DNA of 64,000 nt, from NCBI GenBank assembly GCA_029254745.1, contig JAQWWZ010000025.1, positions 1-64,000 of the forward strand. The letters are read 5' to 3'. The stretch comes from Opitutales bacterium. GTDB taxonomy: Bacteria; Verrucomicrobiota; Verrucomicrobiia; Opitutales; Seribacteraceae. A program made the position numbers and the translations under genes. A model generated the notes under the pieces. That model had not been told where the DNA came from. It saw only the letters and a list, made by a program, of their open reading frames with translations, and did not search any database. This document shows, piece after piece, positions 1-64,000 of this stretch. Each line of letters begins with the position of its first letter. The first letter of the stretch is position 1.

Positions 1-1074
1 GCTGGCAACCTGTGGTTGGCAGTAAGTACAGCCGGGAAATGAGTCCAGGGGAATTGGCTTGGCATGCTCAAACATACCATTAACTGCCTGCACCGCACGG
101 AAGGTCGCCACATGAGCCAGCCAAGGTGGGCCTGTAATATCCCCTGCGGCATAAATACCCTTTTCTGATGTTTGGTAGTTTTCATCCACCTTTAAGTATC
201 CTTTGTGCAATTCTAATTTCAACTTTTGTGATATAGCCCCTTCTAAGTTAGGAACCACTCCGACTGCCAACAGTAAGGTTTCTACTTCAATAGTTTCTTC
301 TTGGTCTCCAGAAACAACTTTAAGGGAGACAAATTCATCTTTGATATTAATTTCATCAACTCGAGTATTTACCCTACAGTCAACACCCTGTGCTTTGAAA
401 GACTTGAGAAGAGTTGATGAGACTTCAGCATCCTCAACAGGTAAAATATTGGGCTGCATCTCGATAAGAATGACTTTGGTCCCAAACGAATTTAAAAAAT
501 AGGCAAATTCAGCTCCTATTGCCCCAGCTCCCATAATGGCGATAGAGGTGGGTTGCTTTTTCATAACCAGAGCTTCACGGGAAGTCATCACCCTTACACC
601 ATCCACATTCACTTCTTTTAGTGACCGCGGCTTACAGCCTGTAGCTATTAAAATCTTGCTTGCTTTTAGGTAGGATCCCTTTCGGTCTCCATCTGTTATT
701 TCAACCATTCCAGGAGCGTGCACCATTCCTTTTCCAACAATATAATCTACCTTATTTTTCTTAAATAAATATTCGATACCCCCACCCATTTGGTCAGCTA
801 CATTTCTGGATCTTTGAATAATTTTCTGAAAATCATACTGGACATTTTCGCAACTAATTCCAAATTCGTTGATCTCAAGTACATTTTGGTAAGCTTCGGC
901 ACTTTTCAGTAAGGCCTTAGAAGGAATGCAACCCCAATTCAGACAGGTTCCTCCCGCTCTTTCCATTTCAACCACAATGGCTTTTTTACCGAGTTGGCCA
1001 GCGCGGATAGCAGCCGCATACCCAGCAGGTCCTCCGCCCAAAACCAATAGGTCGTATGTAATTTCAGAGTTCAT
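1..1074 (-). CDS. lpdA: Dihydrolipoyl dehydrogenase (E3), N-terminal part, cut by window edge
   Basis: This is the flavoprotein E3 of 2-oxo acid dehydrogenase complexes and glycine cleavage; it reoxidises dihydrolipoamide with NAD+. The start ATG is at 1074, and 358 codons are visible before the frame leaves the window, so only the C-terminal dimerisation domain is largely missing. Translation shows the FAD dinucleotide-binding motif LGGGPAGYAAA (residues 12-22) and the redox-active disulfide motif GGTCLNWGCIPSKA with C44 and C49. The NAD-binding motif GAGAIGAEFA lies mid-protein. Near the window edge FPGCTYCQPQVAS begins the dimer interface. It is divergent from purC. No neighbouring E1 or E2 gene is visible, so the complex it serves cannot be told. 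Confidence 0.95.
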   Translation of the reverse strand, partial: MNSEITYDLLVLGGGPAGYAAAIRAGQLGKKAIVVEMERAGGTCLNWGCIPSKALLKSAEAYQNVLEINEFGISCENVQYDFQKIIQRSRNVADQMGGGIEYLFKKNKVDYIVGKGMVHAPGMVEITDGDRKGSYLKASKILIATGCKPRSLKEVNVDGVRVMTSREALVMKKQPTSIAIMGAGAIGAEFAYFLNSFGTKVILIEMQPNILPVEDAEVSSTLLKSFKAQGVDCRVNTRVDEINIKDEFVSLKVVSGDQEETIEVETLLLAVGVVPNLEGAISQKLKLELHKGYLKVDENYQTSEKGIYAAGDITGPPWLAHVATFRAVQAVNGMFEHAKPIPLDSFPGCTYCQPQVAS

Positions 1075-1169
1075 ATTATATTTGATTAGTATTGAATTAC
1101 TTCTTTTTTAACATTTGAGCTTAAAATCGTCAACGAAAGGAAACAGAGGATGAAGTTGGGCTTGAAGTT

Positions 1170-2195
1170 ATGGAAGCATCTTCTAGCGTAAGTTCATTTA
1201 CTATGCTTGAAGCCATCCAAACAAACAGGGACTACCGAAAGAAAATCCAAGAAAATATCGCTCATTGTCTCACCAAGACATCACTCGGTATCACCGATTA
1301 TTATCAGGGTAAAGTACGAGACCGTTACAACCTTGGTCATTCCTTTGCTTTAATCACAACAGATCGGCAATCAGCATTTGACCGGATCTTGGCAACTATT
1401 CCATTTAAGGGGCAGGTACTAAATCAGACAGGTGCTTGGTGGTTCAATCAAACCAAGCACATAATGCCCAATCATGTAATCGACCTGCCGGACCCAAATG
1501 TTATGATTGCCAAAAAATGTAAGCCTTTTCCGATCGAATTTGTAGTTCGCGGATATGTTACTGGCAGCTCGAGTACTTCTCTTTGGACTATCTATAAAGA
1601 AGGGAAAAGGGAATACTGCGGCCTTTCTTTCCCAGAAAATTTAAAGAAGAATCAGGCCTTAGATACCCCAGTTATTACCCCGACAACTAAGGAAGAAAGC
1701 CACGACCGGCCTATTTCTGCCAAGGAAATTGTGAAGGAAGGCTGGATGGAGCAAGAACACTGGGATTATTGCTCCGAAAAAGCCCTGGAATTATTTCAAT
1801 ACGGGCAAGAGATCGCTCAGAAAAATGGATTGATTCTAGTGGATACAAAATACGAGATGGGACTTAGTGATGATGGGGAAATTACTTTAATCGATGAAAT
1901 TCATACCCCAGATTCAAGTCGTTACTGGGTACAGGAAAGCTTTGAACAAAGATTACAAAAGGGGCAGGAACCAGAAAACATCGACAAAGAGTTTCTTCGG
2001 CTTTGGTTTAAAGATCACTGCGATCCCTACAACGACCCTGAACTGCCGCCTGCGCCTGAAGACTTAGTTATTGAACTATCGGCACGATATATTCACCTGT
2101 ATGAAACCATTACAGGGATAAATTTTGTATTTCCTGATTTTACAAAAAGCATAAATGAGCGTGTACGCGGAAATCTCAGTCCATTTCTTCAGTAG
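1170..2195 (+). CDS. purC: Phosphoribosylaminoimidazole-succinocarboxamide (SAICAR) synthase
   Basis: It joins CAIR and aspartate with ATP to give SAICAR in de novo purine synthesis (cytosolic). The 341-residue length matches the longer SAICAR synthase type (about 300 residues, yeast ADE1-like) rather than the ~240-residue bacterial short form. Typical motifs are GKVRDRY near residue 47, TTDRQSAFDR, the aspartate/CAIR site FVVRGYVTGSS, and LVDTKYEMG followed by LIDEIHTPDSSR. The ATG at 1170 is used; an in-frame ATG at 1203 is an alternative, and neither has a strong Shine-Dalgarno. It lies divergent from lpdA and convergent with plsC. Other purine genes (purM and PNP, 9-11 kb) lie nearby but not in the same operon. 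Confidence 0.96.
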   Translation: MEASSSVSSFTMLEAIQTNRDYRKKIQENIAHCLTKTSLGITDYYQGKVRDRYNLGHSFALITTDRQSAFDRILATIPFKGQVLNQTGAWWFNQTKHIMPNHVIDLPDPNVMIAKKCKPFPIEFVVRGYVTGSSSTSLWTIYKEGKREYCGLSFPENLKKNQALDTPVITPTTKEESHDRPISAKEIVKEGWMEQEHWDYCSEKALELFQYGQEIAQKNGLILVDTKYEMGLSDDGEITLIDEIHTPDSSRYWVQESFEQRLQKGQEPENIDKEFLRLWFKDHCDPYNDPELPPAPEDLVIELSARYIHLYETITGINFVFPDFTKSINERVRGNLSPFLQ

Positions 2196-2231
2196 ACTAT
2201 TAAGCAGATTCAGAAAACTACCTGTCGGTGG

Positions 2232-2846
2232 TCAATCTGTGGCTATTTCTTGAATCGCGTCCATGATTCTTTGGGAAATCTTTTGATACCTGTCATCTTC
2301 GCCAGGGTCTAGATCAATCGAATCATAGGGGCAAACCTTGCCATATTCCACCCGTAACTTTAGCCCAAACCTGGGAAAAAATTTCCCCGGCCCCAAGATC
2401 TCGTGAGATCCTTGTATTCTCGCCGGTAATACGGGCACTTTGGATTTCGCGATAAGTAAACCAACTCCTTTCTGACCTTTTGCCAATTTTCCATCTTTGC
2501 TACGGGTACCCTCCGGAAAAACGAGTAAAGGGTATCCACTTTTCAACACCCTTAAAACCGATCGTAAAGTCTTAAGATCTAGCTGATCCCGATTTACAGG
2601 GATGGAATTAAGATTACGAATGAGTCTTCCCAAAGGGCCAACAAACAAAGTATTTCTCGCAAAATAATGTAAATTTCGAGGCATTTTACAACCGAGGGCA
2701 GGAGGATCAAAAAAACTCAAATGATTGGAAGCTAATATAAATGGACCATCCCTGGGAATATTCTCCAAACCAAGGACTTCGAATCGATGGAATAACTTAA
2801 AGTAAAAATAAGAGAAACGTTGAGCAAAAATATAGAAAGAAGTCAT
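2232..2846 (-). CDS. plsC: 1-acyl-sn-glycerol-3-phosphate acyltransferase
   Basis: It is a membrane-associated acyltransferase of phosphatidic acid synthesis (PlsC/LPLAT family, about 204 residues). The catalytic HX4D box is seen as NHLSFFDPP (H42, D47), and the acyl acceptor motif as FPEGTRSKDG (residues 110-119). The N-terminus is moderately hydrophobic and could lie on the membrane. Its ATG at 2846 overlaps the cmk stop as ATGA, so it is the last gene of a translationally coupled tyrA-aroA-cmk-plsC operon. The cmk-plsC pairing recurs in many bacteria. No terminator hairpin was recognised between it and the convergent purC. Confidence 0.93.
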   Translation of the reverse strand: MTSFYIFAQRFSYFYFKLFHRFEVLGLENIPRDGPFILASNHLSFFDPPALGCKMPRNLHYFARNTLFVGPLGRLIRNLNSIPVNRDQLDLKTLRSVLRVLKSGYPLLVFPEGTRSKDGKLAKGQKGVGLLIAKSKVPVLPARIQGSHEILGPGKFFPRFGLKLRVEYGKVCPYDSIDLDPGEDDRYQKISQRIMDAIQEIATD

Positions 2847-3499
2847 CCCATGCCTATTTTGTTTGCGATGGCTGCGTAAACATCCTCAATACTAAATTGG
2901 CTTGTATCAATCCGCAATGAACCTTCACTCTCTTTTAGGGGAGCAATCGAACGACTCGTATCGAGAAAATCTCTGGATGAAATCTTATCAACCTCGCCGT
3001 CGGACTGCCTCCTTGATTCTCTAATTTTTTGATCAGCTACCAAAAAGATTTTAAGGTCCGCATCGGGAAGAATGACCGTTCCAATATCCCTGCCTTCCAT
3101 CACCAAACCAGAAAAACTATTTTCTTTGGCCGTCTCGATTTGACCCCGCTGATAATCAAAAAGTAATGTCCTCACTTCAGCAACCGAAGCCACATGGGAA
3201 ACGAAATGATTAACTTCTTTCGTTCTTAAACTTGCTGGGGGATATATGTGGCCATCCACAGACAAAAGAGAGCGATTCCCTTCTATTTGAGAAGACAAGG
3301 AGGGAGAGGATTCGGCCAAAAATCTTTGTACAGAATCCGGACTAATCTCATTTTCAGTCAAATACTTGGTTATCGAACGGTAATGGGAGCCAGTATCCAC
3401 ATGGAGGAGATGAAGGCGATCTGCTAAGATAGACGCAGTGGTAGATTTCCCGGTGCCTGCTCCTCCATCGATGGCAAGAATTTGAAAGGAATTACTCAT
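2843..3499 (-). CDS. cmk: Cytidylate kinase
   Basis: It phosphorylates CMP/dCMP with ATP in the cytosol. The P-loop GGAGTGKST lies at residues 12-20 of the chosen frame, followed by VDTGSHYR, where CMP kinases usually have DTGAMYR. EGRDIGTVILP is the characteristic nucleotide-binding motif. An upstream TTG/GTG-type start would add nine residues. I chose the ATG at 3499 because it overlaps the aroA stop as ATGA (3499-3496), a pattern repeated at its own end with plsC. The resulting 218 residues suit the family. Confidence 0.95.
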   Translation of the reverse strand: MSNSFQILAIDGGAGTGKSTTASILADRLHLLHVDTGSHYRSITKYLTENEISPDSVQRFLAESSPSLSSQIEGNRSLLSVDGHIYPPASLRTKEVNHFVSHVASVAEVRTLLFDYQRGQIETAKENSFSGLVMEGRDIGTVILPDADLKIFLVADQKIRESRRQSDGEVDKISSRDFLDTSRSIAPLKESEGSLRIDTSQFSIEDVYAAIANKIGMG

Positions 3500-4839
3500 A
3501 ATAAAGACCGACTCCTTATCTCGCAAAGGCGGTCAAAAAATTCTGGAAATGTTTTGGCACAACACTTAGGGTTATTGATATGTAGCCATGGTTTTCCATT
3601 ACTTAAAAGGTTGAAAGAGCCAAGAATAGCAAAACTCATGGCAAATCTGTGATCGTGATAGGTATCGATAAAAACTCCTTTTTCTCCAATAGCTTTAAGG
3701 CTTTTGAGATTGGGGTGGATGGTAAGGCTATCTTCAGTTTCCTCCACATTTTGCCCTAATTTTCTCAACTCAATCCCCATGGCTTTGACTCGGTCCGTCT
3801 CTTGCTTCCGAGTATGTGCGATACCGCTTATCTTTAAGGTATCAGTAAGAAGTGGGGAAATCGCAGCCAAAGACAGGAAAGTATCAGAAATAGCATTGAA
3901 ATTGAATTCTCCTCCCTTTCTGTTTCCTGAAAAGCTCGCGGTGATCCCTTGATCGCATTCTTCTACACTGACTCCTAGGCATTCGAGTACTTGTGAATAC
4001 TTAGAATCCCCTTGATACATTGTTTTTCTTACACTTTTAACAGTGCAGGCACCTCCAACTGCCAAGGGGAGAGTAAGGAAATAACTGGCAGCTGTAGCAT
4101 CTGGTTCAACCGAATATGAAAGAGCTTTCCTGTTATAGCCCACACCTGAAACAATAATTTCTCCTCCAGAGCTTTCATAGCTTATTTCTTGATCTGAGGA
4201 AAATGACTTCATCATTTCCAAGGTTAGATCTACAAAAGGCTCAGAAACCGTACCTTTTGGATATTGAATGGCTGTTTTTTGATTAATAAGTGGTGCAATC
4301 ATTAACAGGGCTGATAAAACCTGGCTGCTCTTAGTCGCATCAACCTGCCAACAGTCACCTCTCAAACCATTGGTTTTCATAATAAAAGGGAAGCAACCAT
4401 ACTCATGAAGAAACTCAAATTTGCATCCATACTTCTCTAAGGAAGATATAAGTTCCAACATCGGTCGTTGGCGCATTGCCTCGGTACCATCGAGCTTGTA
4501 AACCCCGCCTTTTTGAACCGACAGAAGAGCGGTCAGAAACCGAGCAACAGTGCCAGCATTACCCACAAAAATTTCTTGCTCCTTAATTGGTAAGTCTCCC
4601 CCGCAACCATGGACTACTAGATTTTTCTCTTTAGAACCGCCATCAATCCTCAACCCCAAAGAAACAAGTGCACTTTTCATCAGGTTTACATCTTCACTTA
4701 TAAGCATGCCTCCGAGGTTTACTTTGGCCTTACACATGGCAGCCAAGATGAAGGCCCGGTTTGATATACTTTTAGATCCTGGAACAGACACAGAAGCTGA
4801 ACACTTGCCTAAAAATGGGATAACTTTTAATGGGTCCAT
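3496..4839 (-). CDS. aroA: 3-phosphoshikimate 1-carboxyvinyltransferase (EPSP synthase)
   Basis: It catalyses the sixth step of the shikimate pathway: shikimate-3-phosphate plus PEP gives EPSP. It has 447 residues, normal for the family. The N-terminal signature PGSKSISNR is at residues 20-28. NAGTVARFLTALL is the PEP-binding region and RQRPM follows. The C-terminal half has DTFLSLAAISPLL, RKQETDR and DHRFAMSFAILG. It sits between tyrA (8 bp upstream) and cmk (ATGA overlap), a common aromatic amino acid arrangement. Confidence 0.97.
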   Translation of the reverse strand: MDPLKVIPFLGKCSASVSVPGSKSISNRAFILAAMCKAKVNLGGMLISEDVNLMKSALVSLGLRIDGGSKEKNLVVHGCGGDLPIKEQEIFVGNAGTVARFLTALLSVQKGGVYKLDGTEAMRQRPMLELISSLEKYGCKFEFLHEYGCFPFIMKTNGLRGDCWQVDATKSSQVLSALLMIAPLINQKTAIQYPKGTVSEPFVDLTLEMMKSFSSDQEISYESSGGEIIVSGVGYNRKALSYSVEPDATAASYFLTLPLAVGGACTVKSVRKTMYQGDSKYSQVLECLGVSVEECDQGITASFSGNRKGGEFNFNAISDTFLSLAAISPLLTDTLKISGIAHTRKQETDRVKAMGIELRKLGQNVEETEDSLTIHPNLKSLKAIGEKGVFIDTYHDHRFAMSFAILGSFNLLSNGKPWLHINNPKCCAKTFPEFFDRLCEIRSRSLL

Positions 4840-4846
4840 TACAATG

Positions 4847-5698
4847 CTAGATCTTTGTTCGACATTCTTTCGCTTTGGCCAAGTAATTCTCTAGTTCATC
4901 CCATTTTTCATCGGTCAAAATATTTTTGAAATCATTGACTGAACCCAACCACGAATCTAACGCTTCCAATAAAAAACTTCGATTAGACTTCATAATTTCA
5001 CGCCATAACGAAGGGTCCCCCCCGGCGATTCTGCTCGTATCCTTTAATCCTTGCCCGGACATTTCTAACCAGCCATCCGGGGAATGACTTAAGTATTCCG
5101 CCAAGGACGAAGCAATCAAGTGAGGTAAATGGCTCACACTAGCCACAATCTTATCATGCTCCTCTGGAGATTTTTGCTGAACATTCATTCCCAGTTGTAC
5201 CCAAAATTTTTCAAGGATTGACACTTTCTCTGCCGAGTCAGTCGGTAAAGGGGTAATCATACAAGTACGATGATTAAAAAGATCAGAGTGAGCATATTCC
5301 ATACCTGACTTTTCCGAGCCAGCCATCGGGTGAGATCCAATAAAGGTAGTGGCATTAGCTTGAGTTCCCGCATGAGCAATACGACAGATATTTTCCTTTA
5401 CACTTCCAACATCTGTTATAATCGAATTATGTCCAGATTCTTGGATAATTTCGCATAATGTTTCCTCGATCGTATTTACAGGAGTACAAATAACGATCAG
5501 TTCTGTATCCTTAACTGCGTCTTTAAGGTTGGGCTCAGCTTCATCGCACCATTTTTCCTGCTTGCACAATTCCAGGGCTGACTGTTTGCGGGCCCAGACC
5601 CTAACTTTATCGGCAATCATTCTTTCCTTTATAGCCATGCACAAGGAAGCACCGAGAAGTCCCGGGCCTAAAATGGTAACTCGATGGAAAAGTGGCAT
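4847..5698 (-). CDS. tyrA: Prephenate dehydrogenase (TyrA family)
   Basis: It is an NAD(P)-dependent dehydrogenase that oxidatively decarboxylates prephenate (or arogenate) on the way to tyrosine. The 283 residues fit the stand-alone TyrA class without a chorismate mutase or ACT domain. The Rossmann motif GPGLLGASL is at residues 11-19. ICTPVNTIEETL and DVGSVKENICR follow, then the catalytic-His motif GSHPMAGSEKSG, and SHLPHLIASSLA later. It is the first gene of the tyrA-aroA-cmk-plsC operon and is divergent from the small gene at 5757. Substrate preference (prephenate or arogenate) cannot be read from the sequence. Confidence 0.94.
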   Translation of the reverse strand: MPLFHRVTILGPGLLGASLCMAIKERMIADKVRVWARKQSALELCKQEKWCDEAEPNLKDAVKDTELIVICTPVNTIEETLCEIIQESGHNSIITDVGSVKENICRIAHAGTQANATTFIGSHPMAGSEKSGMEYAHSDLFNHRTCMITPLPTDSAEKVSILEKFWVQLGMNVQQKSPEEHDKIVASVSHLPHLIASSLAEYLSHSPDGWLEMSGQGLKDTSRIAGGDPSLWREIMKSNRSFLLEALDSWLGSVNDFKNILTDEKWDELENYLAKAKECRTKI

Positions 5699-5756
5699 GA
5701 AGGAAGTAGAGGTTTTAATTTTGAATACTCAGAGAGATTTGTTTAATAGATCATAG

Positions 5757-5960
5757 ATGGAAAACAAATTCAAAGAGCAAGACCCAAAAGAAGACGATTG
5801 GGGTAAGCAAGACCCAAAAGAAGACGATTGGGGTAATCCTCCATCACCAAATAGTCCTGAAAACATAGCAAAAGCTTTTAAATATCAAATTATTCTCGGC
5901 GTTGTAGGCTTAATTTTCATCTCCTTACCAGCAATTGTGATTTGGATTGTCAGGAGTTAA
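5757..5960 (+). CDS. Small one-TM protein with tandem DPKEDDWG repeats
   Basis: It encodes 67 residues that I do not recognise as a known family. The N-terminal half is acidic and carries two exact copies of the decapeptide KQDPKEDDWG or EQDPKEDDWG, encoded by a perfect 30-bp tandem duplication. A proline-rich linker (NPPSPNSPEN) follows, then one predicted membrane helix near residues 42-64 (IILGVVGLIFISLPAIVIW) and a short basic end. The likely topology is a soluble acidic N-terminus tethered to the inner membrane. It is divergent from tyrA, with about 58 bp between the starts, and is followed closely by another small membrane ORF. Confidence 0.6.
   Translation: MENKFKEQDPKEDDWGKQDPKEDDWGNPPSPNSPENIAKAFKYQIILGVVGLIFISLPAIVIWIVRS
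5777..5836 (+). repeat. Perfect 2 x 30-bp tandem repeat inside the small membrane gene
   Basis: The bases 5777-5806 and 5807-5836 are identical, starting GCAAGACCC and ending GGGGTAA. The period is a multiple of three, so the reading frame is preserved and a ten-residue acidic unit is duplicated. Synonymous positions are also identical, so the duplication is recent or is kept uniform by slippage. Confidence 0.95.
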
Positions 5961-5962
5961 CC

Positions 5963-5998
5963 ATGATTCGCGTTCTTATCTTGTACCCTTGGTTATGA
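5963..5998 (+). other. Possible 11-codon leader ORF with ATGA coupling
   Basis: An AGGAG Shine-Dalgarno at 5952-5956 is correctly spaced before an ATG at 5963. The frame encodes MIRVLILYPWL and ends in TGA at 5996-5998, which overlaps the ATG at 5995 of the next small gene as ATGA. This could be a translated leader that delivers ribosomes to the downstream start. It could equally be chance or a frameshifted true N-terminus. It is too short to judge from sequence alone. Confidence 0.3.
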
Positions 5999-6234
5999 CC
6001 ACTCATACTTCGAGAATGATGAAAATAAAATCTTCAAAAGCAGGCTTCGGTCGCTTCCAGTTATTTGTTCTGATTATCGCAATTGCCTTAGGCGTTATCT
6101 TATTGATTCCATTTTACAATTCTTATGTTGCATGCATGGAAGACGAAAAATGCAAGCTATCCAATTCAACTTGCAAAAAAGCAACCGTGGACGAACCCGA
6201 TCGCAATCAAAGCAAGGATACACGAACCCCCTAG
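5995..6234 (+). CDS. Small hypothetical membrane protein
   Basis: It has 79 residues from the ATG at 5995; a TTG at 5947 in the same frame would add 16. I do not recognise a family. After a basic N-terminus (KIKSSKAGFGR) there is one strong hydrophobic segment (FQLFVLIIAIALGVILLIPF), then a tail with three cysteines (CMEDEKCKLSNSTC) rich in charged residues. This would fit a signal-anchor with a periplasmic cysteine-containing tail. The start is uncertain because only the preceding 11-codon frame has a good Shine-Dalgarno. It lies between another one-TM ORF and a VTT-domain protein. Confidence 0.45.
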   Translation: MTTHTSRMMKIKSSKAGFGRFQLFVLIIAIALGVILLIPFYNSYVACMEDEKCKLSNSTCKKATVDEPDRNQSKDTRTP

Positions 6235-6252
6235 TCCCATTACTCTTACATT

Positions 6253-6927
6253 GTGATTACCCGTAAGGCTATTTTGTGGCTTATTTCTGGGGTTGCTGGA
6301 TGTTTTGCCTTCCTTTTCCTTTTTTATTATCTGCTCATTACGATCGGGGGAGAGAAACTTGAAGAACAAATCTACCTTCTGTGGTATGAGTTTCGGGATA
6401 TTTTGGTTAATCACGGTCTGATACTGTTTTTATCGATTGCCATCCTTCCAGGTTTTATTCTTCCGGTTGCACCACTTCTTACCTTGGCTGGATTATGGGC
6501 AGAACAGCATGGTCCATGGGAAGCCTGCTTCTTTTGCCTTCTTGCTCTTATCATAAATCTGACCTGGACCTATTGGTTGGCACGTGGTCCTGCTCGCTCT
6601 CTCATCCAAGGTCTCTTAGGGAAAACAAAGTTTAATCTGCCCCCAACGCCTCCAGCCAATCTAGTCCATTGGGCACTCATCCTTCGCCTTACTCCTGGTG
6701 TGCCGTTTATATTTTCCAATTATGGGCTGGGGATTTTGCAAATGCCATTCTTAAAATATCTTATTCTTTCCGTTCCAATCATTGGAGTTACCGCTTGCGG
6801 TTATGTTCTCGCATTTGCCGGGATTTTCAGTGGAGATTGGCAGTATCTATGGATTGGATCTTGCCTCATCGGTATCATGCTCGTTCTGGGGAGAATGACC
6901 CTTAAAAAGAACCGAAATGCAAACTGA
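6253..6927 (+). CDS. VTT-domain (DedA/TVP38-like) membrane protein
   Basis: It is a polytopic inner-membrane protein of 224 residues in the SNARE-associated/VTT (TVP38/TMEM64, DedA-related) group. Some members are implicated in lipid scrambling or undecaprenyl-phosphate recycling. Hydrophobic segments lie near residues 7-30, 54-80, 92-112, 162-190 and 196-215. The diagnostic part is LRLTPGVPFIFSNYGLGI, matching the conserved R-x-x-PG-x-PF...NY..G core of the domain. The start is GTG at 6253. The 3' end overlaps xseA by 11 bp, so they are probably cotranscribed. The exact substrate cannot be inferred. Confidence 0.8.
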   Translation: MITRKAILWLISGVAGCFAFLFLFYYLLITIGGEKLEEQIYLLWYEFRDILVNHGLILFLSIAILPGFILPVAPLLTLAGLWAEQHGPWEACFFCLLALIINLTWTYWLARGPARSLIQGLLGKTKFNLPPTPPANLVHWALILRLTPGVPFIFSNYGLGILQMPFLKYLILSVPIIGVTACGYVLAFAGIFSGDWQYLWIGSCLIGIMLVLGRMTLKKNRNAN

Positions 6928-8134
6928 ACTCTTTCAACAAGAAGATGAAGATTCTCCCATCTTTAGTGTAACACAAGTTACCAAAGAAGTTAAAAAGTGC
7001 GTAGAAACAAATTTTCGACAGGTTTGGATAAGGGGTGAAGTTTCTAATCTGAGGGCTCACTCAAGTGGCCATTTTTATTTTATTCTTAAAGATTCAAAAG
7101 CACAATTAAAGGCAGTCTTATTTCGCGGGGATGCAATGGGTTTAGCCTACCTCCCGAAAGAAGGGGATGAATGCCTAGCTTTTGGTGACATCACAATTTA
7201 TGAACCGCGAGGAGAATACCAAATTCGGGTTCGCCACCTCATGCAGGATGGACTGGGTAGTCTTCGTGCACAATTTGAGAAGCTAAAAGAAAACCTGTTA
7301 CAGGAAGGATTATTTGAGGAATCCCGAAAAAAACCTCTTCCCAAATTACCAACAAAAATTGGCGTTATTACCTCTACAACCGGGGCGGCCCTCCAAGATT
7401 TTGTTAGTATTTTACAGCGTCGAAAGTGGGGTGGAGAACTTTTCTTATTTCATTCAAGCGTACAGGGAAAAAGTGCGCCCCGTAATCTTATAAAAGCGGT
7501 AGAACAAGCTTCCTCATTTTCAGAGATTGAGCTTATTGTCCTTACACGTGGAGGGGGATCCCTTGAAGACCTTTGGGCATTTAATGACGAACAATTGGTT
7601 CGAACACTAGCCGATTGTGCCATTCCCACAATTTCCGCAATCGGTCACCAAACTGATTTTGTTCTAACTGATTTTGTAGCAGACTTAAGGGCAGAAACTC
7701 CATCAGGTGCTGCAGAATGGTTAAGTTCCCAATTTTTAAGCTACCAAGAATTCATTCAAGAAATGACCGTTCGACTCCAAGATGGTCCCAGAGAAATTTT
7801 ATCGAGATACAAGGATCAACTCGAGCTTCTTTCCGTTCGGCTCGATCGAAGTTCTCCCATTGCTCAGATTGAGAAACATCATCAATATTTAGATGAGTGG
7901 GAGAATCGGTTAAATATAACCCGTCGTCACCGTAGCGAGAGGATAAAAGATAGATTACAATCCTTACAGCATCGCCTCAATAATTGCAGTTTACAGGCAT
8001 CTCTTCAAAAGGGATTTTCATATATTAAAAATAAAGATGGAAAAATTCTGAGTTCATCCAAAATGCTCCAATCAGGCTCCATCGTTCAAGCAACTTTTAT
8101 GGATGGCACCAAAGATTTAAAGGTTCAGGACTAA
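6917..8134 (+). CDS. xseA: Exodeoxyribonuclease VII large subunit
   Basis: It is the catalytic large subunit of ExoVII, which degrades single-stranded DNA to oligonucleotides; 405 residues. The N-terminal OB-fold (about residues 14-110) includes VWIRGEVSNLRAHSSGHFYF. The nuclease domain shows GVITSTTGAALQDF, LTRGGGSLEDLWAFND and SAIGHQTDFVLTDFVAD, followed by a coiled-coil region and a C-terminal basic segment. No xseB gene is visible next to it, so the small subunit must be encoded elsewhere. It ends 6 bp from the convergent GNAT gene. Confidence 0.96.
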   Translation: MQTELFQQEDEDSPIFSVTQVTKEVKKCVETNFRQVWIRGEVSNLRAHSSGHFYFILKDSKAQLKAVLFRGDAMGLAYLPKEGDECLAFGDITIYEPRGEYQIRVRHLMQDGLGSLRAQFEKLKENLLQEGLFEESRKKPLPKLPTKIGVITSTTGAALQDFVSILQRRKWGGELFLFHSSVQGKSAPRNLIKAVEQASSFSEIELIVLTRGGGSLEDLWAFNDEQLVRTLADCAIPTISAIGHQTDFVLTDFVADLRAETPSGAAEWLSSQFLSYQEFIQEMTVRLQDGPREILSRYKDQLELLSVRLDRSSPIAQIEKHHQYLDEWENRLNITRRHRSERIKDRLQSLQHRLNNCSLQASLQKGFSYIKNKDGKILSSSKMLQSGSIVQATFMDGTKDLKVQD

Positions 8135-8140
8135 AAGTGC

Positions 8141-8968
8141 TCAAGATATAAATTTTTCCACAACCATTCCTTTTTCTTTTAAGCCTATGGTTCTGTACAA
8201 GTTATCGCTCTTTAGATAGTCACTAAATATAAGGCAGCGACGATACCCATGCTTACGGCCTAAATCGATTGCGTTTCTTATCAATTTTCTGCCAATTCCC
8301 GTTCCCCTGTCATCAGGGTTTACATATACCATATTAAGGACGGATGAATTTGGAGTGTGCCTCCCAAATCCAGCCATTCCCTTGGTTTGGCCATTTCTAT
8401 CCTTAAAAAGATAAAGATGACCTTTTTTCTGCATATCTTTTGCTAATTGAATGGATTTGTACGGGTCTAGTGGAGGTATAGATTCGGCAGCAAAAGCTTT
8501 TGCCCAGAGAGCAACACGCGGCCACTGCTTGTCTGTGGCCACGATTAGACTAGTTTGATCTTTTGGAAAATAATCCTTTTCAAAGGATTCAAAAATATAA
8601 AAGCTTTTTAGGAAAGAAATGTTGATTTTGGGATTTAATTTCTTCCATTCCTTCAAAAAAGATTCCACTTCCAAGGTAGGCCCAAAAATCCCTCCAAGTT
8701 TTACTTTTTTTCGTGCCAAGTGTTGTGCCAAATGTTTTGAGGCCCTTTGATGGCCCGAAGAAAGAAAAAGATAAGAGGTGTGAGAAATCAAAGCACTTAA
8801 GCAAATGGTATGATTTTGAAAAATATTTCCCATCCATTTGGGTCCTGGCTGACTTTGGTGATTTTTTGTAAATTCCCAAAATAAACTATTGAGGGACTCT
8901 TTTTTTTGCCAATATTTTTCTGACTTTTTTCGAAAAGAATAAATCGATGAATAGCTTTGTGTTTTCAT
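8141..8968 (-). CDS. GNAT-family N-acetyltransferase with an extra N-terminal domain
   Basis: It has 275 residues. The C-terminal third carries a GNAT fold: a beta-strand with LNMVYVNPDDRGTGIG, where the acetyl-CoA pyrophosphate loop R-G-T-G-I-G is clear, then KLIRNAIDLGRKHG and LYRTIGLKEKGMVVEKF. The first about 150 residues look like a degenerate second GNAT-like half (SHTSYLFLSSGHQRASKHLA; GIFGPTLEVESFLKEW), as seen in two-domain acetyltransferases. The substrate is unknown. The gene is monocistronic, convergent with xseA and divergent from purM. Confidence 0.8.
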   Translation of the reverse strand: MKTQSYSSIYSFRKKSEKYWQKKESLNSLFWEFTKNHQSQPGPKWMGNIFQNHTICLSALISHTSYLFLSSGHQRASKHLAQHLARKKVKLGGIFGPTLEVESFLKEWKKLNPKINISFLKSFYIFESFEKDYFPKDQTSLIVATDKQWPRVALWAKAFAAESIPPLDPYKSIQLAKDMQKKGHLYLFKDRNGQTKGMAGFGRHTPNSSVLNMVYVNPDDRGTGIGRKLIRNAIDLGRKHGYRRCLIFSDYLKSDNLYRTIGLKEKGMVVEKFIS

Positions 8969-9043
8969 AAAACGATAAACTTAATACTTTTTACAATTTG
9001 CCATCGTAATTAGTTTCCTTCAAGTAAGACATCACTACTTAAA

Positions 9044-10234
9044 ATGAACTCATCTCAAAATAGATATAACCAAAGGGGCGTTTCTTCGAGTAAAGAAGAA
9101 GTGCATAAGGTTGTGGACCATATGGATCGCGGCCTTTATCCCGGTGCTTTCTGTAAAATCACAAAAGACTTACTAACAGGAAATGATAACTTGTGCAATG
9201 TGATCCATTCGGATGGGGCAGGCACGAAATCCATCTTAGGATATCTTTGGTATAAAGAAACTGGAGACCCCAAGGTCTTTCATGGCATTGCCCAAGACAG
9301 CGTTGTCATGAATCTTGACGACCTTGCATGTGTGGGTATCTGGGATCGTATCGTTCTGTCAAGCACGGTGAATCGAAATGCTCGCAATTTCCCAGGCGAA
9401 GTTCTCGCATGTCTGATTGAAGGAACAGAAGAATTTTTACAAACCCTGAGAGATCTTGGTATTAATGTCGAAAGTGGAGGAGGGGAAACTGCAGATGTCG
9501 GAGACCTTACTGGTACCGTTGCGGTTGATTCCTGTGCGGTTGCTGTTGCTCGAAGAGGTTGCGTTATCAACAACCAAAATATTGTTCCAGGTCTTTCCAT
9601 TGTTGGGTTTTCATCTTCCGGAAAAGCATCTTATGAATCCGAGGAAAATAGTGGTATTGGCAGTAATGGGCTTACCAGTGCAAGGCATGAACTTCTCTCT
9701 AAGCATTATTTTGAAAATTATCCTGAAACCTACGACCCGGTAACCGATCCGCAGTATATTTACTGCGGCCCCCATCGCATGCAGGACTCCCTTCCTGACT
9801 CCAACCTCTTAGTAGGAAAAGCTCTCCTAAGCCCGACACGAACATATTTACCTCTTGCCAAGACAATTATGGATGAAATCGGTGGCAGTAAAGTTCGGGG
9901 CTTTGTCCACTGTTCCGGGGGAGGCCAAACAAAATGCATGCGCTTTGGGCATGAGGTACACCACATTAAAGATAATTTATTTGAACCTCCTGCTTTATTT
10001 AAAGAAATTCAAAAAGTATCGGGCACAACTGACCAAGAAATGTACCAAGTCTACAATATGGGCCACCGTTTCGAAGCATACTGTACACCTGATGCGGTTG
10101 ATTCCCTTATAAGCATTGCTCAATCCTTTGGTATCGAAGCCCAGGAAATTGGTCGCACTGAACCTAGTAAATTATCGGATAATCAAAACCATTTGAATAT
10201 TGAGGTTAAGGGAAATACCCTTATCTATTCCTGA
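9044..10234 (+). CDS. purM: Phosphoribosylformylglycinamidine cyclo-ligase (AIR synthase)
   Basis: It closes the imidazole ring (FGAM + ATP to AIR) in purine synthesis. Supporting motifs are HSDGAGTKS (ATP/substrate loop), [26 protein letters not shown] and, late in the protein, CSGGGQTKC and [11 protein letters not shown]. At 396 residues it is about 50 longer than E. coli PurM and resembles the longer bacterial variants. It starts at ATG 9044 and is followed 18 bp later by purine nucleoside phosphorylase, so the two are probably one transcript combining de novo synthesis with salvage. Confidence 0.93.
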
Positions 10235-10252
10235 AAAAATTAGGCATGTCTC

Positions 10253-11083
10253 ATGCAGGCAACTATTGAAAAAGCAGTAAGTTTTATTCACAGGGAATGG
10301 GGTACTTTCAGCCCAATGACTACCTTAATTTGTGGGTCTGGTTGGGGAGAAGTAACCCAAGCATTTTCAAGCATGCAGACCCTCCCTTATTCTGATATCC
10401 CCGGTATGAGTAAGCCAACAGTTTCTGGTCATGCGGGGAAGCTTTTGCTCGTTGAGCAAAATGATCAGAAAATTCTTATTTTTCAGGGGCGTCGTCATTT
10501 TTATGAAGGAGCAGGGTGGGGACCCATTCAATTTCCTGTTCTTCTTGCTTATGCTTTGGGAACTAAAGTGCTTTTTCTAACCAATGCAGCAGGAGGTATT
10601 TCTTCTGATTTTCAAGTTGGAGACCTTATGGTTCTAGAAGATCATCTCAATTTCATGCCTGGTAATCCTTTAATCGGTCCTATACTCCACCCCGATATAC
10701 CGCGGTTTCCCGATCAATCCGAAGTATACGATCGTACACTTCAAGACCAAATCTTGAAGATTGGATCATTCCATCATATCAAAATTCATCAGGGTTGTTA
10801 TCTCGCACTATCGGGTCCTGGATTTGAGACTCCTGCCGAGATAAAAGCATTTGCCAATCTTGGAGCGGATGCCGTGGGCATGTCAACTGTTCCAGAGGCG
10901 ATGATCGCGAATGCTTTAGGAATGAGAGTCGTTGGGCTTTCCTGCATTAGCAATTTAGCGGCAGGCAAGGGAATTCATCCACTCAGCCATCAAGATGTAG
11001 AGAACACATCCATTCAGGCACTTCCAAAAATGAAAAAAATTATTCTCGAGTTCACATCGAAGAAACACCATAATAATTCCTAA
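10253..11083 (+). CDS. Purine nucleoside phosphorylase
   Basis: It is a trimeric-type PNP (PNP/MTAP superfamily) that cleaves inosine/guanosine with phosphate to the base and ribose-1-phosphate. The 276 residues fit the family. Motifs include the phosphate-site ICGSGWG, SGHAGKLLL, GRRHFYEG, LTNAAGGI, the base-site region SGPGFETPAEIKAF with MSTVPEAMIA, and CISNLAAG. It lies 18 bp after purM and 24 bp before hisI. The start is ATG 10253. Whether it is best called punA, deoD or xapA-like cannot be settled here, so no symbol is given. Confidence 0.92.
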   Translation: MQATIEKAVSFIHREWGTFSPMTTLICGSGWGEVTQAFSSMQTLPYSDIPGMSKPTVSGHAGKLLLVEQNDQKILIFQGRRHFYEGAGWGPIQFPVLLAYALGTKVLFLTNAAGGISSDFQVGDLMVLEDHLNFMPGNPLIGPILHPDIPRFPDQSEVYDRTLQDQILKIGSFHHIKIHQGCYLALSGPGFETPAEIKAFANLGADAVGMSTVPEAMIANALGMRVVGLSCISNLAAGKGIHPLSHQDVENTSIQALPKMKKIILEFTSKKHHNNS

Positions 11084-11107
11084 ATTAAACGCATTGTTTT
11101 ACAACTT

Positions 11108-11518
11108 ATGAACCACCACGATCTAGAAGAAGGAAGCGAATTGCATCTCGATTTCACAAAGCTCAAAAAGGTAGCATCCTGCGGAGAAGATATTATCCCC
11201 GCCATTGCTCAAGATCATGAAACAGGAGAAGTGCTCATTGTCGGCTATGCCAATAAACTGGCTCTAGAAACCGCACAAAAGCAAAGAATGGCCACATTTT
11301 GGAGCACAAGCCGAAATGAGCTATGGATCAAAGGTGAAACCTCAGGAGACTATCTGGAAATTGTAGAAATCCGGGTAAACTGCGAACAAAATTCAATCCT
11401 CTACCGTGTCGTACCCAAAGGAAAAGGTGCCTGCCATACCAAAGACTCAGATGGCCGAGCAAGAAGTGGATGCTATTATCGAATAATGAGCGACACAGGG
11501 GAGTTACTTTTTGGATAA
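11108..11518 (+). CDS. hisI: Phosphoribosyl-AMP cyclohydrolase
   Basis: It hydrolyses the purine ring of PR-AMP in the third step of histidine synthesis. It is the stand-alone HisI form of 136 residues with no HisE fusion. Zn/Mg-binding residues are seen as VNCEQNSILYRV, ACHTKDSDG and SGCYYRI. The family core FWSTSRNELWIKGETSG is intact. Between the second and third cysteines there is a slightly longer loop (TKDSDGRARSG). It follows PNP in the same direction and may be cotranscribed with it; no other his genes are present in the window. Confidence 0.95.
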   Translation: MNHHDLEEGSELHLDFTKLKKVASCGEDIIPAIAQDHETGEVLIVGYANKLALETAQKQRMATFWSTSRNELWIKGETSGDYLEIVEIRVNCEQNSILYRVVPKGKGACHTKDSDGRARSGCYYRIMSDTGELLFG

Positions 11519-11541
11519 AGAGGAAGACTAGGTATTTACCA

Positions 11542-12375
11542 CTATCGAATTTTATTAGAGAAACTGCCTGGTCCGAGTCTTAATTCCTTGGATGTAGCCA
11601 TCTGAGGTTTAAGACCATATCCGATGGTTTGCTCAATAAGTCTCTTTGTTTCCACTAGGGGTACAACCTCGATTCTCTTTCTTTTGGTTGTTATAAATAT
11701 TATGCCTCTCTGCCGATTATTGACAGAAAAACTTTGAGCACCTGATTCTATATATTTCCCTTTTATATTTCGATAAATTAATATTTTTACCCGACTCTTT
11801 CCTTCGAAATCTTTGCTTTGTATAATGAGATTCTTTCCTGATTCTAAAGTAAACTTTTTAGAACCAGCTGCAATATACAGAGTCTCTTTAAATTGAGAAA
11901 ATATTTTGTAAGACCCCCAAGGAATCTCGTTTTGCGAAAAGGGTACAAGGTACCCATTATAATTCCCCTGTTGATCCGAAGGAGAAAAAAGGGCGATAAA
12001 CTCTTTTGTTGTATTAGGTGAAGCTGAAAAAGGAAGTTCTAAAAAAAAAGATGCTTTTTCCGGTTCATTATTGCCTTCCATCAAACCTACCTTCGATGAA
12101 GATGGATTTCTTTGCTGATGAAACTCAATATTTCCTGCCCCGTAATAAGCACACTTGCGGGACAAAGAGCCGTATGCGACACGAACCTGAGATTTTGTAG
12201 AATTCAAATCATGTAGATTGCCCCATGGAGCGTATACTAACGATCGCGAGGTCGGCTTTCCCCAAAAAACAGCGGAAAATAAAGCTGTTGGCTTAGGATT
12301 AGGGTCAATTTCCTCTGCATTTGTGTGAAATGCTAAAATTCCCAAGAACAAAATAATAACAACAAGATTTCTCAT
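11542..12375 (-). CDS. Secreted protein of unknown function downstream of the giant PilX-like gene
   Basis: It has 277 residues with a clear Sec signal peptide at the N-terminus (MRNLVVIILFLGILAFHTNA, cleavage near residue 20). The mature part has many short beta-prone stretches and basic patches, but no motif I recognise. A middle segment (GSYKIFSQFKETLYIAAGSKKF) recalls beta-sandwich or jelly-roll repeats, which is only an impression. It begins 32 bp after the stop of the 1728-residue gene on the same strand and is probably its operon partner, possibly an exported accessory or surface component. Confidence 0.7.
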   Translation of the reverse strand: MRNLVVIILFLGILAFHTNAEEIDPNPKPTALFSAVFWGKPTSRSLVYAPWGNLHDLNSTKSQVRVAYGSLSRKCAYYGAGNIEFHQQRNPSSSKVGLMEGNNEPEKASFFLELPFSASPNTTKEFIALFSPSDQQGNYNGYLVPFSQNEIPWGSYKIFSQFKETLYIAAGSKKFTLESGKNLIIQSKDFEGKSRVKILIYRNIKGKYIESGAQSFSVNNRQRGIIFITTKRKRIEVVPLVETKRLIEQTIGYGLKPQMATSKELRLGPGSFSNKIR

Positions 12376-12406
12376 TTTAATAGTTTAATAAATAAGAATG
12401 GAATCC

Positions 12407-15400
12407 TTAAACATCTCCGGCTTTCAACCATCGAAATTTTATAATTTTAAATTTTCGACCAAACCTCTGATTTACCCCCATCCTAGATACCGTAACGGCA
12501 TTATTGGTCGCGTCTTCCTCATCAGGATCTTTGGTGAGTGGCAAATCAGATTCAAGCCCATCCGCAAATGTAGGATTATCTCCGGCTAAATTAGGGTAAG
12601 CATCAGATTTTTGCTGGGTGGTTCCATCTCTAGTTCTCGTAACGCTATCTTGATTTAAATCAATCCAATGCTCCTTTATCTCGGGATCCCAGTAGCCATT
12701 GAAGTTTCTGTCCTCAAAAGGCTCATGGGGACGATGATGTGGATTATCTTGGTCAGGTTTCACATAATCTGGAATTCTCTGCACTGTTAGTTCAATCCAT
12801 GCTTTTGACTTAGTTTTAGAAGAATACCTATCATTGCTCTCATCCGTGTTTTGGGCTTCATCAAAAGTCTCACCCATAACTCGGACAACAAAGGTATCAG
12901 ATCGGACTGAAGTTACTGGCGCCAACGGACTAAGGAGATCGGATTGCATAACCCACCCCGGCTTGTTTGCTGCTGTCGCCACATTTTCAACCGCAAGTAA
13001 ATTCTCTGGGGCATCTCCATATGAAAAAGTATTAGAATAATTTAGATATACCCTTTTCAGTTCCAATATTTTTCCCGCTGATGGAGAATATGACTTAATG
13101 GGTATTTGAGATTCTAAACTTACACCTTTACCCCATTTTTGTCTGCGTTCTGGATAATTAAATTTATTTCGAGAAACCGCATGTATCCCAAATTCAAAGG
13201 GTAAAAGATTCATTTCAGATGCTAGTGGAGGAGAGGAACTAGATACACTATTCCCATAAAATCTATTATTGGGAATAATGGGTATAAAAGAATCAGTAGA
13301 ATTATTGCTTAACCCACCATGATTTAAATTAGATTCTGCTATCGCTGCTTGGACTGCCCCCCTCAAACCCAGGCTTGAAGATCTAGTTTCTAACTCCTTT
13401 TGGTTTCCCCACTCTTCAAGAGGGTATATAAATAAGTTAGTCTTCATACCTTGAAGACGGCGATTAGCGAAATCAGAATAGGATAAAAAGGGCCCTCTTA
13501 GTTTAATTTGTTCAACTAGTTTATGAGACAATATATTAATTTCTAGATCGCTTAATTTACGCAATGTATTCCAAGAATTACTTGTTGCACTTTTATGCTC
13601 CAAAAATCGTGGAACAGGGGTTACTTCTGGTTCAACCACAACACCTTGCATTGCTTGGCCTCTCAGAGATGATATGTGACTAGCCCAAGCATCTACGGAT
13701 GTTGAATTAACATTAAATTGACCGTTAACCAGGAGATCCCCAGCTAAAGTTTGGTAACGAAAATCTGAATCTGTACCAGATGCAGCAAGCTCTTCATTTT
13801 TATCAGCATAACTTGTGATCCTTGGCTCGCCATCTCTAAAGAAAGGGATAAGCCGAGGGTTTCGATATGGTAAATACCGTTTGCCCGGCTCAAACAAACT
13901 AGAATCTTTTTCATCCCACTCTGGATCATTTCCTAAACCAGACATAAAATAACCGTCCAGCAAGGCAAAATTGAGGTAAAAACTATGATCTAGTGTTACA
14001 TTTTGATGATCTTTTCCAACATGAGTGTCTCGGATCGGATCATCATAAGAAACAATTTTATTTAACCATGGAAAATAGTTGTATTCTGCACCATCACTAA
14101 GCCAAGTTTTGGCAATATCTATGTTTTCCAGAATATTCATAGAGCCAAACACAGGGACTTCATCAAAAGCTTTCATTTTACCCCATGTTTGATAGCGAGG
14201 AACCAAAGTAGATGCATAAGAATTTCCTAAAGAATACGATGGCCCGTGAGAATAGTTATTTAAATTCGCGTGGCGAAATTGTAATATCGAGAGCAACGGA
14301 GATTTTGGTAATTCAAACATGATCGCATTTTTTTCTGCTTTCATTGGACTTAATTCATCATAATCATGAAAAAAACCAACGTAAGTATCAAATGCCTTAA
14401 CCCTTGGCATTACCCCTAGGTCAGGATTAACATATTCAGCCGTCGGCGAAAGAGGATTTAAATCTGGGTCATAAAAATTTGGATATTTTTGAATACGGCG
14501 ATTTTTTTCAGCAAAGAAAAAATTATCCTGTCCTTGGTTATGAAGCTTAGGGGTGTAAAATGAACTATGTGAATCAAATCGGCTGATAACATCCCAATTG
14601 CTTCCATACCCATCCTGGTTACTGCTAACAAGAGCTCGTATATTAAATTGCTCAAAAACAACACTTTCTGCTTTTGCAGGAAACTTAAACCGTAAAATAA
14701 AACCATAACCTGGTAAGGTTTTACCATTTGGAACTTCCAAGGCCTCTGAACTTTCATAGTAATAATTTTGCGTCGGAGTGGTCAGATTAAAATGTTTATT
14801 TATTTTGCCTATAATTTTCCTATTTTCATAACTAACATTTTTAGGGTTTTCTGAATAAATTGTAATACCCTTAGGTTGCTCTAACATGCTACTTTGGAAT
14901 TTCAATCCAGAAGAATTAAAGGTCTCGGTTGAATTTGGGTGAACCCCATTGATATCACCAAATGTGTCCTGTGTTGCGACAGGGTCAGAAGTAGGAGTAA
15001 TAGAATTTCCAGACAAGAGCAGGGCAGGAGTATCTTCTACTCCTGAAATAAGCTTAGTAAGCTCAACTTCAAGGAATTTGGTTTCTCCGGATACAGGGAG
15101 AGGAGAATGCTGAATAGTTTGCTTACTACCAACGGTAAAGTGAGCTTTTTCGCCTGCTTCTAGTTGCAAATTAGGGATTCGTAAAAGTAAATGTCTATTC
15201 CCAAAGGATGATGAGTTATCTGAATTACTTGAATGCAAAAAAGTAACATTTATCTTTTTCCCCAATTTATTGCCTACAAAACTCCCGTAGGTGGGTAAAC
15301 CTTCTGCCCATTCCACTTCTTTATTGAAGGGGGGGGAGTTAAAAAAAGTGTAAAAGCGTCTTAAATAAGGAGGAAGTAAACTTGGCCCTCTACCATTTGG

Positions 15401-17593
15401 GTCAATCACAATACGGGGGAAAGTTTTTTCACCAGGGTCTTGTATTCCATTTCCATTTTTATCATCGAAGGTTTTTGATGTTGGTATCAGAACACCGGAG
15501 GATGGATCTTCATCTAAAGGATCAATGGTAGGATGTTTTAATCTAAACAAATCAATATCAACAACACTCATGAACCACTTTCTGTAATAATCAAAATGCT
15601 TTGCGTTAAGTGCTGAGAATTGAACCGTAAAAGGAATTTCGATGAACAAATTCTTGCTGCTTATAGGAACATCATAGGGATTCCAAAACGCAACCGACGG
15701 GTAAATAGCTAAACCTATTTGGTTTTGATCAAAAATTGGGTGCTGAGAATATTTAACTTCAACGAGTACAGGCTGTATCGGGTGATTTTTAGGCTCTGGC
15801 CTTGTTTCTAAACCCTTAAAATAATTGAAATACTTTCTGAGCTCTGAGCTTTTTGTTATCGATGGACTGTTGCCAGGGCTGTTGGGTTTTACCCCGTAAG
15901 GCAGCAGGTGATTAAACAAAACATTATTATCACCCACAACTCGAGGAAAGTCAGTGGGGTGAATATCACCATAATTAGATGCCAAATACAAATTATGGAA
16001 TGCACCTAGCGTTGACCACCTTGGTCCTGCTAGTAGAGCGTGCTCTTCAAGCATGAGTTGATTACTGCTACTTGTACGCCAATCATTTAACAAAGCATTG
16101 ATCTGTAAGGGCACACTTTTTTGGTAGTAAATTCGCTGTTTGTACACGTAATTGCTAAAATCATCGGCCCATACATCAGAAATATCTGCTAGGTTCCCCC
16201 AATCATCTTCATTGGCAAAGGCACTGCTTAAATCTCTCTTAAGACCTCCTGTCCTCACATCACTGAGTACACCGAAAGAGTCAGTAGTGAGGAAGTGGTA
16301 ATAAGGGCTTACTTTTGTGCTCTCTGCCACTTCATTGGCTAACATACCTAAAGAAAAGATATTGCTCCGCTGAGCATCGGTAAATTCGCTGTCCCATTCC
16401 AAGCCAAATCCACTTTTCAAACCAGTAGAGCTTCCACTACCCTCATTAGCAAATGCCAGGTTTGGCTCAGTTGCCACACTAAGATTGTCTTTTTTTTGCT
16501 GAAGGTCCGTACTTTTTTTGCTTGGATTAAAAATAGTCATATTGGTTTTGACTCCTTCATCTCCAACCCAATAAGCATAGGCTCCGTACTTGCTTTCCTT
16601 ATTATCTTTTTGATTATTTTGTATGCGAGTCTTTCTCACTTTTATTGGTTCTGCACCAAGAAAATTTTCCCAATTTTCTGGATTCTTTGGATCATAACCA
16701 TCCTTCAATAACGGTGCCTTGAGGATCCACTCCACATCGTCAGATACTTCCGGATCGGGCAGGTTATAAAGTGGATGATTATATCCAGGAAGATTATCGC
16801 TCAAATCCCGAAGAACGGGAGAATTGGTTGAGTTTAGAAGGCTATACTCGTAATCTTCCCAAGGATTCTCTGCCGATCCGTAGACCCCACCTTTAATAAA
16901 TCCCCGGCCATTATCAGGCTGGTTTGTATCCCAAATATTTCCATCCGGTATTTCAACAAATTCTGCAAGTTGATTGAGGCTATTTCCAAAATACATTTTT
17001 TTACTAAACCCTTCATTACCACTTACTAGCCATGCAATTTCGATTGCGGGGTGAGGATCAAATTCTGCACTTGTCATTGGAACTGAATTCTTTTCCTCCG
17101 GATACTTATCTCCTGTATCCAAGTTCTCAGGCAAGGGTTTCGCCCCTAATTTATTTTGGTCAACGCCACGATCCCTGCCACGCTGCTTCCATACTCCAGT
17201 CCAATATCTTTGGCCAAATGGTAGTGGGTCAATATTGCCATTTTCATTAAGATCAACCCCTGTCGGAGTAATCTGATCCTCTTCGTAATTTTGGTCTATA
17301 AAGTTCATGCCGGACTCGATACGCTCATCTAGAAGATCAGCTGTACCCGAAATACGCATATCCGGCCCTAAATGTTTTTGGATTTCCCCAATTGCAATCT
17401 GCATACCCATTCGGGCATGGGCTTGTGCCAGAATCTTCACTTTTCTTGCCTCTACTAAACTTAGATCTGTGCTCACTAAGTTGACCAAGGAAATAACCAA
17501 CAAAAAAACAAGGCTGAGTAATGCCAAAGCTAGAACTAATGCAAATCCTTGCTTCTTACAATCTCGACTGTAATTGAATCTGGACTCAAACAT
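12407..17593 (-). CDS. Giant PilX-like / Verru_Chthon cassette protein A-type surface protein
   Basis: It has 1728 residues. The N-terminus is pilin-biogenesis-like: a short basic leader (CKKQGF), then one long hydrophobic helix at residues 18-41 (LVLALALLSLVFLLVISLVN) and an alpha-helical continuation ending in AHARMGMQIAIGEIQ, as in PilX/minor pilins and the verrucomicrobial 'cassette A' proteins. There is no G-F-x(3)-E cleavage motif. The large exported body has Ca-binding-like loops of the DxNxNGxxD type at residues 114-122 (DLNENGNID), about 705-718 (KNGNGIQDPGE) and about 1622-1637 (DRNFNGYWDPE). Family assignment rests on recognition of the N-terminus and the size. In described cassettes A-D genes are adjacent; here only a C-type partner is found, 4 kb away. 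Confidence 0.75.
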   Translation of the reverse strand: MFESRFNYSRDCKKQGFALVLALALLSLVFLLVISLVNLVSTDLSLVEARKVKILAQAHARMGMQIAIGEIQKHLGPDMRISGTADLLDERIESGMNFIDQNYEEDQITPTGVDLNENGNIDPLPFGQRYWTGVWKQRGRDRGVDQNKLGAKPLPENLDTGDKYPEEKNSVPMTSAEFDPHPAIEIAWLVSGNEGFSKKMYFGNSLNQLAEFVEIPDGNIWDTNQPDNGRGFIKGGVYGSAENPWEDYEYSLLNSTNSPVLRDLSDNLPGYNHPLYNLPDPEVSDDVEWILKAPLLKDGYDPKNPENWENFLGAEPIKVRKTRIQNNQKDNKESKYGAYAYWVGDEGVKTNMTIFNPSKKSTDLQQKKDNLSVATEPNLAFANEGSGSSTGLKSGFGLEWDSEFTDAQRSNIFSLGMLANEVAESTKVSPYYHFLTTDSFGVLSDVRTGGLKRDLSSAFANEDDWGNLADISDVWADDFSNYVYKQRIYYQKSVPLQINALLNDWRTSSSNQLMLEEHALLAGPRWSTLGAFHNLYLASNYGDIHPTDFPRVVGDNNVLFNHLLPYGVKPNSPGNSPSITKSSELRKYFNYFKGLETRPEPKNHPIQPVLVEVKYSQHPIFDQNQIGLAIYPSVAFWNPYDVPISSKNLFIEIPFTVQFSALNAKHFDYYRKWFMSVVDIDLFRLKHPTIDPLDEDPSSGVLIPTSKTFDDKNGNGIQDPGEKTFPRIVIDPNGRGPSLLPPYLRRFYTFFNSPPFNKEVEWAEGLPTYGSFVGNKLGKKINVTFLHSSNSDNSSSFGNRHLLLRIPNLQLEAGEKAHFTVGSKQTIQHSPLPVSGETKFLEVELTKLISGVEDTPALLLSGNSITPTSDPVATQDTFGDINGVHPNSTETFNSSGLKFQSSMLEQPKGITIYSENPKNVSYENRKIIGKINKHFNLTTPTQNYYYESSEALEVPNGKTLPGYGFILRFKFPAKAESVVFEQFNIRALVSSNQDGYGSNWDVISRFDSHSSFYTPKLHNQGQDNFFFAEKNRRIQKYPNFYDPDLNPLSPTAEYVNPDLGVMPRVKAFDTYVGFFHDYDELSPMKAEKNAIMFELPKSPLLSILQFRHANLNNYSHGPSYSLGNSYASTLVPRYQTWGKMKAFDEVPVFGSMNILENIDIAKTWLSDGAEYNYFPWLNKIVSYDDPIRDTHVGKDHQNVTLDHSFYLNFALLDGYFMSGLGNDPEWDEKDSSLFEPGKRYLPYRNPRLIPFFRDGEPRITSYADKNEELAASGTDSDFRYQTLAGDLLVNGQFNVNSTSVDAWASHISSLRGQAMQGVVVEPEVTPVPRFLEHKSATSNSWNTLRKLSDLEINILSHKLVEQIKLRGPFLSYSDFANRRLQGMKTNLFIYPLEEWGNQKELETRSSSLGLRGAVQAAIAESNLNHGGLSNNSTDSFIPIIPNNRFYGNSVSSSSPPLASEMNLLPFEFGIHAVSRNKFNYPERRQKWGKGVSLESQIPIKSYSPSAGKILELKRVYLNYSNTFSYGDAPENLLAVENVATAANKPGWVMQSDLLSPLAPVTSVRSDTFVVRVMGETFDEAQNTDESNDRYSSKTKSKAWIELTVQRIPDYVKPDQDNPHHRPHEPFEDRNFNGYWDPEIKEHWIDLNQDSVTRTRDGTTQQKSDAYPNLAGDNPTFADGLESDLPLTKDPDEEDATNNAVTVSRMGVNQRFGRKFKIIKFRWLKAGDV

Positions 17594-17651
17594 AGGGCTG
17601 TTAAAACTTGAGCCCTTTTACTAAGATTCGCAACTCTTTTGAGAATTTAGA

Positions 17652-19376
17652 TTAGCGAGAAGGGATTGCGCTAATATCTTCTTCAGAAGGCCAAAACATT
17701 TCGATATCATCAATATTTGGTATCGTTCGTGGTCGAACGACCCTAAATCCGACAAATAAGGCGTCTGTATGATACCATACGCTTTTGGGAATTTGAGGGT
17801 CTTGTTGCTTCCACGATTCTTCAGAGCCCAAGCGGGCTGCACTCCGGTGGCTTTTTGACCCATCGTCCCAAGATCCTCCTTTGACTGTTCGAGAATAGAG
17901 AGAGTCAGGCAAATTAAGCGGATCAACTAAAACCTCTGCTCGTACCGTTTTGGATGGAGGAACAAATTTGTCTAGCACCCACTCCCAAACATTGCCATGC
18001 ATATCATACAAGCCAAAGGGGTTGGGTGATTTTTGGCCAACTTTTTGGTACTGAAATCGACTATTCCCAAGATGCCAGGCATGATTCGATAATTCACTGG
18101 CGTCATCCCCGAAACTGTACACTGTATTTGTACCAGCCTTACAGGCATACTCCCACTCCGCTTCTGTAGGCAAACGGTAAAACTTTCCTGTTCGAGCACT
18201 CAACCACATGCAGTACATTTTAGCCGAAAGTTGAGTCATACATATGGCAGGGTATCCTCGTTTCCCCATTCCAAAACTCATGTCAGTGTAAGGGGATGTA
18301 GGCTTGGTTACAGCATCAGATAATTCATCTGCAGGCGTAGATTCGATTTTATTGTATTCTCGGTTATCTTTATCTAGGTTGATCATCCACAATTCATACT
18401 CGTCCCAAGTAACTTCATACTTTCCCATCCAAAAATCAGAAACTTTTACAGGATGGAAAATATGTTCATCTTCTCCACGTTCTGGGTCATCTGCTTGGCT
18501 TCCCATGCTAAACTCCCCGCCTTTAATGGGCATCATTTCAAAATCTAGATCTGATGTTTTGATAGATTGATGGTAAGATGAGAAATCATCTTGTATCTCT
18601 CCGCTTTTAAACCCTAGTTCTTTATATAAATCCTTAGGCAGCATACCCAAAAGAGTGAAACTCTTTTTTTGAGGAGATAAGGTAATATCTTTCGGCCAAT
18701 CTGCTCCCTCCTCAATCCAGCGACGTAACATGAATAAATCTGTGGAGGATAACGGGTCATTGCCTTCTGGAGGCATAAACATTTCATCATCTTGGGGTAA
18801 TGTACAGAGAACATATAAGTCACTATCCAAAGGCTTACCCGGTACAATAACATGATCGGACTCAAATGCATGCTCATAACTATCCAACCTTAAATCTCCT
18901 TTAACATTTCCGTCATAATGACAAGATACACAACTGAGTTCTAGAATAGGTTGAACATCTTCAACAAAAGAAATTTTCTTAGGAAGTCTTTTCTTTGTTT
19001 CCAGCACGATACCATCTGGCCAGGCTGCCCCATCCTCAATCCACTGCTTAAGGATTATTTTCTCCGCGTTTGTAAGGGGATAATCTTTGTCCACATTTTT
19101 TATCGGCGGCATAAATAATTCATCATCTTGAGGAAGGGTTGTCGTCCAATAAAGTGAACTATCTTCTGCATTACCTGGAATGATTAAGTCCTCACTTTCA
19201 AAAACAAATTTCTTTTCATCTAATCGGATATCACCTTTTGCATTATCCTCCCGGTGGCAACTCACACAATTGTGCTCCAAGATGGGCTGTACATCTCTCA
19301 CAAAATCAATACGAGCGTTTACCGCTTGTAAGCCAAAGATAAGGAGACTAAAAAAACTTAGGATGTGTAATTTCAT
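17652..19376 (-). CDS. Secreted fusion: two planctomycete-type cytochrome c modules plus FGE/sulfatase-modifying-factor-like domain
   Basis: It has 574 residues with a signal peptide (residues 1-21). Two tandem repeats of about 110 residues each carry one c-type haem motif: CVSCH at 37-41 and CVSCH at 149-153. Each also has DVQPILE before the motif and F-M-P-P further on (a candidate axial Met). These match the PSCyt1 domain common in planctomycetes and verrucomicrobia. From about residue 282 to the end is an FGE/SUMF1-like fold: GGEFSMGSQADDPERGEDE, RLPTEAEWEYACKAG, GLYDMHGNVWEWVLD, KGGSWDD and the final VGFRVVR. The cysteine pair of true formylglycine-generating enzymes is not seen at the C-terminus, so it is probably a binding domain or other FGE-fold protein. 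It is exported, probably periplasmic. Confidence 0.85.
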   Translation of the reverse strand: MKLHILSFFSLLIFGLQAVNARIDFVRDVQPILEHNCVSCHREDNAKGDIRLDEKKFVFESEDLIIPGNAEDSSLYWTTTLPQDDELFMPPIKNVDKDYPLTNAEKIILKQWIEDGAAWPDGIVLETKKRLPKKISFVEDVQPILELSCVSCHYDGNVKGDLRLDSYEHAFESDHVIVPGKPLDSDLYVLCTLPQDDEMFMPPEGNDPLSSTDLFMLRRWIEEGADWPKDITLSPQKKSFTLLGMLPKDLYKELGFKSGEIQDDFSSYHQSIKTSDLDFEMMPIKGGEFSMGSQADDPERGEDEHIFHPVKVSDFWMGKYEVTWDEYELWMINLDKDNREYNKIESTPADELSDAVTKPTSPYTDMSFGMGKRGYPAICMTQLSAKMYCMWLSARTGKFYRLPTEAEWEYACKAGTNTVYSFGDDASELSNHAWHLGNSRFQYQKVGQKSPNPFGLYDMHGNVWEWVLDKFVPPSKTVRAEVLVDPLNLPDSLYSRTVKGGSWDDGSKSHRSAARLGSEESWKQQDPQIPKSVWYHTDALFVGFRVVRPRTIPNIDDIEMFWPSEEDISAIPSR

Positions 19377-19448
19377 AAGAAGGTGTAATTCTATAATAAT
19401 TAGTTCTTTATCTCAAAATTTAAAGCAAATGAAAAGGATATTCAACCT

Positions 19449-20468
19449 GTGACACCCCGTTTAAATATGGCTTCCTTGCACTTAAAATTAAGGATTATAA
19501 TACTACTTTTGCCTTTGTTCTTACTCAGAGCAAAAGAAAACCAATACTTAACATTTTCTGAAAAGTGTATGGGGACAGAATTTAAAATTATTATAGATGA
19601 TGCAAATGAATCCCTTTGTAAATTAGCTACTAATCAAGCTTTCGAAGAAGCTCACCGGTTAGATCTTATGTTTAGTGACTACCTTTCCAATAGTGAGGCT
19701 TCAACTTTGTCAGCTTCCTCTTATACCAATCAAGGTAATCAGTTTCAGGAGGTATCTTCTGAATTTTTTAAAATCCTTAAATTTTGCCAGAGCCTTTCCG
19801 TAAAAACCAATGGTAAATTTGATATCAGTGTTGGACCAGCCTCTCGTCTTTGGAGAATTGCTCGATTCAGGAAAACGATGCCCAAGGCTTCCAAAATAGC
19901 AAATGCACTTTCAAGAATTGGTTATAACAAAATAATCCTGCATCCGGTTGAGTCAAAGGTGTGCCTGAACCAAGAAGGTATGCTGCTTGACTTTGGAAGT
20001 ATCGCCAAAGGGTATGCAGGGGATCAAATGCTATTGATCTTAAAAAAACATGGATTAATTCATAGCCTGATTGATACCGGTGGGGATTTAGTTATTGGGC
20101 AAGCCCCAAGAGGTAAAACAGGATGGAGGGTGGAAATTGGAGGTGATAAACACCCAGAACTTCCAACCTTAAACTTATCAAATTGTGCCGTTGCCACCTC
20201 TGGCGATATCGAACAATTTGTCACCATCCATGGCAAAATTTATTCTCATATAATCGATCCTAGTAGTGGAATTGGAATTAACGAAAGAAAGCAAGTCACC
20301 GTCATTGGAGAAAGTGGAATGGTCGCCGACTCCATGGCCTCGGCTGCTTTAATCTGCGGACCGAATTATTCTGAAAAGATTTTGGCCCAATATGAAATTG
20401 AATCAGCTTTTTTTATTACTCAACAAAATGGATTTAAAAAACTAGACCAGTACAAATGCAAGCGATAA
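19449..20468 (+). CDS. apbE: FAD:protein FMN transferase
   Basis: It covalently attaches FMN to Thr/Ser of exported flavoproteins (for example Rnf/Nqr subunits and FMN-binding-domain proteins) and acts outside the cytoplasmic membrane. It has 339 residues from GTG 19449, which has AAAGGA about 9 bp upstream; ATG 19467 is an alternative. An N-terminal signal-type helix is followed by the ApbE motifs MGTEFKIIID, GKFDISVGPASRLWR, LDFGSIAKGYAGD, DTGGDLVIG, SHIIDPSSG and MVADSMASAALICG with the metal/FAD-site Asp. It lies divergent from the dihaem/FGE fusion. Its flavin-acceptor protein is not obvious in the window. Confidence 0.93.
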   Translation: MTPRLNMASLHLKLRIIILLLPLFLLRAKENQYLTFSEKCMGTEFKIIIDDANESLCKLATNQAFEEAHRLDLMFSDYLSNSEASTLSASSYTNQGNQFQEVSSEFFKILKFCQSLSVKTNGKFDISVGPASRLWRIARFRKTMPKASKIANALSRIGYNKIILHPVESKVCLNQEGMLLDFGSIAKGYAGDQMLLILKKHGLIHSLIDTGGDLVIGQAPRGKTGWRVEIGGDKHPELPTLNLSNCAVATSGDIEQFVTIHGKIYSHIIDPSSGIGINERKQVTVIGESGMVADSMASAALICGPNYSEKILAQYEIESAFFITQQNGFKKLDQYKCKR

Positions 20469-20529
20469 GCTTTAAACTTGTAACACTAGTAAAAATGATA
20501 CATAAACAGACCTTACCCATTTACTAGAT

Positions 20530-20760
20530 ATGTCAAGAATTTGTGCAATTACTGGAAAACGTCCTGTTACAGGCGGAAAAATTATTCATAAAGGTGTCAG
20601 CAAGAAAGCTGGTGGAATCGGCTTACAGTTGGTCAAAAACAACAAACGTAAGTTCCGCCCGAATCTGCAGCGAATCCGGATAAAGCTCCCATCTGGCCAA
20701 GTCAAACGCATGTGGGTTGCAGTCAAGGCTATCAAAGCCGGTAAAATCCTCAAAGCCTAA
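20530..20760 (+). CDS. rpmB: 50S ribosomal protein L28
   Basis: It is a 76-residue ribosomal large-subunit protein. The family start MSRICAITGKRPVTG and the ending RIKLPSGQVKRMWVAVKAIKAGKI are clear. No CxxC zinc ribbon is present, so this is the zinc-independent form. The gene stands between apbE and psd. A small inverted repeat follows its stop. Confidence 0.96.
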   Translation: MSRICAITGKRPVTGGKIIHKGVSKKAGGIGLQLVKNNKRKFRPNLQRIRIKLPSGQVKRMWVAVKAIKAGKILKA

Positions 20761-20768
20761 CACAACTT

Positions 20769-20787
20769 TAGCTGCACTCCTCAGCTA
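20769..20787 (+). terminator. Weak hairpin between rpmB and psd
   Basis: TAGCTG (20769-20774) and CAGCTA (20782-20787) form a 6-bp stem with a 7-base loop just after the rpmB stop. Only a short, interrupted T stretch follows (CTTTATAT), so this may be a weak terminator or attenuator rather than a full stop signal. Confidence 0.3.
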
Positions 20788-20802
20788 GTGCTTTATATAT
20801 AA

Positions 20803-21705
20803 GTGGAGGAAATTCATTATCTTAATCGTGCCACCGGCAAGGTTGAAAAAGAAGATATTTATGGAGAAAGTTGGCTTCGTTTCACCTACGAAAAACCCCT
20901 TGGAAAATTTTTTTTATGGTTACTCGTTAAACGCAAGATGTTTTCAGCTTGGTATGGATATCGGGCGAGTAGTGCCAGTAGTAAAGCTAGAATTCAGCCG
21001 TTTATAGAAAAGTTCAAAGTAAACAAAAAAGAATTTCTTGATTTTCCTGAGGACTACAAGACTTTCAATCAATTCTTTTATCGAAAATTAAAACCAGACG
21101 CTCGGCCCATTGATGATCGCAAAAATTCCATCGTTTTTCCTGCGGACGGCCGACATTTAGGATTTCAGGATATTTCTAAAGTTGATGGAATTTATGTTAA
21201 AGGTCAGACCTTTAATTTGAACAGCTTTCTTCAATCTTCCCAATTAGCAAAGGTTTTTCAGGGTGGAAGTTTGGTGATCAGCAGGTTATGCCCAGTTGAT
21301 TATCATAGGTTTCATTTTCCCGCTACAGGCGAATACAAAAATACTCGTTTAATTAATGGTTCCTTACACTCGGTTAGTCCAATTGCCCTAAAGCAAAATA
21401 TTTCTTTTTTTTGGCAAAATAAAAGGTATCTTTCTATTCTCGCAAGTAAATCTCTTGGTCAAGTGGCTCAAGTTGCAGTAGGAGCCACATGCGTAGGCTC
21501 TGCAACTTTCACTAGTCATGACTACAAAGATGTTAACAAAGGAGATGAGTGGGGTTATTTTTCTTTTGGAGGATCTTGCATAATTACCCTTTTCGAACGA
21601 GATAAAGTTTCTCTTTCCCAAGACCTCTTAGATGCGTCCCAAAACGGGTTAGAGTTGTACGCTAAAATGGGGGAAATAATGGGAACTGATAAAAAATTCG
21701 TTTGA
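20803..21705 (+). CDS. psd: Phosphatidylserine decarboxylase proenzyme
   Basis: It decarboxylates phosphatidylserine to phosphatidylethanolamine at the inner membrane and self-cleaves to form a pyruvoyl cofactor. It has 300 residues. The motif FPADGRH, the core CPVDYHRFHFPATG with the active His, and the processing region EWGYFSFGGSCIITLF are seen. The usual L-G-S-T cleavage site is here F-G-G-S, a known variation. The start is GTG 20803; there is no ATG for the next 45 codons. The gene overlaps the 5' region of the prepilin gene, whose preferred ATG lies 36 bp after this stop. Confidence 0.94.
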   Translation: MEEIHYLNRATGKVEKEDIYGESWLRFTYEKPLGKFFLWLLVKRKMFSAWYGYRASSASSKARIQPFIEKFKVNKKEFLDFPEDYKTFNQFFYRKLKPDARPIDDRKNSIVFPADGRHLGFQDISKVDGIYVKGQTFNLNSFLQSSQLAKVFQGGSLVISRLCPVDYHRFHFPATGEYKNTRLINGSLHSVSPIALKQNISFFWQNKRYLSILASKSLGQVAQVAVGATCVGSATFTSHDYKDVNKGDEWGYFSFGGSCIITLFERDKVSLSQDLLDASQNGLELYAKMGEIMGTDKKFV

Positions 21706-21740
21706 TTGAAACCTATTATTATTTACAACCTTATAATAAT

Positions 21741-22871
21741 ATGGGTTTCCTCAATCGGATCAAACATAGGAATTCGCATTCAGGATTCACTATCCTAGAG
21801 CTCCTTGTCGCCGTCTCGGTCACAGCTTTACTAGCTGCTATGCTGTTAAACATCACTTCGCAAGTTGTGTCTACTCAAACCAAGGCATCAGGAGATTTAG
21901 AAACGAACCAAGTTGCACAATTTATACTAGATAGAATCCAGGAAGATTTACAGTGTGCAATTTCAAGAAATGATGGAAATGTGTGGATGGCAGCAAAAAT
22001 ACTTACGGATGAGCTCAATAGTGGTTCTTGGGTAAGTTCAAAATCAGTAAACAAACCAAAGGAAGAATCCAAACGGGTGTTTATCGATGATTGGCCTGAC
22101 AACGCATGGCCGAGTGACCAAAAAGGTAAAAAGGATAAAGAACTTGCGGAAGCAAACCAGCAAGGTTCACTTGTTGACTCCAGATTTGGAGTTGGCGGCA
22201 CTTGGTTAAGGTTTTTCACGCAGGCACCAGAGTTAGACACTGCTATCCGAAATAGTGGAGAAGTTCGGGCCATTTCCTACCAGATTGTTAGATACGGGTT
22301 AACAGGTGCAGATACTTCTCGACCTCGATATCAATTATTTAGATCAGATGTAAGTGCAGAAAATACTTTTGATGCTGGGTTTAGTCTGCATCCAGTAGAT
22401 GGTAATTATAATTCCAATAATTCCAATAAACTGCGAGGGGCTAGTATTATCAAAAACCCGATATCGCAAGAGACTCAAGGGGAATCCCCAACAAGTTTTT
22501 CTCTTGCATCGAACATTATTGATTTTGGTCTTCGAACTTACATTTATCGAAAAAATAGTGACGGTGCTAGTTTTCTAAAGCAATTATTTCCGATCACTGA
22601 AAAAATGAACCATGAAGAAGAGTTTCTTGCAAGTACACATCAACCTTATCGTTCGAGTCCAAGCGATGCTTCGCTCAATGCCTTCCCCGAGGTTGTTGAT
22701 ATTATGATTCGTGTGTTAACCAGTGAAGGGGAGTCTGCTGTAAGCGCACTCGAAGAAGGGCTCACTCCTATACCTGAAGGGTATGAAGAAGGAGAATACT
22801 GGTGGCAATTAGTTGAAAGAAACTCAGATGTTTACACCAGAAGGATCAAAATCTTCTCAAGCTCTATTTAG
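21741..22871 (+). CDS. Type IV prepilin-like protein, Verru_Chthon cassette C-type
   Basis: It has 376 residues from ATG 21741; a TTG at 21702 would add 13. After a short basic leader, GFTILELLVAVSVTALLAAM at residues 15-34 is a classic prepilin signal: cleavage between G15 and F16, with Glu at mature position +5. The following helix and large body (ITSQ, QFILDRIQEDL, WLRFFTQA, YQIVRYGLTG) resemble the verrucomicrobial cassette C pseudopilins, which are large minor pseudopilins. It would be processed by a prepilin peptidase not present here. It lies directly after psd. Together with the giant PilX-like gene it suggests a pseudopilus or secretion role, but no assembly ATPase, secretin or platform gene is seen. 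Confidence 0.8.
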   Translation: MGFLNRIKHRNSHSGFTILELLVAVSVTALLAAMLLNITSQVVSTQTKASGDLETNQVAQFILDRIQEDLQCAISRNDGNVWMAAKILTDELNSGSWVSSKSVNKPKEESKRVFIDDWPDNAWPSDQKGKKDKELAEANQQGSLVDSRFGVGGTWLRFFTQAPELDTAIRNSGEVRAISYQIVRYGLTGADTSRPRYQLFRSDVSAENTFDAGFSLHPVDGNYNSNNSNKLRGASIIKNPISQETQGESPTSFSLASNIIDFGLRTYIYRKNSDGASFLKQLFPITEKMNHEEEFLASTHQPYRSSPSDASLNAFPEVVDIMIRVLTSEGESAVSALEEGLTPIPEGYEEGEYWWQLVERNSDVYTRRIKIFSSSI

Positions 22872-22879
22872 ATGAAGGT

Positions 22880-23653
22880 TTAAGCGAACCCTTTTTGCTT
22901 TCTATATTTTAAAGGTGTGACTTTCATCTGACGCCTAAAGTGTTGCGTAAAAGAACTCTGATCGTAAAAGCCATTGTCTTCTGCAATTTGAGAAAGCTTT
23001 TTCTTTGTGGTTAAAAGATCATCACATGCTGCCTCAATACGAGTTCTCGTAATAAATTGCATAGGGGCCACTCCAAAAAGTTCAATAAATCCACGATGCA
23101 GTTTTCTGTGATTTAATCCGGATACCTCTACAAGATTTGCAATTTCTAGGTTGGTCCGGAAGTTTCCACGAATATAGCTTACTGCTCGACCAATTTCATC
23201 ATCGCGCTCCCACTTTAAGTCTTGGTTATGCACAGGATTTTCTTCACCATATGGACGAACTGTACCAATAACTCCAACGACATTACCATCACTGTTTAAA
23301 AGCGGATATTTATTGGTGAGGTACCAATCGGGGAGTCCTTGGCTGTTAAAGACAAGCTCCAAGATGTTAAGCATCGGTTGCCTTGTATCAATAACTGTTC
23401 TGTCATCTTTACGAAAATGCTCAGCAAGGCGGGGAGGGAAAAGATCAAAGTCAGTTTTACCGTAAAGTTCATCGTTTGTAGCAACTCCAAGACGAGGAAG
23501 GAAACGTTTGTTTATGTGTAACAGACGATGGTTCGTATCTTTTATAAAAAATGAAACACCTGGTATATTTTCGAAGATCTGACAAATCTGCATAGGGTCG
23601 CAATCTTGCTCGCTAAACCATTTATTTATTTTGGGGCACAAAGATGAATTCAT
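22880..23653 (-). CDS. AraC-family transcriptional regulator with N-terminal PAS domain
   Basis: It has 257 residues from ATG 23653; a TTG at 23683 would add ten residues with two extra cysteines. A PAS fold at about residues 20-125 (IFENIPGVSFFIKDTNHR, YGKTDFDLFPPRLAEHF, YPLLNSDGNVVGVIGT) precedes a two-helix-turn-helix AraC DNA-binding domain at about 155-255 (LEIANLVEVSGLNHRKLHR; FYDQSSFTQHFRRQMKVTPL). It is likely a ligand- or redox-sensing activator. An inverted repeat overlaps its start region. It ends 8 bp from the convergent prepilin gene. Confidence 0.88.
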   Translation of the reverse strand: MNSSLCPKINKWFSEQDCDPMQICQIFENIPGVSFFIKDTNHRLLHINKRFLPRLGVATNDELYGKTDFDLFPPRLAEHFRKDDRTVIDTRQPMLNILELVFNSQGLPDWYLTNKYPLLNSDGNVVGVIGTVRPYGEENPVHNQDLKWERDDEIGRAVSYIRGNFRTNLEIANLVEVSGLNHRKLHRGFIELFGVAPMQFITRTRIEAACDDLLTTKKKLSQIAEDNGFYDQSSFTQHFRRQMKVTPLKYRKQKGFA

Positions 23654-23654
23654 T

Positions 23655-23736
23655 TTATCACAATAGTGACAACCCCTGCTCAATACAATGAAAATTTGAT
23701 TTGGTAATATTGTTATTTTTTACTAAAACGTGATAA
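23655..23736. promoter_or_regulatory. Candidate operator: TTATCAC/GTGACAA inverted repeat plus distal GTGATAA
   Basis: TTATCAC at 23655-23661 and GTGACAA at 23666-23672 form an inverted repeat with a 4-base spacer and six of seven matching positions. They lie immediately upstream of the PAS-AraC start codon. A further GTGATAA copy lies at 23730-23736 in the same spacer. The position suggests autoregulation by the AraC protein, but this is inferred from location only. Confidence 0.3.
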
Positions 23737-23852
23737 TTATACAAGATTTTTTTTCTATCCCCGTATCGCTTTAACTACTAATAATGAAAAGCTTGCAATA
23801 TTTTAGCTATATAAAAATATTAAGTTTTAAAAATATAATTAAGATTAAAATC

Positions 23853-23880
23853 TTAAAAAAAGAGAAACTCTTTTTTTTAA
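23853..23880 (-). terminator. AT-rich hairpin downstream of msrA
   Basis: On the plus strand TTAAAAAAAGAG (23853-23864) and CTCTTTTTTTTAA (23868-23880) pair around a 3-base loop with one bulged base. It lies about 65 bp after the msrA stop on the minus strand, where transcription would end in a run of U. The stem is weak (only two G:C pairs), so termination is tentative. Confidence 0.35.
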
Positions 23881-23943
23881 CATTTCACAACGCCTCACAA
23901 CAGTCAGGTTTACAAATTTCCGACGCCGTACAAAATAAGACAA

Positions 23944-24555
23944 CTACTCTAAGTCGAGCTTTATTAATTTGGGGCGAATTACGAAATTACAGTATCCTTG
24001 ATTGGGATTTCGTTCGTAATAATTTTGATGGTATTCTTCTGCTTCGTAAAAAACTGGTGCTCGCACAATTTCAGTTACCACTGGTGAAGGTAATGCGGAG
24101 TTTAGTTCATTTTTCCACTGCTCAGCAGTGACCTTTTGTTCTTTTGTAAGATACATCACAGTTGAACGATATTGTGTACCAACATCAGCACCTTGACGAT
24201 TTAAGGTTGTTGGATCATGGCATTTTCCAAAAATTTCTAAAATCTTTTTAAAACCAATAACTTGTGGATTATATTGTATTTTTATCACTTCAGCATGGCC
24301 AGATTTTCCGGTGCAAATCTCTTTGTAAGTTGGGTTTTTGGAATCTCCGCCTGCGTACCCAGAAATGACACTGATCACACCCTTTATCTTTTCAAATACA
24401 GCCTCGGTGCACCAAAAGCATCCACCTCCTAAGATAGCAAACTCTGAATGGATATCCGCGTCATTCTTATCCGACGCTTTTGAACTTTCTACTTTGGAAT
24501 ACATAGGAGACAGTAAAATTAAAAAAGAGAAAATTACAAAAAGCTGTGACTTCAT
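23944..24555 (-). CDS. msrA: Peptide-methionine (S)-S-oxide reductase, probably exported
   Basis: It repairs methionine-S-sulfoxide in proteins. It has 203 residues from ATG 24555, which lies 2 bp after the zwf stop. The N-terminus looks like a signal peptide (MKSQLFVIFSFLILLSPMYS), so the enzyme is probably periplasmic. The catalytic motif GGGCFWC has C46 and C49, with GYAGGDSKNPTYKEICTGKSGHAEV, QGADVGTQYRS and AEEYHQNY as expected. It ends an apparent hrpB-yraN-zwf-msrA operon; NADPH from Zwf ultimately supports thiol repair, which makes the pairing sensible. Confidence 0.95.
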   Translation of the reverse strand: MKSQLFVIFSFLILLSPMYSKVESSKASDKNDADIHSEFAILGGGCFWCTEAVFEKIKGVISVISGYAGGDSKNPTYKEICTGKSGHAEVIKIQYNPQVIGFKKILEIFGKCHDPTTLNRQGADVGTQYRSTVMYLTKEQKVTAEQWKNELNSALPSPVVTEIVRAPVFYEAEEYHQNYYERNPNQGYCNFVIRPKLIKLDLE

Positions 24556-24557
24556 GT

Positions 24558-26108
24558 TTATACCATATTTCCAGTTAACCATTCATGTCCGCGACCTAAA
24601 AGAAGCTTATCTGCAGAAAGTGGGCCCCAAGTACCAGAGGCATAATTTTCCAATCCCTTTTTTCCTTGGTCTTGCCAATAATCCAAGACAGGAGATAAGA
24701 GACCCCATGAAGTTTCTGCCTCATCTCCACGAATGAAAAGGGTGCCATCCCCGTTAAGAGCATCCAAGATAAGCCTTTCATAAGCTTCAGGAGTATTAGA
24801 ACCAAAAGTAGTTTCATAGCCAAAGGCTAACTCTATTGGTTGCAATTTGGTTTCCAGTCCGGGTGTCTTAGAATTAAGGTATAGGGTTATGCCTTCGTTA
24901 GGTTGGATTCGAATAACTAACAAATTTGGGCTAACCGCATATTTTGAGTCTTTACCAAAAAGAATTTCAGGGGGTCTTTTAAATTGTACTACAATTTCAC
25001 TCGCTTTCTTGGCTAACCGTTTTCCTGACCTTAAATAAAAGGGCACTCCCTTCCATCGCCAATTTTCAATATGAAGACATAAAGAAGCATAGGTCTCTGT
25101 GATTGAGTGTTCGGGTATTCCCATTTCCTGTAAATAGCCTATTGCCTTTTCTCCATCTACTAGCCCTTGAGAATAAACACCCCGAACAACTTCTGAATTA
25201 TTTCCGTTGAGAACGATTGGCTTTAGGGCCTGAAGAGCTTTCACTTTTTCATTGCGAATAGATTCAGGGTCAAGAGAGGACGGGGGTTCCATGGCTGTAA
25301 GTGCGAGAAGTTGCATGACATGATTTTGTATCATATCTCGCAACGCACCACTTCGGTCATAATAACCTCCTCGACTTCCTACTCCCAAATTTTCTGAAAC
25401 TGTTATTTGAACACTAGATACATAGTTCCGATTCCAAATAGGTTCGAATATTGAATTGGCGAACCTTTGAACTAATAAGCTCTGCACTGTTTCTTTACCC
25501 AAGTAATGATCGATGCGAAAAACCTGCGTTTCTTCAAAGCGTCGATTAATAATCGCATTTAAATCATGTGCAGACGCAAGGTCGTGACCAAATGGCTTCT
25601 CAATAATTACCTTAGATTCCTCTTCTCTATTTCGATGTCTCTTCGCTAAACCACTTATACCTAGATTCTCCAAAATTGGTTTAAAAACACTAGGGGGAGT
25701 TGAGATATAAAAGAGGCATTGGACTGGCTCGTTCAGCTTCTTTTCTATAGTTTCAATCTCTCTCTTGAGAGAATGGAAATCTTCTAAATTATCATATGCC
25801 CCTGCATGGAAGCTAACTTTATCCTGCAAGGCTTCCCAAGCTTTATCTGAGATTTTTCTTCGAGAATGTTTATTTATAGAATCACTAATGTAATCTTTAA
25901 ATGCATCGTTACTAATTTCTTTTCTCCCGTATCCAATAAGAAAACATGAACTAGGTAGAAGGTTGTCCATTGAAAGGTTGAAAATGGCAGGTGCGAGCTT
26001 TCTGGCTGTAAGATCACCAGATGCTCCGAATATAACTACAATCGTTGGAGGTGTTTTACCAGATACTAAAGGATTTATCGAAGAGTTTGGTTTGTGAATC
26101 ATAAACAC
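24558..26108 (-). CDS. zwf: Glucose-6-phosphate 1-dehydrogenase
   Basis: It oxidises glucose-6-phosphate with NADP+ to start the oxidative pentose phosphate pathway. It has 516 residues, normal length. The NADP motif FGASGDLTARKLAPA, the conserved EKPFGHDL and the substrate site RIDHYLGKETVQ are all seen, and later YLRSGKRL. No pgl or gnd gene adjoins it. It follows yraN by 12 bp and precedes msrA by 2 bp on the same strand. Confidence 0.97.
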   Translation of the reverse strand: MFMIHKPNSSINPLVSGKTPPTIVVIFGASGDLTARKLAPAIFNLSMDNLLPSSCFLIGYGRKEISNDAFKDYISDSINKHSRRKISDKAWEALQDKVSFHAGAYDNLEDFHSLKREIETIEKKLNEPVQCLFYISTPPSVFKPILENLGISGLAKRHRNREEESKVIIEKPFGHDLASAHDLNAIINRRFEETQVFRIDHYLGKETVQSLLVQRFANSIFEPIWNRNYVSSVQITVSENLGVGSRGGYYDRSGALRDMIQNHVMQLLALTAMEPPSSLDPESIRNEKVKALQALKPIVLNGNNSEVVRGVYSQGLVDGEKAIGYLQEMGIPEHSITETYASLCLHIENWRWKGVPFYLRSGKRLAKKASEIVVQFKRPPEILFGKDSKYAVSPNLLVIRIQPNEGITLYLNSKTPGLETKLQPIELAFGYETTFGSNTPEAYERLILDALNGDGTLFIRGDEAETSWGLLSPVLDYWQDQGKKGLENYASGTWGPLSADKLLLGRGHEWLTGNMV

Positions 26109-26120
26109 TCAAAAATGAAT

Positions 26121-26582
26121 TCATCTCTTGAAAATGGCAATGTTTTCATGATGGAAAAGTCCAAATTCAGTAATGGAATTCTCTGGTATGTCAATTTCAA
26201 CAAGATCAAACCTGTAAGACTCAAAAAATCTCTTCTCTTCTTGCAGATAGTACTTAGCTGAAGTGTAAAAAGCTTTTCTCTTCCGAGAACTCATAGAGTG
26301 CCAACCATTGACCATAGAATTACTAGAACGTGCTCGAACTTCAACAAAAACTAATTGATTTTTATCTAGGCAAACGAGGTCTAACTCCATCCTTCTATCC
26401 TGCCTGCTTCTCCAATTTCGATTGAGACATATATAATCTTTTTTACGCAAATATCGTTCGGCTAGCCACTCACCATATTCACCTCTCAATTTTCTATGTT
26501 TTGGTATCTTTTTTTTAAAGTAATAAAGAAACCAAAAATATAAAAACCTCAGATTGCACCTTGAAATGTTATCTCCATTCAT
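26121..26582 (-). CDS. YraN/UPF0102-family nuclease-like protein
   Basis: It has 153 residues. From residue 34 on, the family pattern is visible: GEYGEWLAERYLRKKDY, then NWRSRQDRRMELDLVCLDKNQ and LVFVEVRARSS, a restriction-endonuclease-like core of the form E-[IL]-D-L...V-E-V. Its cellular role is unknown, although members have been linked to DNA processing. The N-terminal about 30 residues are hydrophobic and basic (FLYFWFLYYFKKK), so the true start may lie further in. It overlaps the end of hrpB by 14 bp. Confidence 0.85.
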   Translation of the reverse strand: MNGDNISRCNLRFLYFWFLYYFKKKIPKHRKLRGEYGEWLAERYLRKKDYICLNRNWRSRQDRRMELDLVCLDKNQLVFVEVRARSSNSMVNGWHSMSSRKRKAFYTSAKYYLQEEKRFFESYRFDLVEIDIPENSITEFGLFHHENIAIFKR

Positions 26583-29070
26583 GCTTAGGATAACGGCCTG
26601 CTAGTTCTTTTTTGATTGCCACATAAGAACTTTCCCAAAAATCAATAATGTTACTCGTTCGCTGTATATGCCTGCCATTCGGAGCAAGAATTTCAACAAT
26701 AATTGGTAAATTTCCACTTAACAAATGGGGATGTTCATCAACATCGTAAAGTTCTTGAAGCTTAATTTTCATGGTTACCGTGGTACCCGAATAATGTAAG
26801 GCAACACTCCTAGATTTATTACCCATTAAAATGTGAGTGGGTGCATGATAATTCATTAACTGTATAGTCTCATTACTCAAATATTCACTAAAGGCGGGGA
26901 GCACATCAGCATTTTTTATTTCTTTCCAACTCTTCTTACCAAGACAAATCTGTTCTAAGATCATCTGCATATCGACGGAATCCAATGATTTTAAACCTAA
27001 ATCAGAATAAGTAACCTCCAGAAAATTAAGTCTCTCTAATAATTGATCCACTTTCCCCGTCCAATTTTTTAAAGACAGGTCACCCTTCAAGATAGACTGA
27101 ACATAAGCTTGGGCTATATCCTCTTCGTTGGGGTCATATTCTCGCTTCAGATTTAATTTGTGAACTCCAAATGGAATGAAACTTTCTACCAAAACTTTCC
27201 TTGTATCAGGATCAAGATAAGATTTTCTTGTAATTTTTGCTCCTAAAGGTAAAGCATCCACAATCCATTCTTCTTTAATTTCCGACAGCAGATCCATTTG
27301 CGTCTGCACTCTTCCTTTGAAAAATTTTTCAGTAACAATCAAAGGAAATGCCCACTCAATATCTCCTACGATTGAATGAGGAGAGGCAAAAAAATGACTT
27401 CCTTTTGCATTCTCGTATAATTTTCTACCCTGACTTTTACAGCGTACTACATTATCGGGAAAAAGGTGCAGTAAAATCTTTGCAATTTCTTCATGATGAG
27501 GGTGTTGAGGATTAAAAGGTTGATTGTAATAAGAGCAATATTGGCGAGCGACCCTTTCACACTCATGCAATCTTTTGAGATTAATGCCATGAGTGCGCCC
27601 AAAATCTATTGAGATATTATTATTTCTCGTAAAAAAATAAGATTCTAATAAAAGTCCTAAATCTGAAGTACAATCTGGGTTCGCATCTTTTTGAGATTTG
27701 ATAAACTCATCTGAAAAAGGGCTTCTTGACTCAGCAATCGAAAGAATAATGGCTAATTCAGAAAGACAATTGATTGACGCTGCATGATCTAAAGCAAGGC
27801 TCAGGCGAGGTTGTAGCGGAACTTGTGCAATCGCAAGTCCTTTGGTTGTGATCCTACCACTTGGATCGAGTAGTGAGAGATCAACAAGTTGATCTCTCGC
27901 TTTCCTCCAAGGAGCACAAGAGGGCGGATCATACCAATCTAGATCTTCAGGCATTAAACCTCTTGATAGTAAGCCTAAACATAATTCTGATAAATCTAAG
28001 CGTTTAATTTCTGGCTCCTGATATTCTTTTCTGTCTCTGTGCTCTGCTTCACCCCAAAGCCGGATACAAACACCAGGAGATAACCTTCCCGCCCTCCCGC
28101 TTCGTTGATTAGCAGAGCTTTGACTAATCTTTTGGGGCAAAAGGCTATTAATATTTCGTAAAGAATCATATTGCATGACTTTGGATATTCCTGAGTCAAT
28201 CACTATGCGGACTCCGGGAATGGTTAAAGAAGTTTCAGCAATATTGGTTGCCACAATAATTTTTCTAGCTGTGGTTTGCTCAAAAACTCTATCCTGCTGA
28301 TCTTTAGGCATATCGCCAAAAAGTCCAAGTACTAGGCATCCATTCGACCATTTCTGAAGCTGAATTTCACGAATCACTTTTCTTATGTTTGCGACACCAT
28401 CAACAAAAATAAGAAGGTCCCCCGGATGTGCCGACATCCCTTTTTTTGCTTCCCTTTCAATTTGTTTCCAAATCACTAAGTTCTCCACATTATTGCTGTA
28501 TTTTATATCCACTGGAAAAGTCCGTCCAGAAATCGACAATTTTACGCAGTCAGATAAAAATTCTGCCGCTTTATCAAGATCAATTGTGGCAGATGTTATA
28601 AGTAACTTAAGATTTGGTCGGACTCCTTCCTGAACTTTTTTAAGAAGAGCGAGACTAGCATCCATTTTTAGTGTTCTCTCATGAAACTCATCAAAAATCA
28701 CAAGACTAACGCGTGATAGGGTAGGGTCTGACTCTAGCAATCGAAACAAGATTCCATCGGTAACATAAATAATCTTGGTATACCCATTACTTTTATTGTC
28801 GAAGCGGATCTGATATCCCACTGACTCTCCAACTTCTGAATTAAGGATACCAGACAATGTTCTCGCTAAAGATACGGCTGCAATCCTCCTTGGTTGCACA
28901 ATAAGGACTTGGCCGTCCAATAATTTTGAATGTAAAAGCGACCAAGGTAAACCTAGTGACTTGCCAGAACCTGTAGGGGCTTGTAGTACAAAATTATTAG
29001 TTTGGCTCCAATTTTTTTCAAATTTGGAAAACTCTTTGACAACAGGTAATTCTTGTACGCTAAGCACCAT
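26569..29070 (-). CDS. hrpB: ATP-dependent helicase HrpB
   Basis: It is a DEAH-box-type helicase of the HrpA/HrpB group; 833 residues, typical for HrpB. The Walker A is APTGSGKSLGLP (31-42). The Walker B is DEFHER, the HrpB version of DEAH. SATID is motif III, SGRTFPVDIKY follows, and VATNIAETSLTIPGV with SANQRSGRAGR are motifs V and VI. The C-terminal HrpB domain carries LPLGAKITRKSYLDP and ends PKHEWR. The biological substrate of HrpB is not well established. It heads the hrpB-yraN-zwf-msrA operon. Confidence 0.95.
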   Translation of the reverse strand: MVLSVQELPVVKEFSKFEKNWSQTNNFVLQAPTGSGKSLGLPWSLLHSKLLDGQVLIVQPRRIAAVSLARTLSGILNSEVGESVGYQIRFDNKSNGYTKIIYVTDGILFRLLESDPTLSRVSLVIFDEFHERTLKMDASLALLKKVQEGVRPNLKLLITSATIDLDKAAEFLSDCVKLSISGRTFPVDIKYSNNVENLVIWKQIEREAKKGMSAHPGDLLIFVDGVANIRKVIREIQLQKWSNGCLVLGLFGDMPKDQQDRVFEQTTARKIIVATNIAETSLTIPGVRIVIDSGISKVMQYDSLRNINSLLPQKISQSSANQRSGRAGRLSPGVCIRLWGEAEHRDRKEYQEPEIKRLDLSELCLGLLSRGLMPEDLDWYDPPSCAPWRKARDQLVDLSLLDPSGRITTKGLAIAQVPLQPRLSLALDHAASINCLSELAIILSIAESRSPFSDEFIKSQKDANPDCTSDLGLLLESYFFTRNNNISIDFGRTHGINLKRLHECERVARQYCSYYNQPFNPQHPHHEEIAKILLHLFPDNVVRCKSQGRKLYENAKGSHFFASPHSIVGDIEWAFPLIVTEKFFKGRVQTQMDLLSEIKEEWIVDALPLGAKITRKSYLDPDTRKVLVESFIPFGVHKLNLKREYDPNEEDIAQAYVQSILKGDLSLKNWTGKVDQLLERLNFLEVTYSDLGLKSLDSVDMQMILEQICLGKKSWKEIKNADVLPAFSEYLSNETIQLMNYHAPTHILMGNKSRSVALHYSGTTVTMKIKLQELYDVDEHPHLLSGNLPIIVEILAPNGRHIQRTSNIIDFWESSYVAIKKELAGRYPKHEWR

Positions 29071-29374
29071 ATTTATCTATCTAAATCTCAAAGGTTCAGT
29101 TTTCTTTAATAAGAATTCTTCATTTTACTTTTTCGCAAGGAACCATGGTAAATAAAAAAATATGTTATGTAATAAATGATAAAAAGTAGTGGATCGCCTA
29201 AAATGTTAGTAGGATTTATTACATAAAATTATTTTTCACTCATTCTCATCACATCATTTCCAATCTACTTTATCAACCCATTACCTGAAAACATAAGGTT
29301 CAAGCAAAACAAAGAGAATCACATTGTGCGCTGTAGCTCTTATACAACAAATAAAGTAGGACGGTTTGGATCTC
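29071..29374. other. Intergenic spacer upstream of hrpB
   Basis: About 300 AT-rich bases without a credible gene lie between the Sel1-repeat gene's end and the hrpB start. It holds the 13-bp inverted repeat reported separately and presumably the hrpB promoter. I saw no tRNA, riboswitch or strong terminator in it. Confidence 0.6.
29165..29226. repeat. Perfect 13-bp inverted repeat with 36-base spacer
   Basis: TTATGTAATAAAT at 29165-29177 is exactly reverse-complementary to ATTTATTACATAA at 29214-29226. The repeat lies about 95 bp upstream of the hrpB start. The arms are almost all A/T, so a stable RNA hairpin is less likely than a pair of protein-binding half-sites or a relic element end. Confidence 0.75.
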
Positions 29375-30538
29375 TCAGAGTTTAAATAGAGCACTATATT
29401 CCGAGAGCATTCTTGCCGCCACCTTGTCTCCTTTTTGGGAGGCAAGCGACAACCATTGTTTTGCTGAAGGTGGATTTTTCGGAGTCCCCTTGCCCGTTAA
29501 CTTCATTAACCCGATAAATCGACACGCTTCTGGATTCCCGCCTTTAGCGATAGGTAGAAAAAGCTGGTATGCTTTTTCATAATCTCTTGGATAGCCCACC
29601 CCAGTGTAGTATTTCCGGGCTTGCTGAAGAACCTTTTCGTCATCTAACGCAGAAACATTATCCAGTGGTATAATCTTGGAGGTAGTTCGTTTTACTTGAT
29701 TACCTGATCCATTCCTTTTTCGTAAATAATTCGCAGCTAATTTATGACCTTGAGATGAAGCCGCTTCTAACAGAGAGAGACCTCTGTTTGTATTTCTTTT
29801 TATTCCACCACCCTCGACCAGCATGGTGCCTAATGTGTACTGAGCTTCCGAAAAATTTTGCCGCACAGCTACCTCTAGCCATTGTGAAGCTTTTAGCTCA
29901 TCTTTGGGCACTCCATCTCCGTTGTAATAAGCCATTCCCAAGTTAAAACGAGCAGTTAACGATTTCTGGGTTACAGCATCGGACAGCATCGATATTCCTT
30001 TGCGATAATCTTTTTCTAAAAGACCGGGCAATCCTTTCAGGTATAAAGTGCCAATCGTAGCTTGGGCTGGAGGGTAACCCATCTCCGCAGATCCTTTGAA
30101 AAACTCGATCGCTCTTTTGACATTAGTCGGAATAACTTGAAAATCGATCTCACCCATGCAGTACATTGCCACTGCGTCACCGTCAGATGCTTTTCGCTGC
30201 AAAAGTAGAGCGGCATCTTGGTAAAGTTGAGTAGCTTCCTCAAAATCCCCCTTTAAGATAGCAAGGTTGGCTAAATTGTAAGCACCAAACGGATGTCCTT
30301 TCGCCCACGCCACACGGGACCAATCACCTGCTAGCTTTAGATTAACCGCACAACCAGCCTCACCAGACCGTAAGTATATTCCAAGTAAACCTTGATGATA
30401 CGGATCACCGTTCTGAGCTTTTTTCACAATATCACTGTAAGAAAGATTTGGGCTCCATACAGATTGCACAGTTTTTTGAGCAAAAAGAAATGAACTCAGA
30501 CAGATTAAAAACAAAAAGATGAGGTTTTTGGTGAACAT
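29375..30538 (-). CDS. Secreted Sel1-repeat protein
   Basis: It has 387 residues with a signal peptide (MFTKNLIFLFLICLSSFLFA). The rest is a solenoid of Sel1-like repeats about 36 residues long; recognisable copies include GNPEACRFIGLMKLTGKG, ADAVTQKSLTARFNLGMAYYNGDGV-like segments and AQYTLGTMLVEGGG. Repeats of this class mediate protein-protein contacts. It is likely periplasmic. It is divergent from a TPR-type gene with only about 25 bp between the annotated starts, so the two may share a promoter region. Confidence 0.85.
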   Translation of the reverse strand: MFTKNLIFLFLICLSSFLFAQKTVQSVWSPNLSYSDIVKKAQNGDPYHQGLLGIYLRSGEAGCAVNLKLAGDWSRVAWAKGHPFGAYNLANLAILKGDFEEATQLYQDAALLLQRKASDGDAVAMYCMGEIDFQVIPTNVKRAIEFFKGSAEMGYPPAQATIGTLYLKGLPGLLEKDYRKGISMLSDAVTQKSLTARFNLGMAYYNGDGVPKDELKASQWLEVAVRQNFSEAQYTLGTMLVEGGGIKRNTNRGLSLLEAASSQGHKLAANYLRKRNGSGNQVKRTTSKIIPLDNVSALDDEKVLQQARKYYTGVGYPRDYEKAYQLFLPIAKGGNPEACRFIGLMKLTGKGTPKNPPSAKQWLSLASQKGDKVAARMLSEYSALFKL

Positions 30539-30563
30539 TACACTAATCTAAGATGTTGCTCGA

Positions 30564-31703
30564 TTGCTTCCAAGCTTGAAAAAGCTGCCTACTTTATGGT
30601 TTTATATTGTTACTTTGAGATTTCTCCATCCAACCCATACCATTTGGATCTTACTGACCTTCTTTGCGATTGCGAAAATAAGTGCTACACCAAGTGGATA
30701 TTCTCTTGCCGAACGCAACCTCGCCAAAGTCATTCAAGAACAGTTTGCATTTTTTGAATACGCTAAAGAAAGTCATAGCGATCAAGAAGCCGAACTCACC
30801 AGAAAAGCACAAAGCGTGGTTTCTGCTTACGAAGTTCACCTCGCAGAAAACCCAGATGATGTAAATGGACTCATTTTATTTGGAAAGTTCTTGAAAAAAG
30901 TTGGCCAAAATAAACAAGCAGTCGATTACTTTCTGAAAGCTGACCTCTTAGAACCTAAGTTGGCCGTTATTAAGCAACAAATTGCCAATTATCTTGTTGA
31001 AAGTGGTAAAGCAGTTGATGCGTTCCCCTTTTTTCTTATGGCAGCCCAACTCAGCCCGAAGGTAGCCGATTATCATTTTGAGCTTGGTACTTTTATCTAT
31101 TTATTTTCTACCGAATTGACCCAAGAAAAAATATTAACCCCACAAGCATCATCTACCTTGATGCTTGAGTCTTTTAAAACTGCAACGATCTTGTCCCCAA
31201 AAAAATTGGAATATGCTCTCCGGTATGCCCAATGTTTTTTCGATTGTCCAAATTATGAGAAACAAGAGGCTTTAAGCCAATGGGATTTGATATTGGCCGA
31301 CTTCTCGAATTTATCCATAGCAGAGACGGATTACATCAAGTTATGTAAAGCTCGAATTCTCATTGAGTTGAAACGAAAAAGAGAAGCGAAGAAACTAATT
31401 CAGAGTGTATCATCCAAGACCCTGACAAAATCAAAGCTCTCTCTTCTTAAAAAAGCGTCTGATACCAAGGGTAGGGTACTACCGTTAAAATCTTCGAAAA
31501 AATCCAACAAAGAAGCTATTAAGACAGGTTTTATTTTCCCGACGGACAAGCATCTACAAAGGATGCAATCAGTCTCATCTCGGTTGAACGAAGAAAAACT
31601 TCTGTCTGAATTAACCTTGGATGTACTGAAAGCAAGATTAGACGGGGCGGGATCAGTAAAGCTAGAATTTTTAAGTAAAATTCCTTCTTACCCTTCTAAA
31701 TAG
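30564..31703 (+). CDS. TPR-repeat protein with N-terminal signal anchor
   Basis: It has 379 residues with TPR-like helical pairs around residues 80-250 (VNGLILFGKFLKKVGQNKQA, DYFLKADLLEPKLAVIKQQ, SGKAVDAFPFFLMAAQLSP). A hydrophobic helix near residues 25-42 suggests a membrane anchor or signal peptide. The C-terminal third is basic and lacks repeats. The start is uncertain: TTG 30564 is used, TTG 30612 is possible, and there is no nearby ATG. It is followed 14 bp later by a site-2 protease and a rhomboid gene on the same strand, so it may be a partner in that operon. Confidence 0.7.
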   Translation: MLPSLKKLPTLWFYIVTLRFLHPTHTIWILLTFFAIAKISATPSGYSLAERNLAKVIQEQFAFFEYAKESHSDQEAELTRKAQSVVSAYEVHLAENPDDVNGLILFGKFLKKVGQNKQAVDYFLKADLLEPKLAVIKQQIANYLVESGKAVDAFPFFLMAAQLSPKVADYHFELGTFIYLFSTELTQEKILTPQASSTLMLESFKTATILSPKKLEYALRYAQCFFDCPNYEKQEALSQWDLILADFSNLSIAETDYIKLCKARILIELKRKREAKKLIQSVSSKTLTKSKLSLLKKASDTKGRVLPLKSSKKSNKEAIKTGFIFPTDKHLQRMQSVSSRLNEEKLLSELTLDVLKARLDGAGSVKLEFLSKIPSYPSK

Positions 31704-31717
31704 TAAGCTCTCTTTGA

Positions 31718-32389
31718 ATGACATGGAGTGATTCATTATTTTCTCAGGATGTAATTGTCGAAAAATTTCTCTTATTTTTCATTCTCGTGACTAGTATATG
31801 TATCCATGAATGGGCACACGCCTTTTGTGCGGATAAACTCGGTGATCCTCTTCCAAGGAGGGAAGGAAGAGTCACCTTAAACCCATTGGTTCATATCGAT
31901 TTGCTTGGAACAATTATCATTCCTTTGGCCATGATTTTCTTGAGTCCAGGCTTTGCTATATTAGGTTGGGGAAAACCTGTTTGTGTATCTTTACCCAATC
32001 ATGAAACTCGTTCAAGGGACGATATATTGATAACTTTAGCAGGTCCTTTTTCTAATCTCTGCCTAGCCTTTTTTGGAGTTTTAGGCATTGGACTGCTCGC
32101 ACAAATTCTATACCTAAATGATTCCTTACTCCACCTAGTTGCAATCATTGTAAATTTGAATTGCCTACTTTTCCTTTTTAACCTCATCCCCATCCCTCCC
32201 CTTGATGGTTCTCATATACTCAAACGAGCTATTGGAATGAGTGATATTACATTCATTAAATTTTCGCGTTTTGGATTCTTCTTGTTATTGATAGTAATAA
32301 ATATTGAATATTTTACTATTTTTTTTAACCAGACTCTCACATTACTCACATCCCCCTTTTTCGACTTCTTTGCCCTCCTAATAAGATAA
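31718..32389 (+). CDS. Site-2-protease family (M50) intramembrane metalloprotease
   Basis: It has 223 residues, a short SpoIVFB/YwhC-like member lacking PDZ or CBS domains. The zinc motif HEWAH is at residues 30-34 inside the first membrane helix. The third ligand motif is NLIPIPPLDG with D163. LAGPFSNL is the typical family loop. Four to five further hydrophobic segments follow. It probably cleaves within the membrane, but no substrate is visible. It sits 14 bp after the TPR gene and 4 bp before a rhomboid-family gene, so the three are probably cotranscribed. Confidence 0.9.
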   Translation: MTWSDSLFSQDVIVEKFLLFFILVTSICIHEWAHAFCADKLGDPLPRREGRVTLNPLVHIDLLGTIIIPLAMIFLSPGFAILGWGKPVCVSLPNHETRSRDDILITLAGPFSNLCLAFFGVLGIGLLAQILYLNDSLLHLVAIIVNLNCLLFLFNLIPIPPLDGSHILKRAIGMSDITFIKFSRFGFFLLLIVINIEYFTIFFNQTLTLLTSPFFDFFALLIR

Positions 32390-32393
32390 AAAT

Positions 32394-33254
32394 ATGCGTA
32401 GAATTGGAATATTTGAATTAGAAAAAGAAGCACTTCGCTTCTGGAATTACCTCAAAGAAAAAGGAGTAGATTCTTCCCTGGAAGAAGAGTCCAGAAAAGA
32501 ATGGTCCATTTGGGTTGCAGAAGAAGATCAAGTCGATCCAGCACAAACTGATCTTGAGATTTTTCGCACAAATCCAATGAACCCACAGTTCGATGTAACA
32601 AATCCACGCCCCATTCCCAAGGAGGGTGATCGTACTGAAAAGCCTTCAAAACCAACTGGTTTCAAGCAATTTAACTTGAGTAAAAAATGGAGAAATCAAG
32701 ATCGAAAATTAGGGGTATTTACTCTCGTATTGATCATAATTTCTGTAGTGGCTTTTCTCATTTCTGGCATGGGGCAAAACGCTGTAATCAAAAATTTATT
32801 ATCAATCAACTCGAGCATCTTAAATGGACAAATATGGAGACTCATTACTCCAATATTTTTACATTTCACGATCTTCCATATTTTTTTTAATATGTGGTGG
32901 CTTTTTGATTTAGGTAACCAAATTGAAAACAAGAAAGGATCCAAATTTTTTATAACCCTTGTAGTTATATTGGCTAGCTGCTCCAACCTATGCCAGTATT
33001 TTTATGCAGGGTCTTCTTTTGGAGGAATGTCTGGAGTGGTTTATGGCTTATTCGGATATGTTTGGATTAAGTGTAGGCTCGACCCTGCTGACGGTTTTCA
33101 GCTTGATTCTACAATCGCAATCATCATGTTCGGTTTTTTCTTTCTTTGCTTCTTCGGAATATTCGGAAACATTGCAAACCTAGCTCATGCAGGTGGTCTC
33201 GTTGTTGGTCTGGTCTGGGGCTACGCTTCTGCCTTTAAATGGAATCGAGGATAA
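32394..33254 (+). CDS. Rhomboid-family intramembrane serine protease (GlpG-like)
   Basis: It has 286 residues. The first about 60 residues resemble the cytoplasmic rhomboid N-domain of GlpG. A charged linker follows, then six membrane segments from about residue 107. The oxyanion H162...N166 pair occurs in HFTIFHIFFNMWW. The nucleophile is S213 in GGMSGVVYGLFG and the catalytic His is H265 in ANLAHAGG. All catalytic elements are present, so it is predicted to be active. It starts 4 bp after the site-2 protease stop, indicating coupling. Confidence 0.92.
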   Translation: MRRIGIFELEKEALRFWNYLKEKGVDSSLEEESRKEWSIWVAEEDQVDPAQTDLEIFRTNPMNPQFDVTNPRPIPKEGDRTEKPSKPTGFKQFNLSKKWRNQDRKLGVFTLVLIIISVVAFLISGMGQNAVIKNLLSINSSILNGQIWRLITPIFLHFTIFHIFFNMWWLFDLGNQIENKKGSKFFITLVVILASCSNLCQYFYAGSSFGGMSGVVYGLFGYVWIKCRLDPADGFQLDSTIAIIMFGFFFLCFFGIFGNIANLAHAGGLVVGLVWGYASAFKWNRG

Positions 33255-33278
33255 AAAAATCCCTCACTTGTAAAACTG

Positions 33279-35075
33279 TTACTTTTTTATAAGTTCGTAG
33301 ATCGCTAAGCCGGCACGAAAGTTTGGAAGTATCTTGCATGTTTTTACCCAATCTCCACGGTGAAAAACTTTTCTGCCTACCGTGAAGGTAAGTTCTTGGC
33401 GGTTAGCTTCTTTACAAAACAACTCAAAGTCTCGAACGGAAAAATAATTGCGCAAATCACTTGCCTCCCAATTATTAGGATGAACGTCGTTTTTTATGCG
33501 AACCCCTGATCTGAGAAAATGATAGCGGTTTTTCCAGTATGCATAGTTAACAAAGCTGACTGCTACTCGCTTGCCTACGCGTAATGCCTCCATAATGACT
33601 TGCCCAGGTTGATCCAACTCCTCAACCATACGAGAAAAAATTACCCAGTCGAAAGAATTATCTTTTAGGTCTGAAAGTACTTTTCGAATATCATCTTGAT
33701 AAACATTGACTCCTCGAGCCACACAAGCGGTCGCTTTGTTGAGGTCGAAATCAACACCAAGACCAAATACATTTTTATTATTTCTTAGATACTCGAGTAA
33801 ATGTCCTTTCCCACATCCCAAATCTAATACTTTTTCGGAAGGCTTTACCCATTCATCAATTACTTTAAAATCAGCTTCTTTTTTTACATCATATCGTGTA
33901 GGAGATTTTCCAGTCCTATCTTCAGATTGATATTTTTGTTCATTTTCATCCATACCTATCATAAATGCACGGACAGTTCTCAGAAATTCATGTGAATTAA
34001 TGAGAAATGAATCATGACCATGCATATGGTCGAGTTCGAGGTATGAAGCCACTTTGCCTAAGCGATGTAAAGCAGTGACAATGGTCTTATTTTGCTCGGG
34101 CGTGTAAAGCCAGTCACTAGTAAAAGCAATCACCAGCACTCTGGATTTTACATTTTGAAATGTTTTTTCAAGCCCATCTTTACCAACCAAATCAAAACGA
34201 TCAAGTGCTTTGGTTAGTTTGAGATAAGTATTAGCATCGAATCGATCGACAAATTTTCGGCCTTGATGGTCTAAATAACTTTCAACTTTAAACTCAAATG
34301 CATTACTAGAATCTAATTGTTGGTCTCTGCCAAACTTTTCCTCCATTCCTTCATCCGAAAGATATGTGATATGAGCCATCATTCGAGCAACCGCTAAGCC
34401 AATATTTGGCCCAGCATCTTTAGAATATTTTCCATTTTGCCAATGAGGGTCCCCCAGAATAGACCTTCTTCCAACTTCATTAAAAGCGATGGTTTGAGCA
34501 CTATGTCGAGGAGTCGCAGCAATGACCAATGATTTCTTTACATAGTCTGGGTAGTCTACAATCCACTGTAGAGCCTGCATTCCTCCCATACTTCCACCAA
34601 TAACAACTTCAATGCCTTGTACTTCTAATGACTCTAGAAGCAGTTTTTGGGCAAAAATCATATCGGCAATCGTAAAATCGGGAAAAGTCATGCCGTAAGC
34701 TTTTTCAGGAAATTGAGGTTTTGGGGTAGCCGGTCCAGTTGATCCGGAACAAGCTCCTAAGCAATTGGAGCATACGACAAAAAAGAGGTCTGTATCAATA
34801 GGCTTTCCTGGCCCGATTAAATGATGCCACCAGCCAGGCTTTTTACTTGTTTCAGCATGGTATCCTGCAGCATGATGATCACCAGTTAGGGCGTGGCAAA
34901 TGAGCACACAATTTGTGCCATCATCACTGAGTTCCCCATAAGTTTCGTAGACTAATTCTAGTTCTTCTAGTTCTCCATCCTGAAGAGAAAAGGGCTTTTT
35001 ATAATGAAATGTTTTCTCTTGAACTAAACCGACTCCATCAAATTTTTTCTCTTCTGATTTCTTATTAACTGTCAT
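33279..35075 (-). CDS. metX: Homoserine O-acetyltransferase fused to MetW methyltransferase-like domain
   Basis: It has 598 residues in two domains. Residues 1-375 are an alpha/beta-hydrolase of the MetX type (homoserine + acetyl-CoA to O-acetylhomoserine): CHALTGDHHAAGYH, nucleophile S162 in IGGSMGG, D321 in FTSDW and H354 in GHDSFL. Residues about 393-598 are MetW: a Rossmann methyltransferase fold with VLDLGCGKG (416-424), VNVYQDDIR, and the family-specific NYAYWKNRYHFLRSG. In many proteobacteria metX and metW are neighbouring separate genes; here one uninterrupted frame covers both. Acetyl versus succinyl preference cannot be read from the sequence. It is probably cotranscribed downstream of yebC (45-bp gap). 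Confidence 0.94.
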   Translation of the reverse strand: MTVNKKSEEKKFDGVGLVQEKTFHYKKPFSLQDGELEELELVYETYGELSDDGTNCVLICHALTGDHHAAGYHAETSKKPGWWHHLIGPGKPIDTDLFFVVCSNCLGACSGSTGPATPKPQFPEKAYGMTFPDFTIADMIFAQKLLLESLEVQGIEVVIGGSMGGMQALQWIVDYPDYVKKSLVIAATPRHSAQTIAFNEVGRRSILGDPHWQNGKYSKDAGPNIGLAVARMMAHITYLSDEGMEEKFGRDQQLDSSNAFEFKVESYLDHQGRKFVDRFDANTYLKLTKALDRFDLVGKDGLEKTFQNVKSRVLVIAFTSDWLYTPEQNKTIVTALHRLGKVASYLELDHMHGHDSFLINSHEFLRTVRAFMIGMDENEQKYQSEDRTGKSPTRYDVKKEADFKVIDEWVKPSEKVLDLGCGKGHLLEYLRNNKNVFGLGVDFDLNKATACVARGVNVYQDDIRKVLSDLKDNSFDWVIFSRMVEELDQPGQVIMEALRVGKRVAVSFVNYAYWKNRYHFLRSGVRIKNDVHPNNWEASDLRNYFSVRDFELFCKEANRQELTFTVGRKVFHRGDWVKTCKILPNFRAGLAIYELIKK

Positions 35076-35119
35076 TTAAGTTGGATTACCTTCGCGTTGA
35101 TAATAGCAACCACATAAGA

Positions 35120-35872
35120 TTATGAAATTATTTTCTGCAGCAAGGTATCTTCTATGTCATAATTGCCATACACAGATTTTACATCTTCAAGTTCTTCGAG
35201 AGCATCAATTAATTTAAATATTTTACGGGCTACATCCTCGTCTGTGATTGGAACGACATTATTGGGCAGGTAAGCTAACTCAGAAGATTCTGCTGTAATT
35301 CCGGCTTTTTCAAAGGCATCGGCAAGGCTATCGTATGTGCTGGTTTCACAAATAACCTCATAGTGTTCATTTTCTGAAATTACATCTTCAGCATCATTTT
35401 CTAGCGCAAGCTCAGTAATTGTATCTTCATCAATTTTTTCTATCGAAACGAGGAATTGCCCTTTTCGCTTAAAGTTAAACGCTAGAGCTCCTGCACCAGC
35501 TAAATTACCCCCACCTTTGGAAAATGTGCTTCGAACCTCAGAAGCTGAGCGATTTTTGTTGTCGGTAGTTACCTCCACCATCAGTCCAACCCCTCCAGGA
35601 GCGTATCCTTCGTAGAGTAATTCTTCTATGATTACGCCTCCGAGCTCACCGGTCCCTTTTTTAATCGCTCGATCAATATTATCGGCGGGCATATTTGCTT
35701 GCTTCGCCTTAGTGATCAGAGTTCTGAGACGAGGGTTAAATTCAGCATCCTTACCGCTATCTCTCGCGGCCAAAGTTATTTCTTTGCTAATTACACTAAA
35801 GATTTTACCGCGTTTGGCATCGACTGCTGCTTTGTGCCTTTTAGTTGTAGCCCATTTACTGTGTCCTGACAT
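35120..35872 (-). CDS. YebC/PmpR (TACO1) family protein
   Basis: It has 250 residues. The family start MSGHSKWATTKRHKAAVDAKRG and the sequence ARDSGKDAEFNPRLRTLI, MPADNIDRAIKKGTGE and YEGYAPGGVGLMVE are diagnostic. Members were annotated as transcription regulators; recent work also links YebC-type proteins to translation of difficult peptide stretches. The protein is cytoplasmic. It lies between yidC and metX-metW on the same strand. Confidence 0.95.
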   Translation of the reverse strand: MSGHSKWATTKRHKAAVDAKRGKIFSVISKEITLAARDSGKDAEFNPRLRTLITKAKQANMPADNIDRAIKKGTGELGGVIIEELLYEGYAPGGVGLMVEVTTDNKNRSASEVRSTFSKGGGNLAGAGALAFNFKRKGQFLVSIEKIDEDTITELALENDAEDVISENEHYEVICETSTYDSLADAFEKAGITAESSELAYLPNNVVPITDEDVARKIFKLIDALEELEDVKSVYGNYDIEDTLLQKIIS

Positions 35873-35904
35873 GGAAAAAGTTTGAAGGTTTTAAATGGTG
35901 TATG

Positions 35905-37962
35905 TCAAGATTGCTTGTCAGACAAATCTTTCAAGTAAGCAAAGGCTTCTTGTAGTCGATCTTTTTTTTCCATCGATCCTCGTCGCTTACTCGCACTCAT
36001 TTGGGCAAGCTTAGTTTCTTCGTAGTTAAGCATCCGAATTTTATAATTTTCTTCGAGTTTTTTACGGTTAATGGTACCTTTAATTTTTAAGCCAAGCAAA
36101 TTTCTATATCTTCTTTCATCATCAGAGATATCAATAGGAGCTGTAGGTGCACGACCTTCAAGGGCTTTTCTGCTATTAGAACCCACTTCTAAAGCTTGTT
36201 CGGGAATTATATGATTCGTCTTGGTAACCAAGGTTTGCAAAATTGTCATTAGGTTTTGAATCGTCCAATAGAGTACCAATGCAGAAGAAAAGAAATAAAG
36301 AAAAACTAGAAACATGAAAGGCATGAATCTCATCATTTTAGCATTAATTTGTTGGGCTTCGCTCATTTGAGGCCCCATTTGCATTGGATTCAACCTCATC
36401 TGGAACCATTGCGTCGCAACCATAAAAATTGGGAGGACATTAAGGGAAAAGCCCTGAATGGTAGAAACATTATCTTGCTCTGAAAGATCATTGGCCCAAA
36501 GAAAGTTTTGCCCATATAGCTCAGAAGCTGATCGAAGCATCCAAAACATGCCCAAAAAGATTGGTATTTGAATAAGAATTGGCCAGCATCCAGCAAAGGG
36601 ATTAACTTTATGTTCCTTATAGAACTTCATCATCTCTTGATTAAGCTTCTGTGAGTTGCCTTTGTGCTTCTCGCGTAATTTTGCCATGGGTCCTTGCAGA
36701 GCCTGCATTTTTTTCTGCGAACGGGTTGCCTGTGCTGTTAAAGGCCAAAGAAGAAGCTTTACGATAATTGTAAGAGCAATGATACCAAACCCATAGCTTC
36801 CAAATAATTTGCTCAGGTAATTCAATGCCCAACTCAATGGTTCGGAAATCCACCAAAACACTCCAAATTGCATAACTTTTTTTTGTTCTCCACCAAGACT
36901 CTTCAAACCCATGTAATCCTTGGGGCCAGAATAAATATCGAAGTTGTAAGACTTTGCCCCCCCAGCCTCTAATAAGCCTACAGGGAATGACATTGCACCT
37001 TCAACCCCCATGATTTCCGTGCCATTTTGATCTACACTTCTCTGCAAAGAATTTCCGTATATTCGAACGTCTGCCATATCTCCTACCGGACGAATAAGAT
37101 TAACAAAAAATTGATTATTTACGCATGCCCAGCGTGCCTGAGAAAGGTAGCGGACATCCATTTTCCCACTCGGGCCCATCTCATTGAGTTGTACAAATTC
37201 ATCTGCTTCACCATCGATTCGACCACTACAAGTTGCACATGAACAACCTTCAGGGATGGAGGGTCCTGCATTGTAATAACCAACATTCAGGTACGTTGAA
37301 GCGTTATCAAATGGATTATACATCCTTGGGATCTGAAATGCAGACCCTAGGTGCAATCTTACTCGTTCAAGATTTACAGGCTGCTCACCAAGGTTAGAAA
37401 ATTTAGTCTGGTGATGAAAGACATACGAATCATTTGAATCCCTCCAGTATGACCTCTCAATAAGTAAATTTTGTTTTGATTTCCACTGATAAACAATTCT
37501 TTGCGAATCTGATACAATCATATTTTTAAACGCACGCGGATCAGGGATTTTCGATGCTAATGGGTTTCCATTGGTATCCTCAAAAGAAAGACCCAAAAAT
37601 GCTTTACCCTCTTGTTCTAAAGAAAATTCCTTATTCAAGCGATCATGTTGATGAAGTGTAATGTTTCGAACTCCACCCGTTTCGTTTGAAAATTGAAGAC
37701 TCGAAAACTGATTGCTTAAACCGTCGAGTGTGACTTCCTTACTACTCGCAGTTGGCTCATTAAAAATCTCCACTGATTGCGGTAAAGATTCTCTGCTTTT
37801 AACAGTCTGATTCATTGCTTCGGGGGAGCTTTCCCAGGATTCACGAGTTTGGTTAGCATCGAATCCCTGCATGTCTTTGGAAACTTCTTGATACGGTTCC
37901 TGTTGAACCATCATATAAAAGGCGAGCAGTAAAAGTGCGAATCCAATGATGTAATTTCTCAT
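35905..37962 (-). CDS. yidC: Membrane protein insertase YidC with unusual C-terminal extension
   Basis: It has 685 residues. It inserts inner-membrane proteins, alone or with SecYEG. The first TM is at residues 4-20, then a large periplasmic domain of Gram-negative type (about 21-375). The conserved insertase core follows with GIIALTIIVKLLLWPLTAQA, FYKEHKVNPFAGC, PILIQIPIFLGMFWMLR and a final TM, ALVLYWTIQNL. Two oddities: the periplasmic domain carries a cysteine cluster, C240-x-C242-xx-C245, and the cytoplasmic tail after the last TM is about 110 residues long. That tail ends in a J-domain-like stretch (about 618-680) that lacks the HPD motif. The start overlaps the rnpA stop (ATGA). Confidence 0.95.
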   Translation of the reverse strand: MRNYIIGFALLLLAFYMMVQQEPYQEVSKDMQGFDANQTRESWESSPEAMNQTVKSRESLPQSVEIFNEPTASSKEVTLDGLSNQFSSLQFSNETGGVRNITLHQHDRLNKEFSLEQEGKAFLGLSFEDTNGNPLASKIPDPRAFKNMIVSDSQRIVYQWKSKQNLLIERSYWRDSNDSYVFHHQTKFSNLGEQPVNLERVRLHLGSAFQIPRMYNPFDNASTYLNVGYYNAGPSIPEGCSCATCSGRIDGEADEFVQLNEMGPSGKMDVRYLSQARWACVNNQFFVNLIRPVGDMADVRIYGNSLQRSVDQNGTEIMGVEGAMSFPVGLLEAGGAKSYNFDIYSGPKDYMGLKSLGGEQKKVMQFGVFWWISEPLSWALNYLSKLFGSYGFGIIALTIIVKLLLWPLTAQATRSQKKMQALQGPMAKLREKHKGNSQKLNQEMMKFYKEHKVNPFAGCWPILIQIPIFLGMFWMLRSASELYGQNFLWANDLSEQDNVSTIQGFSLNVLPIFMVATQWFQMRLNPMQMGPQMSEAQQINAKMMRFMPFMFLVFLYFFSSALVLYWTIQNLMTILQTLVTKTNHIIPEQALEVGSNSRKALEGRAPTAPIDISDDERRYRNLLGLKIKGTINRKKLEENYKIRMLNYEETKLAQMSASKRRGSMEKKDRLQEAFAYLKDLSDKQS

Positions 37963-38318
37963 ATTTTTTTGGACAGTTTGTTGAGTGCGAGCATAAAACT
38001 ACTCTCTAGTGTTTTGAAAGGTATGGTATGCATCGTCTTTCGGGGCAGGACAATGATTTGATAATTAGTCGGAATGATATGTAAGTTTTTACGGAAAATT
38101 TCCCGGAAAATTCTCTTCGCACGATTACGAAAAACAGCATTGCCAAATTTCCGCGTAACAATGATTCCCAGTTTTGACATAGGGTAATCAACATCACATA
38201 GAACCTGCATCCAAAATGCATGGGTTCTGTGCTTTACTCCATGACGCTTGATTCTTTCAAACTCAAAACTCTTTCGCAATCGGTTACCCTGCGAAAAGCA
38301 TTGACGAGAAATCTTCAA
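37959..38318 (-). CDS. rnpA: Ribonuclease P protein component
   Basis: It is the basic protein subunit of RNase P, 119 residues. The family motif NAVFRNRAKRIFREIFRKN (the RNR region) and the early FERIKRHG are seen. It sits in the standard rpmH-rnpA-yidC order: 16 bp after rpmH and with a 4-bp ATGA overlap into yidC. The membrane-targeted YidD gene often found between rnpA and yidC is absent. Confidence 0.93.
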   Translation of the reverse strand: MKISRQCFSQGNRLRKSFEFERIKRHGVKHRTHAFWMQVLCDVDYPMSKLGIIVTRKFGNAVFRNRAKRIFREIFRKNLHIIPTNYQIIVLPRKTMHTIPFKTLESSFMLALNKLSKKI

Positions 38319-38334
38319 GCTAACATCGAGTGAT

Positions 38335-38490
38335 CTAACGAAAACGTCTTGGGACAGATGCGGTGAGTTTAGCGCGCCCTTTACGGCGACGGTTTCTCAA
38401 AACTTTTCGGCCTGCACTGGTTGAATTACGACTGCGAAAGCCAAATTTGCGTGCTCGCCTGATCTTGGATGGGTTGTAGGTAGGTTTCAT
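38335..38490 (-). CDS. rpmH: 50S ribosomal protein L34
   Basis: It has 51 residues from ATG 38490. The signature [20 protein letters not shown], then [16 protein letters not shown], identifies L34. Upstream in-frame start codons would add residues unlike L34 and are rejected. It is the first gene of rpmH-rnpA-yidC. In many bacteria this cluster adjoins dnaA and oriC, but neither is present here. Confidence 0.96.
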
Positions 38491-38504
38491 TTGAAAAGCG
38501 TTTG

Positions 38505-38532
38505 ATGATAAACAAGGGTTTGATAAAGTCAA
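38505..38532 (-). promoter_or_regulatory. Possible sigma-70-type promoter for rpmH-rnpA-yidC
   Basis: On the minus strand TTGACT (38532-38527) and TATCAT (38510-38505) are separated by 16 bp, close to a -35/-10 pair. The predicted start of transcription would lie only about 8 bp before the rpmH ATG, giving an almost leaderless message. That makes this assignment tentative. Confidence 0.3.
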
Positions 38533-38610
38533 ACATTGACGAAATGAAATTCATTGAGCCTTTGCACTTGCGGAAAATGTTTTTTTTGTCAGTATGGGCA
38601 ATTCTTAGTT

Positions 38611-38687
<77 letters not shown>

Positions 38688-38724
38688 TTTGCTTTCTTTC
38701 CAATGCGACCTACAACGCATTATC

Positions 38725-41700
38725 ATGTCACAAAAATCACCGGACATTATCGTACAAGGAGCAACGCACAACAACTTAAAGAATGTTAGTTTAAGTGTTA
38801 CACCTGGTGAGCTAACTGTAATCACAGGCCTAAGCGGTACCGGTAAATCGACTCTACTCTTTGATGTACTACATGCGGAAGGGCAGAGAAGATACGTTGA
38901 AACATTTAGTCCCTATGTGCGACAGTTTCTGGACACGCTTCCACGCCCAGAGGTCGAAGCTATCCATAACGCAAGGCCCTCCATTGCTGTTGAGCAAAAA
39001 AATTCGATTCGGAATTCTCGCTCAACAGTTGGAACGATGACTGAGCTTTGTGACTATTTTAAAGTCTGGTTTTCTGAATCTTCATGTTTATTTGACCCGA
39101 TTAATGGTGAACGGATTGTTGCCCAGTCCCCAAGAAGCTTTACGAATAGCGTGCTTTCGATACATCAAGATTCTTCGCTTTACATAGGCTTTACCTGCAC
39201 AAAACCTACGAACTTAGAGGTTAAAGACTTTTTCATTTTTTTACAGAAGGCTGGGCATAATCGAATCTTCCGGGATGGTTCTTATGTAAGGTTGGATTCC
39301 ATTAAAAATCATCAGGGTTCCTGTGAAAATATTTTTGTAGTTGTTGATAGGATTCAAGCGAAAGATATTCACCAAAAAAGAATTCAAGAGTCTATCCAGA
39401 TTTCATTGGAATTAGGAAAAGGCGTAGCAGAACTTAGAAACTCTGAAGGGGGGAAGCTCGAAACCATCGTCCATGGATTAAGATCAAAACAAAATCTAAG
39501 AATTTTTAAGGAAGCACAACCGAACCTTTTTTCTTTCAACACGCCTCAAGGTGCATGCCCAAACTGCAAAGGCTTTGGCAAAACTATCTCAATCGATCCT
39601 GGAAAAGTTGTACCTGATAAGTCATTGAGTATTCAAGATGGGGCTATAAAAGCTTTTACAGGAAGAGTTTACAGCCACTGCAAGGAAGACCTCCTCGGTT
39701 TTTGCAAAGAGCAGGGAGTGGACCCTAGCAAACCCTTTTCAGACCTTACTGAAAAAGAGCTGCGTTTTATCTGGGATGGAGATAAAAATTATAAAAAAGA
39801 CGACCAATTATGGTATGGAATCTTTAGGTTTTTTTCTTGGCTAGAAAAAAAGACCTACAAAATGCATGTTAGGGTTTTTCTTTCAAAATACAGAGGTTAC
39901 TTTACATGCCACGAGTGCAATGGAACTCGACTAGTAGAAGAATCATCATGCTGGAAATGGAAGGGTTACATACTTCCTGAACTCTATGCAATGCCTGTCG
40001 AAAAACTCATTTCTATCATGCCCAAAAGCAAGAAGGAGGATAATTCGAAGAAAAATCTCGCTTTGGACGGGATACATACCAGATTACAATACCTTCTTGA
40101 TGTTGGGCTTGGGTACATCTCGCTGGATCGGCCGGCCAAAACATTAAGCGGCGGAGAAACTCAAAGAGTCAATTTAACAACCTGCTTAGGCTCTGCTCTA
40201 ACCGATGCACTTTTTGCCCTAGATGAGCCAACTATCGGCCTCCATGGAAAAGATATTGGCAAACTAATTGGCATTTTAAAAAAGTTAGCAGCAGCGGGGA
40301 ATTGTGTCTGCGTGGTGGAGCACGATGAACAAGTCATCCAATGTGCTGACAAAATTATTGAAATTGGGCCCAAGCCTGGTTCAGAGGGAGGACATTTAAT
40401 ATTTCACGGTCCACTGCACGGATTATTAAATTCCAAAAAATCCGCTACATCTAAATGGCTAAATCTTAGCAATAAATATCAAAATACAACTCCCAATACG
40501 CGCAAAAATAAAGCTTCTAGGGGACTATTAAGAATTAAAAAGGCTTCTCTTAACAACCTAAAGAATGTTTCCGTTAACCTTCCACTGGGTAAACTAGTCT
40601 GTGTCGCAGGAGTTTCAGGATCAGGAAAGTCTACGCTCATCAACGAAATTGTTTATCAAGAACTATCAGGACTAAATTTATCCAAATCGGTTCAATCTGA
40701 CGAAGATTTTAATGAAGTTTTACTTGTTGACCAAAATACTATCTCGAAAACACCTCGATCCAATGCTATATTGTACGCAGATGGGTGGAGTCCTATCAAA
40801 GAGGCACTTGGGAGAAGTGACGATGCAAAAAGGCTCGGCTATTTTTCCTCTGATTTTTCCTTTAATGCAGGAAATGGTCGGTGCGAAGAATGTATGGGCT
40901 TAGGTTACAATGTGGTTGAAATGCAATTTCTTTCTGATGTCCAAATTCCATGCAATTACTGTAATGGTATGAGGTTTAAAGAAGACATTCTCTCAGTTAA
41001 ATTGGGTAACCTATCAGTATTTGATATTCTAAATTTGTCTGTCAACCTAGCTATCGAAGAATTTAGTAACTTCCCGAAAACGTTTAAAAAGCTAAAATTG
41101 CTCCAAGATGTTGGTCTAGGATATTTAAAGCTTGGTCAACCGCTAAACACTTTATCTGGAGGAGAGTCACAAAGGCTAAAATTAGTCAAGTACATGGGTG
41201 GCTTAAAGAAAGCAACTAACCCTTCACTTTTACTAATTGATGAGCCAACCACTGGGCTTCACATGCAGGATGTAGGCAATTTGATCGAGGCACTACGCAC
41301 CATTGTAGATGCAGGCCATTCCCTCATTGTTATCGAGCATAACACCCAACTTTTGATGTCGTCAGATTGGATTCTTGAAATTGGTCCGGGAGCAGGCTCA
41401 AAAGGTGGTAAGATTGTCGCCGAAGGCACGCCCAGTTCGTACAAAAAGAAAAAAACAGAAACTGGTAAATTTTTATTCTCTCCGAAACAAATTTTTGATC
41501 CCATTAAATATTCCGAGTCACCGAATCTATTTAGCAGTAAGTCTAACGAAATGCTAAAGATTATCGGTGCCAATGAAAATAATCTCAAAAATGTTTCCCT
41601 TGTAATACCCCACAAGGAATTTGTAGTCATCACAGGTCCTTCGGGTTCTGGCAAATCATCCCTTGCTTTTGATGTTATTTTTGCAGAAGGACAAAGACGA

Positions 41701-44133
41701 TTTATGGAGTCCATGTCCTCCTACGCCCGACAATTTATTGAGCAAATGGGCAAACCAAATGTTGATAAGATTGAGGGTATGCCCCCAACTGTTGCACTTG
41801 AACAACGAATAACTCGTGGTTCTCGCAAATCAACGGTTGGCTCAATAACAGAAGTGACTCAATACTTGAGGCTTCTCTATGCAAGAATTGGAATACAATT
41901 AAATGAGGCTCAGCAACCCCTTGAAAAGGCAAGTCTTTCACAAATTGAAAAAAAAGTTCAGAAGCAAGTAAAAGAAAATTTTAAAAATGGGTTAACTAAG
42001 CAATTTTTACTTTCCCCCCTTATTAACGGAAGAAAAGGACATCATAAGCCCATTGTTAATTGGGCTACCAATAAGGGCTTCGAACAAGTTCGATGCGATA
42101 AAGAAATTTTCCAAACGAAAAACTTCATGGGACTTGATAGGTATAGCATCCATGATATCGAAGCAGTTGTAGCTGAATGGGACAAAATGCCATCACCCGG
42201 ACAAATTAAAAGTTTTGTACAGTATGCTCTAGAAATAGGTAAAGGTCGGTGCCTCCTCGCAGATGTAAAATCAACACGCGAAACATGGTTTTCCACTAAA
42301 AGAGTAGACCCCTTGACCGGTATTTCTTACCCAGAACTAGAACCTTCTCATTTCTCGTGGAACTCCTCCAAAGGAAGATGTGGCTATTGTAAAGGATATG
42401 GGAAAATTTATGACTGGATGAAAGATGATCTACCAGCGAGTGGAGAATGGTGGAAAATTGAAGATGGATCAAAATGCCCAAAATGCCTAGGTACCCGACT
42501 AGGGCAAATTGCTAGGAATGTTGTTTTGTTTAATTTAGCAGGAGATAAACTTTCTCTCCCTGAATTGTTGGCATTACCACCCGAACTTGTGCTACAATTT
42601 TTACAATGTTTGAAAGTAAATAAGTTTGAGCAAAAGATTGCAGATAGTACTATACCTGAAATCTCAGAACGTCTAAATTTTATGAATCAAGTCGGCCTTG
42701 ATTATTTATGTTTAAACCGAGACACCTCGTCTCTTTCTGGAGGAGAAGCACAACGCATAAGACTGGCAGGGCAACTAGGTTCAAATCTTTCGGGCATATT
42801 ATACGTTCTCGATGAACCCTCAATTGGACTGCACCCCAGAGATAACCAAAGACTACTGAACTCCCTTCGATCCCTCCAAAGTAAAGGCAATTCACTGATT
42901 GTAGTCGAGCATGACCAAGAAACAATTGAGCAAGCAGATTACATCATCGAAGTTGGTCCATTTGCAGGAAAAGAAGGAGGTAAAATAGTCAAAGCATCAA
43001 AAGTAAATAAGTCTAAAATAAATGAACAAAGAATTTCTTACAAAAAATCGTGCTTGGCGAAAAATAAATCAAAACTTCCAGCAGGTAAAAAAAATCCTAA
43101 AAGCGTACATTGGTTGAGATTAAAAAATGCTAAGTTTCGCAATATTCATGATGTTTCTGTAGATATTCCTTTGGGATATTTAACCGTTTGCTGTGGTATA
43201 TCCGGTTCTGGAAAATCAACGATTGTGCGAGGTATCATTTTTGAAAATGTCAAAAAAGCGATACTTGAAGGAAAACAAAGGCTAATTTCCCCCAAAGGTA
43301 TACTTATCCGTGGCAATAGTTTTGGGCAGGCGATTGAAGTTGACCAAAAACCTATTGGCAAGACCTCTCGCTCCACTCCAGTAACTTATTTAGGCATTTG
43401 GGACCGTATTAGAAATTTATTTGCACAACTGCCAGAATCAAAAGCACTGGGACTGGTTCCAAGTACATTTTCATTTAATGTAAAAGGCGGTCGATGTGAA
43501 ACTTGTAAGGGCAATGGAAGAATTAAATTAGAAATGAACTTTCTTCCGGATGCGTATGTCACCTGCACTAATTGCAACGGTTCAAGGTACAAAGATGAAA
43601 TACTTGATCTAAAGTGGAATAATAAAAATATTTCCCAAATTTTAGATTTGTCCATGGAAGAAGCCGTAGAATTTTTTCAGTTTGATTACTTTTTGCAGCA
43701 CACCTTTGAACTCATGACCGAAACGGGCCTTGGATATATAAAACTCGGGCAAGCGTCTCCTACCCTTTCTGGTGGTGAAGCCCAACGACTCAAGCTTGCT
43801 TCAGAATTATCCAAATCTATCGATAAATCCAAGATCTCGAAGAGACCTAAAAGTAGACCGACTCTTTTCGTTCTGGAAGAACCCACTATTGGATTACATC
43901 ACGCAGATAGAACTAAATTGTTTCACTTACTAAGACGGTTAGTTGATGAGGGGAATACTGTTATTGTTATCGAGCATGATATAGATCTTATAGCAAACGC
44001 TGACTATATTTTTGAAATGGGACCAGGGGGTGGCTTACATGGGGGCAAGCAGGTTTTTCAAGGAACTCCTTCAGAATTGGCGGATTGCAAAACAAGTCCG
44101 ACATCAAGTTTTATAAAAAAGTTTATGCGGTAA
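38725..44133 (+). CDS. uvrA: Double-length excinuclease ABC subunit A (tandem UvrA)
   Basis: It is the damage-recognition ATPase of nucleotide excision repair, here about 1802 residues instead of about 940: two complete UvrA units in one frame. Four Walker A motifs occur: GLSGTGKST (35-43), GVSGSGKST (about 629), GPSGSGKSS (about 971) and GISGSGKST (about 1491). Four signature motifs follow: LSGGETQR (about 474), LSGGESQR (about 810), LSGGEAQR (about 1337) and LSGGEAQR (about 1681). Each half has a RSTVGT UvrB-binding region and CxxC zinc modules (CPNC, CHEC, CEEC, CNYC, CGYC, CPKC, CETC, CTNC). The last Walker B reads LEEPTIGLH, not DEPT. The ATG at 38725 is chosen; an upstream TTG would run into the tRNA. 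It ends convergently, overlapping tyrS by 11 bp. Confidence 0.96.
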
Positions 44134-45292
44134 TTCTGATAAAGATTTTTTTTCCAGCTTTTATGATTTGATCATTCAGAGCATCATCCGGCACCATAAT
44201 ATGTTCTGGGTCTTCTACTCGAGTACCGTTTAGTTTCACTGCCCCCTGTAAAATAAGACGGCGAATTTCCCCTTTTGACTGAAAAAGATCAGTTGCTGCC
44301 AAAATATTTAGTATGGAAGATTTATCTAAGTTTAGCTTTGCAACAGAAAAATTGGGCATGTCTTCCGGTAGCTTTCTTTTAGAAAATACACTTGAGAATT
44401 CATCTAGCTCTTTTTGGGCTGTAATCTCATCAAAAAACTTTGCTGTTAATTCAAACGCTAACTTTTTCTTTACATCCATTGGATGTTGTTTTTTCAAATC
44501 AACAAGTTCCAAGTCACTAATGTTTAAAAGAAGCCGATAAAACTCAAACATTGCCTCATCGGATACTGACATTGTTTTTCCGAAGATATTTTTAGATGAA
44601 TCGTTAAAAGCAATATAATTATCATAACTTTTGGACATTTTCCGGGTGCCATCTAACCCCACAAGTAAAGGCATGGTAAGAACCGATTGAGGGTCCATCC
44701 CCATATCCTTTTGTAATGTTCTCCCAACAAGCATATTGAAGAGCTGATCACTTCCACCTATTTCTACATCTGACTTTAAAATTACAGAATCATAACCCTG
44801 AATTAGAGGATACATAAATTCCACCATTGAAATCGGTTGATTTGAATCAAAACGATTTTTGAAATCGTCGCGCTCAAGCATACGGGCAACCGTCATTTTC
44901 CTAGTTAAGTTTAAGGAATCAGCAAAAGACATCTTGGAAAACCATTCACTATTACGACGAACAGTTGTTTTAGATTTATCTAATATTCTAAAAGCTTGCT
45001 CTAAGTATGTACTGGCATTCTGATTCACCTCGTTTTCTGTCAGCTCTGGTCTTAACTCTGACCGCCCACTAGGGTCACCTATTCTCGCGGTGTAATCCCC
45101 AATCAGTAATATTGCCTCATGACCAGCATCCTGAAATTGTTTTAATTTATTAAAAACAACCATATGGCCAAAGGTTAGGTCGGGACGGGTTGGATCAACC
45201 CCAAATTTTACTCTTAACTTTTCACCCTTGGTTACTTTCTCAACTAATTCATCTTGCCCAATAACAATCTCGGTGTTTGCAAATAATTCCAT
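44123..45292 (-). CDS. tyrS: Tyrosyl-tRNA synthetase
   Basis: It charges tRNA-Tyr; a class I synthetase of 389 residues. The HIGH-equivalent motif is FGHM (41-44) in the context PTRPDLTFGHMVVFNKL. KMSKS is present near residue 218, and GGSDQLFNMLVGR lies between. The C-terminal S4-like RNA-binding domain is about 325-389 (IRRLILQGAVKLNGTRV). The motif variation HIGH to FGHM groups it with the TyrZ-like/longer TyrRS branch. It is convergent with uvrA and divergent from the peroxiredoxin gene. Confidence 0.95.
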   Translation of the reverse strand: MELFANTEIVIGQDELVEKVTKGEKLRVKFGVDPTRPDLTFGHMVVFNKLKQFQDAGHEAILLIGDYTARIGDPSGRSELRPELTENEVNQNASTYLEQAFRILDKSKTTVRRNSEWFSKMSFADSLNLTRKMTVARMLERDDFKNRFDSNQPISMVEFMYPLIQGYDSVILKSDVEIGGSDQLFNMLVGRTLQKDMGMDPQSVLTMPLLVGLDGTRKMSKSYDNYIAFNDSSKNIFGKTMSVSDEAMFEFYRLLLNISDLELVDLKKQHPMDVKKKLAFELTAKFFDEITAQKELDEFSSVFSKRKLPEDMPNFSVAKLNLDKSSILNILAATDLFQSKGEIRRLILQGAVKLNGTRVEDPEHIMVPDDALNDQIIKAGKKIFIRITA

Positions 45293-45449
45293 AGATTTTT
45301 TGATATATTAAACACACCTATTATAAGGATATTAGAGGTACTACGAGCGAAGAATTTACTTTCTTTGTTTCTACGTTATGATTGGTCTTGCTTTAAAACC
45401 ACATCATAGTACCAAATGATTAACAACAACCTCATAATTATTACTCTTC

Positions 45450-45917
45450 ATGACATTAGAAATTGGCACACAAGCTCCTGACTTCTCCTTAAAGACAAAA
45501 ACGCCTGACGGACTCATCGATGTTAAGCTTAGCGAAAACATTGGCCAAAATTCCGTCGTCCTGCTGTTCTTTCCTTTTGCCTTCACTGGTGTATGCACAG
45601 CCGAAGCTTGCTCAGTACGAGATGACCTTACTTCCTACGAAAACCTTAATGCAAAAGTTTTTGGAATAAGTGTGGATAGCCCTTTCGCACAAGAAGTTAT
45701 GTCAAATAATGAAAACTTAAACTTTCCTCTTCTTAGCGACTTCAACAAATCAACCTCCTCGGATTATGGTGTTTTGTATGATGAATTTATAGGTTTTTCC
45801 GGAGTTTCAAAGCGTGCAGCTTTCGTTATTTCGAAAGAGGGCAATGTTGTTTTTGCTTGGTCTTCAGATGACCCTAAGCAATTGCCCGACTTTAATTCTC
45901 TAAAGGCAGCAATTTAG
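45450..45917 (+). CDS. Thioredoxin-fold peroxiredoxin (AhpE/BCP-like)
   Basis: It has 155 residues and reduces peroxides in the cytosol. The peroxidatic cysteine C49 lies in FFPFAFTGVCTAEAC; C54, five residues later, could be a resolving cysteine in the manner of atypical 2-Cys enzymes. VFGISVDSPFAQE and FPLLSDFNKSTSSDYGV are also typical. It stands alone, divergent from tyrS, about 44 bp before the STAS gene. Subfamily (AhpE or BCP/PrxQ) is uncertain. Confidence 0.9.
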   Translation: MTLEIGTQAPDFSLKTKTPDGLIDVKLSENIGQNSVVLLFFPFAFTGVCTAEACSVRDDLTSYENLNAKVFGISVDSPFAQEVMSNNENLNFPLLSDFNKSTSSDYGVLYDEFIGFSGVSKRAAFVISKEGNVVFAWSSDDPKQLPDFNSLKAAI

Positions 45918-45961
45918 ATAAAATGTTTTCTTATTGTCGCGACAAGAATGTATGATCATTC

Positions 45962-46486
45962 TTGTTAATTGGTCCTAAAACTTTGCGTATCACCGTGGAC
46001 AAAAACATTGCTTACCAAGTTCACGATACCCCTGAAAGAAGCTTTATTCGGGTTTCGGACAAAGCTTCCTATTTAAATTGTAGCCCATTTCGTGATTTCA
46101 TTTTAAATCGCTTGGATGCAGGCCAACGTAATTTTATTGTAGATTTTGATAATTGTAAAAGTTTGGATAGCACTTTTCTTGGAATTCTTGCAAGCTTAGC
46201 GATCAAAGTAAAATCCTCTGGGAGTCTCAGTTTACTCAACTTGCGAGATAGAAATCTTGAAACAGTCCAAAACTTAGGCATCCATAAAATTGCCATCGTA
46301 AGTATGGAATCCTTCGAAGGTCCAGCAGGCATTCAAAGCATAGAGGCAAAAAAACTGGAAGTAAGGGCCTCGAATCATTTAATTCACGAAGCTCACAAAA
46401 CTTTAATGGACTTGAATCAAAAAAATCAAAAGCTTTTCTGCGATGTCGTAAAGTTTCTTGAACAGAAAAAAGAAGAAGGGGCTTAG
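45962..46486 (+). CDS. STAS-domain anti-sigma factor antagonist
   Basis: It has 174 residues. Residues about 25-125 form a STAS domain with the phosphoacceptor region VDFDNCKSLDSTFLGILASLA; S70 or T71 is the expected phosphorylation site. The extra C-terminal about 50 residues are helical and charged (NHLIHEAHKTLMDLNQ). Partner-switching proteins of this class are dephosphorylated by SpoIIE/RsbU phosphatases, and such a gene follows 9 bp later. The start is unsure: TTG 45962 is used, GTG 45995 is possible. No anti-sigma kinase (RsbW-like) is next to it. Confidence 0.85.
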   Translation: MLIGPKTLRITVDKNIAYQVHDTPERSFIRVSDKASYLNCSPFRDFILNRLDAGQRNFIVDFDNCKSLDSTFLGILASLAIKVKSSGSLSLLNLRDRNLETVQNLGIHKIAIVSMESFEGPAGIQSIEAKKLEVRASNHLIHEAHKTLMDLNQKNQKLFCDVVKFLEQKKEEGA

Positions 46487-46495
46487 TCATCTAGT

Positions 46496-47935
46496 ATGGA
46501 AATTTTATCAGCCTTTTTAGGTATTATTGCTGCTTCACTTCTTTGGTTTTACAAGCACAAAAAATTCCGCAAAATCTGCAATAATTTATCTGATAGAATA
46601 GTCCGGTTAGAACAGGAAAAAGAAATTGTCGTTAATTTCATGCACAACCTTGCAGTTGCGATTGGAGAAGGCATTGCCAAAAAAGATTTATATCACCGTA
46701 TAGCTCACACTGCTGTCATAACTACAGGTGCGATGAGTGCCTGTATTTATGAAAAATTGCCAAATAAAAAATTACAAGGCGTTGCTGTAGAAGGGCTTTT
46801 CCCACCCCAACGGGGTATCAAAAAATATACGGAAGAAAATTCTACTGAGCCCAGAGCACGCTTTCTTGAAAAAGTTCTGAATTCAGAAATACTTGAAGAA
46901 GGTGAAGGAATCATTGGCCAAGTTTCCAAAACAGGAAAACCCGTTTACATTGAAAACGCCATGGGTGACCCCCGAATTATAAAACATTCAGATCCATCTC
47001 TAACTGTCCGCTCGATCATTTTTTCTCCGTTGGTGTATAATGACAAAACAATGGGCGTGCTTGCGGTAGCCAACCCTGCTAATGGGCTTGCCTTCACTGA
47101 GACAGATTTTTCTTTAGTTAACTCTATTGCCGAACAATCTGCATTAGCCATACGTAACGCTGATGCCATGAACCTACGACTTTCAAAGTCTAGAATGGAT
47201 TCTGACTTGAGGCTTGCCAGCGAAGTGCAAGAACTTTTCCTTACCCAGCATTTCCCTGACTGTGAAGGTTTGGACATTAGTGCCCATTATGTACCCTCGG
47301 CACAGGTTGGCGGCGACTTTTATGACTTCAAGAAGCTCAGTACTCACAAATTTGCCGTTTCAATTGCAGATGTATCAGGGAAAGGGGTTCCAGCCTCCCT
47401 GCTTATGGCATTGTGCCAAACAAACTTAAGGCACTACCTAACTAAATCTAGGCACCCATCTGATGTGTTAAAAAAGTTGAATAGCGAACTAGAAAATCGT
47501 ATTCGCGATGACATGTTCATTACTGTCTTCCTAGCTATTATTGATACTCAGAATAACACCCTGACTTACTCACGAGCAGGTCATGAACCCGCCCTCCTTT
47601 CAGTTGGGTCAAATTCCTGTAAGGTAAAGAAACTAGATGGCAATGGAATGGCGGTTGGTATGGTCCCCCATGAAGTTTTCGAAGAAATAATCCAAGACTA
47701 CACTGTTGAATTTACGCCAAGCAGTACTCTTACTCTCTACACGGATGGAATTACTGAGGTCGAGAATCAAGAACACGAAGAGTTTGGTGCATCAAGGCTG
47801 ATAGAATGTTTAGAAGCTTCAAGCTCCTTAACTGCGGCCAAGCTGAACTCCAAAATTCTCGAAAAAATGGAAAAGTTTGCAACTGATCATTCCGATCGAG
47901 ATGACCTTACACTGCTGACGGTTAAACGCGTTTAG
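46496..47935 (+). CDS. SpoIIE/RsbU-type PP2C phosphatase with GAF domain
   Basis: It has 479 residues. A single N-terminal membrane helix (residues 4-19) precedes a coiled coil (VRLEQEKEIVVNF). A GAF sensor domain follows at about 55-225 (GEGIIGQVSKTGKPVYIENA; SIIFSPLVYNDKTMGVLAVA; EQSALAIRNAD). The catalytic SpoIIE domain covers about 245-479 with the metal-binding Asp motifs VGGDFYDF, ADVSGKGVPASLLMAL, LYTDGITEVEN and SDRDDLTLLTV. It probably dephosphorylates the upstream STAS protein (9-bp gap, same operon), linking a small-molecule or redox signal to partner switching. Confidence 0.93.
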   Translation: MEILSAFLGIIAASLLWFYKHKKFRKICNNLSDRIVRLEQEKEIVVNFMHNLAVAIGEGIAKKDLYHRIAHTAVITTGAMSACIYEKLPNKKLQGVAVEGLFPPQRGIKKYTEENSTEPRARFLEKVLNSEILEEGEGIIGQVSKTGKPVYIENAMGDPRIIKHSDPSLTVRSIIFSPLVYNDKTMGVLAVANPANGLAFTETDFSLVNSIAEQSALAIRNADAMNLRLSKSRMDSDLRLASEVQELFLTQHFPDCEGLDISAHYVPSAQVGGDFYDFKKLSTHKFAVSIADVSGKGVPASLLMALCQTNLRHYLTKSRHPSDVLKKLNSELENRIRDDMFITVFLAIIDTQNNTLTYSRAGHEPALLSVGSNSCKVKKLDGNGMAVGMVPHEVFEEIIQDYTVEFTPSSTLTLYTDGITEVENQEHEEFGASRLIECLEASSSLTAAKLNSKILEKMEKFATDHSDRDDLTLLTVKRV

Positions 47936-47945
47936 GTGTCGTCGA

Positions 47946-48359
47946 TTAACTTATTTTTTCTTCATCAAAATCAATCACATCTGCGAAAGAGACTAAATCT
48001 TCTCGATGTTCAGCAGCAAGATTTCTTTTTACTTCCTTGAGTTTCTCACGAGCCAAGTCAGACATACCCATTTGGACTACTTTTCGGTTCCAAATATGAG
48101 GGTTTAACTCCTTGGGAAATATTTTGTTAAGATTTTGATCAATCTCAGCATCATCTGTTGTGTCTTTGACACACTCGATCACGTCGGCAGGCTCAACTCC
48201 TATATGCAAGCATAAGAATCCATCAAATCCTTTTGTAAAGTTTCTTTGATAGCTCTTCGGAAGCTCTCCTTTTAAAAACTTTTTAATCTTTGCCAGAAAG
48301 CGCGGTAGATGAAGAAGACCGTTGGGGTGAGCCTGGTAAGGAGAGGGTATGTCCAACAT
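47946..48359 (-). CDS. DUF5069 family protein
   Basis: It has 137 residues from ATG 48359, which has GGGGA about 5 bases upstream; longer starts give an implausible cysteine/histidine-rich N-terminus. The sequence LLHLPRFLAKIKKFLKGELPKSY, then GFDGFLCLHIGVEPADVIECV and DAEIDQNLNKIF, fits DUF5069, a family common in Verrucomicrobia, Planctomycetes and cyanobacteria and of unknown function. It is small and probably cytosolic. It is divergent from an ABC exporter and convergent with the phosphatase. Confidence 0.7.
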   Translation of the reverse strand: MLDIPSPYQAHPNGLLHLPRFLAKIKKFLKGELPKSYQRNFTKGFDGFLCLHIGVEPADVIECVKDTTDDAEIDQNLNKIFPKELNPHIWNRKVVQMGMSDLAREKLKEVKRNLAAEHREDLVSFADVIDFDEEKIS

Positions 48360-48425
48360 AGATTCCCCTGTGGGTCCATATCTTAGTTTAGTATTTTTGT
48401 TGTTATTCAAAGTATAGTGAATTGT

Positions 48426-50195
48426 ATGAAAAAGATAAAAATGCCGACACAAAAAAATCCACAAGTCATACGAAGAGTTAGCTCGTATTTATTCGAACAC
48501 AAGTTTCTTTTCTTCACGACCCTCTTTCTCGCTGGTTTAATTACCATATTGGCCGTGCTCGTGCCCACATTCATACAGAAGGTTTTGGACTCTATTTTCT
48601 ACGAGTCTGATTCTAGCAGTTACTCCTTTATTGTAGGCGTTTCTTTAATTGCCCTTCTTTTCTTCTGTAAAGAAATATTAAATTGTTTTCGAATCCGCGT
48701 TAATAACAAACTGGAACAAAAGGTTATACTTAAACTTAGAGAAGATCTGCATACAAAGCTGTTGCATTTACCTATCAGCTTTTATGACAAAAGAAAGAGC
48801 GGAGATATCTCATCTCGCGTAGTTGACGATGTCCAAAATGTAGAAAGGGCAATTCTTGACGGAACAGAGCAAGGAATTATCGCCGTGCTCACTCTCTTAG
48901 GGGTGACCATTATGATGTTTAGCCAAGAACCCCGACTAGCTGCATTAGTTTTCTTGCCACTTCCCATCCTCATTGTTATGGCATTCCGCTACGCAAAAGT
49001 TTCCAAAAAAAATTGGAAAGCAGTGAGGCAAACATCAGGAGAACTCAATGCGTTACTCGTAGAAGATATTCAGGCTAACCGATTGATTCATTCATTCTCA
49101 CTTGCTGAAAGGGAAAAGCAGCGATTCCGAGAAATCGGCATTGAACTACAAAAACGGTCACTTAAAGCCATGTATAGATGGTCTATACAGGGGCCTAGCG
49201 CAAGTTTCACTTCTTCACTGGGAATATTAGCTGTGGTTGGCATGGGGGCTCACTTGCTCAAAACAGACCCGGATTTTACAACGGGACAATTTTTTGCATT
49301 TTTGCTCTATGCAAACATGTTTTATGAACCTGTAAGACAGTTAGTTTCAATCAACAACCTCATTGCTGCAGGAAAAGCTTCCGGCGACAGAGTCTTTGAA
49401 ATTCTTGATACCAAAGTTGAAATCAAAAACCCAAGTAGTCCTCAACCATTCCCAATAAAAAATCATTCGATTTCTTTTACTAATGTGACCTTTTCTTACA
49501 ATCAAAGAGGAAATATCGTAGAAGGTTTGAATTTTCAGATTCCTCATGGTTCAACTACTGCTCTTGTTGGTCCAACAGGAGCAGGCAAAAGTACAATTGC
49601 GAACCTACTTTTGCGCTATTACGATGTAAGTGAAGGGGCTGTTACAATCAATGGAATAAATGTTCGAACTCTTGCACTAGATAAACTCCGTCAAAATATC
49701 GGCCTTGTGTCCCAAGACCCGTTTTTATTTGATACTACTATCAGAGAAAATCTTACCCTTGCTTTACCGCAATCTAGTCTGCAAGAGATAGAAAATGCAC
49801 TTACAGCAGCCAACGCGATGGAATTTGTTTCTAATCTACCATCTGGTATTGATACTTCAATCGGGGAAAAAGGTATACGATTAAGTATGGGGGAAAAACA
49901 GCGTCTAACCCTTGCCCGGGCAATTTTGAAGTCTCCTCCAATTATGATATTAGATGAAGCAACATCAAGTGTTGATGTGGAAACAGAGAGAGAAATTCAG
50001 CTTGCTCTGTCTAGTTTGATTAAGAATCAAACGACATTAATTATTGCCCACCGACTCAGCACTATTCGAGAAGCAGACCAAATCATTTTCTTGGAAAATG
50101 GACAAATTATGGAACAAGGGGACCATGAAAGTCTTTTGAAAAAATCTGGGAAATATTCATCCTTCTGTAGTCACCAAGGTAACTTAATCAATTAA
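48426..50195 (+). CDS. ABC exporter half-transporter (MsbA/LmrA-like)
   Basis: It has about 589 residues from ATG 48426; GTG 48417 is also possible. The N-terminal type-1 ABC transmembrane domain has six helices (about 20-310), and the C-terminal ATPase about 345-580. The Walker A is GPTGAGKST, the Q-loop SQDPFLFD, the signature LSMGEKQR (LSGGQ replaced by LSMGE), the Walker B IMILDEATSS and the H-loop IIAHRLST. Homodimers of this type export lipids, lipid A or drugs; MsbA-like lipid flipping is a plausible but unproven role. It is convergent with a small membrane gene, overlapping it by 4 bp. Confidence 0.9.
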   Translation: MKKIKMPTQKNPQVIRRVSSYLFEHKFLFFTTLFLAGLITILAVLVPTFIQKVLDSIFYESDSSSYSFIVGVSLIALLFFCKEILNCFRIRVNNKLEQKVILKLREDLHTKLLHLPISFYDKRKSGDISSRVVDDVQNVERAILDGTEQGIIAVLTLLGVTIMMFSQEPRLAALVFLPLPILIVMAFRYAKVSKKNWKAVRQTSGELNALLVEDIQANRLIHSFSLAEREKQRFREIGIELQKRSLKAMYRWSIQGPSASFTSSLGILAVVGMGAHLLKTDPDFTTGQFFAFLLYANMFYEPVRQLVSINNLIAAGKASGDRVFEILDTKVEIKNPSSPQPFPIKNHSISFTNVTFSYNQRGNIVEGLNFQIPHGSTTALVGPTGAGKSTIANLLLRYYDVSEGAVTINGINVRTLALDKLRQNIGLVSQDPFLFDTTIRENLTLALPQSSLQEIENALTAANAMEFVSNLPSGIDTSIGEKGIRLSMGEKQRLTLARAILKSPPIMILDEATSSVDVETEREIQLALSSLIKNQTTLIIAHRLSTIREADQIIFLENGQIMEQGDHESLLKKSGKYSSFCSHQGNLIN

Positions 50196-50497
50196 TTACC
50201 ATTATTCCTTAGGAGATTAAGGAAAAGACGTAAGCAAAAAGAAAAAAACCATGGGAAAAAAAGGAAAGTAATCCGAGAAATTGTCCTAAGGCCACCATCT
50301 ACAATTGGACCATACACTCTATTTTCTGCCCAGTCCCTCAGGGTCATATTTATAAAATATTCAATCTCAATGGCTCGACCAAGGAAATAGACCATTAGAG
50401 GCCAAACAGTCCAACCAATGCATATAAAAAGAAGAGCAAACCATAATTCTCTACTCCAATCAATTAACCCAGTTTCTTCGTACTTAGTATCTTGCAT
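50192..50497 (-). CDS. Small hypothetical membrane protein
   Basis: It has 101 residues from ATG 50497; GTG 50524 would add nine. Two or three hydrophobic helices are seen (LWFALLFICIGWTVWPLMVYF; FLFFPWFFSFCLRLFLNLL), with the conserved-looking stretch LRDWAENRVYGPIVDGGLR between. I do not recognise a family. It overlaps the end of the ABC exporter by 4 bp on the opposite strand and is divergent from a short secreted ORF. Confidence 0.65.
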   Translation of the reverse strand: MQDTKYEETGLIDWSRELWFALLFICIGWTVWPLMVYFLGRAIEIEYFINMTLRDWAENRVYGPIVDGGLRTISRITFLFFPWFFSFCLRLFLNLLRNNGN

Positions 50498-50542
50498 AAC
50501 AATCTTAAATATAGAGGAATTCACTCATTTTCCAATAACGAT

Positions 50543-51085
50543 ATGAAATATTTGTTGTCCTTATTTTTTTTATTTTTAATTTCAGACACATATACTGATA
50601 TTTCACAACAGAACCCTAAAGTTCTGAACCATTTTAGTACTGGCCTCGTATTTGAAACTGGGTATAAACACTGTCATGAACCTCAAAAGGCAAAGAATAA
50701 AAAGTTTGCTCTTAGTTGCCAAACAAACATAGAAGTCCGAAATCATCGTGAGTGGTGATGTCGAAGCGAGTGAATTAAATCCTTACAAAATTAAATTCCG
50801 CAAGAGGATGAAGAGACAATGCCCGCCACAGAGGATGGAATTGAAAGTAATCTCATCACAAAAGTAAAACTCGCTCTGATAAAATCTCAGACTGAACTTG
50901 GTGCCGTTTTGACCTTAACTTTCAGCCTTAGAAAAGTCTACACAGCGTATGACCCAAAGAACTTGCCGACTAAAGTTATGAACCTCGAAGCAGCAATTAA
51001 ATTATCTTTATCGATCGCTCTTAAAGCTGATGAGGAAGTAATTTCGTCTATCACTAAACTGGGTATCTATATTTTGCCTAATTGA
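50543..51085 (+). pseudogene. Possible frameshift-decayed secreted protein gene
   Basis: Three short frames follow each other. 50543-50758 starts with a signal peptide (MKYLLSLFFLFLISDTYTD). A second frame across about 50728-50860 reads SEIIVSGDVEASELNPYKIK. A third, 50819-51085, reads MPATEDGIESNLITKVKLAL and ends KLGIYILPN. Each alone is too short for a normal gene, but together they resemble one exported protein of about 170-180 residues interrupted by two frameshifts. Alternatively they are unrelated small ORFs. I recognise no family. Confidence 0.35.
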
Positions 51086-51562
51086 GAAAATCACTACATA
51101 AAAATAGACATCTAAAAACTTTAAAATGAAGTTTCATACGGAAGCAGTTCTTCAAAAGATCGAAAGTTTGAGGACTTTAAATATTGTCTTTTATCAGACC
51201 TGATTGATACTGACTTCTTCTTGGTATTTAAATAACGAAATGTTTCATTTTGCAATAATTGTGCGGATAAATTTTTATAGGAATAATTTGTCCATTTAAA
51301 ATTCGATAGTCACAGTAAATCTTTAGTTTACTAAAGTTTTGGTTAATGAATTAAAGAATGGAAGGGTGAAAGCGAATATGAAAATTCTTGTAGGGGTAAC
51401 TGAAGTAAGAAAATCTATTAGACTAACCAACATGCTTAAAGGAATTAATTGTAGTTTAACAAATTTAGCGGACAGACTTATCAAACAATTATATTCGATT
51501 TATCCAAATTTCTAGTTATAACAAATGATTTGTATGGTTACTAACAAGTCACACTCTTTATA
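51086..51562 (+). other. AT-rich spacer upstream of pyrE
   Basis: About 480 bp without a convincing gene. It holds a 45-codon ORF (51378-51515, starting MKILVGVTEVRKSIRLTN), which I do not trust. It also holds a near-palindrome at 51317-51340 whose core is CTTTAG-TTTA-CTAAAG followed by TTTT. The latter could be a weak terminator for the preceding decayed frames. The pyrE promoter is presumably near the end of the spacer. Confidence 0.4.
51317..51340 (+). terminator. Weak stem-loop with short T run
   Basis: CTTTAG (51321-51326), loop TTTA and CTAAAG (51331-51336) form a perfect 6-bp stem. After one mismatch, AAA (51317-51319) pairs with TTT (51338-51340). Four T residues follow the stem. The stem is AT-rich, so activity is doubtful. 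Confidence 0.3.
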
Positions 51563-52132
51563 ATGTCTAAATATAAAAAAGAAATCTACTCAATCTTTGA
51601 AGAAACCAAAGCTCTCTTGCATGGGCATTTTATACTTCGCTCTGGCATGAGAAGTGGTCACTTTTTCCAGTGCGCCAAGGTATGCCAGTATATGGATAAA
51701 GTCTCTCGCCTTGCAACCATGATGATAGAGGAAATTCCGTTTCTAAATATTAATACTGTTGTAGCTCCTGCTATGGGTGGTCTTGTTATTGGGCAAGAAG
51801 TGGCAAGACAATTGAATGCCCGTTTTTTATTTCTGGAGAAAGTTGATGACCGTCTCGCTCTACGACGGAATTTTACTTTGAACAAGGATGATAGGGTTTT
51901 GCTTGTTGAGGATGTTGTCACTAAAGGCGGAAGAGTTAAGGAAGCCATTGAAATTATTCATTCTTTTGAATGCTCCTTAATTGGAGTTACCAGTTTAGTG
52001 GATCGCTCCACATCAGAACTTAAACTCAATGCTCCATTTTATGGGATGTTAAAAATGGATTTCCCCACTTATGCTCCTGATTCTCTACCGAAAGAGTTAT
52101 CTTCGATTCCCGCTATTAAGCCCGGGAGTTAG
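51563..52132 (+). CDS. pyrE: Orotate phosphoribosyltransferase
   Basis: It transfers ribose-5-phosphate from PRPP to orotate in pyrimidine synthesis. It has 189 residues. The PRPP-binding motif VLLVEDVVTKGGRVKEAIE is clear, as are LRSGMRSGHFFQC, VVAPAMGGLVIGQEVA and RFLFLEKVD. It is convergent with the HtrA-like gene. The PRPP synthetase gene prs lies 1.5 kb away on the other strand. Confidence 0.94.
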   Translation: MSKYKKEIYSIFEETKALLHGHFILRSGMRSGHFFQCAKVCQYMDKVSRLATMMIEEIPFLNINTVVAPAMGGLVIGQEVARQLNARFLFLEKVDDRLALRRNFTLNKDDRVLLVEDVVTKGGRVKEAIEIIHSFECSLIGVTSLVDRSTSELKLNAPFYGMLKMDFPTYAPDSLPKELSSIPAIKPGS

Positions 52133-52136
52133 TTGT

Positions 52137-52179
52137 TTTCATGCGTAAGAATGCCTCAAGGGATTCTGTACGCATGAAA
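52137..52179. terminator. Long inverted repeat at the pyrE/htrA convergent junction
   Basis: TTTCATGCGTA (52137-52147) and TACGCATGAAA (52169-52179) are perfect 11-bp complements. Inside, AGAAT (52148-52152) pairs with ATTCT (52163-52167) and CCT pairs with AGG, leaving a 2-base loop and a few unpaired bases. The htrA stop codon lies in the loop region, so the arm is part of htrA coding sequence. No U tract follows on either strand, but the position suggests a bidirectional transcription-stop or mRNA 3'-end structure. Confidence 0.6.
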
Positions 52180-53541
52180 GAAGTATTTCCCACGGTACCA
52201 AACATAAAACCTGTTGATTCCCTTTTTCAATTGTTCATTAACCTCCTGTATTGAGCTAACTTGCACGCCATTAATCTCCACAATCACAACGCCTTTTTTA
52301 AAAGTCTTTTCTTCACCAGTTGATTTTTCAACGACTAAACCCCTTACTGGACTAGGAATTCCGTAATCTTCCTTCACTTTCGAGTTTAGACTTTTCAAAG
52401 AAATACCAGGTATAAGTAGTTTTTCACTGTTACCTAAAAGATCTAAAGTTACATTAAGCGTTATTGTTTTATTATTACGGATTACAATAATTGGAATTGT
52501 TGTTTCCGGTTCAGTTTGAGAGATAGCCAACCTTGATTCATTAACAGATGAAACCTTAACGCTATCAACTTGAACAATAATATCGTTTGGCTCAAAGCCA
52601 GCTAAATCCGCTGCACTTTGCGAAACAACCTTTCCTACTAAAGCTCCATTGATATCTTTGCCCTCAAGTAATTCAACACCCAAAAAACCTCTTCTCACTG
52701 AGCCATCTTGTACAAAGTCAGTTAATACTTTCCGAACCATATTAACAGGAATCGCTAAACCTATTCCAATGCTTGCCCCAGTTTGTGATATAATGGCTGT
52801 ATTAATTCCAATCAACCTTCCCTTGGTATCTAGTAAAGCACCACCTGAATTACCTTGATTGATCGAAGCGTCTGTCTGGATAAAGTTTTCGTATGCTCCC
52901 TGTTGTCCCCTGAAGACATCCAGTTCTGTTCTTTTGGTGGCCGAAACAATACCCATGGTAACCGTAAGCCCAATACCGAGTGGATTCCCTGCGGCAAAAA
53001 CAACATCGCCAACTTGCAAAAGGTCACTATTGGCAAGAGTAACGAATGGAAGTTCTTCTTCAGCCTCAATCTTTAACACAGCTACATCTGTCGATCGATC
53101 AAAACCAATGATTTCTGCCAAAAATTCTTGGTCCGTTGCAAGCTTTACAATAACCTCTTCAACCGGGTTACCCGTTCTTTGATCTGTTATAACATGAGCG
53201 TTGGTAATGACATGACCTTCAGCAGACACAAGCACGCCAGAGCCAATTCCTGAAGGAACTTTTTCCATCTCTAAAACCGGTTGATCAATTTCAGGTAAGC
53301 CGTAATAACGACGTAAAAAATTTTCTAAAGGATTAGCGCTTCCCCCATATCGCAATGGAACATATTGTTGAGTCGTAACAGATACCACAGCGGGAGTTGC
53401 CCCTTTCAGAATCGACGAATAACTATGGAACGAATTTTTTGAATCCCTCGGAAGATCAGATGAATCAACTTTTACCGTTAGGCTTTGTTTAGCTGACAGG
53501 CTAGAAAATAAAACAAAAAGAAGTAAGAAAAGATTGTTCAC
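52156..53541 (-). CDS. HtrA/DegP-family serine protease
   Basis: It has 461 residues with a signal peptide (MNNLFLLLFVLFSSLSA), and acts in the periplasm on misfolded envelope proteins. The trypsin-like domain shows His in VITNAHVI, Asp in STDVAVLKI and Ser in NQGNSGGALL, in order. LPFVTLANSDLLQVGDVVFAAG also fits. A PDZ domain covers about 275-370 (RRGFLGVELLEG). A second, weaker PDZ-like region reaches the C-terminus (RGLVVEKSTGEE). The chaperone/protease balance (DegP or DegQ) cannot be told. It is near the outer-membrane assembly genes bamA and skp, a sensible setting. Confidence 0.93.
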   Translation of the reverse strand: MNNLFLLLFVLFSSLSAKQSLTVKVDSSDLPRDSKNSFHSYSSILKGATPAVVSVTTQQYVPLRYGGSANPLENFLRRYYGLPEIDQPVLEMEKVPSGIGSGVLVSAEGHVITNAHVITDQRTGNPVEEVIVKLATDQEFLAEIIGFDRSTDVAVLKIEAEEELPFVTLANSDLLQVGDVVFAAGNPLGIGLTVTMGIVSATKRTELDVFRGQQGAYENFIQTDASINQGNSGGALLDTKGRLIGINTAIISQTGASIGIGLAIPVNMVRKVLTDFVQDGSVRRGFLGVELLEGKDINGALVGKVVSQSAADLAGFEPNDIIVQVDSVKVSSVNESRLAISQTEPETTIPIIVIRNNKTITLNVTLDLLGNSEKLLIPGISLKSLNSKVKEDYGIPSPVRGLVVEKSTGEEKTFKKGVVIVEINGVQVSSIQEVNEQLKKGINRFYVWYRGKYFFHAYRIP

Positions 53542-53597
53542 ACCCTACAAGCGTTGGACTCCAGCTCTTTTGTTTCCCTAGGTAAAAGGTCGTTGAA

Positions 53598-54548
53598 TCA
53601 AAACCCTTTTATTTCAAACAGTGTAGATATACTATTATCCGTATGGGTCCTCTTAATCGCTTCTCCTAGCAAGGGTGCAACACTCATTTGCCTAATAGGA
53701 AGGCCGTCTGTATTCATACTCACGCTGTTTGTAGTAATCAATTCATCCAAATTACCCTGCTTCAATCTATCTTTACCAGTATCATTAAGTACACAATGAC
53801 TCACAAGGGCACTGACTTTTTGTGCGCCTCGCTCTTTTAATAATTTTGCTGCTGCAGTAAGGGTACCCGCTGTTTCCGTCATATCATCTACGAGAAGAAT
53901 TTCGCGGCCATCTACCTCACCAACTAAATTCATGGCTTCAACTGTGCTTGCGCCGGTACGCCTTTTAGCCACAAAGCCTAGAGGGCAACCCAAAACTTCA
54001 GCATATGCATTTGCCATTTTCATGCCTCCAACATCAGGAGAAAAAATGGTTAGATTGCTCACATCTTTTGATTTTAATTCATCAAAGAAAACAGGGGATG
54101 CGTAAAGATGGTCAACAGGTATATCGAAAAAACCTTGAATCTGCTGGGCATGTAAATCCATCGTTAATACACGGTTTACTCCAGCTGCTACCAGCAAGTT
54201 TGCTACTAATTTTGATGTTATCGGTACTCTTGGTTGATCTTTACGATCTTGTCGGGCGTAGCCAAAAAAAGGCAGAACAGCGGTAACCCTAGCAGCAGAT
54301 GCTCGCTTCGCAGCATCTATCATAATAAGTAATTCCATTACATTATGATTTGCTGGTGAAGATGTTGACTGCACTAAAAATACATCCGTTCCACGAATAT
54401 TTTCATTATACCTAACAAAACTCTCGCTATCGGGAAACGCAGTTACTAGCACATCACCAAGTGGAACATCTAAATATTCACAGATTTCTCTAGCCAAAGG
54501 CTCATTAGACTTACCACTAAATATTTTCAATCCAGTTCCATTATGCAT
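53598..54548 (-). CDS. prs: Ribose-phosphate pyrophosphokinase (PRPP synthetase)
   Basis: It makes PRPP from ribose-5-phosphate and ATP, feeding purine, pyrimidine and histidine synthesis. It has 316 residues. Motifs are SFVRYNENIRGTDVFLVQST, LPFFGYARQDRKDQPR (ATP-binding flexible loop), MDLHAQQIQGFFDIPVDHL, and the PRPP motif EILLVDDMTETAGTL. It lies 10 bp after the lpxD stop and 57 bp before the htrA start region, so probably in the same long minus-strand transcription unit. Confidence 0.96.
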   Translation of the reverse strand: MHNGTGLKIFSGKSNEPLAREICEYLDVPLGDVLVTAFPDSESFVRYNENIRGTDVFLVQSTSSPANHNVMELLIMIDAAKRASAARVTAVLPFFGYARQDRKDQPRVPITSKLVANLLVAAGVNRVLTMDLHAQQIQGFFDIPVDHLYASPVFFDELKSKDVSNLTIFSPDVGGMKMANAYAEVLGCPLGFVAKRRTGASTVEAMNLVGEVDGREILLVDDMTETAGTLTAAAKLLKERGAQKVSALVSHCVLNDTGKDRLKQGNLDELITTNSVSMNTDGLPIRQMSVAPLLGEAIKRTHTDNSISTLFEIKGF

Positions 54549-54557
54549 AATGTTCCC

Positions 54558-55589
54558 TTACTTCTTGGCTTCCATTTGAGCAAACCTATTAAACAAATCT
54601 GGAAGTTTTCTTTGTAAAATAGATAGTCTATGAGCTAATTGAACCGGCAAAGCTGGATTTCCTTTAAGGAAAGTACCCGGTTCAACATCTTTTGTAATTC
54701 CTGCCTGACCAGCAATTCTTGCTCCTTTGCCGATAGTTAGGTGACCAGCAAAACCTGCTTGCCCTCCAACAATTACTTGATCCTCCATTCGAACACTTCC
54801 TGCAATTCCAACCTGTGCAACGATAAGACAATCTTTTCCAATTTTTACATTGTGACCGACTTGTACAAGATTATCAATTTTAGTACCACAACCTATCAGA
54901 CTTTTATCAAACCTCGCTCGGTCAATGCATGTGTTTGCTCCAATTTCAACATTATCTTCAACTATGACAACTCCAAGGTGAGGGGTTTTGATATTTTCTC
55001 CTTTAACTTGCTCAAAGCCATAACCCTCAGAACCTATAACAACTCCAGCATTCAAAATTACATGGTTTCCAATTTCACAGCGAGTCAGGACTTTAACACC
55101 AGGATGAATTTTACAATGTTTTCCCACACTTGTCGCCACACCAATGTGACAATGAGATGAAATTTGAGTGCCTTCTCCTACACTTGCCTCTTTACCAACA
55201 TAACAAAACGGCCCAATCGATGCAGAAGGCGAAACTTTTGCCGTATCTTCTACAAAGGCAGTAGGGTGGACTCCGGCTGCCGTGGCAGGATACATCAGGT
55301 TCTCAATAAATTTACAAATAATAGCCAACCCGTGGGATGGATCATTCAATTTTATAAAGATTTGATTGGCTTGGGGATCTCTATCAAAATCGATCGGCAC
55401 AAGAACAAGGGATGCTTTGCAACCACTAACCTCATGCTTGTATTTTGGATTACCCAAAAAAGAAACATCTCCAGGAATAGCTTCCGCAAGGGATGAAACC
55501 CCTAAGAGGTTTTTTATATTACAACTTCCAACCGTGGTAGCTTGAGCAAACAAGCCAAGTATTTCTTTAAGCTTTAGGTCAAACTTCAC
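54558..55589 (-). CDS. lpxD: UDP-3-O-acylglucosamine N-acyltransferase
   Basis: It adds the second (N-linked) acyl chain in lipid A synthesis, showing that this is a lipopolysaccharide-bearing Gram-negative bacterium. It has 343 residues. The N-terminal uridine-binding domain is about 1-100, with SFLGNPKY. A left-handed beta-helix of hexapeptide repeats covers about 105-300, with VIIGSEGYGFEQVKG, DNVEIGANTCIDRARF and GHNVKIGKDCLI (catalytic His). A C-terminal helix follows. It has the classical bamA-skp-lpxD order, but is followed by prs instead of fabZ-lpxA. Confidence 0.95.
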   Translation of the reverse strand: MKFDLKLKEILGLFAQATTVGSCNIKNLLGVSSLAEAIPGDVSFLGNPKYKHEVSGCKASLVLVPIDFDRDPQANQIFIKLNDPSHGLAIICKFIENLMYPATAAGVHPTAFVEDTAKVSPSASIGPFCYVGKEASVGEGTQISSHCHIGVATSVGKHCKIHPGVKVLTRCEIGNHVILNAGVVIGSEGYGFEQVKGENIKTPHLGVVIVEDNVEIGANTCIDRARFDKSLIGCGTKIDNLVQVGHNVKIGKDCLIVAQVGIAGSVRMEDQVIVGGQAGFAGHLTIGKGARIAGQAGITKDVEPGTFLKGNPALPVQLAHRLSILQRKLPDLFNRFAQMEAKK

Positions 55590-55612
55590 GCTTAAAAACG
55601 AGAAAGTTTATT

Positions 55613-56158
55613 TTACTTAATCTTCGGAGTGTTAAGCGTACCAATTACCTCTTGGGTGATATCTAATTTATCTGTCACATAAAATACCCCAAGTTGAGTT
55701 TCTGAAGAATTGATTACCAAGTCCAAGCCTTTTGAGGCTGAAACCTTTTTAACAGCTGCTCGGATATCTCCTAAATGCTCAACAAGTAAGTTACGCTGAC
55801 GTTGCGATATAGTTGCTTTCGCTCGCTTGTCATACGCGACCATATCTTCTTGCTTCTCCTTGGCTTTTTTTAACTTCTCTTGGTATTTCGCCTTCAGGTC
55901 AGAACTGTCAATATTTGGGTTTTTCAGCTTTTCCTCCATCTCCTTGAGTTCTTTTACAATCTTTTGTAATTCATCACGAAAAATTTCTAATTCCTCAACC
56001 GCAATTTTCTTCGAGCGGTCCAATCTCTCACGAGCATCCTTGACTTTCTGATAGCCATCAAATGTTTTCTGTACATCTACGACAGCTATTTTCTGAGCAT
56101 TAAGATAAGAACCAACAAATAACAAAAATGCTGGAATAAGAAGTTTGATTATTTTCAT
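55613..56158 (-). CDS. skp: OmpH/Skp-family periplasmic chaperone
   Basis: It has 181 residues with a signal peptide (MKIIKLLIPAFLLFVGSYLNA). The mature start QKIAVVDVQKTFDGYQKVKDA is the typical OmpH/Skp beginning. A long, lysine-rich coiled coil covers about residues 40-130 (LQKIVKELKEMEEKLK). The protein holds unfolded outer-membrane proteins. It lies between bamA (23 bp upstream) and lpxD, as in E. coli. Confidence 0.9.
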   Translation of the reverse strand: MKIIKLLIPAFLLFVGSYLNAQKIAVVDVQKTFDGYQKVKDARERLDRSKKIAVEELEIFRDELQKIVKELKEMEEKLKNPNIDSSDLKAKYQEKLKKAKEKQEDMVAYDKRAKATISQRQRNLLVEHLGDIRAAVKKVSASKGLDLVINSSETQLGVFYVTDKLDITQEVIGTLNTPKIK

Positions 56159-56181
56159 AGTAAAATTGTGATTGAAAATTA

Positions 56182-58569
56182 TTAGAAACGGGTTCCACCG
56201 GAAAAGTGGAATTGAGGAGAACCACCGGTGTTTGTAGGGTCACTTATAGGAAACCCGAGGTCAAGGCGTAAGGGCATACCCATAACCATTATACGGACAC
56301 CCAGCCCCCAGTTATCGTGCCAACCCTCTTGATCATCTCCTGGTAGGAGCTTAAAGTCTCCTTCTCGCAAGTATCCACCGTCATAAAAAAGAGCAAATCT
56401 AAGAGGATCAGCAATTTTGAAAGTATATTCCAATCCGGCATAGGAATATGAATTTCCACCTTTAGGCTCCATTCCGTCCTGTGGTCCAGCATCACGATAA
56501 TCCCAACCTCTAAGATTATATGGTCCGCCTAAAAAGAACTTATCAAAAAATGGCACATCCGCATCTTCCCCGTTAAATCTACCCAACGTTCCGCTTCGGC
56601 CCATTATGGAAAAAACCTGATCCATAGCGTCAAAAGTTCTAAAAAATCTGGCTCCTTGCAATTCAAGCTTTCCATAGTCGGCATCGCCGCCAAACATCCC
56701 GCCTGCAAATTCTTTACGAACCGTAAAGATACTTCCTTCGGAAGGAAAAAGGATCGAATCTCTCGTATCTCTGCTTAAGGTCAACCCAATCTTAGATATC
56801 GTAAGGTCTACAGGCTGAATGAATGAAGGCACTCCTGTACCCGTACTCACGTCATCTATCATCACATCCTCAAAACGATAAAAGAGACGACCCTCCACTA
56901 ACTCAAATATTCTTTTTCTGAAATACACTTCAAAACCAGCTCGCATTTCATCATAGTAAGAACTGTAATAATCAGATTTTTCTCGAAATATCTCAAAACC
57001 GGCTGCAAGCCTACGATTTAAAAACCAGGGCTCCTCTAAAGCCAAACGAACTTCATTACTTCGTGAGCCTAGCTTTAAACGGAGACGAAATTTCTGCCCA
57101 TCTCCTTGTAAGGGATGCGGAGTACGCCAACGCATAATATCAAAATTACCCTGCCTGAATTCAGCAAACATCATTGCCTTTTCGAGAGTACTAAAACCTA
57201 CTCCAAATGATACATGTCCTGTTCGACCTTCTTCTACATCAACAACTAAGTTACGACGACTATTTTGAAGTTCTGGATCTTTGGAATTAATTGGTTCATC
57301 ATCTAAATTTACTTTTTCAAAGAAGCGGGTATTTTTAAGCCTTGCTTCACTCGTTTCCATTCTGACTAAGTCAAACGTTTCTCCTGGAGCCAAAGCAAGT
57401 TCTCGAATAATCGCAATAGTCTTAGTTTTATCATTACCACGAACCTGAATGCTATTTACGCTAAATTTGCTATTTTCAGTAATCTCAAATTTTAAGTCTA
57501 TTTGGTTAGTTTCGAGGTTAGGTGTTCTGATAGATCGCACTCTGGCATCCAGATATCCTTTTTCTCCATATTTTCGTCGCAAGCGCGAAATTTCACCGCT
57601 TATAGTCGCAGGGGAATAGGGCTCACCTGTTTTAATCTTAAACTTGTCACCAGCATCAGATCCTGAGTCATTCATCAAGAAATCTTTACTTAGTATTACA
57701 TTCCCCACGATTTTGTATTCACCAAAATACGAACGGTCACCTTCTTCTACTTTAATAACTAATTCTAAATTACCCTTGCCGCTTGGCTTAACCTGGATGC
57801 CAGATTGATCAATCCCAACATCCAGAAAACCTTCATTTCGGTATACTGTTTTTAACTTATTTATATCATCTTCTAAAATTGTTGGGCGATAACGAGAACG
57901 TTTAGACCAAAATCTCCAAAATCTCCACGGCGCTGTTTCCATTTTCTCTAGGAGAGATTGGGTCGAGAGTAGCTTATTACCAACGAATTCTATTCGTTTA
58001 ATTTTACGCTTTTCATTTTCTGAAATCTTAAAAACGATTGAAACATCACTGGTGCCTCGAGCGGTTTTTAAATCACTTGATACGCTTGCATTCCAATAAC
58101 CCTTATCAGTGTAAAGCTCTTCTATAAGAACTTGATCAGCTTTAAAATCAGAATCGTCAAACATGTCTCCAACGCTCAATGAAATTGTTTTTTCAAGTTT
58201 TTTGTCTGATATTTTTTGATTTCCAAGAAAAGATATCTTTTTGATTCGTGGTTTTGCCCGAACCTTAAAAATAAGGGCAACACCTTTATCCGAGGAGTTT
58301 GTCGGATCATAAAAAACCTTTACATCATCGACTGCTCCAGTCGCGACAAGGTTACGAATTGATTTATCTATCGATGAGGGATCATAAGCCATCCCTTCTT
58401 CAATTTGTAAATTCTGTAATAAAAAAGATTTACCCAATGTCTTTGGGCCTTCCATGGACACCTCAATCGATATTATCTTTTTGCCGTCGGGGATAACCTG
58501 AGCCCACAAGACGGCAATGCTAGAAAAGAGCATTATTATGGGAAGCAAGGGTCTGATGCGATGAATCAT
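56182..58569 (-). CDS. bamA: Outer-membrane protein assembly factor BamA
   Basis: It is the central Omp85 insertase of the outer membrane; 795 residues. A signal peptide (about 1-23) precedes five POTRA domains (about 30-430), with repeat motifs such as VRAKPRIKKISFLGNQKI, IKRIEFVGNKLLS and FSVNSIQVRGN. The 16-strand beta-barrel follows, including FGVGFSTLEKAM, LRGWDYRDAGP (the lid-lock R-G-W/F motif) and the final RLDLGFPI...FHFSGGTRF with C-terminal Phe. It is cotranscribed with skp and lpxD and lies 5 bp after dnaB. Confidence 0.95.
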   Translation of the reverse strand: MIHRIRPLLPIIMLFSSIAVLWAQVIPDGKKIISIEVSMEGPKTLGKSFLLQNLQIEEGMAYDPSSIDKSIRNLVATGAVDDVKVFYDPTNSSDKGVALIFKVRAKPRIKKISFLGNQKISDKKLEKTISLSVGDMFDDSDFKADQVLIEELYTDKGYWNASVSSDLKTARGTSDVSIVFKISENEKRKIKRIEFVGNKLLSTQSLLEKMETAPWRFWRFWSKRSRYRPTILEDDINKLKTVYRNEGFLDVGIDQSGIQVKPSGKGNLELVIKVEEGDRSYFGEYKIVGNVILSKDFLMNDSGSDAGDKFKIKTGEPYSPATISGEISRLRRKYGEKGYLDARVRSIRTPNLETNQIDLKFEITENSKFSVNSIQVRGNDKTKTIAIIRELALAPGETFDLVRMETSEARLKNTRFFEKVNLDDEPINSKDPELQNSRRNLVVDVEEGRTGHVSFGVGFSTLEKAMMFAEFRQGNFDIMRWRTPHPLQGDGQKFRLRLKLGSRSNEVRLALEEPWFLNRRLAAGFEIFREKSDYYSSYYDEMRAGFEVYFRKRIFELVEGRLFYRFEDVMIDDVSTGTGVPSFIQPVDLTISKIGLTLSRDTRDSILFPSEGSIFTVRKEFAGGMFGGDADYGKLELQGARFFRTFDAMDQVFSIMGRSGTLGRFNGEDADVPFFDKFFLGGPYNLRGWDYRDAGPQDGMEPKGGNSYSYAGLEYTFKIADPLRFALFYDGGYLREGDFKLLPGDDQEGWHDNWGLGVRIMVMGMPLRLDLGFPISDPTNTGGSPQFHFSGGTRF

Positions 58570-58574
58570 GTTAA

Positions 58575-60050
58575 TTAATTAAGTCGTGGTTCGCCTTCGA
58601 GGATCTCAAACCTTGTAAATTTTCGGCGAAATGCGAGATTAATCCTTCCTGTTGGTCCATTTCTTTGCTTAGCAAGAAGCAGAGAAATTGGCTCATAATC
58701 TTCATCTGAATTCGCCGCTTCAGGATCTTGATCGGCCTCTCTGATATCTTCTCCCTTTCGCTGTTTGCCCAAAAGCATGACAATGTCAGCATCTTGTTCA
58801 ATTGAACCAGACTCTCTTAAATCAGAAAGTCTTGGATCTCTCCGTTCTTTCTCAGAATCACGATTCAATTGACTTAATACAATCACGGGCACATCTAATT
58901 CCTTTGCCATCGCTTTCAATCCCCGAGAAATATCTGAAATTTGATTTTCTCTCGACTGAGCTCTTACATCACCGGAAATTAGTTGAAGGTAATCAATAAC
59001 GATGAGGTGTATTTTTTTTCGAGTTTTCAGCCTTCTTGCTTTGGCCCGAATTTGGTTAATACTCAGGCCGCTTGTATCATCAACCCACAAAGAAGCTTCT
59101 TGGAATTCTCGACTGATAGCATTGAGAGTCTCTGCATCTTTTTTAGGCACAAAGCCTCTCCTTAAGTCATTCATGTTAACTTTCGCTCGCCCACAAATCA
59201 TTCTCATTGCCAGCGATGTCGCACTCATCTCCAAGCTGAATACTAAAAGATTTTTGGGAGAGTCTTGGTATTTGGGAGAAAACGCAACATTTTCAACAAT
59301 ATTCATCGCCAAACTTGTTTTGCCAACAGAAGGCCTTGCCGCAATTACAATCATTTCGGCAGGCTTAAAGCCGTTGGTTAACTGGTCTAGATCCTTATAA
59401 CCTGAAAGGAGCCCATCCATTTCTTCATGTGACAACATTCGTTGGATTTGCTCCATAGCATGCTGTATTGGCTCCTTAAACGGGACGGATGAACGAACAT
59501 TTTGCTCATCACCCAAGGAGCATACTCTCTGCTCCATACTGGCTAAAAAGTCGTCAACATTCCCCTGTATTTGATTCGCTCCATCGATGATTTCAAAGGC
59601 AACAAGAATACATTTTCTCAGTATAGCTTTTTGCTTTACTATATCTAACCAATAGGGGGCATGAGCCGTAGTGTCAATTTTAGCGGAAAGATCAAAAAGG
59701 GCATCTTTTCCTCCAATTGTTTCTAAATTACCAGCAACCGATAATTTCTCTGCAATAAGTATTTCATCTGCTTCTTTATTTTCCTGGTGAAGCTGAATCA
59801 ATACATCAAAAATTAGCTGGTGGTTGTAAAAATGAAAATGATCAGGTCCAACTGCTTGCTCAATACAACGACCTATTACCTCACCAGAAGAATCTAATAT
59901 GCAAGCGGCCAACAATCCTTGCTCTGCATCAATATTACTAGGCAAAGACTTGCCTTCTACAGTAGAAGGCATGGTCGACTTGCTTGGATTACGATGAGAT
60001 CCTGACTGCCTATTGTCTTGGGAAAGAGAAGGAGATGATGGCATTCGCAA
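58575..60050 (-). CDS. dnaB: Replicative DNA helicase
   Basis: It is the hexameric 5'-3' helicase at the replication fork, 491 residues. The N-terminal primase-interaction domain is about 35-170 (SNIDAEQGLLAACILDSSG). The RecA-like C-terminal domain has Walker A ARPSVGKTSLAMN (about 238-250) and the Walker B region LIVIDYLQLISGD. DLRESGSIEQDADIV and LAKQRNGPTGRI follow. No intein is present. It sits directly after rplI (ribosomal L9), a conserved arrangement. Confidence 0.96.
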   Translation of the reverse strand: MRMPSSPSLSQDNRQSGSHRNPSKSTMPSTVEGKSLPSNIDAEQGLLAACILDSSGEVIGRCIEQAVGPDHFHFYNHQLIFDVLIQLHQENKEADEILIAEKLSVAGNLETIGGKDALFDLSAKIDTTAHAPYWLDIVKQKAILRKCILVAFEIIDGANQIQGNVDDFLASMEQRVCSLGDEQNVRSSVPFKEPIQHAMEQIQRMLSHEEMDGLLSGYKDLDQLTNGFKPAEMIVIAARPSVGKTSLAMNIVENVAFSPKYQDSPKNLLVFSLEMSATSLAMRMICGRAKVNMNDLRRGFVPKKDAETLNAISREFQEASLWVDDTSGLSINQIRAKARRLKTRKKIHLIVIDYLQLISGDVRAQSRENQISDISRGLKAMAKELDVPVIVLSQLNRDSEKERRDPRLSDLRESGSIEQDADIVMLLGKQRKGEDIREADQDPEAANSDEDYEPISLLLAKQRNGPTGRINLAFRRKFTRFEILEGEPRLN

Positions 60051-60071
60051 ATAAACTTCCCTTTGAAAAAC

Positions 60072-60548
60072 TTACTGTTCAGTTTCCTCGATCGGATTTT
60101 CTGATACTACCTCTAATTTGATATCAACGGAAATATCTTTGTGTAAAAGAATATTTACTGTCGTCTGTCCAAGTTCCTTGATCGGGGTGAATTTGGAAAA
60201 GTGTCGTTTATCGAGCTGGAAACCCTTTTCGGCCAGCTTCTCTAAAATATGAACTACAGTTACTGAACCAAAGAGTTTTCCACCCACTCCAGTTTTCACT
60301 GCAACTGCAATCGAAGTATCATTAAGCTTGGTTGCAATGTCTTGCGATTTTTGGAGTTCTTCAGTTTCTCTTGCTGCCCGAGCAACTTTTAGAGCATCGA
60401 GCCTTTTCTTGTTCGCGTGGTTCAATGGAACGGCTTTACTTCTTGGTATAAGATAATTGCGTGCGAATCCAGGACGCACTTTAACAACATCTCCTTCGGA
60501 TCCAAGATTATCAATATGTTCTACAAGTAGTACTTCTGTTTGTGGCAT
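60072..60548 (-). CDS. rplI: 50S ribosomal protein L9
   Basis: It has 158 residues. The N-terminal motif LLVEHIDNLGSEGDVVKVRPGFARNYLIP (read in pieces: VEHIDNLGSEG and GFARNYLIPR) identifies L9. The C-terminal domain is about 75-150 (GKLFGSVTVVHI). It lies between ssb and dnaB. The rpsR gene that commonly precedes rplI is absent here. Confidence 0.95.
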   Translation of the reverse strand: MPQTEVLLVEHIDNLGSEGDVVKVRPGFARNYLIPRSKAVPLNHANKKRLDALKVARAARETEELQKSQDIATKLNDTSIAVAVKTGVGGKLFGSVTVVHILEKLAEKGFQLDKRHFSKFTPIKELGQTTVNILLHKDISVDIKLEVVSENPIEETEQ

Positions 60549-60565
60549 AATATATTTGGGTAAAA

Positions 60566-61018
60566 TTAAAAAGGAACATCTTCATCTAAATCTGGGTCAG
60601 ATGCTTTCGGTTTTTCTGGAGTTTCTGCTGGAACGGAAATTTCTGGAGAAGCAGCAGGGGAGGAGGGTTGATTAGTTTGAGAATCCTGTCGAGAATCTAC
60701 AAATTCAAAATTGTCAAGAACTACACGGATCGCACTTCTTTTTTCGCCTTCTTTGGATTCCCATTGGTCTAGCTTCAATCTGCCTTCAACAAATATGGAC
60801 CTACCTTTTGTAAAAAAACGTCCAACGGCTTCGGCTCTCGGCCCGAAACATTCAACATCAACAAAGGTTGTTTCGTCTTTACGGTTACCCTCTGCGTCTT
60901 TGTAGGATCTATTTAAGGCCAGACCAAAATTGCAGACAGGGCGTCCATTTGTCATCATTTTAACATCCGGATCGCGAGTCAGATTGCCAATGAGTAAAAC
61001 TTTATTAAGAGAAGCCAT
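60566..61018 (-). CDS. ssb: Single-stranded DNA-binding protein
   Basis: It has 150 residues. An OB-fold covers about 1-108: LNKVLLIGNLTRDPDVK, FGLALNR, TFVDVECFGPRAEAVGRF and IFVEGRLKLDQWE. A proline/serine-rich disordered linker ends in the acidic tip DPDLDEDVPF, the protein-partner docking tail. It lies between rpsF and rplI. Confidence 0.96.
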   Translation of the reverse strand: MASLNKVLLIGNLTRDPDVKMMTNGRPVCNFGLALNRSYKDAEGNRKDETTFVDVECFGPRAEAVGRFFTKGRSIFVEGRLKLDQWESKEGEKRSAIRVVLDNFEFVDSRQDSQTNQPSSPAASPEISVPAETPEKPKASDPDLDEDVPF

Positions 61019-61047
61019 GAAAATAAAAAATAGTGTAATTTAATTAA

Positions 61048-61338
61048 TTACAAGCTTTCGATCAAAACTCTATCAACCTTTTTTTCTAGTTTTAGTTTTT
61101 TCTTTAGTGTATCGGGAGTCGTCGGAAGACCGGATATCTCAAACTGTAAATATGTACCACTCGATAAACCGTTTTTCTGAGGATAGGAAAAATCATGGCT
61201 TCCTTTATTCTCAACTTTATTAACCTCTCCATCCGATTCGCGAATAAGTTCACTTAATCTGGGGATCATTTCATCTGAGGTTCCGTCTGAACCTCTTGGG
61301 TCAAATACGATTGTTGCAAGATAATTTTTCTTATTCAT
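61048..61338 (-). CDS. rpsF: 30S ribosomal protein S6
   Basis: It has 96 residues. NYLATIVFDPRG at the start and TYLQFEISGLPTTPDTLKKKL at the end fit the S6 ferredoxin-like fold, although the sequence is divergent from E. coli S6. Gene order (pth-rpsF-ssb-rplI) supports the call strongly. The ATG at 61338 overlaps the pth stop as ATGA. Confidence 0.85.
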   Translation of the reverse strand: MNKKNYLATIVFDPRGSDGTSDEMIPRLSELIRESDGEVNKVENKGSHDFSYPQKNGLSSGTYLQFEISGLPTTPDTLKKKLKLEKKVDRVLIESL

Positions 61339-61931
61339 GGGGTTGTTTCGATTTGTTTTTCTTGATTAAAAAGACTCATGGTTTTCTCCACACCGGAATC
61401 AATAATAGAGTGGAGTGCATTGACAAAATAGGGCAATCTAATTCGTAAGCTATCAGCTTCCACTTGGGTGAACTTAGATAAAACATAGTCCGCAAGAGAT
61501 TGATCCGGTTGGGATTTGCTACCAATACCAATTCTTACTCTAATAAAAGGGGTAGTCATGGCAGCCATAATACTTTTCACTCCGTTATGACCTCCTGCAC
61601 CTTTAGTGTTTGAAATTTTCAATGAACCTAATGGTAAGGTCAACTCATCATGAACAACAACAATGTTGGACCCCAAAAAACCACTGTGCTTCAGCAGCGA
61701 CGGTAATCGACTACCTGAATTATTCATGAAAGTAGTTGGCTTGATAAGAAGTATTTTGTGGGTGCTTGCATAATCCAGCTTACAAATATCTGCACAGAAC
61801 TTTTTATCTTGCGTGAAAGAGGTATTGTTTTGCTTCGCAAACTCATCTAAGAACCAAAATCCTGTATTGTGCCGCGTGCGGATATAGTTTGAACCTGGAT
61901 TGCCAAGACCTATTATACCGAATTTTGCCAC
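61335..61931 (-). CDS. pth: Peptidyl-tRNA hydrolase
   Basis: It rescues tRNA from peptidyl-tRNA dropped by ribosomes; 198 residues. FGIIGLGNPGSNYIRTRHNTGFWF contains the catalytic His and Asn (read as GLGNPGSNY and RHNTGF). KPTTFMNNSG, VVHDELTLPLGSLK and GAGGHNGVKSI follow. It starts at GTG 61931. It couples to rpsF by ATGA and lies downstream of rplY. Confidence 0.96.
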   Translation of the reverse strand: MAKFGIIGLGNPGSNYIRTRHNTGFWFLDEFAKQNNTSFTQDKKFCADICKLDYASTHKILLIKPTTFMNNSGSRLPSLLKHSGFLGSNIVVVHDELTLPLGSLKISNTKGAGGHNGVKSIMAAMTTPFIRVRIGIGSKSQPDQSLADYVLSKFTQVEADSLRIRLPYFVNALHSIIDSGVEKTMSLFNQEKQIETTP

Positions 61932-61965
61932 AGCTCATAGGGAAATCAAAAGACTACTTTGATTG

Positions 61966-62619
61966 TTATGAATCTTCTGTATCAGAGGTTTTTTCGCCCT
62001 CAACAGATGCGTCTTCTTCCGTATCTTCCTCATCTTCTGCTCCTGATCTACCACTTGCACTGCCAACACAGGAAGCAAGAATCATCTCTGGAGAATCTAC
62101 ATACTCCACATCATCAATTTTCGGAAGATCCTTAATTTGTAAATTTGAACCAAGCTCTAAAGCACTAATGTCCAAGATCACTTGGGAAGGCAGGTTACTA
62201 GGTCTACATTTGATTTCAATCTCGCTTGATAGAACCTCAAGAATCCCACCCTGGCTCTTCACGCCCTCCGCTTCACCAGTGATGACCAACGGAACTTTAG
62301 TCTGCAGATCTTCGCCGCGTGTAACTTGTATGAAGTCAATGTGAAGAATTTTATCTTTAATTTGATCTTTCTGAAGGTCTTTTATCAGAACTAATTCATC
62401 CTCGCCGTTGTCACCAAGAAGTCTGAATAGGGAAGATGAACCAGATGCCTTTCGTAGAAGCATTCTCGTTTCTTTATCATCCACAGTGTAAGGTTTGTTT
62501 ATGGCTTTCCCGTAAAGGATTACAGGAATCTTACCAGAATTCCTTAGGCTTTTGCAGGCATTGCGGCCAGATTTCTCTCGAGGGGAAACCTTTAAAGTAA
62601 ATTCGCTTAGTTCAGACAT
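61966..62619 (-). CDS. rplY: 50S ribosomal protein L25, general stress (CTC) form
   Basis: It has 217 residues, the long CTC type. The 5S-rRNA-binding N-domain has REKSGRNACKSLRNSGKIPVILYG (pieces SGRNACKSLR and GKIPVILYGK). A beta-rich C-domain covers about 95-185 (HIDFIQVTRGEDLQTKVPL). A very acidic tail follows (AEDEEDTEEDASVEGE). It is the first gene of the long minus-strand unit running toward bamA. Confidence 0.94.
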   Translation of the reverse strand: MSELSEFTLKVSPREKSGRNACKSLRNSGKIPVILYGKAINKPYTVDDKETRMLLRKASGSSSLFRLLGDNGEDELVLIKDLQKDQIKDKILHIDFIQVTRGEDLQTKVPLVITGEAEGVKSQGGILEVLSSEIEIKCRPSNLPSQVILDISALELGSNLQIKDLPKIDDVEYVDSPEMILASCVGSASGRSGAEDEEDTEEDASVEGEKTSDTEDS

Positions 62620-63051
62620 GATGATTACAAGGGGTAGAAAAATTTAAAGCGTATACATTTATCAGTTGCCTTTCATTCTTGCAAGCACTTAACCACAGAG
62701 TCCTTATGCAGTACATTCTCTTTAATACAGGAGAGCGTTCTGCTTTTGACACATAACTTTAAATTAAATTCATCAACTCTCTTAGAAATAAAGTATCTTA
62801 TAACTCTTTAGCTATAATTAGCAGATAGGAAACATTGCGACAGCGTGAATATGAACATATTTCAATTATGAATTTACATGTAATCACTTCAATGCTTCAA
62901 CGCAATCGATGTGTTAATTCCTGTTGTAAAAACTAAAGTTTTTCAACACCTGAGTGAAAGTTTATTGATAATAAGATTTAAATTAAAATGCTCATCATCA
63001 TACTTTGAATGACTAATCTGCCCATGACACTTAGACTCATATCTTAAATTT
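62620..63051. other. AT-rich intergenic spacer upstream of rplY
   Basis: About 430 bp without a recognisable gene on either strand. It must hold the rplY promoter. A stem-loop at 62923-62947 is the only clear structure. I looked for tRNA, SRP RNA or riboswitch-like elements and saw none. Confidence 0.55.
62923..62947. repeat. Stem-loop GTTG-AAAAAC/GTTTTT-CAAC
   Basis: GTTG (62923-62926), one bulged T, AAAAAC (62928-62933), loop TAAA, then GTTTTT (62938-62943) and CAAC (62944-62947) form a 10-bp imperfect hairpin about 300 bp upstream of rplY. It could be a terminator relic or a binding site; no gene ends nearby. Confidence 0.5.
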
Positions 63052-63219
63052 ATGAAAAGAAAACGAGCAATCTATGCCTGCTCCGCTAAGGAATGCCGAT
63101 TTCCAAACACATGCAACTGGAATCAAGCATGCATGGTCAAGGCATTGAATAAAAGTTTGAAAGATAAAAAAGTAAAGAAGGCAAAAGAGGAGTTAATTAT
63201 CAAAAAGAAGACTTTTTAA
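63052..63219 (+). CDS. Tiny cysteine-rich basic protein
   Basis: A 55-codon ORF starts at ATG 63052. The sequence has four cysteines in its first half: C10, C15, C21 and C27 within ACSAKECRFPNTCNW and NQACMVK. A lysine-rich helical second half follows (KDKKVKKAKEEL). The pattern C-x4-C-x5-C-x5-C could bind metal (a small zinc-ribbon or Fe-S-like site) or form disulfides. There is no signal peptide. Its last 20 bp overlap the 3' end of the opposite one-TM gene. I do not recognise a family; the coding status is supported by codon pattern only. Confidence 0.45.
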   Translation: MKRKRAIYACSAKECRFPNTCNWNQACMVKALNKSLKDKKVKKAKEELIIKKKTF

Positions 63220-63679
63220 TCGACCTCGGCTCATCGAGAATTTCTTTGAGTAAAAATGCTTTACGAAGAGATTGATTAGACTTGTTTAAATCCTCAGTAA
63301 TTGACACAATGGATTTCTTCTTTTGCACCGCTTGATTGTAGGAAAACACAGGTTCTTCGTCTTTTTTGTTAGCTTGTGAAGCTTCTTTTTTCGCAAGCAA
63401 ATTTTCTTCATGCTTTGCTTTTTCAACAGGAAAAGGAAGGGTAGTTTCCGGAGCACTTTTGGGAGGAGAATCAACCTGCGAAGGGTTGCTGAAATTCTGC
63501 CAGGCTTCTCTCAGTACATTTTCTAAGCTAGCACCAACTTCTACGGAACCTTCCTGTTCAAACTCTTTTTTCTTTGGGTTTGGTTGAGGTACAGATGATT
63601 TTTTATTGGTTAGTTTACCAATGAAGGAAGCAATAACTAGACCAATTATTAAAAGTGTATCTAGTGGAAGATCCTGCAT
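63200..63679 (-). CDS. One-TM hypothetical protein downstream of floA
   Basis: It has 159 residues. One membrane helix near the N-terminus (TLLIIGLVIASFIGKLTN) is followed by a long, charged, low-complexity cytoplasmic region with proline-rich linkers and a helical end (SLRKAFLLKEILDEPRSI). I do not recognise a family. It lies 34 bp after the floA stop on the same strand, so they are probably cotranscribed and it may act at the same membrane microdomains, which is an inference from position only. Confidence 0.65.
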   Translation of the reverse strand: MQDLPLDTLLIIGLVIASFIGKLTNKKSSVPQPNPKKKEFEQEGSVEVGASLENVLREAWQNFSNPSQVDSPPKSAPETTLPFPVEKAKHEENLLAKKEASQANKKDEEPVFSYNQAVQKKKSIVSITEDLNKSNQSLRKAFLLKEILDEPRSIKKSSF

Positions 63680-63713
63680 ATTTGCGGAACGATTTATGAT
63701 TCAAATCAAAGGT

Positions 63714-64000
63714 TTATTCAACCCCTTTAGAAACACTCTCCCTCATTTCTGTATCAGCTTCAATATTTCTCAGGCGATAATAGTCCATCACACCAAGGTT
63801 GCCACTTCTGAACGCTTCTGCCATTGCAAGTGGGATTTGGGATTCGGCTTCAACTAACTTTGCCTGCATTTCCTGAACCTTGGCTTTATTTTCTTGCTCC
63901 AAAGCAACGGCTGCTGCTCTTCTGATCTCGGCTTGAGCCTGAGCAACCTCTTTGTCGGCCGAAGCTTGAGAAGAACGGAGGGCTGCCCCCCGATTTTCAC
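63714..64000 (-). CDS. floA: Flotillin-like protein FloA, C-terminal end, cut by window edge
   Basis: Only the last about 95 codons are inside the window; the frame enters at 64000. The visible sequence has [20 protein letters not shown], then [19 protein letters not shown] and [19 protein letters not shown], which is the coiled-coil tail plus the conserved C-terminus of the FloA/UPF0365 family. Flotillins of this type organise functional membrane microdomains. A downstream one-TM protein follows on the same strand. Confidence 0.88.

Follow-up and report, generated by a model that had tools for sequence, protein, structure and literature searches.

A giant GspK-like protein and a J-type pilin as probable minor subunits of a second, dispersed type IV filament in an Opitutales genome

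Introduction

Initiation of filament assembly by minor pilins at the tip is established for the type II secretion system (T2SS) and for type IVa pili. In the T2SS, the minor pseudopilin at the tip is GspK/XcpX, which has I and J subunits as partners, as passages of three papers describe (PMC6211770, PMC10191384, PMC8179133). Sections of two of these (PMC8179133, PMC10191384) treat modular pilins, which carry a large module, and the PilHIJK-PilY1 tip of type IVa pili, which includes a non-pilin partner; as reported there, the most extreme modular pilin by added domains in a 2021 survey has 860 residues. The Kil (Tad) pili of Myxococcus have four exchangeable tips, according to portions of PMC12075869. 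A literature search, with subscription journals and preprints outside its scope, returned no paper on "Verru_Chthon" cassettes, and within the same limits no GspK, minor-pilin or pseudopilin system of Verrucomicrobiota was described in titles or abstract openings.

We analysed a window (the whole stretch of 64,000 nucleotides) from an Opitutales bacterium, in which a giant protein, A, is followed by an exported protein, S, with a pilin, C, encoded nearby. Protein A resembles GspK/XcpX (PDB 3ci0, 5vtm, 6utu) in its prepilin leader, its lack of Glu at position +5, a predicted fold built from both ends of the chain and, by operon, its I and J partners. Unlike GspK, the A proteins are about 1000-2000 aa long, compared to 334-492 aa for 28 GspK proteins of relatives, belong to a second pilin set, are often followed by S and score below the cut-off of GspK model NF037980. 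The A-S pair is comparable to modular pilins and to PilHIJK-PilY1, as those sections present them, in having a large pilin-borne module, likely displayed at the tip, and a non-pilin partner. Reading frames for A reach 1989 aa, against the 860 residues of the survey's extreme as quoted there, and S differs from PilY1 in lacking a PilY1 domain. Like the Kil tips, so far as the cited portions describe them, the putative A tips are paralogous minor pilins, several to a genome, whose end domains vary; the Kil tips are Tad-type KilLMN trimers, whereas here a GspK-type A goes with a non-pilin S, and exchange of tips would be hypothetical.

Results

Gene content of the locus

Every open reading frame that the initial annotation had placed between 11542 and 22871 was found at its position and on its strand (Table 1). 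S starts 31 nt behind A, and CytFGE lies 58 nt ahead of A. The true start of C is likely the ATG at 21741. The rpmB and psd genes are housekeeping neighbours outside the module, while the PAS-AraC regulator, which also adjoins C in the two nearest genera (g1 and g2), is a possible regulator. An Rfam scan at gathering scores gave a tRNA as its sole match.

Table 1. Coordinates of genes and protein regions in the window
Feature	Position	Strand	Description
S, exported protein	11542..12375	-	277 aa; two predicted Ig-like beta-sandwich domains
A, giant GspK-like protein, predicted tip (minor) pseudopilin	12407..17593	-	1728 aa; no Glu at +5
A residues 1567-1610	12764..12895	-	aligned to C-terminal strands of homologue model, within GspK match
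A residues 1286-1425, conserved internal block	13319..13738	-	FNVNSTS ... RGPFLS..DF.NRR
A residues 17-75, N-terminal pilin helix	17369..17545	-	matches GspK profile of relatives
CytFGE, exported protein	17652..19376	-	574 aa; two PSCyt1 domains and a PvdO/FGE-like (FGE-sulfatase) domain
ApbE-family FMN transferase	19449..20468	+	PF02424; divergent from CytFGE
rpmB	20530..20760	+	by-eye reading; 84-96% identity to relatives
psd	20803..21705	+	housekeeping
C, putative J-type minor pilin (prepilin)	21702..22871	+	389 aa; N_methyl 26 bits, cut-off 21.2
PAS-AraC regulator	22880..23683	-	convergent with C

Sequence profiles of protein A

A prepilin motif predicts cleavage of A between G16 and F17. 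Residue -1 is Gly or Ala in 58 of 59 aligned A proteins (the remaining row is gapped), and none of the 59 has Glu at +5, as expected for a filament-capping subunit. The family occurs in at least 560 places in a GTDB genome collection. Counted by the conserved internal block, A genes number up to 12 per genome.

Neither A nor S of the window matches a Pfam or NCBIfam model at cut-off. For NF037980 (equivalog cut-off 130 bits), window A is not listed at E <= 0.01, while homologues L166 and L145 score 19.2 and 13.6 bits and the best A-sized frame 26.3. In an hhalign comparison, the N-terminal 78 columns of A match a profile of the 28 GspK proteins of relatives with E 1.3e-6; beyond that stretch there is no significant likeness (best E 0.03-0.24), even in the internal block, which opens with a motif resembling NiNtAs of GspK (E 0.24). 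The A profile has no match among PDB sequences up to E 1.

The initial annotation had assigned A and C to types A and C of the described verrucomicrobial cassettes, an assignment that scores with the NCBIfam Verru_Chthon models do not sustain. Likeness to the models of cassette proteins A, C and D (TIGR02600, TIGR02599, TIGR02596) lies at the N-terminus, mostly in the first 30-60 model positions. Window A scores 16.2 bits with TIGR02600 (cut-off 332.3) and C scores 24 bits with TIGR02599 (cut-off 256.5), both matches being confined to model positions 1-59. No protein for which scores are given reached a TIGR cut-off, searches of the window genome with TIGR02600 and with TIGR02599 found none above cut-off, and cassette membership was rejected on these scores. 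Sub-threshold matches among 38 A proteins fall to TIGR02600 in 24 and to GspK in 19.

The divergence of A (41%) and S (33%) could have reflected surface exposure, a reading dropped because two unrelated genes of the block, a helicase (36%) and an acetyltransferase (37%), diverge equally fast.

Predicted fold of protein A

The structural comparison uses an AlphaFold model of a full-length homologue, L166 from Cerasicoccus maritimus (1082 aa), which shares 24% identity with window A; the model has pLDDT 72.5 and pTM 0.80, and 257 of its 1082 residues fall below pLDDT 50. The four top VIA-align matches are all GspK/XcpX: 6utu_C (Z 13.7, rmsd 3.1, 229/261 aligned), 5vtm_X (Z 13.3, rmsd 3.2, 227/259), 9a1f_T (Z 13.2, rmsd 3.4, 262/295) and 3ci0_K (Z 13.0, rmsd 3.1, 245/280). 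The following entry has Z 2.7. Foldseek also ranks GspK at the top, yet only at E 0.087. Because the matches begin at residue 32-68 and finish at 1078-1082, the GspK core appears to be built from both ends of the chain. Window A is GspK-like, with a GspK fold predicted by way of this homologue.

A second pilin set and its machinery

In L119, a locus from an Opitutae MAG, six pilin genes stand in a row, G-G-H-I-J-K. When their products are compared with the 13 pilin-like proteins that the window genome encodes, the best matches are, in order, C47_216, C47_239, C47_232, C47_244, C and A; E-values apply to this 13-sequence set, and the I pair (C47_244) is weak at 18.8 bits. An HMM of the C family matches L119 J with 150.5 bits over segments 11-104, 120-278 and 309-365 of 370, while with GspJ model TIGR01711 C scores 16.6 bits, under the cut-off of 64.85. 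By sequence, C is the J-type member of the second set, and its homology to L119 J extends along its length. Since the six-gene operon has J next to K, A and C are assigned to one pilin set, and the initial idea of a pseudopilus-like envelope module is borne out. Types B and D had been described as not seen; their counterparts are present elsewhere in the genome, on contig C47. Among 37 genomes of family f1, A and the I-type pilin of C47 are both found in 28 (weakly in G014), A only in four, the I pilin only in three and neither in two, absences too few for a statistical test. We infer that the C47 pilins and window A and C work together.

The pilus ATPase, platform and secretin that the initial annotation had proposed seeking elsewhere have candidates in a second machinery: two MshEN-type ATPases and a platform protein on contig C18, and PilM, two unassigned proteins and a secretin at 161-169 kb of contig C54. 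The window genome also encodes what looks like a complete T2SS, with GHIJK of its own. A and C could instead be alternative T2SS tips, swapping with that system's own GspK and GspJ to load substrates such as sulfatases, a cargo idea that arose from neighbours in L077, L078, L080 and L082, read from N-termini. In keeping with this, A genes outnumber GspK-length matches (12 to 2 in G046, 7 to 1 in G054), and A count correlates with sulfatase counts, which are first-look candidates, over 57 genomes (rho 0.45); over the same genomes, however, it also tracks genome size (rho 0.52). Among 20 order-level genomes, rho is 0.62 for sulfatases, 0.29 for genome size and 0.50 for T2SSE matches. Against it, the L119 operon groups J and K with G, G', H and I genes that correspond to the C47 pilins and not to those of the T2SS; G040, G044 and G049 have GspK matches but no strong match to A; and A is present where sulfatases are few (no match in G051, one weak match in G043). 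Weak A matches also occur in G038 and G041, with 0-1 sulfatase matches. In the order-level genomes, a tandem ATPase pair is found in 9 of 10 with a strong A match and 1 of 10 without (p 0.001), a post hoc association among related genomes and the matches listed to a cut-off; G033, a family member with a 91% complete genome, lacks A yet has the pair. On balance we regard alternative T2SS tips as unlikely, and favor a second filament.

Partner protein S and conservation of the neighbourhood

The start of S resembles a signal peptide by eye. Its model matches the PepT2 extracellular domain and tandem Ig-like folds (Z 12.0, rmsd 4.1, 178 aligned, 8% identity), a likeness of fold that implies no functional link. 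The S profile has one match among PDB sequences, at E 0.52. When 57 S proteins were scanned against Pfam at E <= 0.01, the sole match was one to DUF4397, with no PilC beta-propeller as in PilY1/PilC tip proteins; the best fold matches of S are Ig-like sandwiches.

S is the next same-strand gene after A in 39 of 57 distant loci (the A genes of L117-L173), as counted with a profile built from other loci, told apart by name; an earlier count, 58 of 75, was circular, its profile having been made from those same proteins. No S is detectable behind the other 18 A genes, L119 among them, nor in 3 of 19 near-relative loci. Applied to the 620 other reading frames of L117-L173, the S profile gives six matches, each adjoining A or its S. 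Identities among A and among S proteins correlate (Mantel r 0.28 over 41 pairs, reached in 0 of 2000 permutations; r 0.12 over the 34 pairs from L117 onwards, 39 of 2000), which lends weak support to the pairing. A and S form a conserved unit.

Gene order is kept in related genomes, so the arrangement is not due to chance. In g1 and g2 the synteny spans about 30 kb and takes in housekeeping genes, and is therefore not specific to the module. This breadth is what would be expected were A-S, CytFGE, ApbE and C unrelated neighbours in a slowly rearranging chromosome, with C beside psd by position only. C does lie on the other strand behind psd and adjoins A in only 1 of the 57 distant loci (L119), and our scan found promoter-like and terminator-like sites at no higher frequency than in shuffled sequence. 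The A-S pair nevertheless persists in distant loci, and J and K adjoin in the L119 operon; we consider mere coincidence of neighbours quite improbable. The initial annotation had named lack of a conserved neighbourhood as grounds for abandoning its module; conservation was found for A-S and, within the family, for CytFGE-A.

CytFGE and ApbE

CytFGE matches PF03781 with 143.1 bits, and its nearest solved sequence is PvdO. Sulfatase-activating FGE has a catalytic cysteine pair; in CytFGE the stretch GGSWDDGSKSHRSAAR, read by eye without alignment to FGE, contains no Cys. Two haem motifs had been reported, and by eye there are two CxxCH, one per PSCyt1 domain, for which "multihaem" was an overstatement. 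ApbE is a member of its family (PF02424, 211.7 bits, cut-off 25.6). CytFGE adjoins A in all 20 orthologous g1 and g2 loci in which that flank is covered and in both loci of genus g3, and ApbE comes next in those g1-g3 loci that extend so far; these are the only three genera of the family in which the two genes stay with A. CytFGE may belong to the A operon; ApbE is a neighbour that need not be part of the module.

An extracytoplasmic redox device made up of haem, covalent flavin and pseudopilins, as first proposed from these motifs and this adjacency, is highly improbable: neither CytFGE nor ApbE is beside A in the three g4 loci examined, where S is retained, the 57 distant loci have no ApbE (or psd) homologue and CytFGE never adjoining A (two partial matches lie several kb off), window A and S match no redox family, and the search for an FMN-binding acceptor (FMN_bind, PF04205) found none in the 96.5% complete window genome, against 17 of the 57 genomes with such a protein.

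Discussion

We consider it probable that A and C serve as minor pilins, of K type and J type respectively, in a second type IV filament, a pseudopilus or T4P-like structure apart from the T2SS, with its genes dispersed in the genome and S as partner at the tip. Its parts would be the G, G', H and I pilins of contig C47, J (C) and K (A) of the window, and the machinery of contigs C18 and C54. Prepilin peptidase would trim the leaders, as the motif suggests. Lacking Glu5, A would sit at the distal end and start assembly with I and J, and from that position the extra mass of A, by length some 1450 residues past a GspK-sized core, would be displayed at the tip. S, presumably exported by Sec, most likely binds or caps this displayed part in a PilY1-like role, judging by its position directly behind A in many lineages. 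The tip would most likely contact or capture external ligands.

A more tentative extension, possible although we lean against it, is that the phylum as a whole carries giant tips that can replace one another within a cell, each A-S pair being a GspK-type head with its own Ig-like partner and the heads competing for one shared filament. If true, one machine would serve many ligands or cargos.

These results offer a structural identity, at the level of a predicted fold, for a large family with no Pfam model among its scanned members, and attach to it an uncharacterised conserved partner, S. They indicate that the genes for one set of filament subunits can lie dispersed in one genome and form a single operon in a relative. 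They suggest that Verrucomicrobiota mount large tip proteins on a filament, and make it testable whether these bacteria use such very large tips to contact particles or polymers.

Gene organization and linkage

Every open reading frame listed in the initial annotation is present. The genes for CytFGE (574 residues, a fusion of two PSCyt1 domains, one CxxCH motif in each, and an FGE-like domain), the giant GspK-like protein A (1728 residues) and its exported partner S (277 residues) are consecutive on the minus strand, separated by 58 and 31 nt, and by this layout form an operon. The plus strand carries ApbE, rpmB, psd and prepilin C. Promoter- and terminator-like sites are no commoner than in shuffled sequence. 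The window covers bases 1-64000 of contig C54, which spans 190 kb of an assembly of 2.45 Mb in 72 contigs, 96.5% complete, whose named near relatives are Opitutia/Opitutales MAGs.

Neighborhoods in relatives were counted by eye from 40 searched loci, 34 with an A-type match. For the orthologous loci of two genera of the family, g1 and g2, CytFGE adjoins A wherever that side is covered (20 of 20), S comes after A in 16 of 19, and ApbE-rpmB-psd-C continues the order in all 14 that extend that far, as do unrelated housekeeping genes. Paralogous A loci of g1 genomes (L080, L082, L083) are without CytFGE. Genus g3 keeps ApbE, CytFGE, A and S (2/2), with rpmB, psd and C not adjoining; genus g4 keeps only A and S in its three fetched loci. 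Among 57 distant A loci searched by tblastn up to 10 kb on each side, ApbE and psd occur in none, CytFGE in two (partial matches several kb from A), rpmB in one (L140), and C in two (beside A in L119, and as a weak N-terminal match in L140). rpmB, flanked by A and C in the window, is near A in L140.

Across g1/g2, median identity to the window proteins is 33% for S, 41% for A, 47% for ApbE, 55% for psd, 56% for C, 74% for CytFGE and 88% for rpmB. The divergence of A and S is by itself no mark of surface location, because two other genes of the block, for a helicase (36%) and for an acetyltransferase (37%), diverge equally fast.

Features of the window genome (contigs C18 to C64) and of fetched loci (L numbers)
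Feature	Location	Strand	Observation
Pilin genes G, H, I, J	C40		T2SS operon followed by GspK, with E, D and further components; apparently complete on inspection by eye
Four tandem pilin genes	C47		
Single pilin genes	C64; C33		one on each
Prepilin C	window (C54)	plus	eleventh prepilin-type N-terminus
PilM, two unassigned proteins, 1189-residue secretin	C54, 161-169 kb		
Open-ended ORF, at least 2923 residues	L197 11222-19991 (C54, about 169.2-178 kb)		behind PilM-secretin cluster
Tandem MshEN-type assembly ATPases, T2SSF gene	L090 1837-5256 (C18)		near coaE-like gene (by eye)
Six-gene pilin operon	L119 5655-14602		directly ahead of ribosomal-protein block (rpsL-like, by eye)
Two tandem A genes, then one S	L078 6874-16172 (g3)		
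PAS-AraC regulator	window 22880-23683	minus	74% median identity in g1/g2, convergent with the more variable C
Double-length UvrA-like protein, 1814 residues	window 38689-44133	plus	two ABC and two UvrA-interaction stretches; adjoins tRNA-Glu

Protein A resembles GspK

No Pfam family matches the window A at E <= 0.01, and TIGR02600 covers only residues 16-74 at 16.2 bits (cut-off 332.3). Among 38 scanned homologs, TIGR02600 matches 24 (best E 6.9e-8), the GspK model NF037980 matches 19 (best E 9.1e-7), and Pfam gives two matches, each in a single member, one being PilX_N. The profile relation between A and GspK is significant at the N-terminus only (E 1.3e-6, 78 columns).

A full-length homolog of 1082 residues from the isolate Cerasicoccus maritimus (L166) stands in for the window A in structure modeling with 59 sequences (pLDDT 72.5, pTM 0.80). 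In the model, a very large middle separates an N-terminal helix of 59 residues from the C-terminal strands. VIA-align returns five chains from four entries at Z >= 8, all GspK/XcpX (Z 13.7, 13.3, 13.2, 13.0), each target aligned to 88-89%; the next entry scores 2.7. Foldseek also ranks GspK first, yet at a non-significant E of 0.087. GspK has been characterized as a pilin whose sheet carries an inserted domain (PMC8179133); by length, A exceeds a GspK-sized core by some 790 (L166) to 1450 (window) residues. Glu at position +5 occurs in none of the 59 aligned A proteins, and in type IV filaments a subunit without Glu5 is described as capping the tip complex (PMC10191384). A is very probably a K-type subunit.

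A probable second set of pilins

Eleven prepilin-type N-termini of the window genome score above the Pfam cut-off. The Opitutae MAG locus L119 has six consecutive pilin genes in the T2SS order G-G-H-I-J-K, as judged by profile hits, position and length. Their best hits were sought among 13 pilin-like proteins that the window genome encodes, the set to which E-values refer. The first has its best hit in C47_216 (65.2 bits vs 27.3 for the T2SS GspG), and the second to fourth in C47_239 (33.1), C47_232 (36.9) and C47_244 (18.8). The L119 J finds C (98.8 bits) and its K finds A (123.7 bits); the C-family HMM covers most of J in three segments (150.5 bits). From this correspondence and coverage, the most likely reading is a second set in which A is the K subunit and C the J subunit, with G, G', H and I encoded on C47. 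Pilins of the B and D types, reported as not seen in the initial annotation, thus have counterparts on C47, the best hits of the L119 operon genes.

Assembly machinery

Besides the T2SS, the genome encodes a T2SSF platform and a tandem pair of MshEN-domain ATPases on C18, and the PilM-secretin cluster on C54. Across 20 order-level genomes, which are related, and in a comparison noticed afterwards, the tandem pair occurs, among matches listed, in 9 of the 10 genomes where A strongly matches the A6 profile (E < 1e-8) and in 1 of the other 10 (p 0.001 by Fisher's test). In the exception, G043, an ATPase lies beside a second, partial ATPase-like ORF. Within the family of the window genome, G033 has the pair and no A, and GspK matches occur without strong A in G040, G044 and G049. 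MshEN-type pairs are listed in many genomes of the order. That A and C serve as alternative tip subunits of the T2SS itself is unlikely; on balance the second machine is favored, and A probably belongs to a second filament.

The open-ended ORF of L197 matches, in its first 1200 residues, C-type lectin over cut-off and reprolysin-like peptidases below it; its product is a possible cargo or surface protein for that filament.

The A-S pair

Pfam matches one of 57 S proteins (DUF4397, E 0.0023). The window S is modeled confidently (pLDDT 89.8, pTM 0.83) as two beta-sandwich domains; its best match is the PepT2 extracellular domain (Z 12.0, rmsd 4.1, 178 aligned), and many Ig/transthyretin-like folds match the second domain (Z about 7-9). 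An S profile derived from loci outside this set finds S as the next same-strand gene for 39 of the 57 distant A genes; its six remaining hits, from 620 other ORFs, all adjoin A or its S. In a tree of 65 A proteins, read by eye, S-bearing rows are present in all large clades, so S looks old, with losses. Identities of A and S correlate weakly. Pairs of A-S type, read from N-termini, occur among sulfatase-like and esterase-like genes in L080, L082, L077 and L078.

The persistent unit is A-S. Of the conserved neighborhood at issue in the initial annotation, this pair holds in distant loci, and ApbE, psd and, apart from its partial matches, CytFGE drop away. The redox function proposed there, with haem and flavin on pseudopilins, finds no support. 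The ApbE and CytFGE family assignments are real, but a search of the window genome for FMN_bind proteins gave none (17 of 57 genomes carry such a protein), and both genes lose their association with A beyond three genera. CytFGE may help to mature or anchor A.

Distribution and proposed mechanism

A occurs in 43 of the 57 genomes of the relatives set, window genome included, and at no fewer than 560 tblastn-confirmed places in the GTDB collection. Titles of the 78 GTDB loci kept name Verrucomicrobiota groups except L163 ('Bacterium') and L097, a 'Porticoccaceae' MAG matching the window's A at 43% identity. The A6 profile matches 42 of 57 genomes, 40 of them with one to three matches (some being two pieces of one gene). 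G054 and G046 have 7 and 12, each at its own place, vs one and two matches of GspK length.

Gene layout, the fold of the A homolog, the missing Glu5, best-hit pilin correspondence and A-S pairing are computed results. In the proposed mechanism pilin leaders would be cleaved, A would initiate assembly with I and J and take the filament tip, passage would be through the second secretin, S would bind the displayed part of A, and a ligand might be contacted. That S caps A is put forward tentatively; PilY1 is described as a non-pilin tip partner (PMC10191384), and Kil pili of Myxococcus as a case in which one pilus has several tips (PMC12075869). The best explanation overall, and a reasonably likely one, is that A and C are tip minor pilins of a dispersed second type IV filament.
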